A DNA stretch of 64,000 nucleotides, taken from assembly GCA_014904845.1 (NCBI GenBank), contig MU119408.1, positions 1-64,000 of the forward strand, in the 5' to 3' direction. Source of the stretch: Acephala macrosclerotiorum. Its lineage: Eukaryota > Ascomycota > Leotiomycetes > Helotiales > Mollisiaceae. Below are positions 1-64,000 of the stretch, piece after piece (position 1 is the first letter of the stretch; every line of letters begins with the position of its first letter). Made by a program: the position numbers and the translations under genes. The notes beneath the pieces were generated by a model that did no database searches, was not told the DNA's origin, and saw only the letters and a list, made by a program, of their open reading frames with translations.

Positions 1-95
1 GAGAGATGGAGAGATGGAGAGATGGAGAGATGGAGAGATGGAGAGATGGAGAGATGGAGAGATGGAGAGATGGAGAGATGGAGAGATGGAGAGAT
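1..95. repeat. 8-bp tandem repeat (GAGAGATG)n
   Basis: The window opens inside a near-perfect array of the octamer GAGAGATG, about 11-12 copies, which decays into GAGATAGAGAAAT-type variants up to about position 126. It is probably longer to the left of the window. The unit is not a multiple of three, so the open frame across it is a simple-repeat artefact. Confidence 0.95.
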
Positions 96-126
96 AGAGA
101 AATAGAGAAATGGAATAGAGAGAGAG

Positions 127-1105
127 ACGCGCTCGACGCGATAAAAACAAGGCATTGCACAGACCAAGTAAACAATCCTTTTTTTAGCCAATTAAAAACG
201 CGCATTAACCTTAAATAAGAGGTTTCTCGATCTCCTCGACGTGTCTCGGCTTATTTTAATTTAAAAAGAAATGAGAATTATTTCGATTATTGAATATTTA
301 TACATTTTTATCTTTAATTAATCTATTTATTTTACTAATACTAAAGTCTAGTATTTATAATATTTCGATAACTATTTAGCGCTTGTAAATAAAAAGCGGT
401 GGATTCAGATATATATTAGTACTTTGCCACCGTAAAGTAGGACGAGTTCTTGCACTATCTACATGCGAGCGAAGTAAGGGATTCGGAGGAATGAATTCAT
501 AATAAAGTGATATTCAAAATCGAATTCGATGAATATGTCAATGGGCAAACGTAAGAGCTTTGGTTTTCCCCGAAATTTTCGAATCTTGTGTATCGTTTCT
601 ATTATGAGCTCGTTGTTGGTCTAAGCTATGCTAGTACCACTGAAGCATCGGAATAAATTGCCTTTATAAGATTGACTTGATGGTTTCTTTCGGCAATATT
701 TTCTTAATCGATACAGACTACGTCGACCATAACGAACGGAGTAAACAAGTCGCACCCCCCGGCAAGTCCTAGGGCCACCTAATCCGTTCCACATTAGGCG
801 GGTGAAATAAGTAGCAACCTTAGCCTTGGCGACGAGACTGCCTCGAGCATAATAAGCTCAGTATTCGCTCCTCTCGTGGCCTCAGTCACAATGTCTCGCA
901 ATACCAAACAACGATAGATACTTAAAACTACGCAGCACTACGATACAGAAGTATACTATACATATTATATTACTATAACCGCCACCGCCAATAATTCCAA
1001 GCCCTACTTCTCTCTAGCCAGCGGCGACTGGTCCGCTTATTGAGCATGTGGTCTACTGGTACTCGTGAGTCGTAACATAATATGTCCACGATTTTACCCT
1101 AAATC
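127..1105. other. Gene-free stretch with an AT-rich relic
   Basis: No gene could be supported here. About 235-420 is AT-rich with few cytosines outside CpG, like the mutated repeat tracts elsewhere in the window, and is probably old transposon debris. The rest is ordinary composition, including the 3' flank of the minus-strand gene that ends at 1106. Confidence 0.6.
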
Positions 1106-3185
1106 TTACGGCACAAACGCAAGCCTCTTACAATCCTTAGTTAGCTTTACTTTCAGCCCACCCGCGACTCGATCCTGACCATTTCCATCCCAATTTTTCA
1201 TTACCTCCAATATATTCACTTCGTGGTCTGCTGCCGCTGCCCCCAAGATAGCGGATTTCAAGTCCAGCACGTTGATCGTGGGCATGCCGCGCCAGAATCG
1301 CGTCCAGATAATGATGAGCATGATACAGAGAGAAAGACCTAAATTGACACCTAGCACTGCATACACATAGTGCTGCTCTCCAAGGTGCAAGACGATGCTC
1401 GTCACGCTTGCGTCTGTGCGGCGCGTATCGTTACCCAGCATCAGCTGCGCGGCTCCCAAGCTGCCAAATGTGTGGTCGATGAGTATCTCGAAACCATCCG
1501 CAACGGCTTTCATCCCGTCAGCGGGAGAGTTGACAGACATTTCAAAAGCTCTGCCGAGCACGCTAGTATATCCTGACGTTAGCGTGGCGGAAAGAAAGCT
1601 GGGAGCGAAGAAAGAGCTATTTGCGAGTGCGCGAGAAGAGTCGATGTCGAGACCTGCGCCGACTGTGTAGATTTGGACTTCATCTGCGGTGGCGGGAGTG
1701 ACTGTGATGATCTTAGTTGGCATGTCGACATATACACGGAACAGAGACGGAGTAAAAGCGACCTCGCACTCCACCTTGTTCAAGAGTGCGTAGTCGCTCC
1801 CTGCCGCAACACCGTACATATACCTGGTTTGGCTCGCGACGGCGCCGATGGCTACCAACGTGGAGTTGTCGTTGACCCCCCATGTAGGGAAGCCTGCCCA
1901 CTTGCCGTTGGGTAAAGAACCGTTGGCGATGAATCCCACAGGATTCCACGGATAGTGACCTTGGCCCCAAGAAGCCATTGGATAAAACCTGAAATCGCCC
2001 GTCCGGTTATAGTCACATGTGACAATCGATGCGTAACCAGACTCGAAATATGAGAATTGTTGGATCGAAGCATTCGATATTGAGAGACTCTTGGAAGGAT
2101 AGGTTGGGTCTACTAAGCCGGTTGTAGATGCAACCCCATAGGACCGGCCATTATAAGTGAATCCAGTATTATCTAACTTAGTAATTTGAGGCTTCGACGA
2201 CTTGTTGTTAGATACTTGCGTGATTGAGTTAAGAAGGAGTCCCGATTTATCTACGTATTTCATTTAGTATCTTTACTATTAAATATGACATGTTCTTCGT
2301 CTTACATTTCCAGGGAAGGTAAGTAAACGTCCCTAGCCCGGAGAAATTACCTTGTAAAGCTGCATCACATGGCTCCCCAGGTACACAAAGTTGGCCCCAA
2401 AGTTTGTTTGAGAATGCACTATAAGCCGGGACCTGGAAAGAGCCGACCGAGTCTGATGTCGTGATGATAGGCGTAATAGCTCCTGCCCACAAAGCATTGG
2501 AGATCCGAATCAAAACCAGATAGAGACAGAGAGCAAGCAGGCTTGGGATGGGAAGGTCTGCGTCAAGATACCCCGAAATAACGGCGTTCCATAGCTTTAG
2601 ACCGTCAAGTGATACGGATTTTGAAGACAATCGTAGATTGACCTCAAAACGGATGGCGCTAGTTATTGCAAAAGTTTGAAGAGCTCCAAGGGCCGTTGAG
2701 AGTAATTGAACGATTGTTTGGATCGTTCCTCGGTTGTCTTGAATCCATGGTATGAGAGAATCGTTCAAAGACGTCTTTGATGCAGTCAATCCGGCAAGAA
2801 CAGCACTAACAATTGTCGGAACAATAAGTGCTGCAAGTAGGAGAATCTTCTTCTTCAGCATTTTCCGGCGTTTTGTTTGTTCCAGATCTATCTTGTTAGT
2901 ATCTTGTCGAACTTTAAACGTGTAGCAGTCCTATGTAAGAAGAGGAGTAAATACCTGCGAGTATGTAAGGCTAGGTAGATCCAGTTCCTCCATAGCCTCC
3001 CATCCGCCCGGGGCTGTGACAATGCTGGCAGGAGTTGGCAATAGACGCTGTGTTTCAAGTAATATTTCGTAGCAGAAGTTTTGTTGGATTACGGTAGTGT
3101 GGCACCGGCCAGCAGCGTAGAGTTGAGCGCGAAGCTGCATGCTCGTGACCAATAGATTTTGCGAGGCTTTGACAAATTTAGTCAA
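1106..3185 (-). CDS. Multi-span membrane protein of an uncharacterised fungal family, 5' end unresolved
   Basis: Three exons join in phase: 2955..3185, 2306..2891 and 1106..2250 (654 codons with stop). The 55-bp second intron has a good donor (GTAAGA), a TACTAAAT branch and a TAG acceptor. The first intron has a GTATTT donor, and its acceptor lies very close to TACTAAC, so that junction is less certain. Residues about 91-112, 133-157 and 192-210 are strongly hydrophobic. A long loop with several N-glycosylation sequons follows, then another membrane span near residues 567-590 and a short cytosolic tail. This arrangement resembles a fungal family of large plasma-membrane proteins of unknown function. 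There is no ATG at 3185; the frame stays open upstream to a possible CAG acceptor, so a 5' exon is missing from this model or the gene is truncated. A substrate or role cannot be inferred. Confidence 0.6.
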
Positions 3186-4077
3186 GTTGAGACAAGTAGC
3201 TAATTTGACGCTATACTGATATCAGAGTCTCGGCTGCCTCACAAACTGAGAGAGCTCTCCTGGGTGATGATTGGAGGCTGCTCAAGTGTTTATTAGGTTG
3301 TACTTCGCCTCAGACACGGTTACTGCCAGCACGTCAGGGTCGACAAAGCTGACATCCGGGTGCTGTTGATTGGACTCCTAAAGGCCTGCAACTGAAAACC
3401 GTTACTCAGCCGCGGCGCAAGTTTATAAGTGGGACGAAACCCCTTTTCCAATTTTAGCTGGCGGCAAGACCTTCCTCTGGGTTCAGGCCCCTGTTCACCC
3501 ACCATAGACTCACCTCCCTGGCCTGGGTTGGCTCACCCACAGGGATGGACTCGGCAGGCAGCTTAATTTGGCGAATCAGATCAATCAGCTCCCCAAATTT
3601 CAAGCCATTTCAATGACAGACTTTTGGTGTTCCTTGCGCCAAGACGCTAAAAGTGCCTACCGTCGCTGAGGGGGCAGCAGCGACAGCTTAGACGGAAAGG
3701 GAAAACAGTTGCGTTGAGTTTCCGAGATAGAACTTGTTGTATCCAAGTGGAGTGGATCTCATCAATATGTCAGACAGACTCTATTGTAGACTGCAATCGC
3801 AAGGCTGGTGGAAGTGAAATTCGCGCACTTTAAGCAAGGATTCGTAGATCGAGACTAAGAATAAGCAAGACGACGCGAAGCAAAACGAAATCCCTCAGAA
3901 GACAGAGGTCCAAACCTCAAGTTTCCGAGGTATTCCGTTCGGTACCGATCGAAATACGTGCAGATGAAATTGACCCAAAAACTCGAATGATGTTCCATTT
4001 TCATCTGTCATACAATCCTCAGAGTGCTTGCTTCTCTCTATACTTCAGGATAGCATAAAGGACGTCGAAAAGGTTCG
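3186..4077. other. Intergenic, no supported gene
   Basis: I see short unrelated open frames only. The region may hold the missing 5' exon of the minus-strand membrane protein gene, but no convincing splice-linked exon was found. Confidence 0.5.
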
Positions 4078-4336
4078 TCAGGATTGGGCATTTCTTTCCC
4101 TGGAGCAGAATATCGTGCGTCTAGCCACGAAAACCCCATTCGTATGATAGCGCGATGTATGATGGGCATTTGGACATTTCAAATGCTTCAAGGTGGCCGC
4201 AAATTGTTCCAAACTGATCCAGATTGAGAGTGAGGAGGCGGATTGAAGCAGATTCAAGGTTGAGAGGGACGTCGGGATACTCTGCTGGAGTGTTTGTGGT
4301 GTTGCTTGCCTTGGAGATTGGCTGTATAGAGTCCAA
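4078..4336 (-). pseudogene. HET-domain N-terminal fragment
   Basis: The frame starting at 4336 reads a short leader, then an IRLLTL strand and, about 30 residues later, YIALSYEWG. This is the hallmark start of the fungal heterokaryon-incompatibility (HET) domain, usually Y-x-ALSYxWG. Translation stops three residues after the tryptophan, and no downstream HET motif (WIDxxCINQ) follows on this strand. It is therefore a short relic, not a gene. HET proteins trigger incompatibility cell death, and this piece cannot do so by itself. The 9.2-10.6 kb region carries a second broken HET gene. Confidence 0.65.
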
Positions 4337-4347
4337 GATGAATGCAT

Positions 4348-4943
4348 AAGCTGAGGCTCATATCACATATATATTGAATAGGGTAGCGTAGCAGTGGGGC
4401 CGAAGCCCAAGTATACCTTATAAGGCGCAGAAGAAAGAGCTCTCAAGAGCGCGAAGGCTGAGCAAATCTCGGTGGAGGTGGGCACTGTCAGGATTTCACG
4501 TAGAACTGATGTAATTGATGGTTCTCCAAAAGTGGTATATATTAAAAATAGATGGCTTAGCCTGAACAGCACGCTAGTCTTATGCCCTAACAGTTTACTA
4601 AGCAACCATAGAACGCTGGTTCTGACAGGCGCTGATTTTAGCTAGCTATAGCAGCTATAACCGAGAAGTCGAAACAGCCCCTAGCTCACTTCTCTAGGAA
4701 ACTACAACCGGGTCACAAGGGAGCCAAAACAGGCCGCCAGGGTGCCAAAACGGGTCCCTACATATAGTACTTAGGCTAACTCAAAGAGTGCTCAGGATGC
4801 TCAGGCAGGGCTCAGGAACGCTCACCCTCGGCTCAGGTTAGAGCGGCGACTGCTCAGGGCCAAAGACAAAGTAGACTTTAGTAGGCTCATTTGTCGTCTG
4901 AGATTATACAGGCAATATATAGAACATTCAACAGGCGAGCAAA
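4348..4943. other. Intergenic with clustered GCTCAGG motifs
   Basis: No gene is seen. Between about 4785 and 4860 the motif GCTCAGG or close variants recurs at irregular spacing. A similar GCTCAGG/CTCACC-rich patch occurs near 46,580-46,650, so this may be debris of a dispersed repeat. Confidence 0.45.
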
Positions 4944-6793
4944 ATGATACACCTACCATCGGTCTTTAGGAAGCTTCATAAATTGACACCGGGACCAAAT
5001 GTTCCTCGTATTATCATCTCAAATGATCACGTCAAGGATAGAACATTCAGCTCTCCACTCGGGTCAGAGCCAAGTCATGTCGAAAAGGTGACAACTCCAG
5101 CTGGCTCTCATGAAGTGCCTATGGGCCAAGAGCAGTACGCACATGGTTTGCGACTCATTACCATTACTGTTGCCGTAGCTATATCTGTACTTCTAGTAGC
5201 ATTGGTATACATTTCAAGGCTTTGGAGCTGCCGATCAGCAACACATGAACTTCTCTGACTCTTCGCTACCAGGACAACACCATCATCGCAACAGCAATAC
5301 CTCGCATCGCCGATAAATTTCATTCACTTGATGACGTTGGCTGGTACGGATCAGCTTATCTCCTCACCACATGTGCTACCCAGCTTCTCTTCGGCAAGCT
5401 CTACACACACTTCAACATCAAAATTGTCTACCTCACAGCAATCACACTCTTCGAGCTTGGCTCGCTTGTGTGCGGCGCTGCACCCACTTCAAATGCACTT
5501 ATCACCGGAAGAGCAATCGCTGGGCTTAGTCACGCAGGAGTGTTCGATGGCGGAACCCCTATTACTTCAAGAACAGTTCCGCTTGTCAGACGGCCCATCT
5601 ATGTAGGAATCATAGGAGAAATGTATGGAATTGCATCAGTTGTTGGACCTCTTCTAGACGGAGCGTTCACCGACCACCTTTCGTGGCGATGGTGCTTTTA
5701 TATTCAACTTACCCCTTGGCGCCGTCACCATCCTTGGGATCCTGCTATTTCTCAAAACTCCCAAGAAAGCCGACCAGAGGTCTATCGGATACAAAGCTAA
5801 ACTGAAAAAAATAGACCCTGTGGGCACTGTGCTCTTCATCCCAGGCATCATGTGTCTGTTGATTGCCCTACAGTGGGGTGGGATAAGGTACCCTTGGAGA
5901 GATGCTCGCATTATTGCTCTACTTATTTTCTTTGCGGTTTTAATTTTCGCGTTCATTGTTGTTCAGATATATAACAAGGAGAATGCCACCGTTTCCGCTC
6001 ATATTATCGCTCAGAGATCGATGGCCTTCGGCGCTTGGTATACTTTCTCGGTGAATCTCAACTCATCTCTCAAATACTACGATTTGTTGAGAGCTGACTT
6101 TTGATGCAGCTATCCTCATCCTTCTTCGTTGCCATTTACTATCTACCGATCTAGTTTCAAGTAATCAAAGCTGCCTCCCCGATTCATTCAGGCATCATGA
6201 ACATCCCTATGCTCCTTGGGGTTGTAGCCATGGCCATGGTCTCAGGGTTGCTGATCACACTCATAGGTTACTACATCCCTTTCATGATCATGTCAACAGT
6301 TGTTGCCTCGCTCGGGATGGAACTTCTTTCAACCTTAAAACCCAAATCTCCACACTCCGTGTGGATCGGCTACGAAGCACTTTTCGGACTTGGTATCGGA
6401 GCGGGTCTGATGCAGGTGGTTCTCATAGCACAGACCGTTCTTAGCGTCGACGACGTTCCTACCGGCACTGCTGCTTTGATTTTCTTTCAAACTCTAGGAG
6501 GCGCCATGATGCCCAGCGTTGCGCAGAACGTGTTCCAAAATCGACTTCTGGCCAATTTGAGAGAAGTGTTTCCAGGGCTAGGCTCTTCGCTCGTGCTGGG
6601 GAATGGGGCGACCGGCTTGCAAACTTTGGTACCACCCGAATATCTACAGCCTGTCTTGAATGCATTCAACAAAGCAATCTCGCAGACATTCTATGTTGGA
6701 GTTGCGATGGCTAGCTTGTCTGTATTTGGAAGTTTGGGGATAGAATGGAAGTCCGTCAGGACGCAAAATAGGAACGAGGGGTCAGAACACTAG
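4944..6793 (+). pseudogene. MFS drug/toxin efflux transporter (14-span DHA2 type), broken
   Basis: The region follows the architecture of fungal toxin-efflux MFS pumps. A soluble leader and first span (4944..5204) are followed by a 68-bp intron, then the [15 protein letters not shown] motif, [13 protein letters not shown], the GRAIAG motif C region and [16 protein letters not shown]. After a second intron (6051..6109) come the remaining spans to 6793. Two lesions break it. A one-base frame change lies at about 5694-5700, just after the SWRWC motif. An in-frame TAG at 6152-6154 replaces the conserved tryptophan of the PIWFQ motif. Introns keep canonical ends and most motifs are well preserved, so inactivation looks fairly recent. 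The Trp-to-stop change (TGG to TAG) is what RIP-type C-to-T mutation of the opposite strand would give. The original substrate cannot be told. Confidence 0.85.
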
Positions 6794-7334
6794 TGTGCAG
6801 GGGAGGTACGGAATATGTACGAGAGCACTCGCAAAGAACAAGTGCTGATTGATATTCCATCACTATATTGCTCAGGAGGTCGTGATGACATTCCTTACCT
6901 CAAAATGCCAGACTTGAAGGGAGAATGACGACGGTTCAATGACTCTCGGTCGCATGTGATCGTGATGATACAATTGGAAGGTGGTATCAAGAAAACTCTA
7001 GCTCCCTTGAAGACGAACCTTTTATTTTTCACGAAGGATCAGCATGCTGGCGATGATTGTGCATGTTTCTGAACTCACTCTGCCAAGCACTCTCGCTTAG
7101 GGCACTATGCAGCGAATGAGGAGATCACAGGCTCCGTTGGGCGCATGAACAGCCGAGAAAATAGGGGTGGCGACCAGTCCAGCTGCCACCTTCCCAAAAT
7201 GATTGGGTATGGTTTTTCTTGATGTCCAGGGGATCTTCGAGTCTTCCAAATATACAAATACTGTGATTCAACATCTCGTCGTGTTGCTCAATCCCTTTGA
7301 CTTGTTGACTTGCTGCTGTCGACCTTTCACCAAC
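6794..7334. other. Intergenic / 5' region of the GH5 gene
   Basis: No gene is supported. An open frame runs in phase from 7203 into the GH5 gene, but the signal peptide begins at the ATG at 7335, so 7203-7334 is best read as leader or promoter. Confidence 0.55.
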
Positions 7335-8811
7335 ATGGTCAGCACAAAATTTCTCGTCACTCTCTTATGCAGACTTTCCTTCACTTACTGCATACCTGCC
7401 ACAACTAGAGAACGAGCATTGCAGCCACTGCCTCTCTCAAGCCACGACAGATGGATCATCGATGCGGAAGGCAACCACGTGCCCTACGTTGGCGTAAACT
7501 GGCCTGGAGCAGCAGACACGATGCTACCGGAAGGACTTCAATACCAATCCATCACCAACATTGTACAGACTATATCCGAAATTGGTTTCAATGCTGTTCG
7601 ACTTACTTTCGCGATCGAGATGGTGGATGATATTCTTGATAATGGCGGCGATGTAACACTTCGCGATACCTTGACACGAGCTCTTGGTCAGGCTAACGGG
7701 ACTGTGGCTTTGCAAAAAATACTTTCCAATAATCCGCAGTTCTCAGATAATACTACTAGATTGCAAGTATGAGGGGCTTTCATTCTCATTCTCGATTATA
7801 AGTGGCTACTGCTGGACTTGATCTGATGATTCCATTAGGTTTTTGATACAGTAGCTGCAGAGCTGGCTGCTCAAGATATCTATCTGCACTTGGACAATCA
7901 TGTCTCGAAAGCTATGTGGTGCTGCGATTTGAAAGATGGAAACTCGTGGTTTGGTGATACCTATTTTGATACCGCCAAGTGGGCCCGAGGACTCTCTTAT
8001 ATGGCAGCGCATGTCAGTGATTTTTTACATTGAAGACAAGAAGATTATCCACTTCAAATTTTCAATCTCAGATATGCTAAAATCTACTCACAGGGCAAAG
8101 AAAATTGGCCAACATTCAGTAGTATCGGTCTCCGGAACGAGCTTCGCTTACCCCTAACCGGCGCATCAACACTTCAACCATACACATGGAGCACTTGGGT
8201 GCGCTATATGACGATGGCTGCCAATACTGTATACGCAGTCAATCCTAACATTTTGATATTTTTCTCGGGGCTAGACTCAGACTTTAATATCGAACCCGCA
8301 GTTGGAGGATCAACGCTTCTTGACCCAACGTTCTCATTCATAGTTGCATCGTATCCCTGGGCTAACAAATTTGTCCTCGAGATACATGAGTATGACGAAA
8401 ATATATCTGGTGTATGCTTCATATATGAAAATATACTTCTTTCATTTGGCTTCGATGCGACGACCAAGGTTGGCGGTAACCGAGCGCCACTCGTGGTTAC
8501 CGAATGGGGGCACGATGAAAGTGATGCGAGCGGAGCGTACAAAAGTCCATATTCAAGCTGCCTTACTCAGTTTATGGTCCAAAGACAACTCGGTTGGATG
8601 GTTTGGGTTCTTGCTGGTAGTTATTATGTACGTACCGGTACGCAAGACTCGGATGAAACTTATGGTGAATTACCCTACATCTTTTACTTCCCGCAAGTCT
8701 AATTAGGAACCAGGCATGCTTGACCACACTTGGAGCAATTATCGAGGCACTGAATCGCTCGCTGCACTGAAGAAGGTAATTCAGCAAACTTATGCAGCTT
8801 ATAGTCAATAG
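7335..8811 (+). CDS. Secreted GH5 endo-beta-1,4-glucanase-like glycoside hydrolase
   Basis: Four exons join cleanly: 7335..7766, 7839..8012, 8094..8664 and 8714..8811 (424 aa). All introns are GT-AG (72, 81 and 49 bp). The ATG at 7335 was chosen because it gives a signal peptide (hydrophobic FLVTLL core, then an Ala-Thr cleavage area). GH5 landmarks follow: YVGVNWPG near the N-terminus, GFNAVRLTF, HLDNH, GLRNEL with the expected acid/base Glu218, IHEYD, and VVTEWG with the expected nucleophile Glu339. The C-terminus is YGMLDHTWSNYRG. The last intron matters: without it the protein appears to end early at 8702 and loses that conserved tail. It probably cleaves beta-glucans or cellulose outside the cell; the GH5 subfamily cannot be assigned by eye. 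It looks intact despite broken genes on both sides. Confidence 0.85.
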
Positions 8812-9180
8812 AAACAGTTCTGATCAGAATCTTTGTGTTTAAAAAAGTATTTCGCGTGTAGAGAATGACTATTTCCATATGCGACTTTAGGATGGAGAGC
8901 ACAACACTTGAGCAGGACGAGCGAAGAAACGGGACAATCAGTCGGCTCATTGGACGGGAGATAGCCACGAATCAAATGCCGGTGCAAGGTTGTTCGCGCC
9001 GAAGTGGAGGCTGATTTCTGACAGGTCCTTGGGTACGAGACGCACTGTCATTGTCTTTCCTTCTTTAAGTGCCTCAACACAACCTTCCACACTTGCTACT
9101 TCCTTAGAATAGCGAGCTAAAACGACTAGCTGCTATCTTGGAAAGAATAATCTGGCCTCTGTGGATTCCTTTTTCTCTCA
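8812..9180. other. Intergenic, nothing recognised
   Basis: About 370 bp between the GH5 stop and the HET pseudogene. I see no gene, repeat or RNA. Confidence 0.5.
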
Positions 9181-10595
9181 ATGCCAGCCGACGACCTCCA
9201 GAAGCTTGAACACGCCCCACTTCCTCCCTTCGCGGACAACTGCCACCCCATCAGACTGCTCACTCTTGAGCCTTCCCACGACTCATCTGAAATCCGGTCA
9301 ACCTGCTTGACAATTCAAAATACAAAGCCTTGTCGTATATCTAGGGAGAACCATCTATTACTATCCCACTTATCGTCAATGAAAAGCGATATGTGACGCT
9401 GAATTGCCATGCAGACCTTCGACGCCTAAGGGCAGCCAGGGAATTAAATCTTTGGATTGACTCGATTTGCATCAACCAGAAAGACAATGCAGAAAAGTCA
9501 ACGCAAATTCCCTTGATGGGCGATATCTACTCCCAAGCTCGAGAAGTCATCGTGTTTCTGGGACATAATGAGACGGAGCTGCCCCAAGGTTGTGCAGCAA
9601 AGGAGATTGCTGCACTTGCATGCCTTAGAGAATTGTACCGTCGCATTAGTGTGACGGACAAGAATATCCTCACAAGTAATGATTACATCCTGAAGAATCG
9701 AATGTTTGGAGAGTCTCTAGAGTTTCGAAGGTCGGCACCGAAGGGCATCTTTGACCATAAATGGTCCAAACGCCTTTGGGTCCATCAAGAAGCATTAATA
9801 GCGACACATTGCACAGTCTTCCTAAACCACGAGACTCTATCATACTGGGTCCTCATCGTATTAGGCAATATGTTGAAGGGAAAACTCAACCAGGTGCTGC
9901 AAGGTCAGCAATTGCCACAAGACGGGACATACCTTGAATTTCGTGGCATCTTGCAAAAGGCGCAGGCGAGGGCTTGGCCGATACTTCGCAAGAGACAACT
10001 GCAGCATACCGGAGGACCTTCTGCTGATGACCAACTTGAGCCTTCATCACTAGTCTAGCAACTCCCTTGAGGTCATATTTGGAGCCGGGAGGACGCCTGC
10101 TGTAACGAGAAGTCGAGAAAGGCATGTCTCTGCAGTAGTGAACATGCAGGACGAATCCGATGAAAGCCAGGCTCAAGTAAACTTGAGACCCTTCTTGGTA
10201 TGAGAGCTTCCAAGGGAATCGACTAAGAAGAGTTCCCTTCTTGGGTCATGGACTGGCGGATGAAACCCAGTGAGGAACCTCTGGTAGGACTTTACTCGCA
10301 TCTCTACAGTGCTGCCGCCGGAACCAAGCCACAATTCACACTCACAAACAACGGGACAGGTTTGGATATCAAGGGGTTATCGATTGATCCCGTTCCTGAT
10401 TCAGGAGAACCATATGGCTTAACGGATGGAGACATACGCAGAACAGCATTAGGTCTAAGGTGCTGGAAAAAATACTTTGAGGAAAAGTATACATATGTTC
10501 TCCGCAACTTGAACTTTCGATATTGCTTTATATTCCTCTGTTGGCGAAACTTGAAGAAATTCAGTTTTCGTTATATCTCATTCGGTTTCAGCTGA
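9181..10595 (+). pseudogene. HET-domain (heterokaryon incompatibility) gene, inactivated
   Basis: The N-terminal frame (from 9181) carries IRLLTLEP. Downstream (about 9300-9880) come ALSY, then GEPSITIP, LNCHADLRRLR, WIDSICINQKD, IPLMGDIYSQA, VIVFLGH and RLWVHQEA, the canonical HET-domain order. Two lesions are visible: a frame change between IRLLTLEP and ALSY (about 9295-9310), and a TAG at 9342-9344 where the conserved tryptophan of SYxWG should be. After 10058 the frame is lost again. A C-terminal piece reads from about 10248 (LYSHLYSAAAGTKPQF). A MITE lies immediately after it. Intact HET proteins start vegetative-incompatibility cell death; this copy is dead. The Trp-to-TAG change is the same type as in the MFS pseudogene. 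Confidence 0.85.
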
Positions 10596-10603
10596 ATGTA
10601 TTA

Positions 10604-11078
10604 CAGTCCCAGCTCACTGCTATTTAGCGAGTCCCAAATCCCCACCAAAAATGACCAAAACTCACCATATTGCAGCAATAAAATAAAGCAACTACAATGT
10701 TTGGAATTCTTTGAGATTTGGTGCATTACTTAATTATTATATACTCTTACTTTTTATCTCTTCGCTTTTATGTCTACTATTAAAATGGTTATGTAAATAA
10801 GTCGTGATTTAAGAGTTCTCAAATTCGCTAAGGTTTTGTACCTAAAATGTCCGAAAATCGGGCATTTAGCCGCACTTTACATTTTACCTCGATGTTTTAC
10901 GATAACCACAATTTATAAACATTATTCGAAGCGGTAGAATATAGCGCGAGCATCGAATAAAAAGCTTAAGAATAACGAGTTTACCGGAATTCGTTAGTAT
11001 TTAGGGTATTTCGGCAAGTGATTTGAATGACTTTTGCGGTAAAAAGGGTCTTCGCTAAATAGCAGTGAGCTGGGACTG
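10604..11078. mobile_element. 475-bp MITE with about 27-bp terminal inverted repeats and TA duplication
   Basis: The left end CAGTCCCAGCTCACTGC... and the right end ...GCAGTGAGCTGGGACTG are perfect inverted repeats of at least 26-27 bp (10604-10630 and 11052-11078). TA flanks each end (10602-10603 and 11079-11080). TA target duplication and a CAGT terminus fit the Tc1/mariner-pogo superfamily. The element is too short to encode a transposase and its inside has no useful open frame, so it is a non-autonomous MITE. The interior is AT-rich with signs of C-to-T decay. It sits at the 3' end of the broken HET gene. Confidence 0.9.
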
Positions 11079-11080
11079 TA

Positions 11081-11420
11081 GCAGATCGAAGCCTTTGCCT
11101 CACGACAAATAGGTTACGGTTAGCAGTCTTGCAGTCACCACGCGAGGAAAAAACGCCTTGCTCTCATCCAACGGTCTGCTATTGCGAACCTATAGTCTGT
11201 ACCACATCCAAATCAAGCCCCTTGAACCATTCATGGCATCTTCTTGCCCCATGGAAATGCTATTGCATACTGATCTCACCCTGATCGTGTTACTCTGTGC
11301 CTCTTGATGAGCGGTGTCGGCCATCGTGATGCTGCTGGCCCTGCGGATTCTATCTATTATTTGTATCATCTCAATTAATCGGGACCAAAAACTCTGAAAG
11401 GATCCCGATACACTTTACCT
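11081..11420. other. Intergenic / 3' flank of the minus-strand receptor gene
   Basis: About 340 bp between the MITE and the stop codon of the gene ending at 11421. It could hold the missing C-terminal end of the HET gene, but no conserved motif is visible. Confidence 0.45.
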
Positions 11421-14400
11421 CTATGCGACTTTTGTGCCATTAGCCCATTGGGCTTGCAAGTCCTTCGCCTCGTCGTGTCTTCCTAATTTCTCAAGTAGCG
11501 GATAAAGTCTCCGAATTGTATCCCTCAGCTTTGGGCCTCCGGTATCTTCCCTACCAAACATGACTTGTTCGAAGACTCCAACTGCTTGCTTGAGTTTCTC
11601 GTCTGTATCCTGCGCCTCATAACACATTGCCAGCTCCTCCCGTGCGTCTAAGGTTGACTGATGCTGGAGCCCCAAGACTCTTTCGTAACCTTCTATTGCA
11701 AGAGTGAAGCAGTCCTCGGCTTTCGAGTATTCTGATAGCTTGTTGTATATTTTGCCAAGGAAAACAACCTTTTGCAGGGTCGCGGGATGTTCCGTGCCCA
11801 TGACTTTCCTACTGCTTGCTAGTGAAGCGTGGCACAAGAGTTCTGCTTCGTGGCACTTTCCTGTCTCAAAATACACCTCAGCCAGTCTATCCTGCGCCTG
11901 GAGAGTTCCATGATGATGAGTGCCAAGAATCTGTTTTTGGGAGGCGACAATCCGGTAGTAGAGTTTCTCTGCTTGCGGGAAATTTTCTTGCTCGTAGAAC
12001 TCAGATGCACATACATCTAACAGTTGTAGAATTTGGAAACTGCGTGGTCCGAATAGCGCTTCCAATTTCGAGATGCCCTGGTCAATTATCCTAGCAGACT
12101 TGGTAATGCTCCCAATGCGAGTGTACAGCTGTGAGAGGGCCTTATACACGTCCAATAAAAGCTGACCCCGGGTATTTGTGTTCGCTTCACCTGGAGGGTC
12201 GTTTTCGCATTCTCCAAGGACGTTTTCGTACTCGATTACGGCATTATTCAGATTTCCTTGTATTTGATACAGCGATCCGAGTTCGAAACGAAGCTTTTGT
12301 CTGTTACTTGGCTGTGTTTTTGTATCAATTTGAGGGTCTGATAGTGCCAACTTGTAGATCCTGACTGCTTCGCTGTATCTTTCATGTGATTTGCACACTT
12401 CACCTAGAACCGCCCACCCGACATCTCGACAACCATCCGAACCGACTTGACGAAGGCTGTCAATCCGAGAAAGACTTTGTAAAATATGCGGTAGGAGAAG
12501 CTTTTCCAAGCCCTGTAGGATCTCGGGATCTCTACGCGCCGAGTCAACAACGGTGGCAAGGGTTGATAGAGCCTTCCTGACAAGTTCCACGGCTTTAGGT
12601 TCGTCCGAGCCTGTTGCACGTTTACGGATCCAGGATTGGACTAAGGTGTGCATGCGAAAGCTTTGCAGATTTTCTTCGCGATGACCAAAGCCATTATTGA
12701 ACAGCGTGTCAACCATGTCATCTAAGCGGATACCTTTTTCTGACGTTAGCCTTGAATACGCAGTGAAAAAGCGACGCAGGCAGTAAAGAAAGGTGATATA
12801 TACCTGATTTGTTTGATCCCTCCTTTAAAACCACTGCTGGAATATTCTCCGGTGCCATGAATGAACAAAGGTGTAAGAGTTCTAGAGCATCGCGGTCCTT
12901 GGCTTCTACCTCCCGATAAGACTTCTCAAGTACTTCATCAACTGATTTGGAGAATACCACTCTCATCAGAGATGCATAGTCATCCCATAGCCGAAGCTTT
13001 GCATTCTTGAAACGGTTCAAGTATTCGCTAGCTGTCATTCCGGTAGATTCCATATATGCACCTGCTTGCATTATAGCCAATGGCAGACGGTCGAGGCGCC
13101 TCACAAGTTCTATTGCAGAGTTCTGGTCTTCTATTCTAATATTACTACCACGGAAATCTGAATAGTAGCAACAGAACTTACCAAACGTGCATGATGCTGA
13201 CAGAAGTTTGGCAGCCTCTTCTTCCAGCATAGGTTCTACCGCTATGCCACTGCTACTCTTCGGGAGGTCACGATGGCGGCTTGTCACTATGACAGAGCCA
13301 TGCTTAGTGTTAGGGATGAATTCTGGTAACCATGAAGACTTCTTTTTGTCATCCGCTCCGTCGAAAACAATTAGCCAACGTTCATTGTGCTTCTTTGCCA
13401 AAAATCCCTTGACAATATCGATTGAACACGAAGAGAGGCCTGGAATTTTTGCGTCCGACCCCAACGGTATGGATGTATGGCTAGAGTCAGAACTACTCGA
13501 CGATTCCGAGGATCCCTTCATATTAGGCTTCCAAGCTTGAGCCTCGGTTGCATGCCTTGATCGCATCCTCAAGAGTTTCCGCTCTATCCTAGAAAATGAT
13601 TTTTGTGTTGAGTCACGGCTTTGTGAGTCGATCCAGAGAATAGAGGTGAACTTGTGCTTGTAACGGTGAATGAACTCAAGAGCGAGCTGTGTTTTACCCA
13701 CTCCTCCAAGGCCGTATAATTCGACCACTTTTGGATACAATACTGGGGAAGCCTGGCTATCGTTGTCGAAGATATTGGAGTACATTCCATCCAGATCAGC
13801 ATGCCTTCCCGTGAATTGTTGATTCCGCGCTGGGAAAACCCTCAGAGGGTCAGAAGTATCGTATACATCTTTACTCTCCACAGCGCCTAAGCTACGTAAG
13901 CATTACGATACTTCCTTTTATCCTTGGGAATTTGCTTACTTGTTTCCTGGTCATGCAAGTAAAGCATCCAATTTTGTCTGCACTTCTCAGCACCCTCATT
14001 ATAGAGGCAAAATATCGCATCTTCTACTTTTTTGTAATCTGGATCAATCGCATCGTGAAATCCATAAACCCGTTCAACTCGAAATGATACATGGCTCCGG
14101 AATGTTGATGGACGGTTTGGTTCTCCCGCAGTTGAGATCAAATCCTTTGACGGCTGTTCAGGTACTGCCTTTGACTCTGTATTGGAGTTCACCCCATATT
14201 GGTTGAGGATATCGACTGACTGTGAAGGCTGTCAGTCGAACCTTGGTTTTTCTGGTGAGTACTTACCTGCACAGGAACTTTGGCTTGATGAGCCGACTTG
14301 TGAACATAGTACAAGGAAAAACATTCAGAGATACTTTGAAAAGAGTCAAGCTGCAATTTGAGCCATGCTAAATCTTGCGCAGTAACCATTCTTGGATCGC

Positions 14401-17400
14401 ATCCACTGCCGGCAGCATCACTGGGCTTTAAGAGTTCGGGGATCGCGATGTTACCTGATACTTGAATCTCGGGTGGATCAAGGAGGAGTATCCCAGTCGT
14501 GGAGACTTTGATGGCATTCATGCTTTTCGCGTTGGGGTCCATGGACAGATGAGATTGCAAAAGTGCACTTTTCAAAATAAGGCCACCTGTGTCCAAAGCG
14601 ACGAATATGAGCGGTCGTCGTGTCGATTCATCCCTTTGCGCACAAAGCATAGTGAGCAACTCTGTTGCCTGCATCGAAATGACATCTTCGATCGGATATG
14701 AGCGCCAGGGGGCAGAGTCATAACCGTAGCTTAGAACTCTCGCTTTTGGCAAATTTTGGGTCAAAAGGTGTTTTGGCCAGCACAGGCCATTGATCGTGTT
14801 CACAGGTTGAAAGGACCAGCTTTTTTCTCTGCCGCCATCGAGTCCATGAATAAACACGATACTACAGCGAAAACGATAAGTCAGTGGACAGTACTTAGTA
14901 CGGTGAAAGTAGTGATTATCATAGCTAAAATTTAAAGCGATGGCTTACTCGACTGTTGGGGACTCGGCACTATTCCACACAGCAAGACCATGCCCTGCGT
15001 GATAAATTGCAAAATTTTCTTCGAAGCCTCGTGGCTCAGTTCGATTGTCCGAATTCGTTGACTTGATTGAAAAGCTTCGTCTTATAGTCCGAAGACGTCT
15101 GAACATAGATCCGCTTTCATTCTTCACTTCACTACTAACGAAGCCTGAAAGCATATCCCAAACACTGCCCGTTGACTTCACTACACGTATACTAGAACTC
15201 CTGTTCAGATCAGTATATTACAAACTCAAAACAAACAGCAGCTTGATCAGGAAGAACACCCACTTCGATAACTCGAGCGTTAACAGCCTCAAGCGTTCTT
15301 CACAAGCTTTATTTCCTTCAAAGCTAATGAACTGAAGAGCAAGCGGAGGAGACCGATCTCTAAGCTCGAAGATCTCATTGATCATCTTGATTGTTTCTTC
15401 GGGGCTGGCATTTTCAATCCATGCACCATCTGTTAGGATGTAAATAGTGAGAGGTATATTACGTTGAGTACGTTGTGGTGACATCGCCCTAGAGAAGGTT
15501 AATGCCTTGGTGCTTGCCCCTCCATCAACCCTGGAGACGTGATCATATTTGATCCGCAGCAAAGAATCTAGAATTCGTGTTTGGCCCTGATATCTTGCTC
15601 GATCTAGCATCGCCAATAGCTTCTTCGTGTGCTTTGACTCGCAATGTTCAGTTGAATTGGTGAAGTATAGATGAATGCCTTCTGGATTATCTTCTTTAAT
15701 CATGTAAGAAAGAGCTTCCAGAACGTTTCTCACTTCTTTTGTATGGTGTCTCATAGATACAGCATCATCAATCAAGAAGATCTTCAGAAACATTAGCATG
15801 AGCTAAAAGGCAATGAAACCGTAATTGTACATACGTGCTCTCTCTTCCCTAGACGATACAACAGTGGCCCAGGCATAACCTTCGAGTTTTGATGTCTCTG
15901 CTTGTTCTTGGATTTCCAGACAAGAGCGTCTGCAACTGAGCAGTACGGCACGTTTGAAGGATGAGAAGAGATTATCTCTGTTGGAAGTTGAATACTGTTC
16001 TTACGCGGTTGAATCTTAAAGTCGGTGGTTTGCAGGCTCGTTTCTGTATATGTGTTAGCGGGTTCCAACAAGGTGACAACTTCTTTGATAACTAGGATGT
16101 GTACCTAGAGTTTTGGACACCTCTGCTGAAATTGATATGCTTAATTCTGGGAGAGGTTCATTTTGTTGTCTCGAGCCTAAACCCGAGGAAGTGTCTGAGT
16201 CTGCGTGGGATGAGACTGTGGTGCTAGAGTTGGTGCTGGAGAATGATTCCGTCCCAGACACGTATTTAGGTTCCTCGATATACCCTCGAAAGTCTTGAAT
16301 ATTATTACACTCACGACATGTCTCAATTTCACTTTGACTTCCCGGCAATGTTTGAGATACATCGTTTTCTCTGGTTAAACAAGAGCTTTTCACTGCAACC
16401 AAATTGATTGACGATTCTTGTTGGTCCGGGTCCTCAAACGGAATGGGCGTGGTGACATTTGCAGCCTCAACTTCATCTTTGATTGGAGAAAATATTTGCG
16501 CTGGGCTCCGAAATACTACTGTGCTTTGACTTCGTTCGGACTTATTGTCGGTACTAGCAGCACATTGATCTTCGGCCTTTGACAGAATACGCTGCGCCTT
16601 ATACCATAGTTGATCAGCATTTGGGCGCCCTTCGGGAACTTCTAGCATTTCTTCGATCATAAGGCTGACAACTGAGCGAGAGATATCGTCCTGGCTTCGA
16701 AGCATATCCAAGAGGAGTCTATGATGATCTTGAACCGTATCTAGTATACCAAGGCCGTCGTGGAAATAGGGTCTACTTGCGAATCTTCCGCGCATATCGA
16801 CTTCATCTTTGCGTTTCCGACGATACCTCTGTGTACCTTCGTAGCCACTGACAATCCATGTAGCCGCTTCACTGAAGACACATCCGAGGGACCAAATGTC
16901 TGCACTTTGCTTCGGGTGGAAGTCGTGTAGCTTGGCCCCGGGAACGATCTTTGAGTACTCAGGGGCTCCTGCAAATTGATTTAGACAAGACTGATGGTCG
17001 GCTGCTGAAACTTACCATAGCTGTTCACAGCGGAGGGACAGGTACCACCCGACCGTAGTCCTGCGAATTGGTTCGTACACAGACCTGTGAGCAAGAATCT
17101 TACTTCATACGGGTTTGCTGTATTTTGGCTGGCGACCAGAATTTTGGAGGGTTCCACATCGAGATGCCAGCTGTAAATATCAGGACTGCTTGGAAGAACA
17201 GGGGAACTTTCATACCAACAAGCGGACATTGACCTGGGAAGCGCGGGATCATGTGCTGCTTTGTAGGTAGCTCCTAATCCTCTTATGATCGCAAAAAGCT
17301 CTCTCCAAAATTTGATGGTGTCCTGTTGGGTTGTGGGTGGGTGTACCTGCTGGAAGTACTCGTCCAAAGTACCTCTATCAGCGTATTCGAAGATAACGTT

Positions 17401-18183
17401 GAAAGCGTTGTCCTGAACATAAGTTCCACAGAACCCTATAACGCCTTGATCATGTTTGATATTTTTGAAAGCTGCAACTTCATCGTCATAATCTTCTCGA
17501 GCACGGAAAGTCTTGAGGGCAAAGAGATTGGTGTCGGGGCTATCGTCCTAGCATTTACGATTAGAAACATGGACGGATTTCTCCAAAGACCGGCTTACGA
17601 ATCTTGACTTCCATGGGCGTAGAAAATTGTAGTCCTCGTGGATTCTTATCCTGAAAATGCTGACGTCGAGGCTCTTCTTGATCGGCTCCTTACTCACTAT
17701 AGGAAGAATTCGGTCTACTGAAAATCGCTGATTTAGTGATCGATGAAGAATAGGCACTGCATACTTCCATTGCTTGTTACAAAATTGCTCGTAAGTAGCC
17801 GGAGCTGCGTCTTCAAAGGCAGTTAGAAAATGTGCAGGTGGATCACTGGGATCGAATGGTAGCTGGGCGTCTCGAAGACTCTCGTGCTCTGTGAAATTAT
17901 GGATACAATCCCCTTTTCCTATTTCGAGGAGGATGCAGAAGACTGCTGTATATCTCTTCAGTATGGCTTCAGCATAGGTCGGAGGCTCCTTGGGATAGTA
18001 CACCGCGGCGAGGATGCTGTTCAGTCGTGCGTTACGATTCTCTTCAAGATATGTCTCGACCGCCTTCACAGGTACGAATGCACGGCGCGAGTCGGAGGCA
18101 GGACCTGCGACGGAATAACACCTCGTCTCCTGGAGCCAGGCAATGAAGCCCTGCACAGTTGAATTGTCTTCCGGCCTCGCCAT
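11421..18183 (-). CDS. Giant NLR-like receptor: pseudokinase - vWA - alpha/beta hydrolase - NB-ARC - TPR
   Basis: Ten exons join in phase without a stop: 17599..18183, 17016..17547, 16105..16968, 15835..16043, 15264..15781, 14949..15200, 14267..14861, 13940..14219, 12804..13886, 11421..12733 (2,076 aa). The nine introns are GT-AG, 47-87 bp. Residues 1-195 match the leader of fungal STK/vWA proteins. The kinase spans about 200-450: FALKTF lysine 207, HLDVEPSKI at 323, APE, DIWSLGCV. The DFG site reads LLTGLC, so it is probably a pseudokinase. A Ser-rich linker leads to the vWA at about 731-905 (FLIDDAVSM). The hydrolase fold starts at 987 (DIVFIHG), with VALDTGG where VAHSLGG is usual. NB-ARC has an intact P-loop (GLGGVGKT, 1337-1344), Walker B IVFDGADD and RLPLA. 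TPRs fill 1640-2076. The start at 18183 is preferred; an in-frame ATG at 18366 would add 61 residues. The exon 14949..15200 links the vWA tail and hydrolase start in one frame, so this is a real fusion by sequence. Two genes sharing that exon cannot be excluded without RNA. Confidence 0.8.
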
Positions 18184-18934
18184 CCGATGGAGACAGATGC
18201 AGCAACGAGCGTTTGAGATTCGTGCAGTCACGTGTGGATATAGGGCAGCCAAGAAGGAGATTACGTTGTCCTGAGATGATGGATAGACGGCATTCCTGAT
18301 CGTGATAGTCGTTGCTGTTGTTCTCGTTGACGTGGATGCGACAGGATGCGGATGTTGACGGGCCAAAGCTGCTTTGCAGTCGAGGTGTGCCTCCCTTGGC
18401 TCAGTGACACATGGCTGTGCAACGTGTGCAGTAAGAGTGCCGCACCACAGTGGTAGGTCATTTGCGAGGCCTTACCCGTATCTGCTGCCACCTGCCGTTC
18501 GAGATATCCCTGCGAGCTGAAAGTCCATAAAAGAGATTTTTACGCCACTGGGCAGAGTAGGACCTCATGCCGCCCACTGGAGGCATCACCTCATCAGCAA
18601 CTCGCCACAGCGCAGTGTGGCAACGATCATCACGCTCAGTTGGCCTCCGCACGGGAATGCTCATGGCCATGGGGCACGTTTGAGAACCCTCATCTCGCAC
18701 GTATCCAAACGCTGGAACTAGTGTCCATTATCGTTTTCGCGATGAACACGTTAGGAAAGTCCTACAGACACATTTCACAGTCATTTGCCTAGCGTAAGGT
18801 TTACCTAGGTTGGTTCCACGGAGTACAAAAAATAGGGGGTATCTAATCATTTCATCGCGTTCGTCCGCCGGTCCAAATATCCCATCTAATTTGTTCTTTC
18901 CCTCCTCCAATCTCCCTTCTATCGATCATTCCAA
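18184..18934. other. Promoter/5' region of the receptor gene and 3' flank of the gasdermin-like gene
   Basis: About 750 bp. An in-frame minus-strand extension of the receptor reaches an ATG at 18366 but is Thr/Ser-rich and unlike the family, so it is treated as leader. Nothing else is recognised. Confidence 0.5.
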
Positions 18935-19975
18935 CTATGCAGATGGCCCAAGCAGGGAGGCCGTTGCATCATCTCTCACGCCAGAAGTCAGCACTTCGTC
19001 GTTCTCATGAATCGTTTGCTCACTCGCGCTGCCCTCGTCGCGCTCGTTTACCTTCATCTTTTCCCTATCGTCGTTCTCGTCTTCTCCGGGGTTCGGCACC
19101 GTCTCCGCCGCCTCCGACTCGGCGGCGCCGAGATATATCGGTTCCTTTGGGTCCTCGCTGACGATGATTTCCATCTTCGGATCTGCGTCCTTGTGTGCAA
19201 ACGAAGCCATCAATCGCTTGAAGAGGCCCTGCTTCTTTTGTCGTTGTTTGGGGACTGGCTGGCGGATAGTCCAAGAGTATGCTAGAGCGACGATTATTTT
19301 CCCCGAAAGTTTCTTCTGCCTTGCTACGTTGCTGACATTCTCGTGTTCAATCTGCAAGGAAGCATCAAGAGGTCCCTCGGTGACTGCTCCATGTGTAGCT
19401 GCTGCAGTGATAGGCGCTGTCAGATCGACGCCGGCCCCTTTGGTAGAGTCTCTGATTGTCTTGATCTCCATTTCGTCGCAGATCAAAACCTTAGTAATCA
19501 TTGGAAGTCGGTCGGCTTGGGTCCTTGCGTAAATCTCTTGCACGGCTTCCCTGTATTTCTCGTCTTGCATGAGCTTCTCGAAGTTGGGACCAATCTGCAC
19601 CATGTCATAACTCTTGAGGAGGTATGCGGAGACCGTGGCCGTATTCCCTTCCTTCAATTTGGCTTGAGCTCTCACAAGTTTCGTCAACTGTACACGTCCA
19701 CTGTCGTTCCTGTTTTCTTGGGAGCTTTCCGTGACAGCATCTACAACGATCTCATTGCCCTTTATTTCGGGGACCAGTTGTTCTGGAACGATTTCGAACC
19801 CGGGAGCCATGCTTTGAATTGGATGGAGGACACTCTTGACTACTCGTCCTAGCAGCTGGTCGACGCGATCCGCTTGAATTCCTCCCCCTAGGATGATATA
19901 GTGACCGAGAATTTTCTGGATGTTCTGGTTCTCCATGACTTCGCCAGATTCGTTTGATGTGGGTGGAAGAGGCAT
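18935..19975 (-). CDS. Fungal gasdermin-like candidate with acidic C-terminal tail
   Basis: A single-exon frame of 346 aa from the ATG at 19975; the frame extends upstream to 20314, but that part looks non-coding. Residues about 15-250 form a compact domain of alternating short beta-like and helical segments, including LGGGIQADRVDQLLGRVV, VLHPIQSMAP, VSAYLLKSY, MITKVLICDEMEIKT and KIIVALAYSW. After a basic patch (KQRQKKQGLFKRL) comes a roughly 90-residue acidic, low-complexity tail (KMEIIVSEDPKEPIY..., GEDENDDREK). Fungal gasdermins have this plan, a pore-forming N-terminal domain and a short removable C-terminal tail. Many are encoded beside a protease gene, often of the subtilisin or CHAT class. 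Here the divergent neighbour is a CHAT protease. The family call rests on architecture and neighbourhood more than on residue matches I can verify; it could be another uncharacterised fungal family. Confidence 0.5.
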   Translation of the reverse strand: MPLPPTSNESGEVMENQNIQKILGHYIILGGGIQADRVDQLLGRVVKSVLHPIQSMAPGFEIVPEQLVPEIKGNEIVVDAVTESSQENRNDSGRVQLTKLVRAQAKLKEGNTATVSAYLLKSYDMVQIGPNFEKLMQDEKYREAVQEIYARTQADRLPMITKVLICDEMEIKTIRDSTKGAGVDLTAPITAAATHGAVTEGPLDASLQIEHENVSNVARQKKLSGKIIVALAYSWTIRQPVPKQRQKKQGLFKRLMASFAHKDADPKMEIIVSEDPKEPIYLGAAESEAAETVPNPGEDENDDREKMKVNERDEGSASEQTIHENDEVLTSGVRDDATASLLGPSA

Positions 19976-20941
19976 AGAAAGTCGGAGATAGTATACAAGG
20001 GAAGAAGAATTTGCGTGCGAACCTGTGAATAGACCAGATGCGCTGTTGGAATATTTGAGCCGACGAGAGATCGCGCAGCCTTTCGAGTGTTCCGAGGACC
20101 AAAACACAGCCTCCACGGGGGCTGAAATGCGCAATGGCTGCCTACTAATGCTCACGATGTTGCATTGTTCAATTTTGGCTAAGCCTCCCGAACAAGCTAT
20201 ACCAGGTTTGCTTTTCTTCAGACAGGCTCTTCTATTGATGATCAGTGGGAAGGGTCTCCGGTGTGTTAGAGATGAAATACGCCACACGGCGCGTATCATC
20301 AGCCCACTCCCCAATTCGGGCGCTCGCTGACAGGACGAGCCTCACGTCCAGTTTTCATCCATGAGAAATACCTCCATGATAATCCTCTGTCTCGCCTCCC
20401 CTAAAGGACACCACCATTAACCTGAAAACCCCTCCTTACGATGCTCAACAACAAAACTTCTAACGAGCATCAGCGTAAGTTCATTTACTAGCCGTTCATC
20501 AAAGATTCGAAATCTCCCCAAATGCTCTCCTTTGCAATTATCGAGGTAGTACAAAAGGTTCAGCTTCGTGCATGCATCCTGCATGCGCATGCAGCCTTCC
20601 ATTTTAGTCTTTGTCGTACCTCCACTCCCAGCCTCGTGGCCATGGCTTCTCTTGCACTTCGCCCCATTATTGCTTTTATTTCAAAGTCCATCGTAACGAA
20701 TAACTTCTGCGGCTCCTCGCCACCACCAGCAGTGAGATAGTGTCTCAGTGGTGAACTCGGTCAGATCACCGAGGGAATGTTTTGGTCTTTGGTCAACCAA
20801 GCTCTAGAACCCTCTCCGCAATTTTGGAGTTATTCAATTTGCTTGTACTGTAAGCTCCTAAGTGTCTTCCCAGTAGTATTTGCATCATTAACAATTTTCC
20901 AATAGCGCTAGGTTAGCAGAAATCGTCCTGCCGGCGGAGGA
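19976..20941. promoter_or_regulatory. Divergent promoter region between gasdermin-like and CHAT genes
   Basis: The two genes are transcribed away from each other, with 966 bp between their start codons. A shared control region would let both be expressed together. I see no recognised operator; several short open frames here look spurious. The arrangement is seen in the sequence; co-regulation is inference. Confidence 0.45.
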
Positions 20942-23060
20942 ATGAGACGAAACATGCGCAGCTTTTTCCGCAAGGGGTCCTCGATATCCACAGACACAAC
21001 GCAAGGCCACAAGTCGCACAAGATCACAATTCAACAACTACCACTACGACCAGATAAATTCGACAAGGATGGAAGACCACAATACTGCGTTGACATATAC
21101 CTTGACAATCATGCTGAGGCCGCGATTTCCAAGCACTATTTCTACGACCCTTGTTCCGACAGAGAACTCAGTTCTTGTGCTTTATACCTCAACGAGATGC
21201 TGAAGGAGGGAAAATATGATGCGGCTATTGCACAGGCTACAGGTGTCCTCATAAAAAAGTATGGACAGGATCTTTTCAAGCAATTGACTCTCGGCGAACT
21301 CTCAGAGAAATTGGAGCACCCGAAGCTGGATATTCAGGTTAAGGAAGCTATTCGAGTCGAAGGCTCAAACAATACTATACACAGGCTCCGCTGGGAGCAA
21401 CTGGAAGATTGGGACCTTTGGACAGGAATCAAGCAGCCATCTGTAACCGTCAGACGAATTGTTCCACAGCAGAATTCGAAAGGCGTCAGCAATAATCTGA
21501 GTCTCAATGTTTCTCAAACACCAGCTCCGGAAAAGAAGAAGGGCAGAGTCAACATTTTACTCGTCATTGCTCGGGGCCTTGAGAAAAAGGGAGATGATTA
21601 TTATGAGGTTGACCCCGGCATCACTTTGAGCGCAATCCTGCGCATGAAGCGTACACTCGAGAAAGACGGCTCGCCTGACGGTTATCATATTATGTTAGAG
21701 GTCGTACGGCCGGGGACTTTTGAAGCATTCAAGCGGCATCTCGAGTCGAAGCCAGAGGGGTATTTCGACATCGTTCATTTCGATGTACATGGCGAGGTCA
21801 ATCAATCAAGGTATACCGGCACTTGCTTGAATACTTTGCAAGGCTCCTAGCTAACCAAGGTTCCGTCGTGATAGTTCAGTTCACGAGCCTTTCCTTCAGT
21901 TTATGAGCGAAGACACAAGCTTTAACAAATTAGTAGAAGTCCCAGCAATCAAAATTGCAACGGAACTTCGTAAATTCAAGGTTCCTTACGCAGTCCTCAA
22001 TGCATGCAAATCCGCCAGTCCATCTGCTGGAGATTGCGGAAACCTCAGCCATCTCTTTGCCCGGCAGACCTCTCTGAAAATCCTGGCAATGTCATTTAAT
22101 ATCACCGGCGCAGCTGTAAAGGTTCTCTGCGAACATTTCTACAGGAGTTTCTTCGCGGACCTGCAGTCATTCTCGGAAGCAGCCAGTCGAGCACGGGATG
22201 CATTACGGCGTAATCGTATTCGAATAAACCATTTCCCATGCATCGAGGTATTGGACTGGTTCGTTCCGGTCACCTATGCATATACCGACAATACCCTCCC
22301 AGAACATTGCCTGCCAAAGCGCACCCTCTTCGGGAGGTCTCGGGTTTCGCTCAACTCCTCTCTAGCACCGCCGCCACCGCGGAGTAGCAGTGGCTCGTCT
22401 ATCAAGAGCTTCGTGAGCTCACACAGAGGGAGTTCGTTGCATGATGCGGATAACTTTCTCAGACTACGTATCTCCGACTTAGAATTCGAACGGCAGATTA
22501 TACGTGATAACGTCATTCGTCTCTACGGACCAAGCATCAAAAGCTATGCCAATAGCGATAGTTACATTGGCTACATTACGGATCTTTGGCGTATCACGAA
22601 CTTCGCGGAAGAGCCGTATGTGATAGAAGCTAATGTAATTCTCGACTCCGACCATGATTTCAAAGCGCTTTGGAAAGCAAAGGAGTACATATGGGGGCCT
22701 TGTCGGAGTGCACAGGCGGTTCTTCCCAACAAGCTTGTCAATTGGGAGAACACGAGTTCGGCCAAAGAAAAGACAGTACCAAGGCCAGTTATAATCGTCG
22801 ACCACGCAGACGCTTTATTTCCACCCAATCCAACACAGGACCAAGTATATAGGCGAGGTCAATTGAACAAATTCTTCGAAGAAATACTCATTGAACCCAA
22901 AGCGCAACACAAGGAATTTCGAGCGCCTTTCTTGATCTTTGTCTCCGCAAACGACATTCAAAATTTGTCAATTAGCCACTTCCCCAATCTTGGAGGACGA
23001 AAGTTTCTTTACGAATGGCGTCCGGTTCCTGAACCATACGACAAACAAGCCTTCGGATGA
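20942..23060 (+). CDS. CHAT-domain (caspase-like) protease with degenerate P-loop NTPase domain
   Basis: Two exons, 20942..21810 and 21860..23060, join in phase (689 aa) across a 49-bp intron (GTATAC donor, GCTAAC branch, AAG acceptor). Residues about 195-400 form a CHAT domain: NILLVIARG, then DIVHFDVHG with the expected catalytic His283, then VPYAVLNACKSA with the expected catalytic Cys339. Both dyad residues are present. A Ser/Pro-rich linker (about 455-475) leads to a STAND/AAA-like segment. Its Walker B is clear (PVIIVDHADALF, about 599-610), but the Walker A position reads RLYGPSIKS, lacking the normal GxxxxGK[ST]. The NTPase is therefore probably inactive or atypical, and the protein ends soon after Walker B, shorter than typical STAND receptors. 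CHAT proteases cleave partner proteins; the obvious candidate here is the divergent gasdermin-like product. Confidence 0.75.
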
Positions 23061-23940
23061 CAATTCGAGCCTGAAGGAATTGAATACACCACAACCTGAT
23101 ATTTGAAACATTGCCTCATTACTACGATCTTCGTTTAGATCTTTGGACATCATCAATACTTCAACCATCTTAGTATCTGCCTTAGATACTGTCCACCAAC
23201 CTCAGTGGCTGATAGAGCAGAAGCCAGCTCTCGAAAGCTAAAAATGCCATATCGAACTGCGTGATGCCCAACTTGAAGTGGGTATCCCCACTGCGATGGA
23301 GATCGACAGAATCAACCAAGTAGGCGACGCAGTGACAGCCCTGAACCCATTTCAGACAGCTGTTGTGTACATAACATTTATTATTTTTTAATATTCAAAA
23401 TGCTGCATACCAACACACCGCACCTTAATTCCTTGCGCTTTTAGCATTTGGCATTGAATCACCGAATGCAGTGATTGAGGGAATGCTCGAGGTACAATCA
23501 GACATCAGAGGAAGCTGATACCGAAGTTATTTCTACAACCCACTTCCACATCCCCCGAGAGATCAAGCTCGCGAACCAAGCGGTGTAGATATCAGATTGC
23601 CTGGGGTAGCCGCGACGGCTTTTTGACATTGCGACTGCTTTTGCGCGACCCCGCATTCATTTAGCCTCTCGATCCCGCTATGCAAAAGTCCTTTCGGGGG
23701 CTATCACCCCGAAACAACAGATCATATTTCTCCGACTTGCCAAAAGTTGTTTTTAATCCCCGAAAAAAATGATGCAGGCCCTTAATTCCATTCTTGCGCA
23801 GTGACGAGTGTTGATCCTTTGGCCCGTATGCAGAAGTGGAATCGGATTCCGAATGCTGGTCTAAATAGTCCGAGCACTACAAGAAAGCGATATGTATATG
23901 CTTGGTAACCTGACATTTCAATGTAAAAGAAAAAATAAAG
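23061..23940. other. Intergenic, no gene seen
   Basis: About 880 bp between the CHAT stop and the esterase start. It could contain decayed remains of a longer CHAT protein C-terminus, but no conserved motif is visible. Confidence 0.45.
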
Positions 23941-26063
23941 ATGAAACTTTCATGTCTGCTCTCCCTTCATTTTGGCGTCAATGTTTTGGCAAGCCCAACC
24001 CTTCTTATGAGGCAAAGCAGTAACAGTACTACTACTTCCGCGCCAATCGTAGATCTGGAGTATGCAATATACGAGGGATACTACAATGCAACTTCTCAAT
24101 TGAAAATATTCAAAGGGTAAGCACTTCTCAGCTTCTCGACTCATCGTCCTCACGGATCCCGAGAAGATGAAAACTTCAGTTTTGGACACAACGGCTAAGT
24201 AAAAGCAGAATTAGATACGCAGCTCCTCCCACTGGGAATCTAAGATGGCAACAGCCTCAAGCGCCAGCAACGAATCGAATCCAGACCATCTCCGCGAAAT
24301 CTTACCCACCAAGATGTCCTCAAAGCAACGATGCCCCAATGTGCGTCTAATGTCCACTTCTACTAAGTAATTTGACTCACTTGGTACAGGCCAGCAAATT
24401 ACAACTTCACAGCTTCCGGACTCGGAAATGAAGATTGCCTCTTCCTCAGCGTCTTCACCCCCAAAAACGCCACCAACCTCCCGGTCCTCGTCTGGATACG
24501 TAAGCTCCACTCCCTCGTCTAAAGACCTCAACTAATATCGATCAGATGGAGGCGGATACGGCACCGGCCAAGGAAACAACGATCTCTCCGAACTCATAAT
24601 GACAAACTCCCACGGTTTCATCGCCATCATCATCCAATACCGCCTCGGCGCCTTCGGCTTCCTGTCCTCAGTTGAACTCTCCCACTTCGGAATCCCCAAC
24701 GCTGGCTTATACGACATGCATTTCTCTCTTCAATGGGTGAAGCAATACATTCATCTCTTCGGCGGCGATCCTTCACACGTGACGATCTCGGGAGAAAGTG
24801 CCGGAGCAGGAGCGGTCATGCTCCAAGCTATGGCTTTCGGCGGAACCCAAGGCACTGAACTTTTCCAGAATGCTATAGTAGCGAGTCCGTATCTGCCTAT
24901 GCAGTGGGAGTATAATGATCTCGCGCCTACTCAGGCTTATTATCTTTTTGCTCAGGCGGCGGGATGCTTCAACCAAGAATTGAACACGGTGAACTCTACG
25001 ATCTTTGAGTGTTTACAAGGGAAAGATACAATTACTTTGCAGAATGCAAGCGCGCATGTATCAGCTGGAGGGAAATATGGACAGTGGGCTTTCTTGCCTG
25101 TTACAGATGGAGAATTCATACAAAAGCGGCCGTCTGAGCAACTGCTCGCAGGTGAGGTGAATGGGATGAGGATGCTTTCTGGAGTAAGACTTCCCCTCCT
25201 CACCCTGCACCCAAAAGTTTAATAAAACACAGAACAACGCAGACGAAGGCCCCGGCTTCGTCCGCCAAACCATCACAACAGAATCAGACTTCGACAACTA
25301 CATCCAAAACCTCTTCCCACTAATGAACACCACCCTCCTCTCCCGCGTAGCATCAACCTACTTCATCCCACCAACCATCCCGGGCCCTCTATTCAGCACC
25401 CTCGGTTCCTCCGGTCCAACAGCACTCAATCAATCCGAATTCGGAATCGGACAACAACAGCGCGCCAACAATTTATACGCAGAAACGACGTTTGTGTGTC
25501 CTAGCTACTGGCTTGCGAGCGCTTACTCCAATACTCAACCACCGAAGGAAGGGAATGGAGGGAAGAAAGCATGGAAATATCAATATTCAGTACCGCCGTC
25601 TGAACATGGTGCTGATTTAGATGCTTATTACGCTATCAACCGCGAAGCGCTGGGATACGGGACTTTATCTCCAGGATTCAGGACAGCGGTGCAGAAGATT
25701 TGGGGACGATTCATCATGTTTGACCACCCTACCCTGCCCAGTCCCGTAATCAACAACATAACAACATCAAGCAACGGAACGAATACAGGAGATGACATCG
25801 CAGCTTCCGGAACGGGACACTGGCCCCTCTGGCAAGGAGGAGAAGGAAAAGATGGATACAAGATGTTGAATCTCAACATGACAGGCGGACACGAAACGAA
25901 GATTCTATGGAGTAGTGCAGATGGAGTGAAGTTGAATGTTACGCAGTATGCTGGGCCTGGACTTACGGCCATATTCGATGTTGTGGATGCGTGGAGTTGG
26001 GAGGGTGGGAGAGGGGAACGGTGCGAGTTTTGGAGGGAGGTTGGGGAGTGGGTTCCTGAATAG
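23941..26063 (+). CDS. Secreted type-B carboxylesterase/lipase
   Basis: Five exons: 23941..24116, 24209..24340, 24390..24499, 24546..25183, 25233..26063 (628 aa); every junction is GT-AG and in phase. The N-terminus is a signal peptide (MKLSCLLSLHFGVNVLA). Family landmarks in order: FKGIRYAAPPTGNLRW, GNEDCLFLSV, the oxyanion-hole HGGGYGTG, YRLGAFGFL, and the nucleophile elbow GESAG with Ser224 (preceded by GDPSHVTIS). It hydrolyses carboxyl esters outside the cell or in the secretory pathway; the substrate is unknown. Several N-glycosylation sequons are present. The acid and histidine of the triad should lie in the 25-26 kb exon but could not be fixed by eye. Length is normal for fungal members and no break is seen. 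Confidence 0.88.
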
Positions 26064-26180
26064 GTGGTTGGGGGTATGAATTATGAATTATGGGTATACA
26101 TTAACGCCATTACGCTATGATCGCATAAAATCGAATTCCGCCAGAAAGCAATTTGGCCAAACATTCGCAATGGTTGGTAC

Positions 26181-26773
26181 TTATCCCGAACTCGAAGGGT
26201 TGCATGTGAATGATCCGATCGTGTTGTTCCAAGGCCCGTACGTCGAGAGGTCTGCGTAGCCTGGGAACTCGATGATCTCGTTGCAACCTGAAGGGCTCAT
26301 ACAAATATCGGAGCAGTTGTTACTCCTATTATGATGTTCAGCAACTGGTTGGCACATGCAAATCTGCGTGGGGAAGAAGAGAAAACGTACCTGTTGACCC
26401 AACAGACAACACCTGGTATCGGCTCAAACGAGGAAACATTGTATGCCCTGGCAGACGAAGTTAGCGTTCAACTCCCAAAACAAGCTGGTTCGAATGAATT
26501 CACCATGGAGCATCAAGTGTTGTGCAGCTGTCGTAAGCAAGAGGAACCGTCATGGCGGTACATTCCCCCTTCCAATTTGGCTCTGTGCAAAGAATGACCT
26601 GGAATTTCGATCAGCATATGCTCTCCTTATTATATCAATGACTCTCGTACCTCTCCAGTCCCATTCCAAGCCAACTGCCTAGCAGCAATCCCCCTTTCCG
26701 ACGACACAGGTGACGAAGGAGCCGCAATCGCAGCAGTAACAAACATCGAGACCAAGAATTGTTGAAACTTCAT
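26181..26773 (-). CDS. Small secreted cysteine-rich protein (8 Cys), possible effector
   Basis: Four short exons, 26651..26773, 26504..26598, 26391..26447 and 26181..26325, join in phase to 139 aa. Introns are 52, 56 and 65 bp, two with clear branch sites (GCTAAC, GCTGAAC). The first 18 residues are a signal peptide (MKFQQFLVSMFVTAAIAA). The mature part has eight cysteines: ILCTEPNWKGEC, YDSC, GVVCW, NNCSDIC, SGCNE and SFTC. An even number suggests four disulfides. The pattern resembles small secreted fungal proteins of unknown fold (CTDxNFxGxC type). It is convergent with the carboxylesterase. No function is claimed; effector or surface-interaction roles are inference. No single open frame covers it, so automated gene callers could miss it. 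Confidence 0.7.
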
Positions 26774-27623
26774 TTGTAATGAACACCTGATTTCACTTCT
26801 CTCTTTTATTTTCGGGGAATAGGAGAAGAAGACTTTAAATACTCTACGAAAAAAAACCTCTCGTATCCAGCCCCTCCCAACGTCATACCATCCATTTCCA
26901 GGGTCCCTGCAGATCTGTCGGCAGATCCTTGGATACCTGCAGCTTTGACAGGGATCTTCGTTGGTGGCACGGATACCGGCCAAAGCCAATGAGGTGTTTA
27001 AATCACCTGGTGAGTCTCAAGACGAGGTTTTATTTTGGGACATAAAGAATGGAAATACGAGGAAAGCGCGACGATAAAGGATGAAATCATACATGTTGTG
27101 GAACTCGTGGTGGATAACGCATCGGGATCGGGCCGTAAGGCTTGACCACATGCATAGAAAAGCAACCCGTGGTTCCACAATGCGTATTGAGAGACATGCT
27201 GAGAAGAGTTGAAAGACCAGCACTTGCTAGTTGACAGAGAAAGGACGAGCGAAAGATTGAGCAGTAACGAAATATTCGAACGCTAGGCAAAGCAATTCTT
27301 AGCCTAAAGATTCTGGGGCATTCTCAGCAGAACACCGTGGATCCGAGCATGAAGAATTCTATTCGCGGCAAACCCGGATGTCTCAATGCCCGCGGAGTAG
27401 ATTCGAGGCAGCTGATAGCAATGCTCTCGTTCATATATAGATATGCGAGTCTTTCTATCCGCCAAACCTGATATTCAGCTTTTGTACTGTCGATGTTTCC
27501 GCCGGTATGCTCAACGCCAAACAATATGTCGCTTTTCATGATTCATAACGCCGTCAATGCATCGATACCACACGTTTCCACACCCTTCACTTGTCAGATA
27601 TCCGGAGACTCTCTGCCCTCCAC
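26774..27623. other. Intergenic, nothing recognised
   Basis: About 850 bp upstream of the cysteine-rich gene and downstream of PTH2. Minus-strand open frames around 27,000-27,290 are overlapping and low quality. Confidence 0.5.
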
Positions 27624-28489
27624 CTACAACAACTTCAACCCACCTGTAACCTTATCAACCACACTCAACGGCCCGGGCCCAATCCCCAATACCGTATGAC
27701 TACCCGCCGCAATCTGCGTCCTCCCCGCATCGGCAATAACCTCCGCCACCAACCCTAAACTAATCGCTTGAGCTTGCAACATCTCCAACTCATCCTCGCT
27801 CTTAACCTGTAAAGCTACCTTCATCTGTCCTTCTCTTTCCCATCTCCTCAGAATTATTGATTTCGGATCGTTCTTGAGGAAGCGCTTATAGCAGGCTAGA
27901 GTTGCATGTCCGCACTGTGCTGCGATTTTACCTGTGATATGTGTTAGTCTTATGAGGGTGGAAAAGAGGGGAGGGGAAGGAGGGAGAAGGTACCTTTAGT
28001 CATGCCTAGATCCGTTCTAACAACGAGGACCATTTTACACGGCTCCCCGTTGTCCTGTGGGATGTCTTCCATCTTCACCACAGGGTTGCTCTCCTCCTTC
28101 TTAACTACCACCTTCTTCTCTTTCTTGACCGAAGCAGAAGTAGCTCTCAACCCATCCCTCTTGTCAGCCTCTAAACCATTCGCCCAATTCGGCGCATGGT
28201 CCAGTATACTCTCATCGATATCCTCCTCCTCACTTTCTTCTTCATCGTCGTAATTCGATACTCCGCGCACAGCTAAAGCGCCTTTCGGCATGAACGGTAT
28301 TGGTAAGAAACCTAGGGAGGATGCGATTCCAATCATGTATCCGCTGACAGCTGCAATGATCGCGGTCCCGATTAACATCGCCAATAGAGTTGGTGGTGGT
28401 CTGAGGTCTGACATTGCGTATGAAGTCGAGGAACTGAATGTTCGAGGGTTGAATGTTGGTGTTGAGTTGGACACCGAAGACGCGGTCAA
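27624..28489 (-). CDS. PTH2: Peptidyl-tRNA hydrolase 2 (PTH2), membrane-anchored form
   Basis: Exons 27994..28489 and 27624..27931 join in phase across a 62-bp intron (267 aa). The C-terminal catalytic domain begins CKMVLVVRTDLGMTKGKIAAQCGHA, the PTH2 signature with its conserved Lys, Asp and His region, and ends in AGRTQIAAGSHTVLGIGPGP, as in the family. It releases peptides from prematurely dissociated peptidyl-tRNA. The N-terminus has a hydrophobic segment (TLLAMLIGTAIIAAVSGYMI, about residues 33-55), as in PTH2 proteins of the mitochondrial outer membrane. An acidic, then Lys-rich linker follows. An alternative in-frame start at an ATG about 25 codons in is possible. Confidence 0.92.
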
Positions 28490-29055
28490 GTCGCGAATTG
28501 TGCAGAGAAATTTCGGGGACTGAACTTTACGTCACTGGGTGCCTGAGCTTCCGAGTCAGGCGCAAGTTTTGAACGCCAATCAAAGAATTCAGGGGCTTTG
28601 ACAGCGCGTGGATTCCGCGAGGGTGCCTGGGGTTTCAGGGCATGTATTTTGCGAAATGCAACAAAAGAATGGGATGTGGATCTTGGCCGGCGAGATGAGA
28701 TGAGATGAGGGTTGAGTCTGCTGTTTCTCGTTTATTGGGCTTGATAAATGGGATAAGAGAGAGAGAGAGGAGTGTACTTTGGAGGAAGAGCCGAATTAAA
28801 AGGAAAGAGCCTCTTAGAAGAGGTGCTCTGTGCGCTGTCACGCCTATTTGAGTCACTGCCTGTTCTGGTTGACAACCTCAGGCTCTACAAAAGAGGGGGT
28901 ACTTGATACCTCTGACGACTTGAGGCCAAGATCACATGCTGACTTGGATCGGAATCCGAATTTACGGTCAGCGATCTATAGCATTGTAGTAACATGGGTA
29001 TCAAGCTACATCTCTCAAGACATTTCGGACATTGAAGTTTAGGGCGTGCTCAACC
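28490..29055. other. Intergenic between PTH2 and UTP7
   Basis: About 565 bp; upstream region of PTH2 and 3' flank of UTP7. A short GAGA-type purine run lies at about 28,755-28,775. No gene is supported. Confidence 0.5.
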
Positions 29056-30836
29056 TCACTTCCTAGCAAATCGGCCAAGAGCAGGACCAAGCTCTTGTTC
29101 CGACTCCTTCAGTCGCTCCTGCTTCCTCTCATTCTGGCTCTTCTTCAATTCCTCAATCCTCAATCTCTTCTCATCAATGATGTTCCTCGAGCCCTTCTTT
29201 CTGAGATACTTCCTCAGAGAGCTGTTCTTCCCTCTACCACGATTCTTGATATCTGCAATTGGATCCACTGGCTTCTTGTCTAGATCCCGCTCTGCTTTTC
29301 GCTGCTCCTCCGATCTCAAATCCAAGTTTCCAACAAAGTCAGGATTCAATGAGATCATCTCTGGTTGCAGCTTATTGAGCAGCGTCCTGACCTCAGTTTC
29401 TTGTCGCTGCTTCGTGTTCTCGTATGGGTTGATCTCCTGGGCGTCGAAATTGGGTTCTCCAGCACCTGGTACAATGATCGATGAGAATCCAGCATCGTGC
29501 GACACACCCAAAAGATCCTCGAACGGACACCACTTCACCCGCTCTATCCGCCTACCCTCACCTCCCCAAGCCATATATGGGCTCTGGATCTTCTCTTGCT
29601 CTAGAGAAGATTTCGAAAATAGACCTTTCCATATCGAGGTTTGTGTTCCCCATCCTACAGCGGTTAATCCTCGGTCAGATATTGCGACAGATGTCGCTGG
29701 CTGCCTCGTGAAATAGCTATTGACTTCCTTGAACATTCGAATGTCCCATACTGACATCTTCAGATCTTGACCTGTCGAGACCATGTATCGACCTTCTCGG
29801 TCGATACCAAGTGCTCGAACTGGTCCACGATGTGCTAGGAGCTTGACTAGAGGTGTAGTAGAATTTGGAGACCAAAGGGTGACTGTGCCGTTCTGGTGGC
29901 CCATGTGGAGGACAGCATTATGTGGATTCTGAGTAAGAGATGTAGGTGATCCAAGTTTGGTAGGTATCTCAATGACCATTTGCCCAGTAGATGTGTCTTG
30001 GTACTTTAAGTAGCCGGCATTGCCCTGCATTTGTCAGAAATGGCCTGTAGAGGAGAACAAGAGCAAACTTACCACTGTAGCTAGCAGGTAGTGATAGGGT
30101 AGAAATTCCATATTGGTGACCTCAATATGCTTCTTCAAGCAATGAATCTCCACGCCCGCTCTATCGTATATATAGACGTACTTCTTCTGCGCCACCGCAA
30201 ACATCTGATTATTATGCAACCATTTCGCATCTCTGACAGTCTCTCCCAACTGTAATTCACACCCCAACTTTCCTTCTCTCCAATCCATCGTCGCAATATG
30301 GCCCTTTCGCCCTGCCAAAAGCAGATCTCGGCCATTTCGAGTATAGTCGCACACATATGGACCCAAATTATCCAGCTTCAGCTCGAATCTCTTCTTCGCC
30401 GTCTCGATTGGGACATCTGCTTGTATCTCGTCTTGTCGAACTTTGTAGGTTCGTTCGAGGTCTGTTTCTGGCTCTAGGAATCCTTCTGTGTTCTCGTGTA
30501 AGATTTCTGCATCTTTGGCTCGTAGAGTAGCGGTTTTGTATTTTGCTTCGAGGGCTTTGAGATTCCCGCGCAATTTCTTGTCCTTGATTCCTTTTACTGC
30601 GAGATGTCAGCTTTCGCACGATCACACTGGACACCTCTGGCAATGGACGTGATGTATGTCTTACATGGAATCTTTCTGCCTCTGCCATATGCCTTCTCTG
30701 CTTCTCTCCGCCGCCGAATCTGTGCAGCATCTGGTGTAGTGGTCGTCGTCAAATCCAACCTCGCTCTTTTTATCGGCACAGCACCATTGAAATGCACCTT
30801 GCCCTCACTGGGGGCATCCACAAGATCGAGATCCAT
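29056..30836 (-). CDS. UTP7: U3 snoRNA-associated protein 7 (WDR46 homologue)
   Basis: Exons 30665..30836, 30073..30596 and 29056..30024 join in phase (554 aa); introns are 68 and 48 bp with canonical ends. The N-terminal basic region has GRGRKIP followed by LKGIKDKKLRGNL, typical of UTP7. WD40 repeats follow (GPYVCDYTRNGRDLLLAGRK, HNAVLHMGHQNGTVTLWSP, VRALGIDREGRYMVSTGQD). The C-terminal BING4CT region (PFEDLLGVSHDAGFSSIIVP, GAGEPNFDA) is characteristic. The lysine-rich tail fits a nucleolar protein. UTP7 is a core part of the small-subunit processome that matures 18S rRNA. It is divergent from TSR1, another 40S assembly factor, with only 278 bp between start codons. Confidence 0.95.
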
Positions 30837-31114
30837 GATTACTTCTAAAATCAATGTCCCGACTCCCAATAATAACTGGCTTGAATCTTCATCGCTGAAT
30901 GCTGGTCGATGTTTAAAATCTTCGGGTCCTTATCGAAGAACTTTTAACGCCAAGACTTCCCGATAAGCGATAAGAGCGGCAAGCACACAGAAAATGCGGA
31001 AAAGTTCAGAACCCCACACTGCGACATCCTTCGAGAACCAGACTTAACTTTTCTTAAAAATCGTTCACCGTGGCTTCGATACCTTTCAGATTCAAAGCCG
31101 GAGGAAACGGCACT
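30837..31114. promoter_or_regulatory. Bidirectional promoter of UTP7 and TSR1
   Basis: 278 bp separate the two start codons. A minus-strand GCGATGAAG at about 30,887-30,895 is one mismatch from the PAC box (GCGATGAG) common at yeast ribosome-biogenesis promoters. No clear RRPE partner was found. Shared control is inferred from gene order and function. Confidence 0.5.
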
Positions 31115-33618
31115 ATGCCTTCTTCCACTGTACAGCACTCGCACAGGAGCACAACAAAAGCTTCTCATAAACCATTCAAATCCAGGAAGGCGAGCAAGGG
31201 TGCTTTGAAGGAGATTTCTAAAGGTATGTTCACGATGACTCTCAGCAAGTAAAATACTAAGATTCCGAAGGCAAAGTATCTGATCTTAGCCATCGAAAGA
31301 CACCCCATCAGCAAATGATGTCTAAATTCGACCGTCGAAACCAAGCACGACAGAAGCAACTGAACAAGCACAAGGAGCATTTGCGCGAGACGAATGTTTT
31401 TGCGGGCCGTGATGGAGCGCCTAGGATAGTTGCAGTCATACCTTTGTGCGAAGATGGAGATGCTGCGGCTGCGATTCGGTTATTGAGTGGTAGTCTGGAC
31501 ATTGAGGCCGAGATTCCAGACGAGGGGATTGTAAGGACGGATATTGATCGCTTTAAGCAGAAGATTCAGTATCTTGTTCTGAAGAGAGACTTGATGGCTT
31601 GTTTGGATGCTGGGAGAGTGGCGGATTTCGTCATTTTCATCATGTCGCCGGAGCAGGAGGTCGATGCACTGGGAGAATTGATCATTAGAAGTGTGGAGAG
31701 CCAGGGATTGTCGACTCTTTTGACAGTGGTTCAGGGTATGGACAAGGTGGAACCACCGAAGAGAAGACCGCAGGTATTGGGCTCGCTCAAGTCCTACATT
31801 ACGCACTTCCACCCGGAACAGGAGAAGATTCACAACTTAGATTCAAGGCAGGAATGTGCCAATCTCATGCGCTCGTTATGTACGACAACTCCAAAGGGGG
31901 TCAGGTGGAGGGACGAGCGAAGTTGGATGCTTGTGGATGAGGTTCAGTGGCCAGAGAACGGGGAGGAAAATGTCGTCTTGACAGGCGTTGTGAGAGGAAG
32001 GGGGTTGAAGGCCGACAGATTGGTTCAAGTTGGTGATTGGGGAGATTATCAAATCGAGAAGATCACGGCTGCACCATTGGCTGTGAAGAAGAGAAAGGTA
32101 GAAGAGATGGCGGTGGATGCTGGAGATGCAGAGAATATCCTAGAGATCCCAACCCAGGACCAGGACGATCTCGCAGAACTGGCACCCGAAGAGATCATGA
32201 TGGAGGACGAGATCGATGCCACAATGTCCGTTGCGACTACGGACAAGAGAGGAGTACTGTTGGACGATCATCACTATTTCTCAGACGACGAAACACATTT
32301 ACCAGCTGTTCCGAAGAGGTTACCCAAGGGAACATCAGCCTACCAAGCAGCGTGGTTCTTGGGAGACAACTTCTCGGATTCAGGGTCAGATTATGAGGAC
32401 TTTGATGGGCAGGGAGATGTGTCTATGGATGCTCCAGCCTTACCCCAAGATGGCGTCGAAGGATTTGCACCAAGAGAACCAACAGAAGCTGCTCCCACAG
32501 AATACGCGAAGTCAGAAATGTTCTTGGATCCGAACCCAGATGACGAAGCAGAAGCAGAGCAACTAGCTGCGTTTAGAAACCGAAAAGTCGACGAAGCGGC
32601 AGAGGACAGAGAATTTCCAGACGAGATTGAACTTCATCCACACGTACTTGCGAGAGAGCGATTAGCAAGATATCGTGGACTGAAGAGTCTACGGACGAGT
32701 CATTGGGAGGAGGATGAAGACAGAGCACACGAACCGGAAGAGTGGAGACGACTACTCCAAGTGCCAGACTATAAATCAGCACGAAGTCAAGTCACTCGCG
32801 AAGCACTTGTCGGTGGTGTAGCAGCTGGGACACGAGTCCACGTCCATCTTCGCAACGTCCCTACTTCTCTCAAATCCTCATACTACCCCTCACACCCTCT
32901 CAACCTCTTCTCTCTCCTACGCCACGAACACAAGCGCGCAGTCGTCAACTTCAACGTTACTCTCAGCTCCGACTACCCCTCACCCATCAAGTCCAAAGAA
33001 GAACTAATCATACATTGCGGCCCCCGCCGCTTCGTCATTAACCCCCTCTTCTCCCAAGGAGGCACCACACCAAACGACGTCCACAAATTCGATCGCTACC
33101 TCCACCCCGGCTCCTCCGCAACCGCAACCTTCGTCGCCCCCCTAACTTGGGGCTCAGTACCAACCTTATTCTTCAAACGCAACTCCTCAACCTCTACCTC
33201 CTCCGAACCTCCCCTCCAACTCATCGCCACCGGCACCTCCCTCCCCCCATCCTCTTCCCGCGTAATCGCCAAACGCATAATTCTCACTGGCCACCCCTAC
33301 AAAATCCACAAAAAGCTCGTTACAATCCGCTACATGTTCTTCAACCGCGAAGACGTCGAATGGTTCAAAGCGTTGCAGTTATGGACCAAACGGGGGAGAA
33401 GTGGATTTATCAAGGAGAGTTTGGGAACTCATGGATATTTTAAGGCTACGTTTGACGGGAAGATTAATCCGCAGGACAGTGTGGGGGTTAGTTTGTATAA
33501 GAGGATGTGGCCGAGGAATGCTAGGGCTTTGGGAGCGGGTGAATTAGAGGCACTGGGGGAGGGGAGTGGGGATGAGGAGGAGGGAATGGATGTTGACGAT
33601 GGAGGAGTCGTTGTTTAG
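31115..33618 (+). CDS. TSR1: Ribosome biogenesis protein TSR1
   Basis: Exons 31115..31223 and 31271..33618 join in phase across a 47-bp intron (818 aa). The N-terminus HSHRSTTKASHKPFKSRKAS, then KTPHQQMMSKFDRRNQARQKQ, is the TSR1/BMS1 family signature. A GTPase-like domain follows without a usable P-loop, as is usual for TSR1. Next come an acidic, unstructured middle (about residues 310-470) and the C-terminal beta-barrel region (HVHLRNVP, FKRNSS, RIILTGHPYKIHKK, FKATFDGKINPQD). TSR1 binds pre-40S particles in the cytoplasm and blocks early joining of initiation factors. Codon use shifts to C-rich third positions within 32,850-33,300, but the frame is continuous. An ATG at 31070 would add 15 residues and looks less likely. 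Confidence 0.95.
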
Positions 33619-33675
33619 ACTTTGCATAGACTATGATGGGATGAGAAGATCGGCGTTCGCTTTTAGAGGAAGATA

Positions 33676-34375
33676 TTACAAATTTCCAGCAGGACAGCCT
33701 GTGCAACAAATACAGTCTTTCTCGCATATCACCCAGTCTTCATCAAGCACATCTATCTCCGTCTCTAACTCCATCACAACCTCAAACTCCAAATCCTCAT
33801 CAACGTATCTATTCAAGTCCCTTGTACTAATATTTGCCTTCTTCCTAATATCCCAATATTTCTTGGACTCTTCTGCTGGATCGGTATTCTCTCCCACTGG
33901 TAATACCGTCTCTTCGGGACGAGAAGTTGAAGCGGAAGGGTCCTTTGAAGGCATGTTTGGAGAGATGTTCCGCAAGGTGTCTCGATCAGAGGATGCGATA
34001 GACTAGGAAATTATCAGGTGAGGTCTTGAGGATGAGCATGAACCCTGAAATACATACATCACAAGATTCGTCTTTCTCCTGTCCCGGCAGCGAAAGCCTT
34101 TCCAAGAGTTTCTCGAAATCCTTCAATGCTTTGGTCGTTGGTGCTGGCGGTGGCACCGTCGGTGGTGTTGATATCCTCGGTGGTTCAGATAATTTTGACG
34201 GTAAAGGTGGCGACGGGGACTTAGCAATAGTCTGCAACTCGTTGGTAGCAGTATCTTGAGTATGTCTTGGGGAATCCAGCAGGTGCTTTGCCATATCGAT
34301 TTCGCTTTTGAAGCGTTTGTTGCAAGTGCAAATTACGGCCGCGGCGGTCATCTTCTCCTCCTTGGATCCTGCCAT
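33676..34375 (-). CDS. Small C2H2-like zinc-finger protein, tandem paralogue A
   Basis: Exons 34058..34375 and 33676..34002 join in phase (214 aa; 55-bp intron, GTATGT donor). Near the N-terminus is CTCNKRFKSEIDMAKHLLDSPRH, a C-x-C-x12-H-x6-H arrangement resembling a single C2H2 finger with unusually close cysteines. A Pro-rich linker (SPSPPLPSKLSEPP) and the helix FEKLLERLSL follow. The C-terminal exon ends in EDWVICEKDCICCTGCP, a compact cysteine cluster. The next gene upstream has the same order of parts, so the two are duplicates. The function is unknown; nucleic-acid or protein binding is inferred from the metal-ligand pattern. Confidence 0.7.
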
Positions 34376-34773
34376 GTCTTGAGGCAGAAAGTCAACGTCG
34401 ATTTGCTTCTATGAATGGAGTATTTTGGAAATGAAGAATGTTGAGAATGGCTAGCGTTGAGAATGCTAGATCTCTAGAATTCTTAATTTTTGAGGGTGGC
34501 TGGTTTTGAGAATGGAATCTTGATAGGTTTGAAGATAATTGGATTGGAAGTCTTTAATCTGGATCCTAGGAATAGAAGAAGTAGAAACGAGAAAGAGCCA
34601 AAGGGAAAAGGAGATGGGCGTCTTTGTTTGCACGCATAGCTGCAGTAGGTTACACATGACAACACCCGCCAACTGAAATGAAAATCTGGTTTGCAGAATC
34701 CTTTTCCTCGCCAAATGGCGGAGATTATATCGAGCTTGAGTACTTGTCTGTAGGTGTAACTCGAAGCAAAGCT
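34376..34773. other. Intergenic between the zinc-finger paralogues
   Basis: About 400 bp; promoter of paralogue A and 3' flank of paralogue B. No other gene is supported. Confidence 0.5.
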
Positions 34774-35402
34774 TTAGAGAATCCCATCGCCGCAATGTCC
34801 GCACCACCCACAGTCTTTGTCACACAGTCCCCAATTTTGATCCTGGCTCATGCCCCTCGATGATGCCCAATTCGAATGTACCAACCATCCCTCATCCAAA
34901 CCACTGTTCATCGCTGTTTTGCCGACAGTTGTCTTCTTGTTTCCATTCTGCGTTGCCTTGAAGTCATTCTTCCGATTTCCAGCCTTGTTTCCCGCGGTGG
35001 AGGAAGGAGCATGTCTTCCAGCGAATCGAGGCTTTAGGAAGTTCAGACGCGGATTTTGGACATGAAAACTCGTTGAACATCGATTTCCTCGTGCAGAGAG
35101 TGGTATGAACTGTAAACTGGTTAGTACCGCAAACACCTTGGATTCGGCAAACTTACAAGATGATCATCTGCGGCATCTTGTAATGACAGTCTTCCGACAA
35201 GGTCATTGAGATACTGTGGCGGGGGTTGAGATGCTGCAAACTGCTCTGAAGGTATCGACTGCGGGGCAGTTCTATGTCGTGGAGAGTCTCGTTGATGCTG
35301 AAGCATTGCACTTGCATCCTTGAAACTCTTATCGCATGTGCACACCACTCGAGTGGCGGTAGCAACCATAACTGATGACATTGTAAATGAGCTTCCTATC
35401 AT
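34774..35402 (-). CDS. Small C2H2-like zinc-finger protein, tandem paralogue B
   Basis: Exons 35157..35402 and 34774..35109 join in phase (193 aa; 47-bp intron with a TACTAACC branch). It repeats the plan of paralogue A: CTCDKSFKDASAMLQHQRDSP..H near the N-terminus, a short linker, the helix LNDLVGRLSL at the exon end, and a terminal cluster CDKDCGWCGHCG. The intron falls at the same place relative to the LxRLSL helix in both genes. The middle part differs: B is rich in basic residues and glycine/asparagine, A is acidic. An alternative start seven codons in (MSSVMVATATR) is possible. The role is unknown. Confidence 0.7.
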
Positions 35403-38400
35403 CCATCATCAAATAAGGAAATGAAGGTGCTGAACTTCTTATCATGAATGAGCGAATCGAGATAGGGCATTGGCTGAGAAGCGACATGCAATGCGAAGTA
35501 ACACGAGGCACCGGAAGCGGCAGCAAGCATGATGCACTTCAATGAACTTAGCTGATTCGACGCGACTCCAGCACGAGACTTCGGCGATCAGTCAATCCGA
35601 GAGTTGTTTCGTTTGAGAAGGTATGATGGGTAGAAGGGAAGGAGTATGAGGTTACCACAAGTGACATTGATATTGAAACTTTAGTATTAGTGAGATTCGT
35701 TATTCGTATTCACAAATCTGCAGCTTTCTTCATATATTATGATGCCAAAAAATTTCCAGGTCGCAAAATTGTATGCCACACTACCCCTCATTGCCTCTTC
35801 ATCGTACAGCCTAGTGGACGACTACTAGCGCCTCACAAATTCCTTCAAGAAGCCTGAAATCTTCCCCATAACAATGAAAAGAGCGATATCGCTCGGCTTC
35901 CAAATAATATCCGTTTGAAAATGATTCGTAATAATAACTCCTGATTCTGTCGCCGCAAGTAGTAGGTGTGGAAAGGAGAGAAGGAGCAAAGAGACATACC
36001 GAGAAATTGAAGGTCGGAAGAAATACTATCTCTAATGTATGGAGTCCTCGCTAAAAAGGTCCCCATACTGTAACGTACTACTCTTCAATCGCCAACACGT
36101 TGATGTGGTTGGTGATGTCCTCGACCCAACTCGAAATCACCTTTCTGTAGCAGTGCTTGACACGGCGTCGCCTCTTCAGTGGATAGAGTAACCGTTTGCA
36201 CTCCCTGCAGTGCAGAAATAGAAGTTATTATAGTGATGCTCAAAGTAGAAATTACGACTGCCACTTGGCCTAGGAGGAGTCCGTGTTGATAGAGCTATTG
36301 TTGGCTCCGCGATTTCATCCAAGGAATAAATCTTTGGGGTGTCGTCGCTGAACCGACTAGGATCTGTCTTGATGGATGTCATGATGTCAATTTGACACTG
36401 ACGCTATCGTCGCCCGTTGTCTGTTCGAGCTTTTTCCCTGGAGGATTATATGGATTGGTTCGAGTAGTAGAAAGCCTAGAGGCTTACGCAGGGGTATGTT
36501 GTGAAACTGTCCCACCATGACATCTAGCATACGATGAATCGGGATGGTTGGCTATGACTCGTTGGCATTTCTCTGGAGTGGACAAAAGTGGAGCTTGGCA
36601 CAGAGCTGCTCGCGTGGTGTACTGGTAGTAAGTACACTAGCTAGCTGGTGCCACTCTGCGCACCTCTTTGCCGTGGTTTCTGACAACGCTATATATCCTA
36701 TGGAAATAATGATCCGCGTCAGGAATGGTCTGAAGAGAGTAAGCCTACTACCTGTTGAACGGAATAGACGAGAAGAATTCGCATCAGAATAAACTAAGTT
36801 CAGTCTCGGTTTCTTGTCAGACTTTATTTCATATACGCCATCACCCGGACTCTCAATATCATGGTATAGGACTGGATCTTCGAGAGCCTTGATGATTTCG
36901 TGTAGCAGCTAAGCAGCTACGAGACGTGGCCACGGGGCGTGACGCCAATAGAAGTATATTCGAGAGGGGCCCAGTCTGACGAAGCTTAGTTTCGAGGAGA
37001 GCCTAGATGAGGGTTGGAAGACGAGGGCGAGACTGAGGCAGTGGTATAGTTGACGCTTTCGGGTTCTAACCAAATCCAGGAATAAAGTCGTGTCTCAGAA
37101 GATTGAAATGCAGCAAAGTAAAAAGTTGTAGATATACGCACAACCAAGCAGACATGTGATAATCTCCATCTTGACCCCAATGACGACTTTTGGGAGCGGT
37201 CGCCTGAGTTGTCCCGACTGTCCCGATTGTCCGATCGTTAGGCATAGCGCTCAACGATAGCCAGACGGTTCGGAAAATGCCCCTTTGACAGAATTTGTTC
37301 CACCCAGGCAGCCTCTTCGATCAAAGAGTCAAAATGCCAAATGAATCACCACCGCCCAGTTAGAGAGTGCGTACCCCACATCGACGAGGATTTGACAAGT
37401 ATTTGACCACGTTTTGAGCCTAGCTGGCCGGAGTCTCCAATCGGGAACAAGTTTACCCCAGAGTCTGAGCATCCGCTTTCTAGATCGAGATAGGATTCTT
37501 CATCGATTTAGAGCGGCACATATTGGCAGGCTGATGATGAAACTCTCGACTTCTTGACGTTGCTGTCCAACTCAAACACACAACAGACAGAGAGACAGAT
37601 AAATTTCAACTTCACCTTTTCTTCTGGACTCGTCTTTCTTGCCAATTGAAACATTCACGGATTTTGGCTTCTACTTCAGAGATCAAATGATAGATTCGAG
37701 TGGCGGAGATGGTCGTTGTACCATGGTCCAAATGACTGGAAACCCGGATGTCTACCGAACACGTTGATCTCGAAGCTCTTTCTAATGCAATCATTCAGAT
37801 GGCAGAGAATTGTGATAACGGACATCCGAACGCTTACTGCGCCGAATCAGGTTGATGAAGTAGATGAGGGTTTGGGGTTTCGGCGACCTACCGTAATATC
37901 GATATCTGACTCAAACACATTACACAGCTATTGCTTTACCATTGGTCGCGGAGGATACATCATTCTGCTGGAAAGAAACGCATACATATTGTGGCTGTCG
38001 TCGAGGGTATCTGTTTCACGAAGGCTTCCAGCGGATCATCGTAGTCGCTGGCGAGAGGTCGTCTTCTGGTCATCTGCATAACCAGGTTGCTGAAACTGTG
38101 CGGTGGTACAACGGACATCCGAAGGAGGGCTGGGGTTGCTGCGGTCGACGAGAAGAACACTGTGGAGTTGAAACTGAGACTGTTAAGTGAAGTGAAGAAT
38201 TACAGTAATTTGACCTCGAGGACTTTCAGGCCAACATGCACTAGCGTCTCGCTTAACCTTAATGTCCCCTTGAAGCGGCACCAGGTCTCGCGCCACTAAG
38301 AAGAAAAAAAAGGAGGCTGCGACCCAATTCAAGACCGCTTCCACAACACCACAACGTATCTGAATATATCAAAAAGTACAAAAAGAATGTATCCAGGTAA

Positions 38401-38426
38401 CCCTGGGGACATGAACTCTAGAGAAA
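35403..38426. other. 3-kb gene-poor stretch
   Basis: No gene can be supported. Weak candidates: a minus-strand frame at 36176-36382 with protein-like composition (MTSIKTDPSRFSDDTPKIYS) and a possible GT-AG intron whose removal does not extend it much; and minus-strand frames at 37612-37794 and 37960-38160. The phrase CGGATGTCCGTT recurs on the minus strand at about 37,820 and 38,115. Treat all as unproven. Confidence 0.4.
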
Positions 38427-38512
38427 CTCTCTGACGGGGAGTCGAACCCCGATCTCCCGCGCTTTGCCATGTTAATGACAAGCGGAAATCATGACCGTTA
38501 GACCATCAAAGA
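38427..38512 (-). tRNA. tRNA-Asp (GTC) with a 14-nt intron
   Basis: Read on the minus strand from 38512, the acceptor strand TCTTTGA pairs with TCAGAGA (one G-T pair). The D arm contains TGGTCTAACGG (A box) and the T arm GGTTCGACTCC (B box). The anticodon stem TCCGC/GCGGG encloses TT-GTC-A, a 14-base insert beginning after position 37, and C. Removing the insert gives 72 nt and the anticodon GTC. The discriminator base G is as expected for tRNA-Asp. A T-run that could end Pol III transcription lies about 45 bp downstream on the minus strand. A retrotransposon LTR ends exactly at the first base of the tRNA. Confidence 0.93.
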
Positions 38513-39082
38513 TGTTATGGATTGCTGCTTAGATGGACTTGATATTATTATTCAAATCTATATTGCTTTTCACGGTGAGTGTGGGAAAGTGGGGTAAGCT
38601 GTCGGCTAGTAGACCAATAAGGGCTTGCTATCAATAGGTAGTGGCTTTTATTATGGGGCGGGGTGATAGAAAGATGACGACTCTTTCTTCCTTCTTCCTT
38701 TCTTTCATGGGGGCAAGCCCCCAACCCCCCAGATTCACTGCACTCGAGAGTAACTCTTGTAATATATCTTGGGCTTGCGTAAAAAAGATTTTATTTATTT
38801 CTCAAGTTGGAGGAATTATCTTAAAGTGTTTCATGACTTTGAATGGAAATAAACCCTGTTTTGTCAGTTGAGAACCCGTATTCAGGTGTTGGTGGAGAGT
38901 GCACTGAGACAGTGATCAATGTGGAATGAGGCCTCACGCTCGATCGAGCATCGGCTCATATGGATTGTCTCAGCTGGACTGGATGCACTAGTGAATTCAC
39001 TTTATTAAGGGAACATTCCCACTTAGCTAGATGTGCAGATTAGACATCACAATACCACTCCTTTTGCCCTCTCAACTGATAT
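38513..39082 (-). mobile_element. Retrotransposon LTR (solo/3' LTR with polypurine tract) abutting tRNA-Asp
   Basis: On the minus strand the LTR starts TGTGATGTCTA at 39051. It ends ...CATAACA at 38513, directly before the tRNA: 539 bp with TG...CA ends. Just before it (39052-39082) lies GGCAAAAGGAGTGG, a polypurine tract, so this is a 3' LTR with a stub of internal sequence. A second, decayed copy in the opposite direction occupies 45,978-46,204, and the two match from about 10 bp before the polypurine tract to about 200 bp into the LTR. No coding part remains. The inner LTR end is inferred from the CA terminus and the tRNA border. Confidence 0.7.
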
Positions 39083-39486
39083 GTTTACAAGTCTGCCTGC
39101 CGTTAATGATAGATTATAAATTTTCTATTAAAGTTTCTTTCTCGTGAATTCATGAGAGATCCTTTTCCCTTACCTCAATTAAAAGCTCAGCAAGTAATGA
39201 GAGCCTTGGAAACTCAACTCGCGAGGGACAGCTTCACAGAAGCACTTCTCATTTCACAAAATTTAAAATGATTCACACATAAGAGAAGAGACGGAGGTAT
39301 ATCGTTTAGCATGCATTTCATTTCCAGGCAGACCAATTCAGTCCGCAAGGCCAATTCATGCAGGCCTTAAGCGATCTGACGTTCTCACTAGTACCATGCC
39401 AATCGCACGTACCAGCGACGGCTTCATCAACTATCCACCCAAATCACAAACTTCCTAGAATACCTCTCCCTTCGCCTGCCTCGGCC
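39083..39486. other. Intergenic, possible retroelement debris
   Basis: AT-leaning sequence between the polypurine stub and the stop of the BTB-like gene; no coding motif is recognised. Confidence 0.4.
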
Positions 39487-40557
39487 CTAAACATCCTGAA
39501 GATAGCGCTTTTGAAATTTCCAAGGAGCTTGCTGACAGTTGCAGACCTCCTCTCTGACAGTATCGGTCAATCCCACTATATTCTTGGACTTCTTCGGCGT
39601 ACTTCGAGTCATTGGCTTGCCCGACTTGTCAACTCTGCCTGTCTTGACTTTGTCCATATTGCTCGGTCTGAATGAATGACGCGCGGAAGCTTGTTCCTCT
39701 GCCCGCGGGCATTTCTTCAGGCCTTTCTCCTCCTTGACACACGGCCAAGTCTCCTTCTTATACTTTTGCAAAGCTTGGATGAGCGGTCCATCAATAGCTG
39801 GATCGAGACCAAGGACACCTTGACCGAACATTGTCTTAACTACATCTCGACCACCACCACCAAATTCCAGGTTCCAGAACATAGCTGCGTCGAAGTAAAG
39901 TTGACGCAGGGGAGCCTTTGAGGGCAGTACCGAGAAAATCTTGCGGAATTCATCCTTCAGCTCTGGGACGAATTTGCGACCTTGGAGATTGTCCTTCACC
40001 GTCGAGGTGACTGCATTGGCGAAGTGGGCGCTACCGAGGATGTCGGCGAGAAGGTAGGCGTCAATGTGAGAGGAATTGATTTGGGCATTTGTATAGACTG
40101 CAGTATCAATCCATGAAACAAATGAGTGAAAAGACTCCCATAATGGTGCCAGGTACTCTTCCGAGCCTGTACCGACCAGTACCTGAAAGTCGTATCTAGG
40201 TCTCTCATCGCCCTCTTCGAAATCGACGACGTGGGGGATACGAGAACCGATATTGGCATTGAGGAGCAGCCGACTTTGGGGAATGTTGATTTCAGAAGTC
40301 TCATTATTGGACGTGACATGGTAGACGATTATGAGCTGTTCAGCTTTCGATCTAGGACACGTAAGTAACATAGTGTAGAAGTTGATGGGTATAACAAACT
40401 TGAAGCTCGGCTTGTGGTCTTCAAAGCCCTTCGGGAGGCACTTAGTCAAGTCATCATCCACTTTGGAGCTATTGCTTGGGAGCTTTTCAAAGTCCATGTC
40501 GGGAGGAGAAACTTTTCGGGTTCGGGGTTTCCTGTTCATGAATGGTAGTGTAGGCAT
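39487..40557 (-). CDS. BTB/POZ-like fungal protein
   Basis: A single frame of 356 aa. The centre reads FHSFVSWIDTAVYTNAQ and, about 18 residues on, AYLLADILGSAHFANAV. This fits the second half of fungal BTB domains (FxxFVxWLYTG, then AYxLADKLGxxxFxNAV). The first half, where DVxVxVGxxxFxVHKxxL is expected, is not clearly present; instead there is FKFVIPINFYTML and a stretch rich in Asn/Ser. An unrecognised intron around 40,340-40,400 (minus-strand donor GTTATA, acceptor CCTAG) could alter this part, but its length is not a multiple of three. The C-terminal 80 residues are basic. BTB proteins usually bring partners to Cullin-3 ligases or dimerise; this member's role is unknown. Confidence 0.55.
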   Translation of the reverse strand: MPTLPFMNRKPRTRKVSPPDMDFEKLPSNSSKVDDDLTKCLPKGFEDHKPSFKFVIPINFYTMLLTCPRSKAEQLIIVYHVTSNNETSEINIPQSRLLLNANIGSRIPHVVDFEEGDERPRYDFQVLVGTGSEEYLAPLWESFHSFVSWIDTAVYTNAQINSSHIDAYLLADILGSAHFANAVTSTVKDNLQGRKFVPELKDEFRKIFSVLPSKAPLRQLYFDAAMFWNLEFGGGGRDVVKTMFGQGVLGLDPAIDGPLIQALQKYKKETWPCVKEEKGLKKCPRAEEQASARHSFRPSNMDKVKTGRVDKSGKPMTRSTPKKSKNIVGLTDTVREEVCNCQQAPWKFQKRYLQDV

Positions 40558-41075
40558 GCCGATCTAAGGGTAAATTGAGGTCAGGAAGATGAGTGGCGAT
40601 TGTGGAAGGTAAGAGAAGAGGCGAAGAGGCGGGACTGAGTTGAGGTTGACAAGATCGAAATTGGTTGAAAGTGAAAGCCAAGATGTGGTCAAGGTTGAAC
40701 TTAAACTCAAGCTGACAAGATCGACTGAGGTTGAGGAAGTAAGATAATTGAAAGTTCACAAGCGAAAAGCTACCACCCACAGGTTGCATACTGGCACACA
40801 AGCAGTCAACTTCGCTACAGCAGGGGGATTTCCAGTCACTAATACCGAAATCGAGAGGTGGCTGCAGCTTCGAACAGGACAAAAGTCAAATTACATGCAT
40901 TTATCTCGCCTCTTCCACTTGGAAGATCACTGCGGGAAAGGGGCTCTCGAACTAGCACTTGTGATGGAGCAGATTTAGGTCAAAAAAGCCTACGGCCGAA
41001 ACGTTCCAGACGTCTTTCGTACACCACACAGCATGTCTGCAAATATCTTTCCTGCATATTTCCAGCATATCTCAC
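40558..41075. other. Intergenic
   Basis: About 520 bp. The phrases GAGGTTGA and GACAAGATCGA recur between 40,630 and 40,740, suggesting a small degenerate tandem duplication. No gene is seen. Confidence 0.45.
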
Positions 41076-41765
41076 TCAATCAATCTCCCCTCTCCTCCTC
41101 CTACCTTCTTCCCACAACTCATCATATTTATCCCTCTTTCTACTCTGTGGCGGCCTTTCACTCCTGCTCCTTCCGGCCTCGTGCCCTCCAATACCACCCA
41201 GCAACGCGCCACCCAAAGTCCCCAGACCAGGGAATATGGCATCCCCAATCACACTGCCGCCAAAGGCTCCTAAAAACGTATTCCGACTGCTATGAGCTCT
41301 CTTCCTTGGCTGCCTTGACCGTTCTAAATCTCGATCCTGAGAACTATCTCTATCTCGAGAATGACTGCGATGGCGGTGGTGGTAATGTTGTGGAGGCTCT
41401 GAGATTGATCTTCTTCGCCGCAGATGTTCGTCTTCGGAAGAAGATTCGTCGTCCGAGTCGTATTCATCATCGAAACGGACTTTTTGGGGAGGATGTCGTA
41501 CTTCGGGTAGTTGAGGGTATTGTGGGTTTTGAGGAGGGTAGTAGTTGTGAGGCTGGACTGGCTGTATGTGTGGATATGGTGGTGCTTGAGGATTGCACGG
41601 TTGCAGTTGTTGATGATGATTCGGTTTGTAGTCTGCAGGATTAAATTGAGGCTGGGGGACTTGTGGTGGGGTTGCCCAAGGCTGATATGGAGGAGGAGGG
41701 TAATTTGGTGCCTCCTCTTGTTGACTTGGCTGGTTGAAGCTATTGTAGTAGTCCTGTGCTGCCAT
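41076..41765 (-). CDS. Pro/Gln-rich protein with C-terminal glycine zipper
   Basis: A single frame of 229 aa. Residues 1-90 are rich in Pro, Gln, Tyr and Asn (PPPPYQPWATPPQVPQPQ). An acidic Ser run follows (DDEYDSDDESSSEDEH), then an Arg/Ser/His-rich patch. Residues about 164-197 contain FLGAFGGSVIGDAIFPGLG followed by TLGGALLGGIGGHEAG, a glycine-zipper pattern able to form a membrane hairpin. A basic tail follows. Fungal genomes carry many such proteins of unknown function. The start at 41765 is the first ATG; the gene appears intact. Confidence 0.75.
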   Translation of the reverse strand: MAAQDYYNSFNQPSQQEEAPNYPPPPYQPWATPPQVPQPQFNPADYKPNHHQQLQPCNPQAPPYPHIQPVQPHNYYPPQNPQYPQLPEVRHPPQKVRFDDEYDSDDESSSEDEHLRRRRSISEPPQHYHHRHRSHSRDRDSSQDRDLERSRQPRKRAHSSRNTFLGAFGGSVIGDAIFPGLGTLGGALLGGIGGHEAGRSRSERPPQSRKRDKYDELWEEGRRRRGEID

Positions 41766-42850
41766 CTTTGCGGAGATCAGATGTTCAACAATGAGTGCAA
41801 TGAGAGATGCCTTGCCTTCGATAATAGATATAAAGAGTGGCGTAAGAGAGAGAGATCTGACCTTCTGACCCCGCGAACAGGATTACCTCACCTTGCATAG
41901 AGTCGTCGAAGTATTATGCTCACGTCATCGATAGCTGAACTGCAGTGCCGAGCAGCGACGGGATTCTTGGTAGAAACCCAGCAGGGCACATGCTCCAAAG
42001 AGCAAGCCGGTCGATCCGGGTCGGCATTAGCATTTCTTGACATTTTATAGATTCGTGTTATTGGAGCAGAGAAGGCAAGAAAGCGCCCGAGAAGTGAGGG
42101 CCATCGGTTAGTCGGAGACGCTAACCCAATTTCTAGTGCCTTGGTAGAACGCCCGTAGAACTCTGGGCACCTTGACCCTCAACCCTTCTTCAACCCAGAA
42201 CGCTCAGTCTCACACATTTCGATTTCATCAATCCTTCTTGCAGATACATATTCTTTAGTCAAGATTTGCCCTTGCTTTTCTCAAATGCAAATCGAGATGA
42301 ATCTTTTCAGTGATATGATGAGTCGACGGAGTCGGCCGCTGTGCTACGTCCTTGTTCGATTATCTTGGGCTTTGCTTCAACACACTTCTTTGATGAGCTC
42401 TCTTTTTATATGCATTCAAATCATTTGTTATTCCTCCTCTGCCTCAGCACCTTCTCTTGTCACGTGTAAGTCACGTGGACATTTCCTCGAGTATTGTATG
42501 CTTCATCAAGGTCGAGAAGGACGTTAAATCCTTCGACTGCATTTCAGCTACGCCCAAAAATCAAGCTTATTTCAATACTGTCACTCCCGTGTTGTTACTG
42601 GAAGGCATTCAAACAGCCTGCTCGGCATGGCCGTGTGCAGGCTTCAGCATACCTTATTTTTGCGCCTCAAAAGATGTTTTAGGGCTGATTTACCAATCAA
42701 CCCCTGCGAAGAAAGTTATTTGAGACCTATCGCGGGAGTATGAACTTCAGACAACACATAATGTGGAGGCATCGTCATCTACAAATACTACTTGTTTGGA
42801 TGCTGGCCGACACAAAGTGCCTGGTTTGTGAGTAGCAGTAGATCAAAATC
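41766..42850. other. Intergenic region upstream of the P450 gene
   Basis: About 1.1 kb holding promoters of the divergent glycine-zipper and P450 genes. Plus-strand frames at 42,285-42,723 overlap one another in different phases and lack recognisable motifs, so they are not called. Confidence 0.5.
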
Positions 42851-44970
42851 ATGTTCACTTATGTCTTCGTCGCTGTTGGCGGTCTGGTGCTGTTTTGGTG
42901 CTCGCAAAAATGGGCATCGCTGAATCGCAATATTGCTGCTGCAAAAGCTTCAGGGCTTCCGTATCGTATATCTTGTTCGTGAGATTTCATGTCTTCCCAA
43001 TCCTTTTGATAGCTTTATACTCGACTAACTCCTCTAGTTATTAGTGGTATTCCTGGGTACCTCTGGATAGCGACTCACAATCTCTTTCTCGGACCACTCC
43101 ATGCGTTCAAACCTTCGCGAAAATGGCTTTGGCCCAAGTGAGTACCAATTCTCGTTCTCGATTCACATTGTTAACAAGCTTCTAGGCTCATCCATGTCCA
43201 TCGAAGTTGGTATTACCCTCAGGAAATGCGACAGAGTCTTGGCGAGGTTTATCTCATCGTCAGCCCTACCCAGATATTCATGGGCTGCAGCAATGCAGAA
43301 GCCAATTTACAGTTGACTAGTCGCCGTCTCGACTTCGCCAAACCCGTGGAGATATATGCTATTGTAGATATCTTTGGGACTTCCCTTCTCACTACTGAAG
43401 GAGAGGAATGGAAAAGGCATCGCAAGATTGTCGCTCCGGCATTTTCAGAGAAGAGCAACACTGTAGTGTGGAAGGAGACCTCGCGACAGACGGATGGTAT
43501 GGTCGGTGTTTGGTCCAAGCTTGACGGGAATGAACCTGGCAGCATGAAAGTCAAGGACACTGCTCCGTACACGGCGACTATGGCACTGCACGTCATTTGC
43601 GCAGCTGGATTCGGGGTGAGGCAGTTGTGGGATGGAGAAGATGAAGGCCAGCTTGGAACAAATACCGTCCCTGGGTTCAACACCTCGAAGCTCATTCGTG
43701 GGCATACCTTGACTTTCAAGGACTCGTTGAACACATTGTTGGATGGAATTATCTGGTTGGCGATATTCCCGGTGTCGCTGCTGAGTATGTGTTTCTCGTC
43801 GTTTGCTTCGTCTCTACTAACATATCACAGAAAAGTCGCCTTTTGAGCTACATAAGAAGCTGCTTCGAGCATTCTTCGAATGCACAGATTACTTTACAGA
43901 GCTATCGGAATACAAGCTACAGCAGATCGAGCGTGGAGAGAAATCGGAAGCAGGAACGATGGATATCATGGGTAAATCAAACCATCCTTTCTTGCACACA
44001 AAATCTTACCTCTTCAGGTCCGCTCGTCAAAGCATCCGAGAGAACCCCAGATGATTCAAAAGGCCTCTACCTCACCAAACAAGAAATGATAGCCGACTCC
44101 TGGATCACCCTCTTCGCAGGCCATGAAACATCAGCCAACATCACCCATTATTGCCTTCTCTTTCTCGCCATCGAACTTGCCAAGCAATCTAAGCTCCAAC
44201 AAGACCTCGATTCCATAATCGGCACTCGACCCTCATCAGAATGGACATACGAAACTGACCTCAACCGAATCTGGCATAGCATGATTGGGGCAACTATCAA
44301 CGAAACCCTACGTCTCATGCCACCTTTGATCGATGTTCCGAAAATCGTGCGCACCACACCTCAACCCTTGGCTTTTGACGGGAAGAAAGTTACTGTGCCT
44401 GCAGATACGATTATCCACATCAGTTGTGTGGGCGCACATCGGAATCCAAGATACTGGCCTCATAGTCCGAGCAAGCTCTCGTCCAAAGAGCATGATCTGG
44501 ACGATTGGGTTCCAGAGCGCTGGCTACAATCTTCACCTACGACAGCTCCGCCAATTCCAAAGGAGCCCCTTCCCGCAGAAAGTTCGGGCGAGAACACAAC
44601 CTCATTCGACACCCCTTCTTCCACGACCTCAACGCTCCACATCCCACCTATCGGTGCCTTCCTCCCCTTCTCTCTTGGTGCACGTGCCTGTCCCGCTAAG
44701 CGCTTCGCACAAGTCGAGATCACCGCCACACTTGCTACCATCTTCTCCAAATATACCTGTGAGCTGGATGTCAGCGAATGGGCTTCAGATGCTCAGCTTC
44801 AGAGGATGGATAAGTATGGGAAGAGGAAAGTGTATGGGAAAGCGATGGGCAAAGCGAGGGAACTGATTAGGAAGAGCGAGAGCGAGATTTTCCTGTCTAT
44901 GACTGGGAGGTATGTGCCGGTTCGATTTTTCACGAGGGGAGAGGGGAAGTTTGAGGGTGTGTTTGCTTGA
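42851..44970 (+). CDS. Cytochrome P450 monooxygenase
   Basis: Five exons, 42851..42978, 43045..43137, 43186..43784, 43831..43971 and 44018..44970, join in phase (637 aa). The N-terminus is a membrane anchor (TYVFVAVGGLVLFW). P450 landmarks follow: WKRHRKIVAPAFSEKSN (helix C), AGHETSANITH (helix I oxygen-binding motif), ETLRL (ExxR), PERW, and the haem loop FSLGARACPAKRFA with Cys545 as the expected iron ligand. A Ser/Thr/Pro-rich insert sits before the haem loop and explains the above-average length. A microsomal oxidase using NADPH-P450 reductase is expected; the substrate is unknown. No biosynthetic cluster surrounds it here. Confidence 0.88.
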
Positions 44971-45186
44971 GGGATTTTTGTGATTTTATAAAGTGCGTGA
45001 AAACAGATTGCTTAAGTTGAAAGAGAATCCACGCTCTTACGCCCATTACATCCACCGAGTTACATTGCGTCTAAATGATAGTTTAAAAACATCGCATGTG
45101 TTCTGTCATCAATCTGCTCTGTCCTTCAAGTCTCGGAATTCTGCTTGCAAACTAACTACTTTCAAATGGGGGGAAATGTTCGCAAT

Positions 45187-45975
45187 TCACAAAACAGTGA
45201 TGAACAACGCCCCTAAAATTGCTGCACCAAATGAGGTGAGGATGTCGCCGATTCCTTTCCCCAACATCATAGCACCGCTCGTACTAGTGCTCTTTGTCGT
45301 ACGGCCTGTGCTTGTACTTGTGCTGGAGCTCGAGTTACTAGTAGCAGAGGTGTTCGAAGTTGTTGTTGAGTTGGTGTCCATATCAATGAAGAAAAACGTC
45401 CCTGCAATTGGCGCGCCAAGGACCGCAAGAGTATGGAAGGAAGAGATTTAATAACTCAAGATCGGCATTTTCCTTAAAGACCGAAATGGCTGGGATCACT
45501 CACATTGAATCCAATTCTTGCCGAAGTATTAAATCCCAAGCTGGCAATACCTTTGTTGTTCAATGCAGTAGGCTGGACGTAGAGGAGATACATGTAACGA
45601 TGACTTCCTGTGTTTGCTGCTGAAGCAGCGCATTTATTAGTAGTAGCAGATGTCTTGTCGAAAAGCCCGGCGGTGGACAGGATTTGAGAATTTCGAGGTG
45701 AGGCGATGGTGAGATTTCCGGCTAAGAATTGGCGGACATTGCGAGGTGTGGGGTTAGCGCGAGGGCACGTCAGGTCCGACCTTGGATATTACCAGCCTGG
45801 AAATTTTCAACGCGGAGTAAAGTGGAGTATACCATAAAGAAAAGAAAACTAGAGCTCGTCACGTTTGAGACATTGGTGATGTTCTCCACTGAAAGTTCGA
45901 AGGGAGCTTTTGCTTCAGCAGTGGAAAGCGTGATGCCGGGTGTTAACAACGCTCCTTCTCTGGAGTCCGAAGCGA
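45187..45975 (-). pseudogene. 3' remnant of a secreted, probably GPI-anchored, Ser/Thr-rich protein gene
   Basis: Reading the minus strand from about 45,975, coding-like blocks appear. The first has LSTAEAKAPFELSVENITNVS; the next NVRQFLAGNLTIASP and GLFDKTSATTNKCAAS; the last is MDTNSTTTSNTSATSNSSSS and ends in GDILTSFGAAILGALFITVL, a hydrophobic C-terminus typical of GPI signals. N-glycosylation sites are dense. Introns are probable near 45,380-45,480 and 45,740-45,840, but at least one junction (AAT|GTGAGT to GCAG|GGACG) does not keep phase. The N-terminus and signal peptide are missing. The coding part stops where retroelement sequence begins, with stop codons just beyond. A broken surface-protein gene is the best reading; an odd splice form is possible. 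Confidence 0.5.
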
Positions 45976-45977
45976 AT

Positions 45978-46204
45978 TATCAGTTGATCGGGCAAAAGGA
46001 GTGGTATTGTGATGTCTAGTCTGCCCATCTAACTAGGTGGGAATGTTCCCTCAATAGAGTAAAATCACCACCAGTGCATCCGGACCAGCCTAGACCGCCT
46101 ATATGAGCCGATGCTCAATCAAGCGTGCGGCTTCATTTCAACATCAAACGATGTCTTAGTGCATTGGCCCTAATACCACCTAATTCCGAGATCTCAACTG
46201 ACAC
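45978..46204 (+). mobile_element. Decayed LTR fragment, inverted relative to the copy at 38.5-39.1 kb
   Basis: A polypurine tract GGCAAAAGGAGTGG (about 45,990-46,003) is followed by the LTR start TGTGATGTCTAG at 46008. Similarity to the 38.5-kb copy, in opposite orientation, runs to about 46,204 (TCTCAACTGACA in both) and is then lost. It truncates the neighbouring minus-strand secreted-protein gene. Confidence 0.75.
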
Positions 46205-47521
46205 GAATCCTGCGTAGAACGAGAGGCGCTCAGCGTCGTGATGGTTGAAAGAGAATGTGAGACAAGTTTGACAGAATGCTGCTGACGGCGCGCTGAAGCA
46301 TCTTTACGAGGTGGAAGATCACAAATTGTCCGCAACATGTCAGTAATGGAGTTCGAGCTGTCAGGGTCCTCGGAACGTTCATCGACGGCTCAAACACTAT
46401 TTAGCCGCAGAAGCGGCTTTGCGGTCGCCCGAATAAAAGACCTCGAGAGTTCTCTGCCATCCTATCTGATATTTGAATACTCAGACTCTTAATCTAATCC
46501 ATCGCGCTCGGAATTTTCTTGGTAACTTACGCCGAATCTTAACCTTCGTCGCTTCCAACGCGGTTAGTTAGTATCGACGCTCTACTCAGGCGCTACTCAC
46601 CCTCACCTCACCCTCTGCTCAGGTTGCTCAGTCACGCTCCTGCTCTCACTTCTTTCTATTATTCTATCACACCACTCTTGTTGCTAATAACAGAGGACCT
46701 CGGCCAGCTTTCGCATGCGATGCGCGAGTCGAATGTTATTATACGGACTGTGAGCGGCGATCGGAGCCGAGACGACGGCACTATGCCTGAAAAGGCTAAC
46801 GCATCGGTCAACGGATTGGATTATCCCGAACCTACGCGAGACCGAACATACATGTACGTATTCACCGGGCAACTGCCCATACTTACCAACCGCTTACCCG
46901 ATCTTAAAATCGTTATAACTTTGCGAATATTTAATAGAATCTTATAAGGTTTTTTGGAAAATACTTGCGACAACTAAAGTTGTAATTGTATTCAGAAATT
47001 AAAATGTTTAATTAATATTAATAATTTAAAAATTAAAAATTTAAATATTAATTTAAATATAAATATTAATTTAAATATAAATATTATTAAAAATATTATT
47101 AATTTATTAGATACTGTAGGCTCTTAGTACTCTAATAATATTTTATTTATATTTTTTTAGATTCGATCTGATAGAATTATAGTTATTCTTTTATTTTTTA
47201 TTGTTTTGATTGGGCGGTTGTCCGGTGAATACGAGTACTTCTACATGTCTCGCATGTGTATTAAGCCTCGGGATATCTTCCCGCCTCCATCAGCCAACCT
47301 ATCTGAGTCTCCTGACAAAGGAGCATCTGGCCTAGGCGTAATATCACGTTTATAATCATGCCATAGGTACAGAGGACAACACCAACCCTGAAAAGGTTTT
47401 GCAATTTAATTCTTTAGACCATGAATCCCTCTCTGAGCTTTCCTTCTTTCCTTGCAGTTATTAGATTCTCATATCGCTTTCTTTCCGACTACACCGAAGC
47501 TCTTTACCTCCAGCAAGCCCA
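46205..47521. other. Intergenic with an AT-rich mutated patch
   Basis: No gene. A GCTCAGG/CTCACC-rich stretch lies at about 46,580-46,650. From about 46,930 to 47,200 the sequence is almost pure A/T with the few cytosines mostly in CpG, as in the 56-63 kb desert; it is probably a mutated repeat fragment. The ABC transporter promoter lies within 47,200-47,521. Confidence 0.55.
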
Positions 47522-50500
47522 ATGGACGGAGAAGTTCGCGAGACAGTAAGCACGAACACGTCGGCATCCACGCAACCACTCCCTGGCTCAGTTACACCTG
47601 GGGTAAGTATGGGTGATGGAGAACAGAATTGTTCTCCCAACGAGGAGCCACCTACAGTGGCTGAAAACACCGGTGGCGATGACTTATCACGACAATACGA
47701 GCTGATCAGTGCTGATAACGCTGCCGAGCTTCGACGATTAGCATCCATTGATTCCATTCACCGTCGTGGGTCGCTGGAACATCCCAGTGCTGGAGCTACT
47801 GACCCTGAGCTGGATCCCGCGAGCCCGCGATTCGACATTTGCAAATGGGCCAGGATGATTCTTACATCCATGGACGAGGAGCAGATACCAATTCAACAGA
47901 CGGGTTTCTGTTTTAAGAATCTGAATGTGTATGGATCTGGCCCGAGCCTCAACATCCAGAAAGATGTGCTTTCAATCTTCATGGCACCATTTAGACTACA
48001 CGAGTGGATCAATTTTGGTGACAGAAATCGGAGGCGCATCTTGCATGGTTTCAACGGCGTTGTAAAGTCTGGTGAGATGCTGGTTGTTCTCGGTCGTCCT
48101 GGTAGCGGTTGTTCGACTTTTCTCAAAACAATATGTGGAGAATTGCATGGTCTTGACCTTGAGTCAAAATCACCGATTCATTACAATGGTCAGTATACAT
48201 GGGTTGCATTTGAGATTTGTGCTAATATCCTTAGGCATGCCGATGGATATTATGATCAAACAGTTCAGAGGGGATATCGTGTATAATCAGGAGGTTGAAA
48301 AACATTTTCCCCACCTGACTGTTGGGCAGACACTTCGGTTTGCAGCTGCTGTTCGGACTCCTCGGACTCGGTTCCAGCACCTTTCTCGAAAGCGCATGGC
48401 CGCGTATATGGCCGATGTCATTATGGCCATCCTAGATTTGACCCATACACGGGATACAAAAGTCGGCAATGAATATGTCCGTGGAATCAGCGGAGGAGAG
48501 AGAAAAAGGGTTAGCATCGCGGAAATGGCTCTCTCTGGGGCACCGCTTGCGGCTTGGGACAACTCGAGCAGAGGTCTCGACTCAGCAACAGCCCTGAGGT
48601 TTGTTCGCGCCCTGAGAACTGCTTCTGATCTGGCGCACATGACCCAAGTTGTGGCTATTTATCAAGCGTCACAGGCTATTTATGATATATTCGACAAGGC
48701 TATGGTCCTCTACGAAGGGCGACAGATCTATTTTGGTTCAGCGAAAATGGCCAGGAAGTATTTTATCGATATGGGGTGGGAGTGCCCCGCCCGCCAAACT
48801 ACCGGAGACTTCCTAACTTCTGTTACTAATCCCGATGAGCGAAAAGTCCGTCCTGGATACGAGCAGATGGTTCCTCATACTCCACAGGACTTCGAGCAGT
48901 ACTGGCTCAAATCTGAAGCCTTTCGTACTTGCCAGAAAGAGATCGAGCTCTACGAACAGGAATTCCAATCCGAGGGCCAGTCGTAAAAGAATTTTACGGT
49001 GTTCACCGCACAAGACAAGCCAGGCATACCTTACCGAAGTCTCCGTATCTGATCAGTGTCCCTATGCAGGTCAAAGAATGCACAATTCGTGCATACCAAC
49101 GCATAGCTGGCGACATGACCAGCACAATTGTCCATTCCTCAGCCCAAATCATGATGTCACCGATTGTTGCCTCCATGTTTTATGGTACTCCAGACACTTC
49201 CGGTGGGCTCATCAGCAAGGGATCGGTCCTTTTCTTTGCCGTCCTTCTCAATACCCTGATTGCTGTTTTGGATATTCACAAGTTATATGATATTCGGCCC
49301 ATTGTCGAGAAGCAAGCTAGTTATGCATTTTATCATCCCTTTGCGGAAGGATTAGCATCTCTCCTAGCTGATGTACCTATTCGATTTGTGACAGCGACAA
49401 TATTCAATATCATTCTTTACTTTCTCTCTGGACTTCGACGGGAACCATCACAGTTCTTCATATTTCTTCTTATCAATTACGTAGCGACACTTACGGTATG
49501 ATCCTGCATAGTCAAAGTTGTCATTACTTCTAAAGGCTGACGGAATTTCAACAGATGACTGTGGTGTTTCGCACAATTGGAGCAGCGACTAAGAAAATCA
49601 CACAAGCTCTCGCTATTGCAGGAGTAATGCTATTGGGATTGATCATATATACTGGCTTCGTTATTCCAAAGCCATACATGCATCCATGGTTCAAATGGAT
49701 CATGTACCTTAACCCGATCGCATACGCCTTTGAGGGTCTTATGACGAACGAGGTACACGGCAGAAACTTTACCTGTGCCTCATCAATCCCTTCTTATTCG
49801 AACATGACCGGTACTACCTTTGTTTGCTCTGTTCCTGGATCTATTCCAGGGCAAAGTTTCGTCTCTGGAGACGCATGGGTGCATGCGAGCTACCAATACT
49901 CCTACTCACACATATGGAGGAACTTTGGGATTCTCTTCGTATTCCTGTTCTTTTTCTTAGCCACTTATCTTGTGGCTACTGAGTACAACACAACAGCGTC
50001 TTCCACAGCTGATCTACTTGTTTTCCGTCGCGGACATGCTCCTCGCGCTCTCACCGATGCAGAAAAAGGTGCCCGGATCACAGATGTGGAGAGCAATAAT
50101 TGCAGCTCTAACGCGACGCGGGTAGCAGAAGATGAGGATGAAAATTTTGCGATTGCCCCCCAGAAGGACATCTTTACTTGGCGAAATGTCTGCTATGATA
50201 TCACCGTCAAAGGCGGTAAAAGCAAACGCTTACTGGAAAACGTGTCAGGTTGGGTAGCCCCAGGAACTTTGACTGTCCTGATGGGAGTCTCTGGGGCTGG
50301 CAAGACAACTCTTCTAGACGTCCTTGCCCAGCGAACTAGGATTGGTGTGCTCACTGGGGAGATGCTTGTCAGCGGCAAGCCTCTCCAGTCAAGTTTCCAA
50401 CGGGAGACAGGTTATGTTCAGCAGTTAGGTAAGCTTTATGCTCGTTCTTGAACTTCTAGCGATTATTTCTGACTTTGCAGATTTACACCTTGAAACCACT

Positions 50501-52390
50501 ACCGTTCGGGAAGCACTTCGTTTCAGCGCCATGATGCGTCAACCGAACACCATCTCGAAGGAGGAAAAGTATGCCTACGTTGAGGAGATAATTAAGCTGC
50601 TTAGAATGAAGAGCTTTGGCGAAGCCGTTGTGGGCATTCCAGGTGAAGGACTGAACGTTGAACAGAGAAAACTTTTGACCATCGGTGTTGAATTGGCAGC
50701 CAAACCAGACCTACTCCTTTTGTAAGAACTCGATATATTGTTATCAGTGTTCTAGGGCTAATTATTTCCAAGTCTCGATGAACCAACATCTGGTCTCGAT
50801 TCTCAAAGTTCATGGAGCATCGTTGCTCTTCTCCGCAGGCTCGCCGACCATAGCCAAGCAGTCCTTTGTACGGTCCATCAACCTTCAGCAATCCTATTTC
50901 AACAATTCGAGAAACTCCTACTTCTTGGCATCAACGGGAAACCCTGCTACTTTGGCGAAATTGGTCCAAACTCAAGTACCCTAGTCGATTACTTCGAGAG
51001 GAATGGGGCCAGAAAATGTGATGCTGCCGAGAATCCTGCGGAGTACATGCTCGAAGTGATTGGGGATGGTCATGGTGAGCCAGGCCTCCATGACTGGCCG
51101 CGAATTTGGATTGAAAGTCCGGAAAACGCCAACGTACACAAGGAGATTGATCGCATTCAAAGGGAGGAGCTTTCTAAGACCAATCCGGAGAGGCTTAAGG
51201 ATGTAACCTATCATCCTAAGAACGAAACAGAGTTTGCCATGCCATTTGCTGACCAGCTCTGGTATGTCTTCTGGAGAGTGTGGCAACAATATTGGCGGAC
51301 TCCGGATTATATTTGGAATAAGCTACTTCTTGGAACCATTTCAGCCTTGTTAGTCTCTTGGCGTATAGCTTCTCAAAGTCTTACTAACCCTAGGCAGATT
51401 CATAGGCTTCTCCTTTTTCCAAGCCAACTCGTCCATTCAAGGATTACAGAACGTGCTTTATGCTCTTTTTATGCTAACCGCTACCTTTACCATTATGGTC
51501 CAACAGGTATGTATTTATTGAAGTGAACATTTGAGCATTAATTCTGATTCTTCTTAGATAATGCCTCGCTTCGTAACTCAAAGGTCGCTCTACGAGGGTC
51601 GTGAGCGACCATCGAAAGCATATTCTTGGAAAGCATTCCTAATGGCAAACATCTTTGCAGAAATTCCATACGCCTTACTTCTTGGTATTCTCGTCTTCGC
51701 CAGTATCTATTACCCCGTCTTCGGTATAGGATCATCGCAGCGCCAAGGCTTGGTTCTGCTGTATTGCATAGTTTTCTACATTTATGCGTCAACCTTCTCG
51801 CATATGCTTATATCATGGGCCCCAGATCCTGAGACGGCAGGACCTATTGCCATCGTTCTTTTTGCGATGTCGCTGCTGTTTAACGGCGTAATGCAGCCAC
51901 CCAGTAAGCAATATTCCTAGCTTTAAATGAATCAGCTAACATTCCGTTCTTTCTAGATTCGCTACCAGGTTTCTGGATGTTTATGTACAGGGTTTCACCA
52001 TTGACGTACTGGGTTGGTGGCATTGCAATAACAACTCTCCACGACCGGGCTGTCAAATGTGCCTCTACCGAAATAGCGATGTTCAACCCACCCACAGGCC
52101 TCACTTGTGGTCAGTATTTGGCACCCTACCTGCAGCTTGCTCCTGGCCAGCTACTTAATCCCTTGTCAAACGAGGTGTGCCAATACTGCCCATTGACTGT
52201 CGCGGACCAGTTTCTGGCGAATAGTGACCTCAATTGGAGTCAACGGTGGCGGGATTTCGGGCTTATATGGGCTTATGTGGTATTTAATATTTCTGCAGCT
52301 GTGCTACTCTACTACGTTTTCAGAGTTAAGAGATGGTCGAAGGATAATTTGTTGGTGAAATTTAAGCTATCGAGATACTTCAAGCGATAG
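47522..52390 (+). pseudogene. Full-size PDR-type ABC transporter with a one-base frameshift
   Basis: Eight exons: 47522..48188, 48235..49495, 49555..50428, 50481..50721, 50773..51348, 51398..51506, 51558..51903, 51957..52390; all introns are 46-59 bp GT-AG. The layout is (NBD-TMD)x2 as in fungal CDR/PDR drug pumps, about 1,500 residues. NBD1 has [12 protein letters not shown] and [15 protein letters not shown]1 ends at about 50,000. NBD2 has the canonical Walker [17 protein letters not shown], and the split Walker B LDEPTSGLDSQ crosses an intron. TMD2 ends in a basic tail. Within exon 2, at about 48,975-48,984, one base appears missing and creates an immediate TAA; the continuation EFYGVHRTRQ is in the next phase. 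Everything else looks intact. A very recent pseudogene or an assembly error are both possible. Such pumps export drugs and plant or fungal toxins at the plasma membrane. Confidence 0.88.
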
Positions 52391-53623
52391 AGTTTGTGAA
52401 AGTGGGTTAATGTTTAGTTTTAACAAGTAGACTTCAGTTTTAATTGGTTGAAGACACATACTGTCACAATTAGAAAAAGGACATTTCGGCTCCAGTTTAT
52501 GGCGGAGTCCATCCACCCCTGACGGGCCGGAGCCAGTTTGAGCTCAACGTTACTATTTTAGGTAACCCCAGCCTGTGAGGCCAATGCCACTCTTCAGCCA
52601 AGTTTGGAGAGTTGCACTACCTCTACTCATAAAGGGGGATGTGGGATGCCCGTGAGCTGCACTGTGAGGTCATCAAACGGTCGCTGGCAAAATCGGTTTC
52701 CGCTCTTCGCGGATTGCAAACTTTCTCCAGGGACATGAATGTGAGGGTTGGTATTGTGGTAGGCAATTCAGTACAATAGCAGGGGTGTCTCAGTAGTGTA
52801 GCAAAGGTATGATATAGGTTGATACAAAGCTAATCTCTGCCTTTCGAAGGCAGGAGATTTTAAGAGTTTATTAAGGCTATGATACAAAAGTGCTTCCACC
52901 CTTGTATCGATCCTTTTTTCACCTTTCTTACGTGATACGGGGCGATCGAAGCTGAAATGAATCAGCCATACGTTCAGTAAACCCTGTACAGCTGAGATAT
53001 TGCATGGATATCCAAAATATGCTGGTAAAAAGGATAGAGAGTTACATTTAGCGCTTTTTGAAACTATTGAAAGGAAGCTGATGCCTCTTACAGCAAAATA
53101 CTATTTGGATCTGGTCGCTGAAAGGTTTAGAAATGTAGCAAACTTTCTCTTTCACGCTCGGAATCTATAATATAAAACAATTTAAGCTTTTAAGGGATTT
53201 CTTATAATAATATTACGAAAGTAGTACTTCGGACTTTTACTTCGGACTTTTTAAAAAACCAATTACCGAACTTGAAAATACTTATTATAAACTTTTATAA
53301 TATATTATAAAAGTTTTAAAACTACGTTAAAAAAGTAAATAACGTTTTATATATTTTTATAAAAATTAAAAACGAAAATATGAAATTAAATTTTAATTCG
53401 AATTAATAATATATTTATATTAATTAAAAAAATTTATAAATTTTTTTATAATATATATTAAAATAATTTTATTTTATTTTATATTATATCGTATTTTTTA
53501 ATTAAATTTAAACAAATGCTTTTAAAAAGCTTAAATAAATAATACGAATACAAGCGAGTTTAAACTAGGCCAACATATATAAATACGAAGTATTTTCATT
53601 ATACGGAGTTCGCTTGTTTCGCC
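52391..53623. other. Intergenic with an AT-rich mutated patch
   Basis: No gene. From about 53,170 to 53,580 the sequence is A/T-saturated with cytosines mainly in CpG. It is flanked by ACTTCGGACTTTT-type phrases (53,225-53,255), with a similar phrase (CGAACTTTTACTTTGG) near 63,757, so it may be a decayed repeat related to the border of the large desert. Confidence 0.5.
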
Positions 53624-54803
53624 CTAGGCACGCGAAAGCAGGCTATGGGATGATAACTTTGCACCACTTACCAATTTAGCCTCTTTCAGCCACACCTCGA
53701 CCTCTCTTTTCCTGACAATCGACTCCCTTTCGAATTGATCTCCCTCGAGCGTTCCTCTCTTGTACAACCCCGGAAAGACAACGAAGTCCACCTCCAATTC
53801 GGCTGAGCGGTTCTTGACATCGTCAAACTGATGATCCCTCATGGTATTGGTATCGCATCTCATAATCTTGTCCTTAGCGATTTCCTCTGTAGTCGAGATG
53901 GGCATTGGATGAAAGTGCACCGACCAGCACGGCCGCTGATGGCGGAAAAATTTAGAGAGCTCCACCGCTTCTTTTAAGATGTCCGACAAATTTTTGAAAT
54001 CACCCTGGGTGTCGTCCAAGCCAGGAGCTACCAAAGGAGCTATCAAATCTATGATGACCGTTTCTAGCTGCTTTAGATAGTTACTTGTGTCTTCCGGGAG
54101 CGTTGCATTTTCATCTCTCGACCTTGCTAACAGCTCGACAGTGAGCGCTCTCCAAGTATTGAGCTCTCGTGATCCAATTTTGCCTGACAAACGTGAGCGA
54201 AGAGCGTGCAGCCACGAACCACGACAAACCTTGGTTATTAAAATTACTCTCTAGCTCACCCACACACTGTCTCAGCGGCTTCTCGAGCCATAAATCAATC
54301 TCCTGGCAGCCTTTTGAATCAAGAATCGGAGATGGAGGGTTGAGCGAATCCTGATGGCGGAAGATAGTTCTACTGATGACATATGCGACAAGCCCTCTGG
54401 CCAAAAGCCGGCTGCTTTTGTCATCTTGTAAGATCGCCCACAGCCCCTCTCGTGTCTTGAATTTGGCGTTGACTTGATGATAGATGTCGAGTTTTTCCTG
54501 GCTGATCCTAATGCATCGAGAGGTAGGCGTATTTGCAGTAAAATTCATCGACCACGTCCGAACGTCGCCCTTGAGCATTTCGAATCTCTGAATAATCTTG
54601 TCGTCCGAAGCCTGCGCACCTAGCAAGTGTTCTGTGCTGTCAATATGCCGTTGCAGGTTGTTGATCTTTCTTTCTAATCTCTCTGTGTTTCGTTTCTTGT
54701 CGGCGAGCTCCTGTTTTAGACGCTCATTTTCCTCAGTTAACGCCAAGCCCTCCTTCTTGAGCCTGGTAAGCGAGAAGGTAGAAGGAAAAGGTCTCGCCGT
54801 CAA
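53624..54803 (-). CDS. Coiled-coil protein of unknown function, 5' end unresolved
   Basis: Exons 54230..54803 and 53624..54183 join in phase (378 codons with stop) across a 46-bp intron; without it the two frames look like a frameshift. Near the N-terminus a heptad-rich segment (LKKEGLALTEENERLKQEL, then ERLERKINNLQRHIDS) predicts a coiled coil. A globular region follows with conserved-looking aromatic residues (WSMNFTANTP, GLWAILQDD, NTWRALTVELLA). It resembles uncharacterised proteins found in many copies in filamentous fungi. The first codon at 54803 is TTG, not ATG, and the frame stays open upstream into sequence that on the other strand is an Hsp70-like exon. The gene has therefore lost its 5' end or has an upstream exon I cannot place. 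Confidence 0.6.
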
Positions 54804-54820
54804 GGTATGATCAAATGTAG

Positions 54821-55808
54821 AAAGGTGAATGCTTTGAAAATCTGATGTCGGTTCAGGCTGTGCTCTTGATCGGTGGCTTCGGCGCCAGCAGGTACCTGCA
54901 CCACCGGCTCGAGAACGGGAATAAGATCAAACACCAAAAAATTCAGGTCATCCAGAACGCAGACGCGTAGGTAATGGTAAGCTATTCCTTGATATTAGGC
55001 TGACGAAATCAGCTGGTCTTCAGTCTGTCGAGGCGCAACGTTGTGGGGTCTTGAGCATTCCGATAGGGCGCATGCAAGGGGCATTCCACCTACCGTCAAA
55101 AGTCGAATAGCTCGGCACAGCTACGGAATATGTATGAATATGGATTTCGATTCTAACATCCACACCTCTGATGATGGAGGTTACGATGAATCTGGCCGAT
55201 ATGTTGCCAAGGATCATATGTACTGGCTAATAGAGAAAGTAAGATCACCGAAGCCCAAATGAAGTTTCCGCGCTAACTTGTATCTCAACCTAAAGGGTGA
55301 TCGAATGGAAGAAGGACGCGAGATAGACCGCAAAATGACAGAAAGCGTACAAATCGGACGGCGGCATGTTTTGAGTTTTAGCAAGCAAGACTTCCACCAG
55401 AAGCTGTGGTTTTGCGAGAGGGACACTCCACCTCGGCGCTTCAACCCAGATAGTAAGTCCAGTACACAGACTTTGTTGCCATCATGACGACTAATGAGAG
55501 GACCAGCAATAAATGAACTTTGCGAATTGGAATACAACATCAGGAAAGGGAAGCTAGTTCGTGAAAATAAAGGCCGTCGTGGAGCGTTCGGTGGAAGGTT
55601 TCGGGACATAGAGTTCACTCTCTCCATTTTGCTCGGAAGCGCAAATCTGGAATTTCTCGTCAAGTATCATGATGGGGAAATAGCCCGCTGCAAAGCCAAG
55701 TATATGGAGGACAAATACCGATTTGCTAGTAGTGCGGTGCCCATGGAGAAAGGCCCGAGCACGGCTTGGGCAGTTTTGATTGACGATGATGCTTCCACGC
55801 TCGCGTAA
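54821..55808 (+). pseudogene. 3' exons of a fungal Hsp70/actin-fold ATPase-like gene, N-terminal part missing
   Basis: Four exons, 54821..54966, 55013..55238, 55296..55452 and 55507..55808, join in phase and encode about 276 residues. They begin in the second phosphate-binding region of the fold (VLLIGGFGASRYL), then NADAWSSVCRGATLWGLEH, RIARHSYGI, and the C-terminal beta-rich region ending DDDASTLA. This matches the last half of fungal Hsp70-like (HSPA12-type) proteins. No stop codon occurs; an apparent TAG at 54,968 lies inside the 46-bp first intron. The N-terminal ATPase half, normally about 300 residues, is absent: upstream is the head-to-head coiled-coil gene. The likely cause is a rearrangement at about 54.8 kb. 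The fragment would not bind ATP by itself. Confidence 0.75.
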
Positions 55809-55965
55809 GTTGGCTTGTGTTATCAAAGAATGCTTTGGGAAAGTGGCGAAGTATAGATACTTTGCAATTGGAATTTCTATAGCGGCGCATTTCGCTGATT
55901 TGTTCTGCTAATCGTCCTATGTTCATGTCACTGTGCACTAGTGGTGAAATGGTGAGATAAAAGCC

Positions 55966-55990
55966 TTTTTTTTTTTTTTTTTTTTTTTTT
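55966..55990. repeat. Poly(T) tract, 25 bp
   Basis: Twenty-five uninterrupted T residues at the left border of the AT desert. This could be the poly(A) end of a retroposed (LINE-like) element lying on the minus strand, but no LINE coding sequence survives to test this. Confidence 0.9.
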
Positions 55991-56185
55991 GATTGAGCGG
56001 CCTCAGAACAATATAAACAGTTGTTAGGCCAATCGTGGCTTTATATTTTTTACAGCTTTACGTGATTCGTAAGAAATATTTTGATTTCGATTTTGTAATT
56101 AACGGTACTTTTAAAAATTATTATATAAGTTTATTAATTAAAAAATTAAAAAAATAATATTATAATATTTAATTTATTTATTTAT

Positions 56186-56379
56186 TATTAGTAGTATTAA
56201 AATACTCGAGTATATTAATATATTACGTTTAATAATCGTAGTTTTTACGTATTGGATATAAAAATTATTAATTGTTTAAAAAATTAAATTTAAAATTAAA
56301 AGTATTAATATATTCTCAATTTTTACATTAATTCTTTTTTAATTAAAGTACGTAATAAATACGTATATATATTCCAATA
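56186..56379 (-). repeat. Left LTR (3' LTR in element orientation)
   Basis: A 194-bp direct repeat of 63375-63568. On the minus strand it starts TATTGGAATATAT (TGTTGGAA with one mutation) and ends ...ACTAATA. Fully stripped of non-CpG cytosine. Confidence 0.85.
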
Positions 56380-59300
56380 CTAATAATCTCTATTTTTATA
56401 ATAAAGATTTAATTTATTTTCTAGTGTAATTTTTTATTTAATCGTAAATTTAATAAATAGTTTTATAATTTAAAAGTTTAATATTTATAAAACGATTATA
56501 AAAAATCGTTCGTTTAAAAAAAATAAATAAAAAAATCTTGTAATTATACTAATTATATTATAAACTTTTTATAATAATTATAACTTTTTTATATAACGCT
56601 AATTAAATAAATTTTTTTTCTCGTAAAATTAATATAAAATTTAATTCAATAATATTTTAATCGTAATAAAAAAAATATTATAAATTACGTCGTTTTAATT
56701 TTTAATTATTCGTATATTCGTAAAAAAATCGAAGAAATATTAATTAATATATAAATCGTTAATCGAAATTAAAAAAGTAATTAAATTAATAATTTAATTA
56801 TTTCGTATTCGAACTATAAAATTTTTTTCTATTTATATTATACTTTAAAAAATCGTATTTTATATAATTAATAAATTTTTATTCGTAATATTAATCGTAT
56901 TATATAATTATCGAAAATATTAATAATTCGACGCGTTTTAAATACGATCGAGTTTTTACGATATAACGTTTTAATCGATTTAAAGTTTAATTAATAAAAT
57001 CGAAATTTATTAAAACGTAAAAAAGTTTTAAAATTAATTTATTATAATAAAAAAATTATATTTAATATTATTATTAATAAAATTAAAAAATTAATAATTA
57101 AATAAATAAATTAAATAATAAAATTATAAAATCGATAATCGAATATTTTAATTTATAATCTATATAATTAATCGATAATAGTTAATTATATTTTTATATT
57201 TTTAAAAATTTAATTTAAAATAAATTAATTTATTCGATTTAAAAAAATAAAATTTTAATTTTATTTTAAATTTTATTTTTTTTTATTTATTTTTTTATTT
57301 TAATCGTAAAATTATTTATATTAATAAACGTTTATAAAATTTTATTTAAATTAAATTTTATTATAATATTTATCGAGTTATTATTTTTATGTATTCATTG
57401 TATTTTTTATAATTTTTTACGTTCGTACGATTATTTTAAAACTATAATATCGATTATAAAACGTTTTTCGCTCGTTATTTTTAGTTTTATTAAATAATCG
57501 TATAAAGAGTACGAATTCGTATAAATAATAATAAAAATATTAAATAAATCGAATTATTTTACGATTATATTAATAATAAAAATTATTATAATTACTGTAT
57601 TTATTTTGTTAACTATTTCGTAAATTTTAAATACTAAAACGCTTTTAATAATTTTTTTATATTTTATAAAGTTTTAATATATTAAATTATTTTTTATTTT
57701 AAAATCGTTTTTCGTTCGAATTTTATTAGCGATTATAATTACGTATTTAATTTACGAGTTTAAATCGATATTATTAGTATATAAACCGTTTATAAATATA
57801 AATATTTTAATTGTTTTTAAATTGATTAAAATATAATAAATTTCGCGTAATAAATTGTTTTATTATTATTTTAATTTTTTATTTAAAATTGCTACGTTTT
57901 TTTTCGTTGAAATTTGATATTATATAACGATTAATAAATTAAAAATAGTTTTTAATTAATAAATAAATATAATATACGTTTTGTGAATTCGTTGTTTTCG
58001 ATATTAATTAAAGTAATTTATAGTTTTTAAATCGATAAATTCGATTTTTTTATTTTAATTTTTTTATTTAAATCGTATTTTATTTTCGTTTTATAATTAT
58101 ATAATTTTATTATTAAATATTAATTAATTTATAAATATTAAATATATATATTTTTTTATTTATAATTTAATTTTTTTCAATTTTTTTTTTTTAAATTTAT
58201 AAATTATAACGTTAATAATTTTAATATATCGTTTATTTATATATTAACAATTTCGAATATTTTTTTATTTTTTCTAATTAAAAAATAAAAATTATATATT
58301 GAAAATTTTATTTTTAATTCGAAAATATAATATTTATAATATATAACGAATTAATAAATATTTATTTTTATAAGTTTATATAATAATTTTTTTATAATTA
58401 TAATTATTTTTTTTAATAAATTAATAAAAATTATTCGTTAAATTAAAATTTGTAATTACGTATATATTTACGTAACGTTTTGTAATTATACTATAAAATT
58501 ATAATTTTAAATTAAAATTAAAACTAAAATTAAAATTGTTTTTTAATTTACTCGTTAAATAATAAAAATTTTTATAAAAATAAATTTTTTTAATTCGTCG
58601 TTAAAAATTTAAATTATAATTTTCGTTTTTTCGTATAATTCGTTTATTATTTTATTTTTAATTTCGTATATTAATTTAAATTTAAAAGTCGAAATATTGT
58701 TATATATAATTAAATCGTATTATATAAATTTAAAAACGTTTTTTATAAGTAATTTATTCTATTTTTTTTATTATAAAATTTCAAAAAAATTTCTAAAAAT
58801 AATAATAATTTTTTTTTTTTATAATTTGATTACGAATTTTATATTCGTTTTTTTTTTATTTGTTATATAAATTATATCGATTATAATTTTTTCTTTTATA
58901 CAATATTAATTAAAATTCTTATTATTCGTAAAATCGTTATTATTATTATCGATATTCGTAAAATTAAAATATTTTTATTCGAAATAAATCATAAATTTAA
59001 ACTTATTCTTCGTATTTCTCGATCGTTTATAATATTTAAACTAATTTTCAATTAAAATTAAATAATCGTTATCGTCGTTTTTTTAATTTTTATTTTCTTA
59101 TATTATATTTACCGTTTTTAATTTTTCGTTTTTTTATCGATTTTTTAATTTATAATTTTCGAAAATAAAATTTAATTATAATTAATTTAAAATTTATCGA
59201 TTCGTAAAATAATTATATAATATATTTTTCGTTTGTAATTATTAATAATTTATATAGTTCTTTCTATTTTTTATACTTTTTAAAGATTCGAATTTCGAAA

Positions 59301-62300
59301 TTAATTAATAAATTTAAAATTATTAAAATATTAAAATCGTTTTTTATTATTAAAATATCGTTAATTTATTATTTAATTTACATACGACGAAATTCGTTTA
59401 TTATTTTACAAATAACGTTTACTTTTTTTACTACTATTAACGTAAAAATTTTTATATTAAAATTTTTAAAATATATTTTAAATACTAATAAAATTAATAT
59501 AAAATTATTCGATTTTATTAAATCGTTTTAAATTTTTACTACTATTTATAATATTTATTTCTTCGTAATATATTTTATTATTTTTTTTAATATAATCGTA
59601 TAAATTCGTCGTAATAAAATATAAAATTTTTTTATTTTTTTAATCGAATTATACGTTTTAATTAAAAAATTTTTTATTTTTATTACTATAATTTTTATTT
59701 GTTATTTAAATTTTACGAACGCGAAATTCTTTTTAGCGTTATAAATTAAAACTTTTAATGGTTCTAAATATATATCAATTTAATATTTTTTAATTACATT
59801 TTATATTACTCGCGTAAATATTTTCGTAACGAATTATACGTTTTAAAATCTTATAATAAAATTTACAAATTATAAAATCGCGTTACCGTTTAAATATATA
59901 ATATTAACAATTATTAAATAATTAAACTCGTAATCGTTTAATAAAAAAAATTTAAATCGTTTTAATAATTTCACGTTTATTTAATAATAATAATAAAATT
60001 TATTTATTTATTTTAATTATTAAAATATAAAATCTTTATATTCAATTTTATTAAAAATATTTACAAATCGTCGTATTAATAAATATTTAAATCTTTTATA
60101 TACGCGTCGTAAATTTATATTTATTAAATAATATTAAATAAATATTTTTTTTAATTTTATTAATAAAATTTATAAGTATTTTTATTTGCGTATAATTAAT
60201 ACGATTATATTATTATTACGTTTTTTTATACGGTTCTTTATATTATTAAATCAAATTTTAAATTTATTTATATTTTTTAAAAATAATAAAAATATAAATT
60301 TTAATTGTATTTTTAATTTTTACATTTTTTATTTCGAATTAAATTTTTTTTTTACGACTCGAAATATTAAATTTAATTCGTAAATCGATCTTTTATAAAA
60401 CTATAAACTAATCGTATTTTATAATTAATATAACGATTATATTTATATTTAATAATATATTTTAAAATTATTTTATAATATATTTATTTATAAATTAAAA
60501 AAAAAAATTTAAATTTAAATTTTTTTCGATTAAACGAAATACGTCGTTTTTAATTAAAAAATATTATACTTTTTAATTATTTAATTTTATAATTAATTTC
60601 TCGATATTAATATATTTTATAATAAAAAAATTAATTTTTATAAACTTTCGATTACTTTTTTTTTATTTTTCGAAATCGATTTTTTTTATATTTAAAATAA
60701 AAACGTCGAAAATATTTATTTTATTTTCACTATTGAATTTTTTTATTTTTTTTTTATAAATTAAAAAAATTTAATAATTTATTATAAAAACGTGTTTTTT
60801 ATATCGAAAATAAATTTCGTTTTTAAATTTCTCGTATATTTGTCGTTTTTTTTTTAAAAAATATTTCGTCGATTAATATTTTATTTTTTTATAAACGTAA
60901 TACTTTTTATTTCTCGAATAATTATTTCGATCGTATTTATCGTATTTTTAATTTTTATAATCGTAATTATATTTATTTTAATCGCGTTTATTATCGCGAT
61001 TTTTATTTACTTCGTATTTACCGTATTTATAATCGACGAAATAAATACTAAAATCCAATTACTTTATATTTCGTTTTTTTTCAATTAATTAAATAACGTA
61101 TTATAATTAATATTAAACGCTTTCTAACGTATTTTTAAAATTTATAAAATATATACGACATTTTTTAATACTATTATAAACTCGTAAAATATAATTTTTT
61201 ATATTATCGTTTTTACGATTTTTTTTCGATTATTTTTCTCGAATTTATTATAATTTATTAAATAATAATTCGAAATTCTCGATTAATTTTTTAATAAAAT
61301 TCTTTTTAATAATATCTCGTAAAATAATTTCTTTTTATTCTTTTTAATATATTATTAAAATATATAAAATCTCGAATTTAATTTTTATATATTTAATAAT
61401 TTTTTTAAACGAAAAATTATAATAAAAAATATTATTTAAATAAAAATTTTATATTTATTTTTTTAATATAATTAAAAACGCTTTTTTATATATATTCGAC
61501 GTAATATTTATATTATTATAATAAGTTCGATATAATTTTAATTTTTCGTCGAAAAAATCGTAAATTGTTTTTTTATATTTATTATTATTATTAAGATAAA
61601 ATTTCTTTAAATTATTAAATTTTTTAATAATTTGATTTTTTTAACGTTTTTTTTTTATTTTTATTTGAATTTTTAAATTTCTTTTTTTTGTATCGTACGT
61701 TTAATATCCGTTATAAATCTTTTATTAAAAATAATTAATCTTTTGAAATTTATAATCGTTTTATCGTATATTAAAAAATTAAAAAATTTATTATTATAAT
61801 AAATTTAATTTTAATAAATTTTTTTATTTACATTATAAATAATATTATATTTACTTCGAGATTTATTCGTAGTATTAATTTTTTATTATTTTTAATCGAA
61901 TTAATATTTTTTTTTAAAATATCGCTATTTTAAATCGATTAAATATTATCGTTTTAAATTGATTTATTTTATAATAAATTATTATTTTACGTTTATTTTT
62001 TATTTTATTAAATTCTTTAGTGATTTTTTTAAATTTTTAAAATAGCATTTTTAAAAATACGTATATTTTATTTTTATTTCGAAATACTTCTTATTATAAT
62101 TTTTAATTTATATCGAAAATATTAAAAATTATTTTTTCGTTTTTTCAAATTAATATTTATAAAATTTTTTAAAAATTTAATTATCGAATAATAAATATAT
62201 CTTATTTAAATTTTTATTATATATTTAATTTAAACTTCGGTTTTTATAGTTTATTTAAAGCGATCGAATTTAATTGTAATTAATTTTTCGAATTAAATCG

Positions 62301-63374
62301 AAAATTAAATTTCTTTAAATCTATTTATTATTATATTTTCGTATTTATTCAAATTATATATCGTTATTATTTTTAAATAAAATTTTTAATTTATTTGTTT
62401 AATCGTTTACGTAATATATAAACGCTATTTTTTTTAAAGTAGTTTTTTAAAATAATAATTTTATTTTCGATAATTATTTTAAAATGTATTATTTTTCAAT
62501 CTTTAAAATTATTTTTATAAAAATCCTATAAAATTATATTTTTATATTCGAACTTTTTAAATACTTCGAATTTATATAAAATAAATCCGTTTATAATAAA
62601 TTTATTTAAATTTAATTTTTCGAAATCGATTTATTTTTTATATTCGTTTTTATCGTAATAAAATAAACTTTTTTTTTTTATACGTTTATTTAAATCAATT
62701 TTTTTTAAAGTAAAAAAAATTAAAATAAATATTTATAACTTTTTGTAATCGTTATTAAATAATAAAAAAGTATTCGAAAAAAATAAATCGTTTTTCGAAA
62801 AAATTTTATTTTTATTTTAAATATTAATTTTTATTATTTTAAAATATCGATTTATATTTAATAAATTTACTTATTTTAATATAAATTTATTTATTTATAT
62901 GTAAAATGTAAATAAAAATTTAAATTAATCGTAATTTAAATACGTTTCAAATAACGTAAAAATTCGTTATTTTTAAAAAAAAACGTAATATATAACGCTT
63001 TTTATTATTTTGATCGTTAATTTAAAATAAATAAAATCTTCGTAATCGATTTTTTTATCGTACGTAATAAACGTAAATTAAAAAAAGTGTAATTAAAATT
63101 TTAATAATTATTTTTTTAAACTTTTAATATTTTACGTAAAATTTTTCAAATATCGAAAAAAATATTTTACGTAAAATTTTTAAATATCGAAAAAATTTAT
63201 ATTTCTTTACGTAAAATCTTTTTAATATTTTTTTGTAAAATTTTTTAAATATCGAGAAAAAATTAAACGTATATTTTTAAATTTCGAAAAAATATATACT
63301 TTTTTATATAAAAATTTTTTCTAATTTAAACTTTATTATTTTATATTTAATTAGTAAAATTAAACATTAATTAG

Positions 63375-63568
63375 TATTAATAATATTAAAATACTCGAGT
63401 ATATTAATATATTACGTTTAATAATCGTAGTCTTTATATATTAAATATAAAAATTATTAATTGTCTAAAGAACTAAATTTAAAATTAAAAGTATTAATAT
63501 ACTCTCAATTTCTACGCTAGCTCTCTCTTAACTAGAGCACGTAATAAGCACGTGTATATGTTCCGACA
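63375..63568 (-). repeat. Right LTR (5' LTR in element orientation), less mutated
   Basis: Matches the left LTR but keeps many cytosines and guanines outside CpG, for example CTAGCTCTCTCTTAACTAGA and GCACGTGTATATG. It gives the best view of the unmutated LTR. Confidence 0.85.
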
Positions 63569-63573
63569 TTTAT

Positions 63574-64000
63574 TTAAATAAAATTTATTAAAATTCGTTT
63601 AATATTTGAAAATAAAAATTAAATTAAATTAAATTTTATAATATATTATAAAAATTAAAAATAAATATTTTTAAGTTTAATTATTAAATTTTTAATATAT
63701 AAATTTAAAGCGTTACTTTTATAAAGAAAATAAAATTTTTACTTTTTAATTTATATCGAACTTTTACTTTGGAGAATTGCGAATAACATACAATTGGGCG
63801 CTATCATCTCGGCATGGTTCAAAATGCCCATTCAAATCTACGACATTGCTTTGCCACCAAACCCTAAGAGACTAATATCGCTTTTTATAAAGAATCAGAG
63901 CATCTTCTCAGACCGCGCTAATCTGAGTAGCGCGCCAATGGATCACTGGTACGGCCAGGTCCATTTGTACAGAGATTGAAAAGAAGGGCAGAAAAAGTCA
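63574..64000. other. Right border of the AT desert
   Basis: AT-rich until about 63,770, then normal composition begins abruptly. A plus-strand frame at 63794-63979 (61 codons) has ordinary composition but no recognisable motif and may be the start of a gene or a repeat end. Confidence 0.4.

Follow-up and report, generated by a model that had tools for sequence, protein, structure and literature searches.

The window analysed here is a stretch of 64,000 nucleotides from the ectomycorrhizal fungus Acephala macrosclerotiorum. Its minus strand carries, from an ATG at 18183 to a stop codon ending at 11421, a gene model of ten exons and nine introns (all GT-AG, 47-87 nt) that forms a single open frame of 2075 aa with zero frameshifts or stops, and the continuous frame asserted in a preliminary description of this DNA thus holds at the DNA level. 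The gene is flanked on one side by an ORF with a HET domain (PF06985, 5e-23) and on the other by one that is CHAT-like, though below cut-off. The encoded parts follow each other as conserved N-terminal region, pseudokinase, probable vWA, hydrolase-like domain, NB-ARC and TPR. The last five had been described in this order, which stands, but ahead of the kinase lies a further conserved region (about 190 aa), which brings the parts to six instead of five, and the vWA is a probable one only.

Exons 1-5, minus strand: 18183-17599, 17547-17016, 16968-16105, 16043-15835 and 15781-15264
Exons 6-10, minus strand: 15191-14949, 14861-14267, 14219-13940, 13886-12804 and 12739-11421
17599-18183, minus strand: exon 1 (aa 1-195), the N-terminal region conserved in the kinase-vWA family, by alignment with P0126, P0127, P0128, P0130, P0131 and paralogues from the same genome
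16571-17547, minus strand: pseudokinase (about aa 200-505), by a PF00069 match below cut-off and alignments by eye
15140-15781, minus strand: probable vWA (about aa 731-920), 23-29% identity to eight relatives, PF00092 E=0.016
14949-15191, minus strand: joining exon 6, sharing introns with kinase-vWA paralogues (front) and hydrolase relatives (back)
15104-15106, minus strand: M932 (MFRRLRT), in-frame ATG and candidate relic NLR start; compare MFRIRKF in the first exon of C261
13986-14989, minus strand: alpha/beta-hydrolase-like domain (about aa 971-1260), with introns 6 and 7 inside; relatives P0042, P0115 and P0119
14582-14602, minus strand: VALDTGG, nucleophile elbow (aa 1071-1077; HSLGG in relatives)
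13887-13939, minus strand: intron 8; the acceptor CTTAG chosen here keeps the NB-ARC in frame
12636-13836, minus strand: NB-ARC region, with intron 9 (12803-12740) inside; PF00931, 37.7 bits
11464-12431, minus strand: TPR array (about aa 1740-2060, approximate limits), by Pfam

All ten exons are in frame, as had been put forward as evidence of selection, but this carries little weight, since splice sites are picked to preserve the frame; common intron positions are the stronger argument. The joining exon had been placed at 14949-15200. Both starts keep the frame, but the exon most likely begins at 15191 (acceptor TTCTAG), which we prefer because it agrees with the public protein and with the intron position in the paralogues; the whole-protein Pfam scan and some homology searches used the protein with the 15200 start, which is longer by 3 aa (2078 aa).

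The first half of the protein shares with the kinase-vWA family the order of N-terminal region, kinase and vWA-like region as well as the exon structure at the vWA tail. In the whole-protein Pfam scan, Pkinase (PF00069) scored 26 bits, below the cut-off of 31.7. The domain keeps the Lys of the VAIK-type motif (FALKTF) and the Asp of the HxD motif (WHLD), while in the catalytic loop (DVEPSKIL) Lys is replaced by Glu and Asn by Lys, and the DFG position (FLLTGLCTNQF) has no Asp. Among eight kinase relatives compared by eye, the DFG Asp is present in all, the catalytic-loop Lys in seven and the Asn in six, compared to none of these three residues in the window protein, which supports the earlier designation as a pseudokinase; six of the eight keep all kinase catalytic residues checked.

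The vWA region is split by intron 5 (15263-15192), and its tail sits in exon 6. Scanned alone, this segment stays below the PF00092 cut-off, a model that matches three of nine segments of the kinase-vWA family at E up to 1 (best E 0.0047; the C153 segment below cut-off), and the scan of the whole protein at E up to 0.1 found neither a vWA nor a hydrolase model. Structure prediction for the vWA exon (AF2, 6 sequences) reached a pLDDT of 44, too low for use; Foldseek with this low-confidence model gave no useful match, and a PDB profile search with nine vWA segments returned a single, chance-level match (E 0.85). The vWA name for aa 731-920 is thus weakly supported. Two candidate peculiarities of this half were dropped: MIDAS loss, since relatives differ at the same positions, and an unusually fast branch, since the tree places the half off the longest branch (in a tree biased in the window's favour because its alignment was anchored on the window).

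The hydrolase segment shares 27-41% identity with its three listed relatives, which match DUF676/Abhydrolase models, and had zero Pfam family matches when scanned alone. Structure prediction for the hydrolase exon (4 sequences) gave a pLDDT of 55, too low for use, and Foldseek with this low-confidence model returned weak matches of which the first nine were alpha/beta hydrolases (best E 0.0085). All nine distinct relatives with alignments seen have the HSLGG Ser where the window has an Asp, so that the domain, previously called complete, does not look so catalytically. Asp serves as the nucleophile in some alpha/beta hydrolases, and the loss of Ser is therefore no proof of inactivity. A lost catalytic His was also considered and dropped, being out of register by eye, yet with RSH nearby and gaps placed there by MAFFT.

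The NB-ARC-TPR part is as previously described, with matches above cut-off in the whole-protein scan to NB-ARC (PF00931, 1.8e-9, cut-off 23.5 bits) and TPR_12 (1.6e-16, 60.7 bits) alongside TPR_10 (54.5 bits); the protein thus has both the NB-ARC NTPase and the C-terminal repeats of fungal NLRs. GLGGVGKT, LIVFDGADD, VIVTSRH, RLPLAI and MHTLVQ are all present, the first, second and last of which we take to be P-loop, Walker B and sensor-like motifs, and the NB-ARC motifs look intact.

The two halves meet in exon 6. Its front resembles the terminal exon of kinase-vWA genes, which in all four paralogues read (C12, C153, C26 and C92, a count that leaves out a fifth vWA-like match, C2:600827) have the same phase-2 intron and then a stop, located 18, 38, 56 and 75 residues after KML, respectively. 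Exon 6 of the window lacks this stop. Its back resembles the exon in which the coding sequence of hydrolase genes begins: four of six relatives read (C28, C88, C66 and C261) have a phase-2 GA|GT intron before IV-HGL, as at intron 6 of the window. C255 and C213 read straight through without it, which rules out this intron as a universal feature of hydrolase NLR genes, and of 29 hydrolase-start matches in the same genome 15 begin upstream of the intron and 14 at it. The claim that exon 6 holds both the vWA tail and the start of the hydrolase is thus borne out on both sides, and the exon apparently consists of two ancestral exons welded together, terminal for kinase-vWA and first coding for the hydrolase NLR. 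Judged from these exon comparisons, the fusion anatomy at exon 6 is well supported.

A public A. macrosclerotiorum protein, P0001, is identical to the predicted frame at 1275 of its 1276 residues, corresponding to the first 1275 aa of the gene. It crosses the vWA/hydrolase joint and ends after exon 8 ("ETT"), and the NB-ARC-TPR part therefore falls outside it. This end fits a GTAG acceptor in intron 8 that lies 5 nt upstream of CTTAG (GTAG|CTTAG). Exon 9 contains no in-frame ATG ahead of FPARNQQFTGR, and an NB-ARC with that motif therefore needs exon 8; a later Met before the P-loop is present.

Codon scoring, trained on 30 ORFs, ranked the coding frame best in nine of ten exons (exon 4 is the exception, and exon 6 is low). 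For the 49-codon linker, the coding frame scored 0.014 versus 0.072 and 0.024, the lowest of the three forward frames and within the non-coding range (95th percentile 0.041), and the codon score therefore gives the linker no support. Among the matches listed in protein searches, we found no fused kinase-vWA-NLR relative and, at 631-2007 aa (7992 top word-sharing candidates scored), no separate public NB-ARC-TPR protein of the species. Elsewhere in the genome, hydrolase and NB-ARC matches adjoin on one strand at C28. An NPHP3_N/DUF7791 NLR-like gene lies 0.7-1.2 kb downstream of the C26 kinase-vWA paralogue on the same strand (start approximate), and the paralogue at C153 is followed, some 2.3 kb further on, by a hydrolase-like ORF; the stretches retrieved around C12 and C92, compared by similarity, gave no match to the NLR half of the window. 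Kinase-vWA genes beside NLRs were dropped as a rule, being anecdotal, with neighbours that differ among the four paralogues.

It seems slightly better than an even bet (probability about 0.53) that the locus is a single gene, formed when a kinase-vWA gene was joined end to end and in frame to a hydrolase-NB-ARC-TPR NLR gene, and that its pseudokinase and vWA act as decoy or sensor. The fusion is supported by P0001, a separately made model of the same DNA, as well as by the missing paralogue stops, the phase-2 intron of the hydrolase relatives and the C261 start beside MFRRLRT; also in favour of this reading are the continuous frame with its GT-AG introns, the adjacency at C28, P0042 (Podospora), in which hydrolase, NB-ARC and TPR form one protein, the lost kinase motifs, the Ser-to-Asp change, the need of the NB-ARC for exon 8 and the flanking HET-domain and CHAT-like ORFs. 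Counting against this reading are the end of P0001 before the NB-ARC, the lack of a fused relative among the matches listed, the intronless C255 and C213, the 15 of 29 hydrolase-start matches that begin upstream of the intron, the linker codon score and the weak vWA support. It is unlikely, though worth considering, that the locus instead makes two proteins, i.e., a kinase-vWA protein and an ordinary hydrolase-NB-ARC-TPR NLR starting at M932 (1144 aa), with exon 6 as a compact overlap. M932 sits at the C261 start position and could be the start of a separate NLR of a length close to that of P0042 (1187 aa), and the halves are separate genes in the paralogues read. However, the kinase-vWA half has no stop in frame unless intron 5 is retained (end at 15218, vWA tail lost), the 14 residues from the vWA motif DML to M932 leave scant space for a terminator and promoter, and P0001 crosses the joint. 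Relatives with the halves as two proteins had been named as evidence against a single receptor, and this holds in part: four kinase-vWA paralogues of the same genome are separate, but their stop is absent from the window and the frame is continuous.

Rather improbable is that P0001 is correct as it stands, a 1276-aa kinase-vWA-hydrolase protein without NB-ARC, and that NB-ARC-TPR is a separate or dead gene. Its end does fit the upstream acceptor, and the annotation drew on transcriptomes where these existed (PMC7550596, which also describes RNA-seq of A. macrosclerotiorum), but the hydrolase is followed by NB-ARC in the relatives C28 and P0042, the downstream frame is open for about 800 codons, its NB-ARC has no in-frame ATG ahead of FPARNQQFTGR, although a Met follows before the P-loop, and no separate NB-ARC-TPR protein is among the matches listed. 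A recent accident or an assembly chimera, with a fusion not kept as a protein, would account for the degenerate kinase and hydrolase motifs, the linker without coding support and the absence of fused relatives among the matches listed; we consider it quite unlikely given the 2075 intact codons, the nine of ten exons that score best in the coding frame (bar exon 4, with exon 6 low), the position of the kinase-vWA half off the longest branch (with the bias noted above) and the exon homology on both sides, which fits a biological fusion.

Under the favoured single-gene fusion, the kinase-vWA gene would have lost its stop codon and the spacer behind it within the present exon 6, while the former start of the NLR would persist as M932. 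The inactive kinase and vWA may form an N-terminal bait or binding platform (an integrated decoy or sensor), and engagement of this part, or ligand binding by the TPRs, could release the NB-ARC to exchange nucleotide and then oligomerise. The hydrolase-like domain, lacking the usual nucleophile, might not work as an esterase but provide a surface for signalling or as an adaptor, with cell death or allorecognition as the possible output. At the DNA level, an extra, non-canonical domain is joined to a complete NLR, as expected of an integrated decoy, and this kinase-vWA part resembles separate genes of the same genome; on this sequence evidence, the gene is a candidate for a fungal receptor that carries its own sensor or decoy. 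More tentatively, a whole immune-related kinase-vWA protein and the NLR guarding it may have become a single covalent receptor, a decoy in which both enzymes are dead (pseudokinase and pseudohydrolase) while the NB-ARC switch is still live. Such a receptor would have converged on the kinase-vWA and tandem kinase-NLR systems of wheat. Should one mRNA cover the whole gene, it would be a fungal NLR whose N-terminal module is an entire second protein and in which the exon structure left by the fusion can still be read, and a testable case of an integrated decoy in fungi; it would flag the kinase-vWA proteins, encoded by separate genes in this genome, as worth guarding, and would have a counterpart in plant resistance proteins that unite the functions of kinase, vWA and NLR.

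In agreement with the preliminary description, our literature searches turned up no described receptor with the order kinase-vWA-hydrolase-NB-ARC-TPR. The term "vWA" is absent from the main texts of fungal NLR surveys, and the accessible part of a fungal cell-death review lists it once, beside TROVE in a figure legend of domain abbreviations. Closest to the two halves are the fungal kinase-vWA proteins (P0126 and its listed relatives, and the four paralogues), which have the same N-terminal region, kinase and vWA-like region, the paralogues also with the phase-2 intron before the vWA tail but with a stop after it, and the fungal sesB/DUF676 hydrolase NLRs, with the same hydrolase-NB-ARC-TPR order in P0042 and the same intron before IV-HGL in C28 (a Pfam scan of the C28 ORF found no TPR). 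The latter are stand-alone proteins with a short N-terminus and the HSLGG Ser kept, whereas in the window some 930 aa of kinase-vWA come first and the Ser is an Asp.

FxSxx-type NB-ARC-TPR proteins (bacterial P0010 and P0005; P0075 from a metagenome) likewise have an N-terminal module ahead of NB-ARC and TPR, which is a SAV_2336 domain plus a vWA-like VVDDSPSM motif (by eye) in P0010 and a protein kinase in P0075, but they do not have kinase and vWA together, have no hydrolase and are bacterial families or of metagenome source. Sordariales NLRs with an integrated PKinase, a putative decoy, also join a kinase to a complete fungal NLR; in the accessible part of that study, 9 of 12 such kinases are C-terminal, CHK2-like and on T-NACHT NLRs, whereas here a whole kinase-vWA protein is N-terminal on an NB-ARC NLR (PMC12258605). 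By domain makeup, the gene can be likened to wheat Lr9 (WTK6-vWA), an immune protein that has both kinase and vWA and for which a decoy role has been proposed (PMC10260399, in part), and to WTK3/WTN1, a tandem kinase-NLR pair acting together (PMC12839863, in part). As described there, these are plant proteins whose NLR is separate, whereas the window encodes kinase-vWA and NLR in one frame.

At its full extent, the gene studied here reads as one open frame of 2075 codons plus a stop when the model is rebuilt from the DNA, bearing out the continuous frame claimed for it in the preliminary description. The source organism, Acephala macrosclerotiorum (Mollisiaceae, Helotiales in the NCBI taxonomy; assembly of 778 contigs and 69.7 Mb in total), is described as ectomycorrhizal (PMC7550596). 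All nine introns are GT-AG and 47 to 87 nt long:

18183 to 11421, minus strand: fusion gene, rebuilt from sequence as ten exons with one open frame
13887-13939, minus strand: intron 8, where the public model P0001 stops just before NB-ARC (gene model comparison)

The public protein search gave one near-identical match to the whole product, the A. macrosclerotiorum protein P0001 (NCBI BDZ45DRAFT_186822; 1276 aa), which is identical to our final model at 1275/1276 residues. Its exon 6 acceptor (TTCTAG at 15191) was adopted in that model, so that the joining exon begins at 15191 instead of 15200. As proposed earlier, this exon carries both the vWA tail and the hydrolase start. The whole-protein Pfam scan and the whole-product protein and own-genome searches were queried with the 15200 version, which is 3 aa longer.

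Across the whole protein, TPR and NB-ARC exceed their Pfam cut-offs and Pkinase stays under its own, while no vWA or hydrolase model matches at E up to 0.1. Public proteins of 964 to 1085 aa, fungal ones among them (P0126, P0127, P0128, P0130 and P0131), can be aligned with the kinase-vWA part, and the alignment extends over some 190 conserved residues at the N-terminus; the five-part order listed previously thus gains this region, and its NB-ARC and TPR are found. PF00092 reaches E 0.016 on the window's vWA segment and matches 3 of 9 segments of the family (best E 0.0047), and AF2, Foldseek and a PDB profile search gave no help with the fold, so that the name vWA is plausible but weak. The hydrolase segment alone matches zero Pfam families and is assigned through its 27-41% identity to three public proteins that match DUF676 or Abhydrolase models.

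The joint itself was studied by comparing the two parts of exon 6 with their unfused counterparts elsewhere in the genome, judging splice sites by eye. All four kinase-vWA paralogues compared (C12, C153, C26 and C92, loci L035, L036, L037 and L040; a fifth vWA-like match, C2:600827, was left out) have a phase-2 intron directly before a vWA tail of the pattern D-x-x-D ... G-x-x-x-K-M-L, with a stop codon 18, 38, 56 and 75 residues after KML, respectively. Intron 5 of the fusion gene is likewise phase 2 and lies at the same position, and the tail that follows is recognisable (STGSVWDMLSGF) with no stop codon after it. On the other side, a phase-2 intron (GA|GT...AG|T) stands immediately ahead of I-V-x-x-H-G in four of the six hydrolase relatives compared, namely C28, C88, C66 and C261, just as at intron 6; it is absent from C255 and C213. 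Among 29 own-genome matches covering the hydrolase start, excluding the window, 14 begin at query residue 15-17, which is the intron, and 15 earlier; this intron is thus characteristic of part of the hydrolase family. The first coding exon of C261 starts with MFRIRKF, and the window reads MFRRLRT at M932, a candidate relic start codon 14 residues past the DML of the vWA tail. Given the exon homology on both sides, exon 6 looks like a terminal kinase-vWA exon welded to a first hydrolase coding exon, with stop and spacer lost. This is a stronger argument than the phase-keeping over ten exons invoked before, because splice sites get chosen to keep phase. As a point against, codon scoring places the coding frame of the linker lowest of the three forward frames.

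The connection to NB-ARC depends on intron 8. P0001 ends directly after exon 8, which would fit splicing to an acceptor located 5 nt ahead of the frame-keeping one, and carries only a kinase label in its precomputed Pfam annotation; a gene model made by others from the same DNA therefore joins kinase, vWA and hydrolase without NB-ARC and TPR. Use of this upstream acceptor would yield a product without NB-ARC-TPR, a less favoured but real possibility. We favour the acceptor keeping NB-ARC in frame, since exon 9 has no in-frame ATG upstream of its FPARNQQFTGR motif (FVGR in the Podospora protein P0042) and the order hydrolase then NB-ARC also occurs in P0042 and at C28. Among the matches listed (631-2007 aa; 7992 candidates sharing most words scored), no separate public A. 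macrosclerotiorum NB-ARC-TPR protein was found.

Both enzyme domains of this in-frame product are altered at catalytic positions. Compared by eye with eight relatives (P0126, P0127, P0128, P0130, P0131, C12, C153 and C26; C92, C307 and P0129 left out), the kinase lacks the DFG Asp (present in 8/8), the catalytic-loop Lys (7/8) and the catalytic-loop Asn (6/8) and retains the HxD Asp and a VAIK-type Lys. Pseudokinase, its earlier designation, remains the best name for it. The hydrolase-NB-ARC-TPR part had been considered complete, but the nucleophile elbow of the hydrolase reads VALDTGG, with Asp at the Ser position of the HSLGG found in all nine distinct relatives whose alignments were inspected (C255, C213 with HSLGGF, C88, C66, C261, C28, P0042, P0115 and P0119). 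In some alpha/beta hydrolases, Asp works as the nucleophile. Because of this and an ambiguous catalytic His, inactivity of the hydrolase is no more than likely. NB-ARC retains recognisable motifs.

The surroundings include the following features:

9345-10058, plus strand: HET-domain ORF (PF06985, 5e-23), convergent, past the fusion gene's 3' end
10602-11080: element with 29-bp perfect terminal inverted repeats, ~340 bp past the fusion gene stop
21855-23060, plus strand: CHAT-like ORF (PF12770, 21.9 bits, below the cut-off of 24)
43645-51526, plus strand: cytochrome P450 ORF and PDR-type ABC transporter ORFs

A plus-strand ORF (10227-10595), whose end adjoins the inverted-repeat element, may be part of the HET-domain gene. 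The element has three more near-full copies at 97-98% identity (one on C90, two on C211) as well as partial copies, and it resembles a MITE that was active recently. Between the fusion gene's 5' end and the CHAT-like ORF lies an ORF that matches no Pfam family; the CHAT-like ORF is preceded by a long ORF in a different frame (20912-23060 overall, plus strand), possibly with an intron or decay intervening. Elsewhere, locus L037 (C26, 1883-8773) holds a kinase-vWA gene followed 0.7-1.2 kb downstream on the same strand by an NLR-like gene (NPHP3_N, DUF7791), an unfused pair that resembles the inferred ancestor of the fusion gene.

Our literature search found no description of a receptor with this domain order, and none of the protein matches listed except P0001 matches both halves, as judged from coverage and Pfam columns with limited sensitivity and within length windows; within these searches, the earlier statement that no such receptor is described stands. 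The main texts of three fungal NLR surveys do not mention vWA, and a fungal cell-death review has it once, in a figure legend. Kinase-NB-ARC-TPR as such already exists, since in the metagenome protein P0075 a kinase is linked to NB-ARC and TPR. We rate the fusion gene as an NLR with integrated domains, a known class, in a newly observed domain order.

In STAND proteins, NB-ARC is the switch and TPR the sensor-scaffold, and by this precedent they would act likewise here. Since both enzymes seem to be disabled and the switch still has its motifs, the added N-terminal part would more plausibly offer a surface for binding than act as an output enzyme, and the kinase-vWA part is most likely a decoy or sensor. 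The overall explanation, one gene formed by fusion of kinase-vWA and hydrolase-NB-ARC-TPR genes with an N-terminal decoy or sensor, seems to us slightly better than an even bet (probability about 0.53). Kinase domains occur in other fungal NLRs: a Sordariales survey describes 12 such NLRs, nine of them proposed as integrated decoys (PMC12258605). Wheat Lr9 similarly combines kinase and vWA in one immune protein, a tandem kinase-vWA protein that has been proposed to act as a decoy (PMC10260399). A second tandem kinase of wheat works together with an NLR (PMC12839863).
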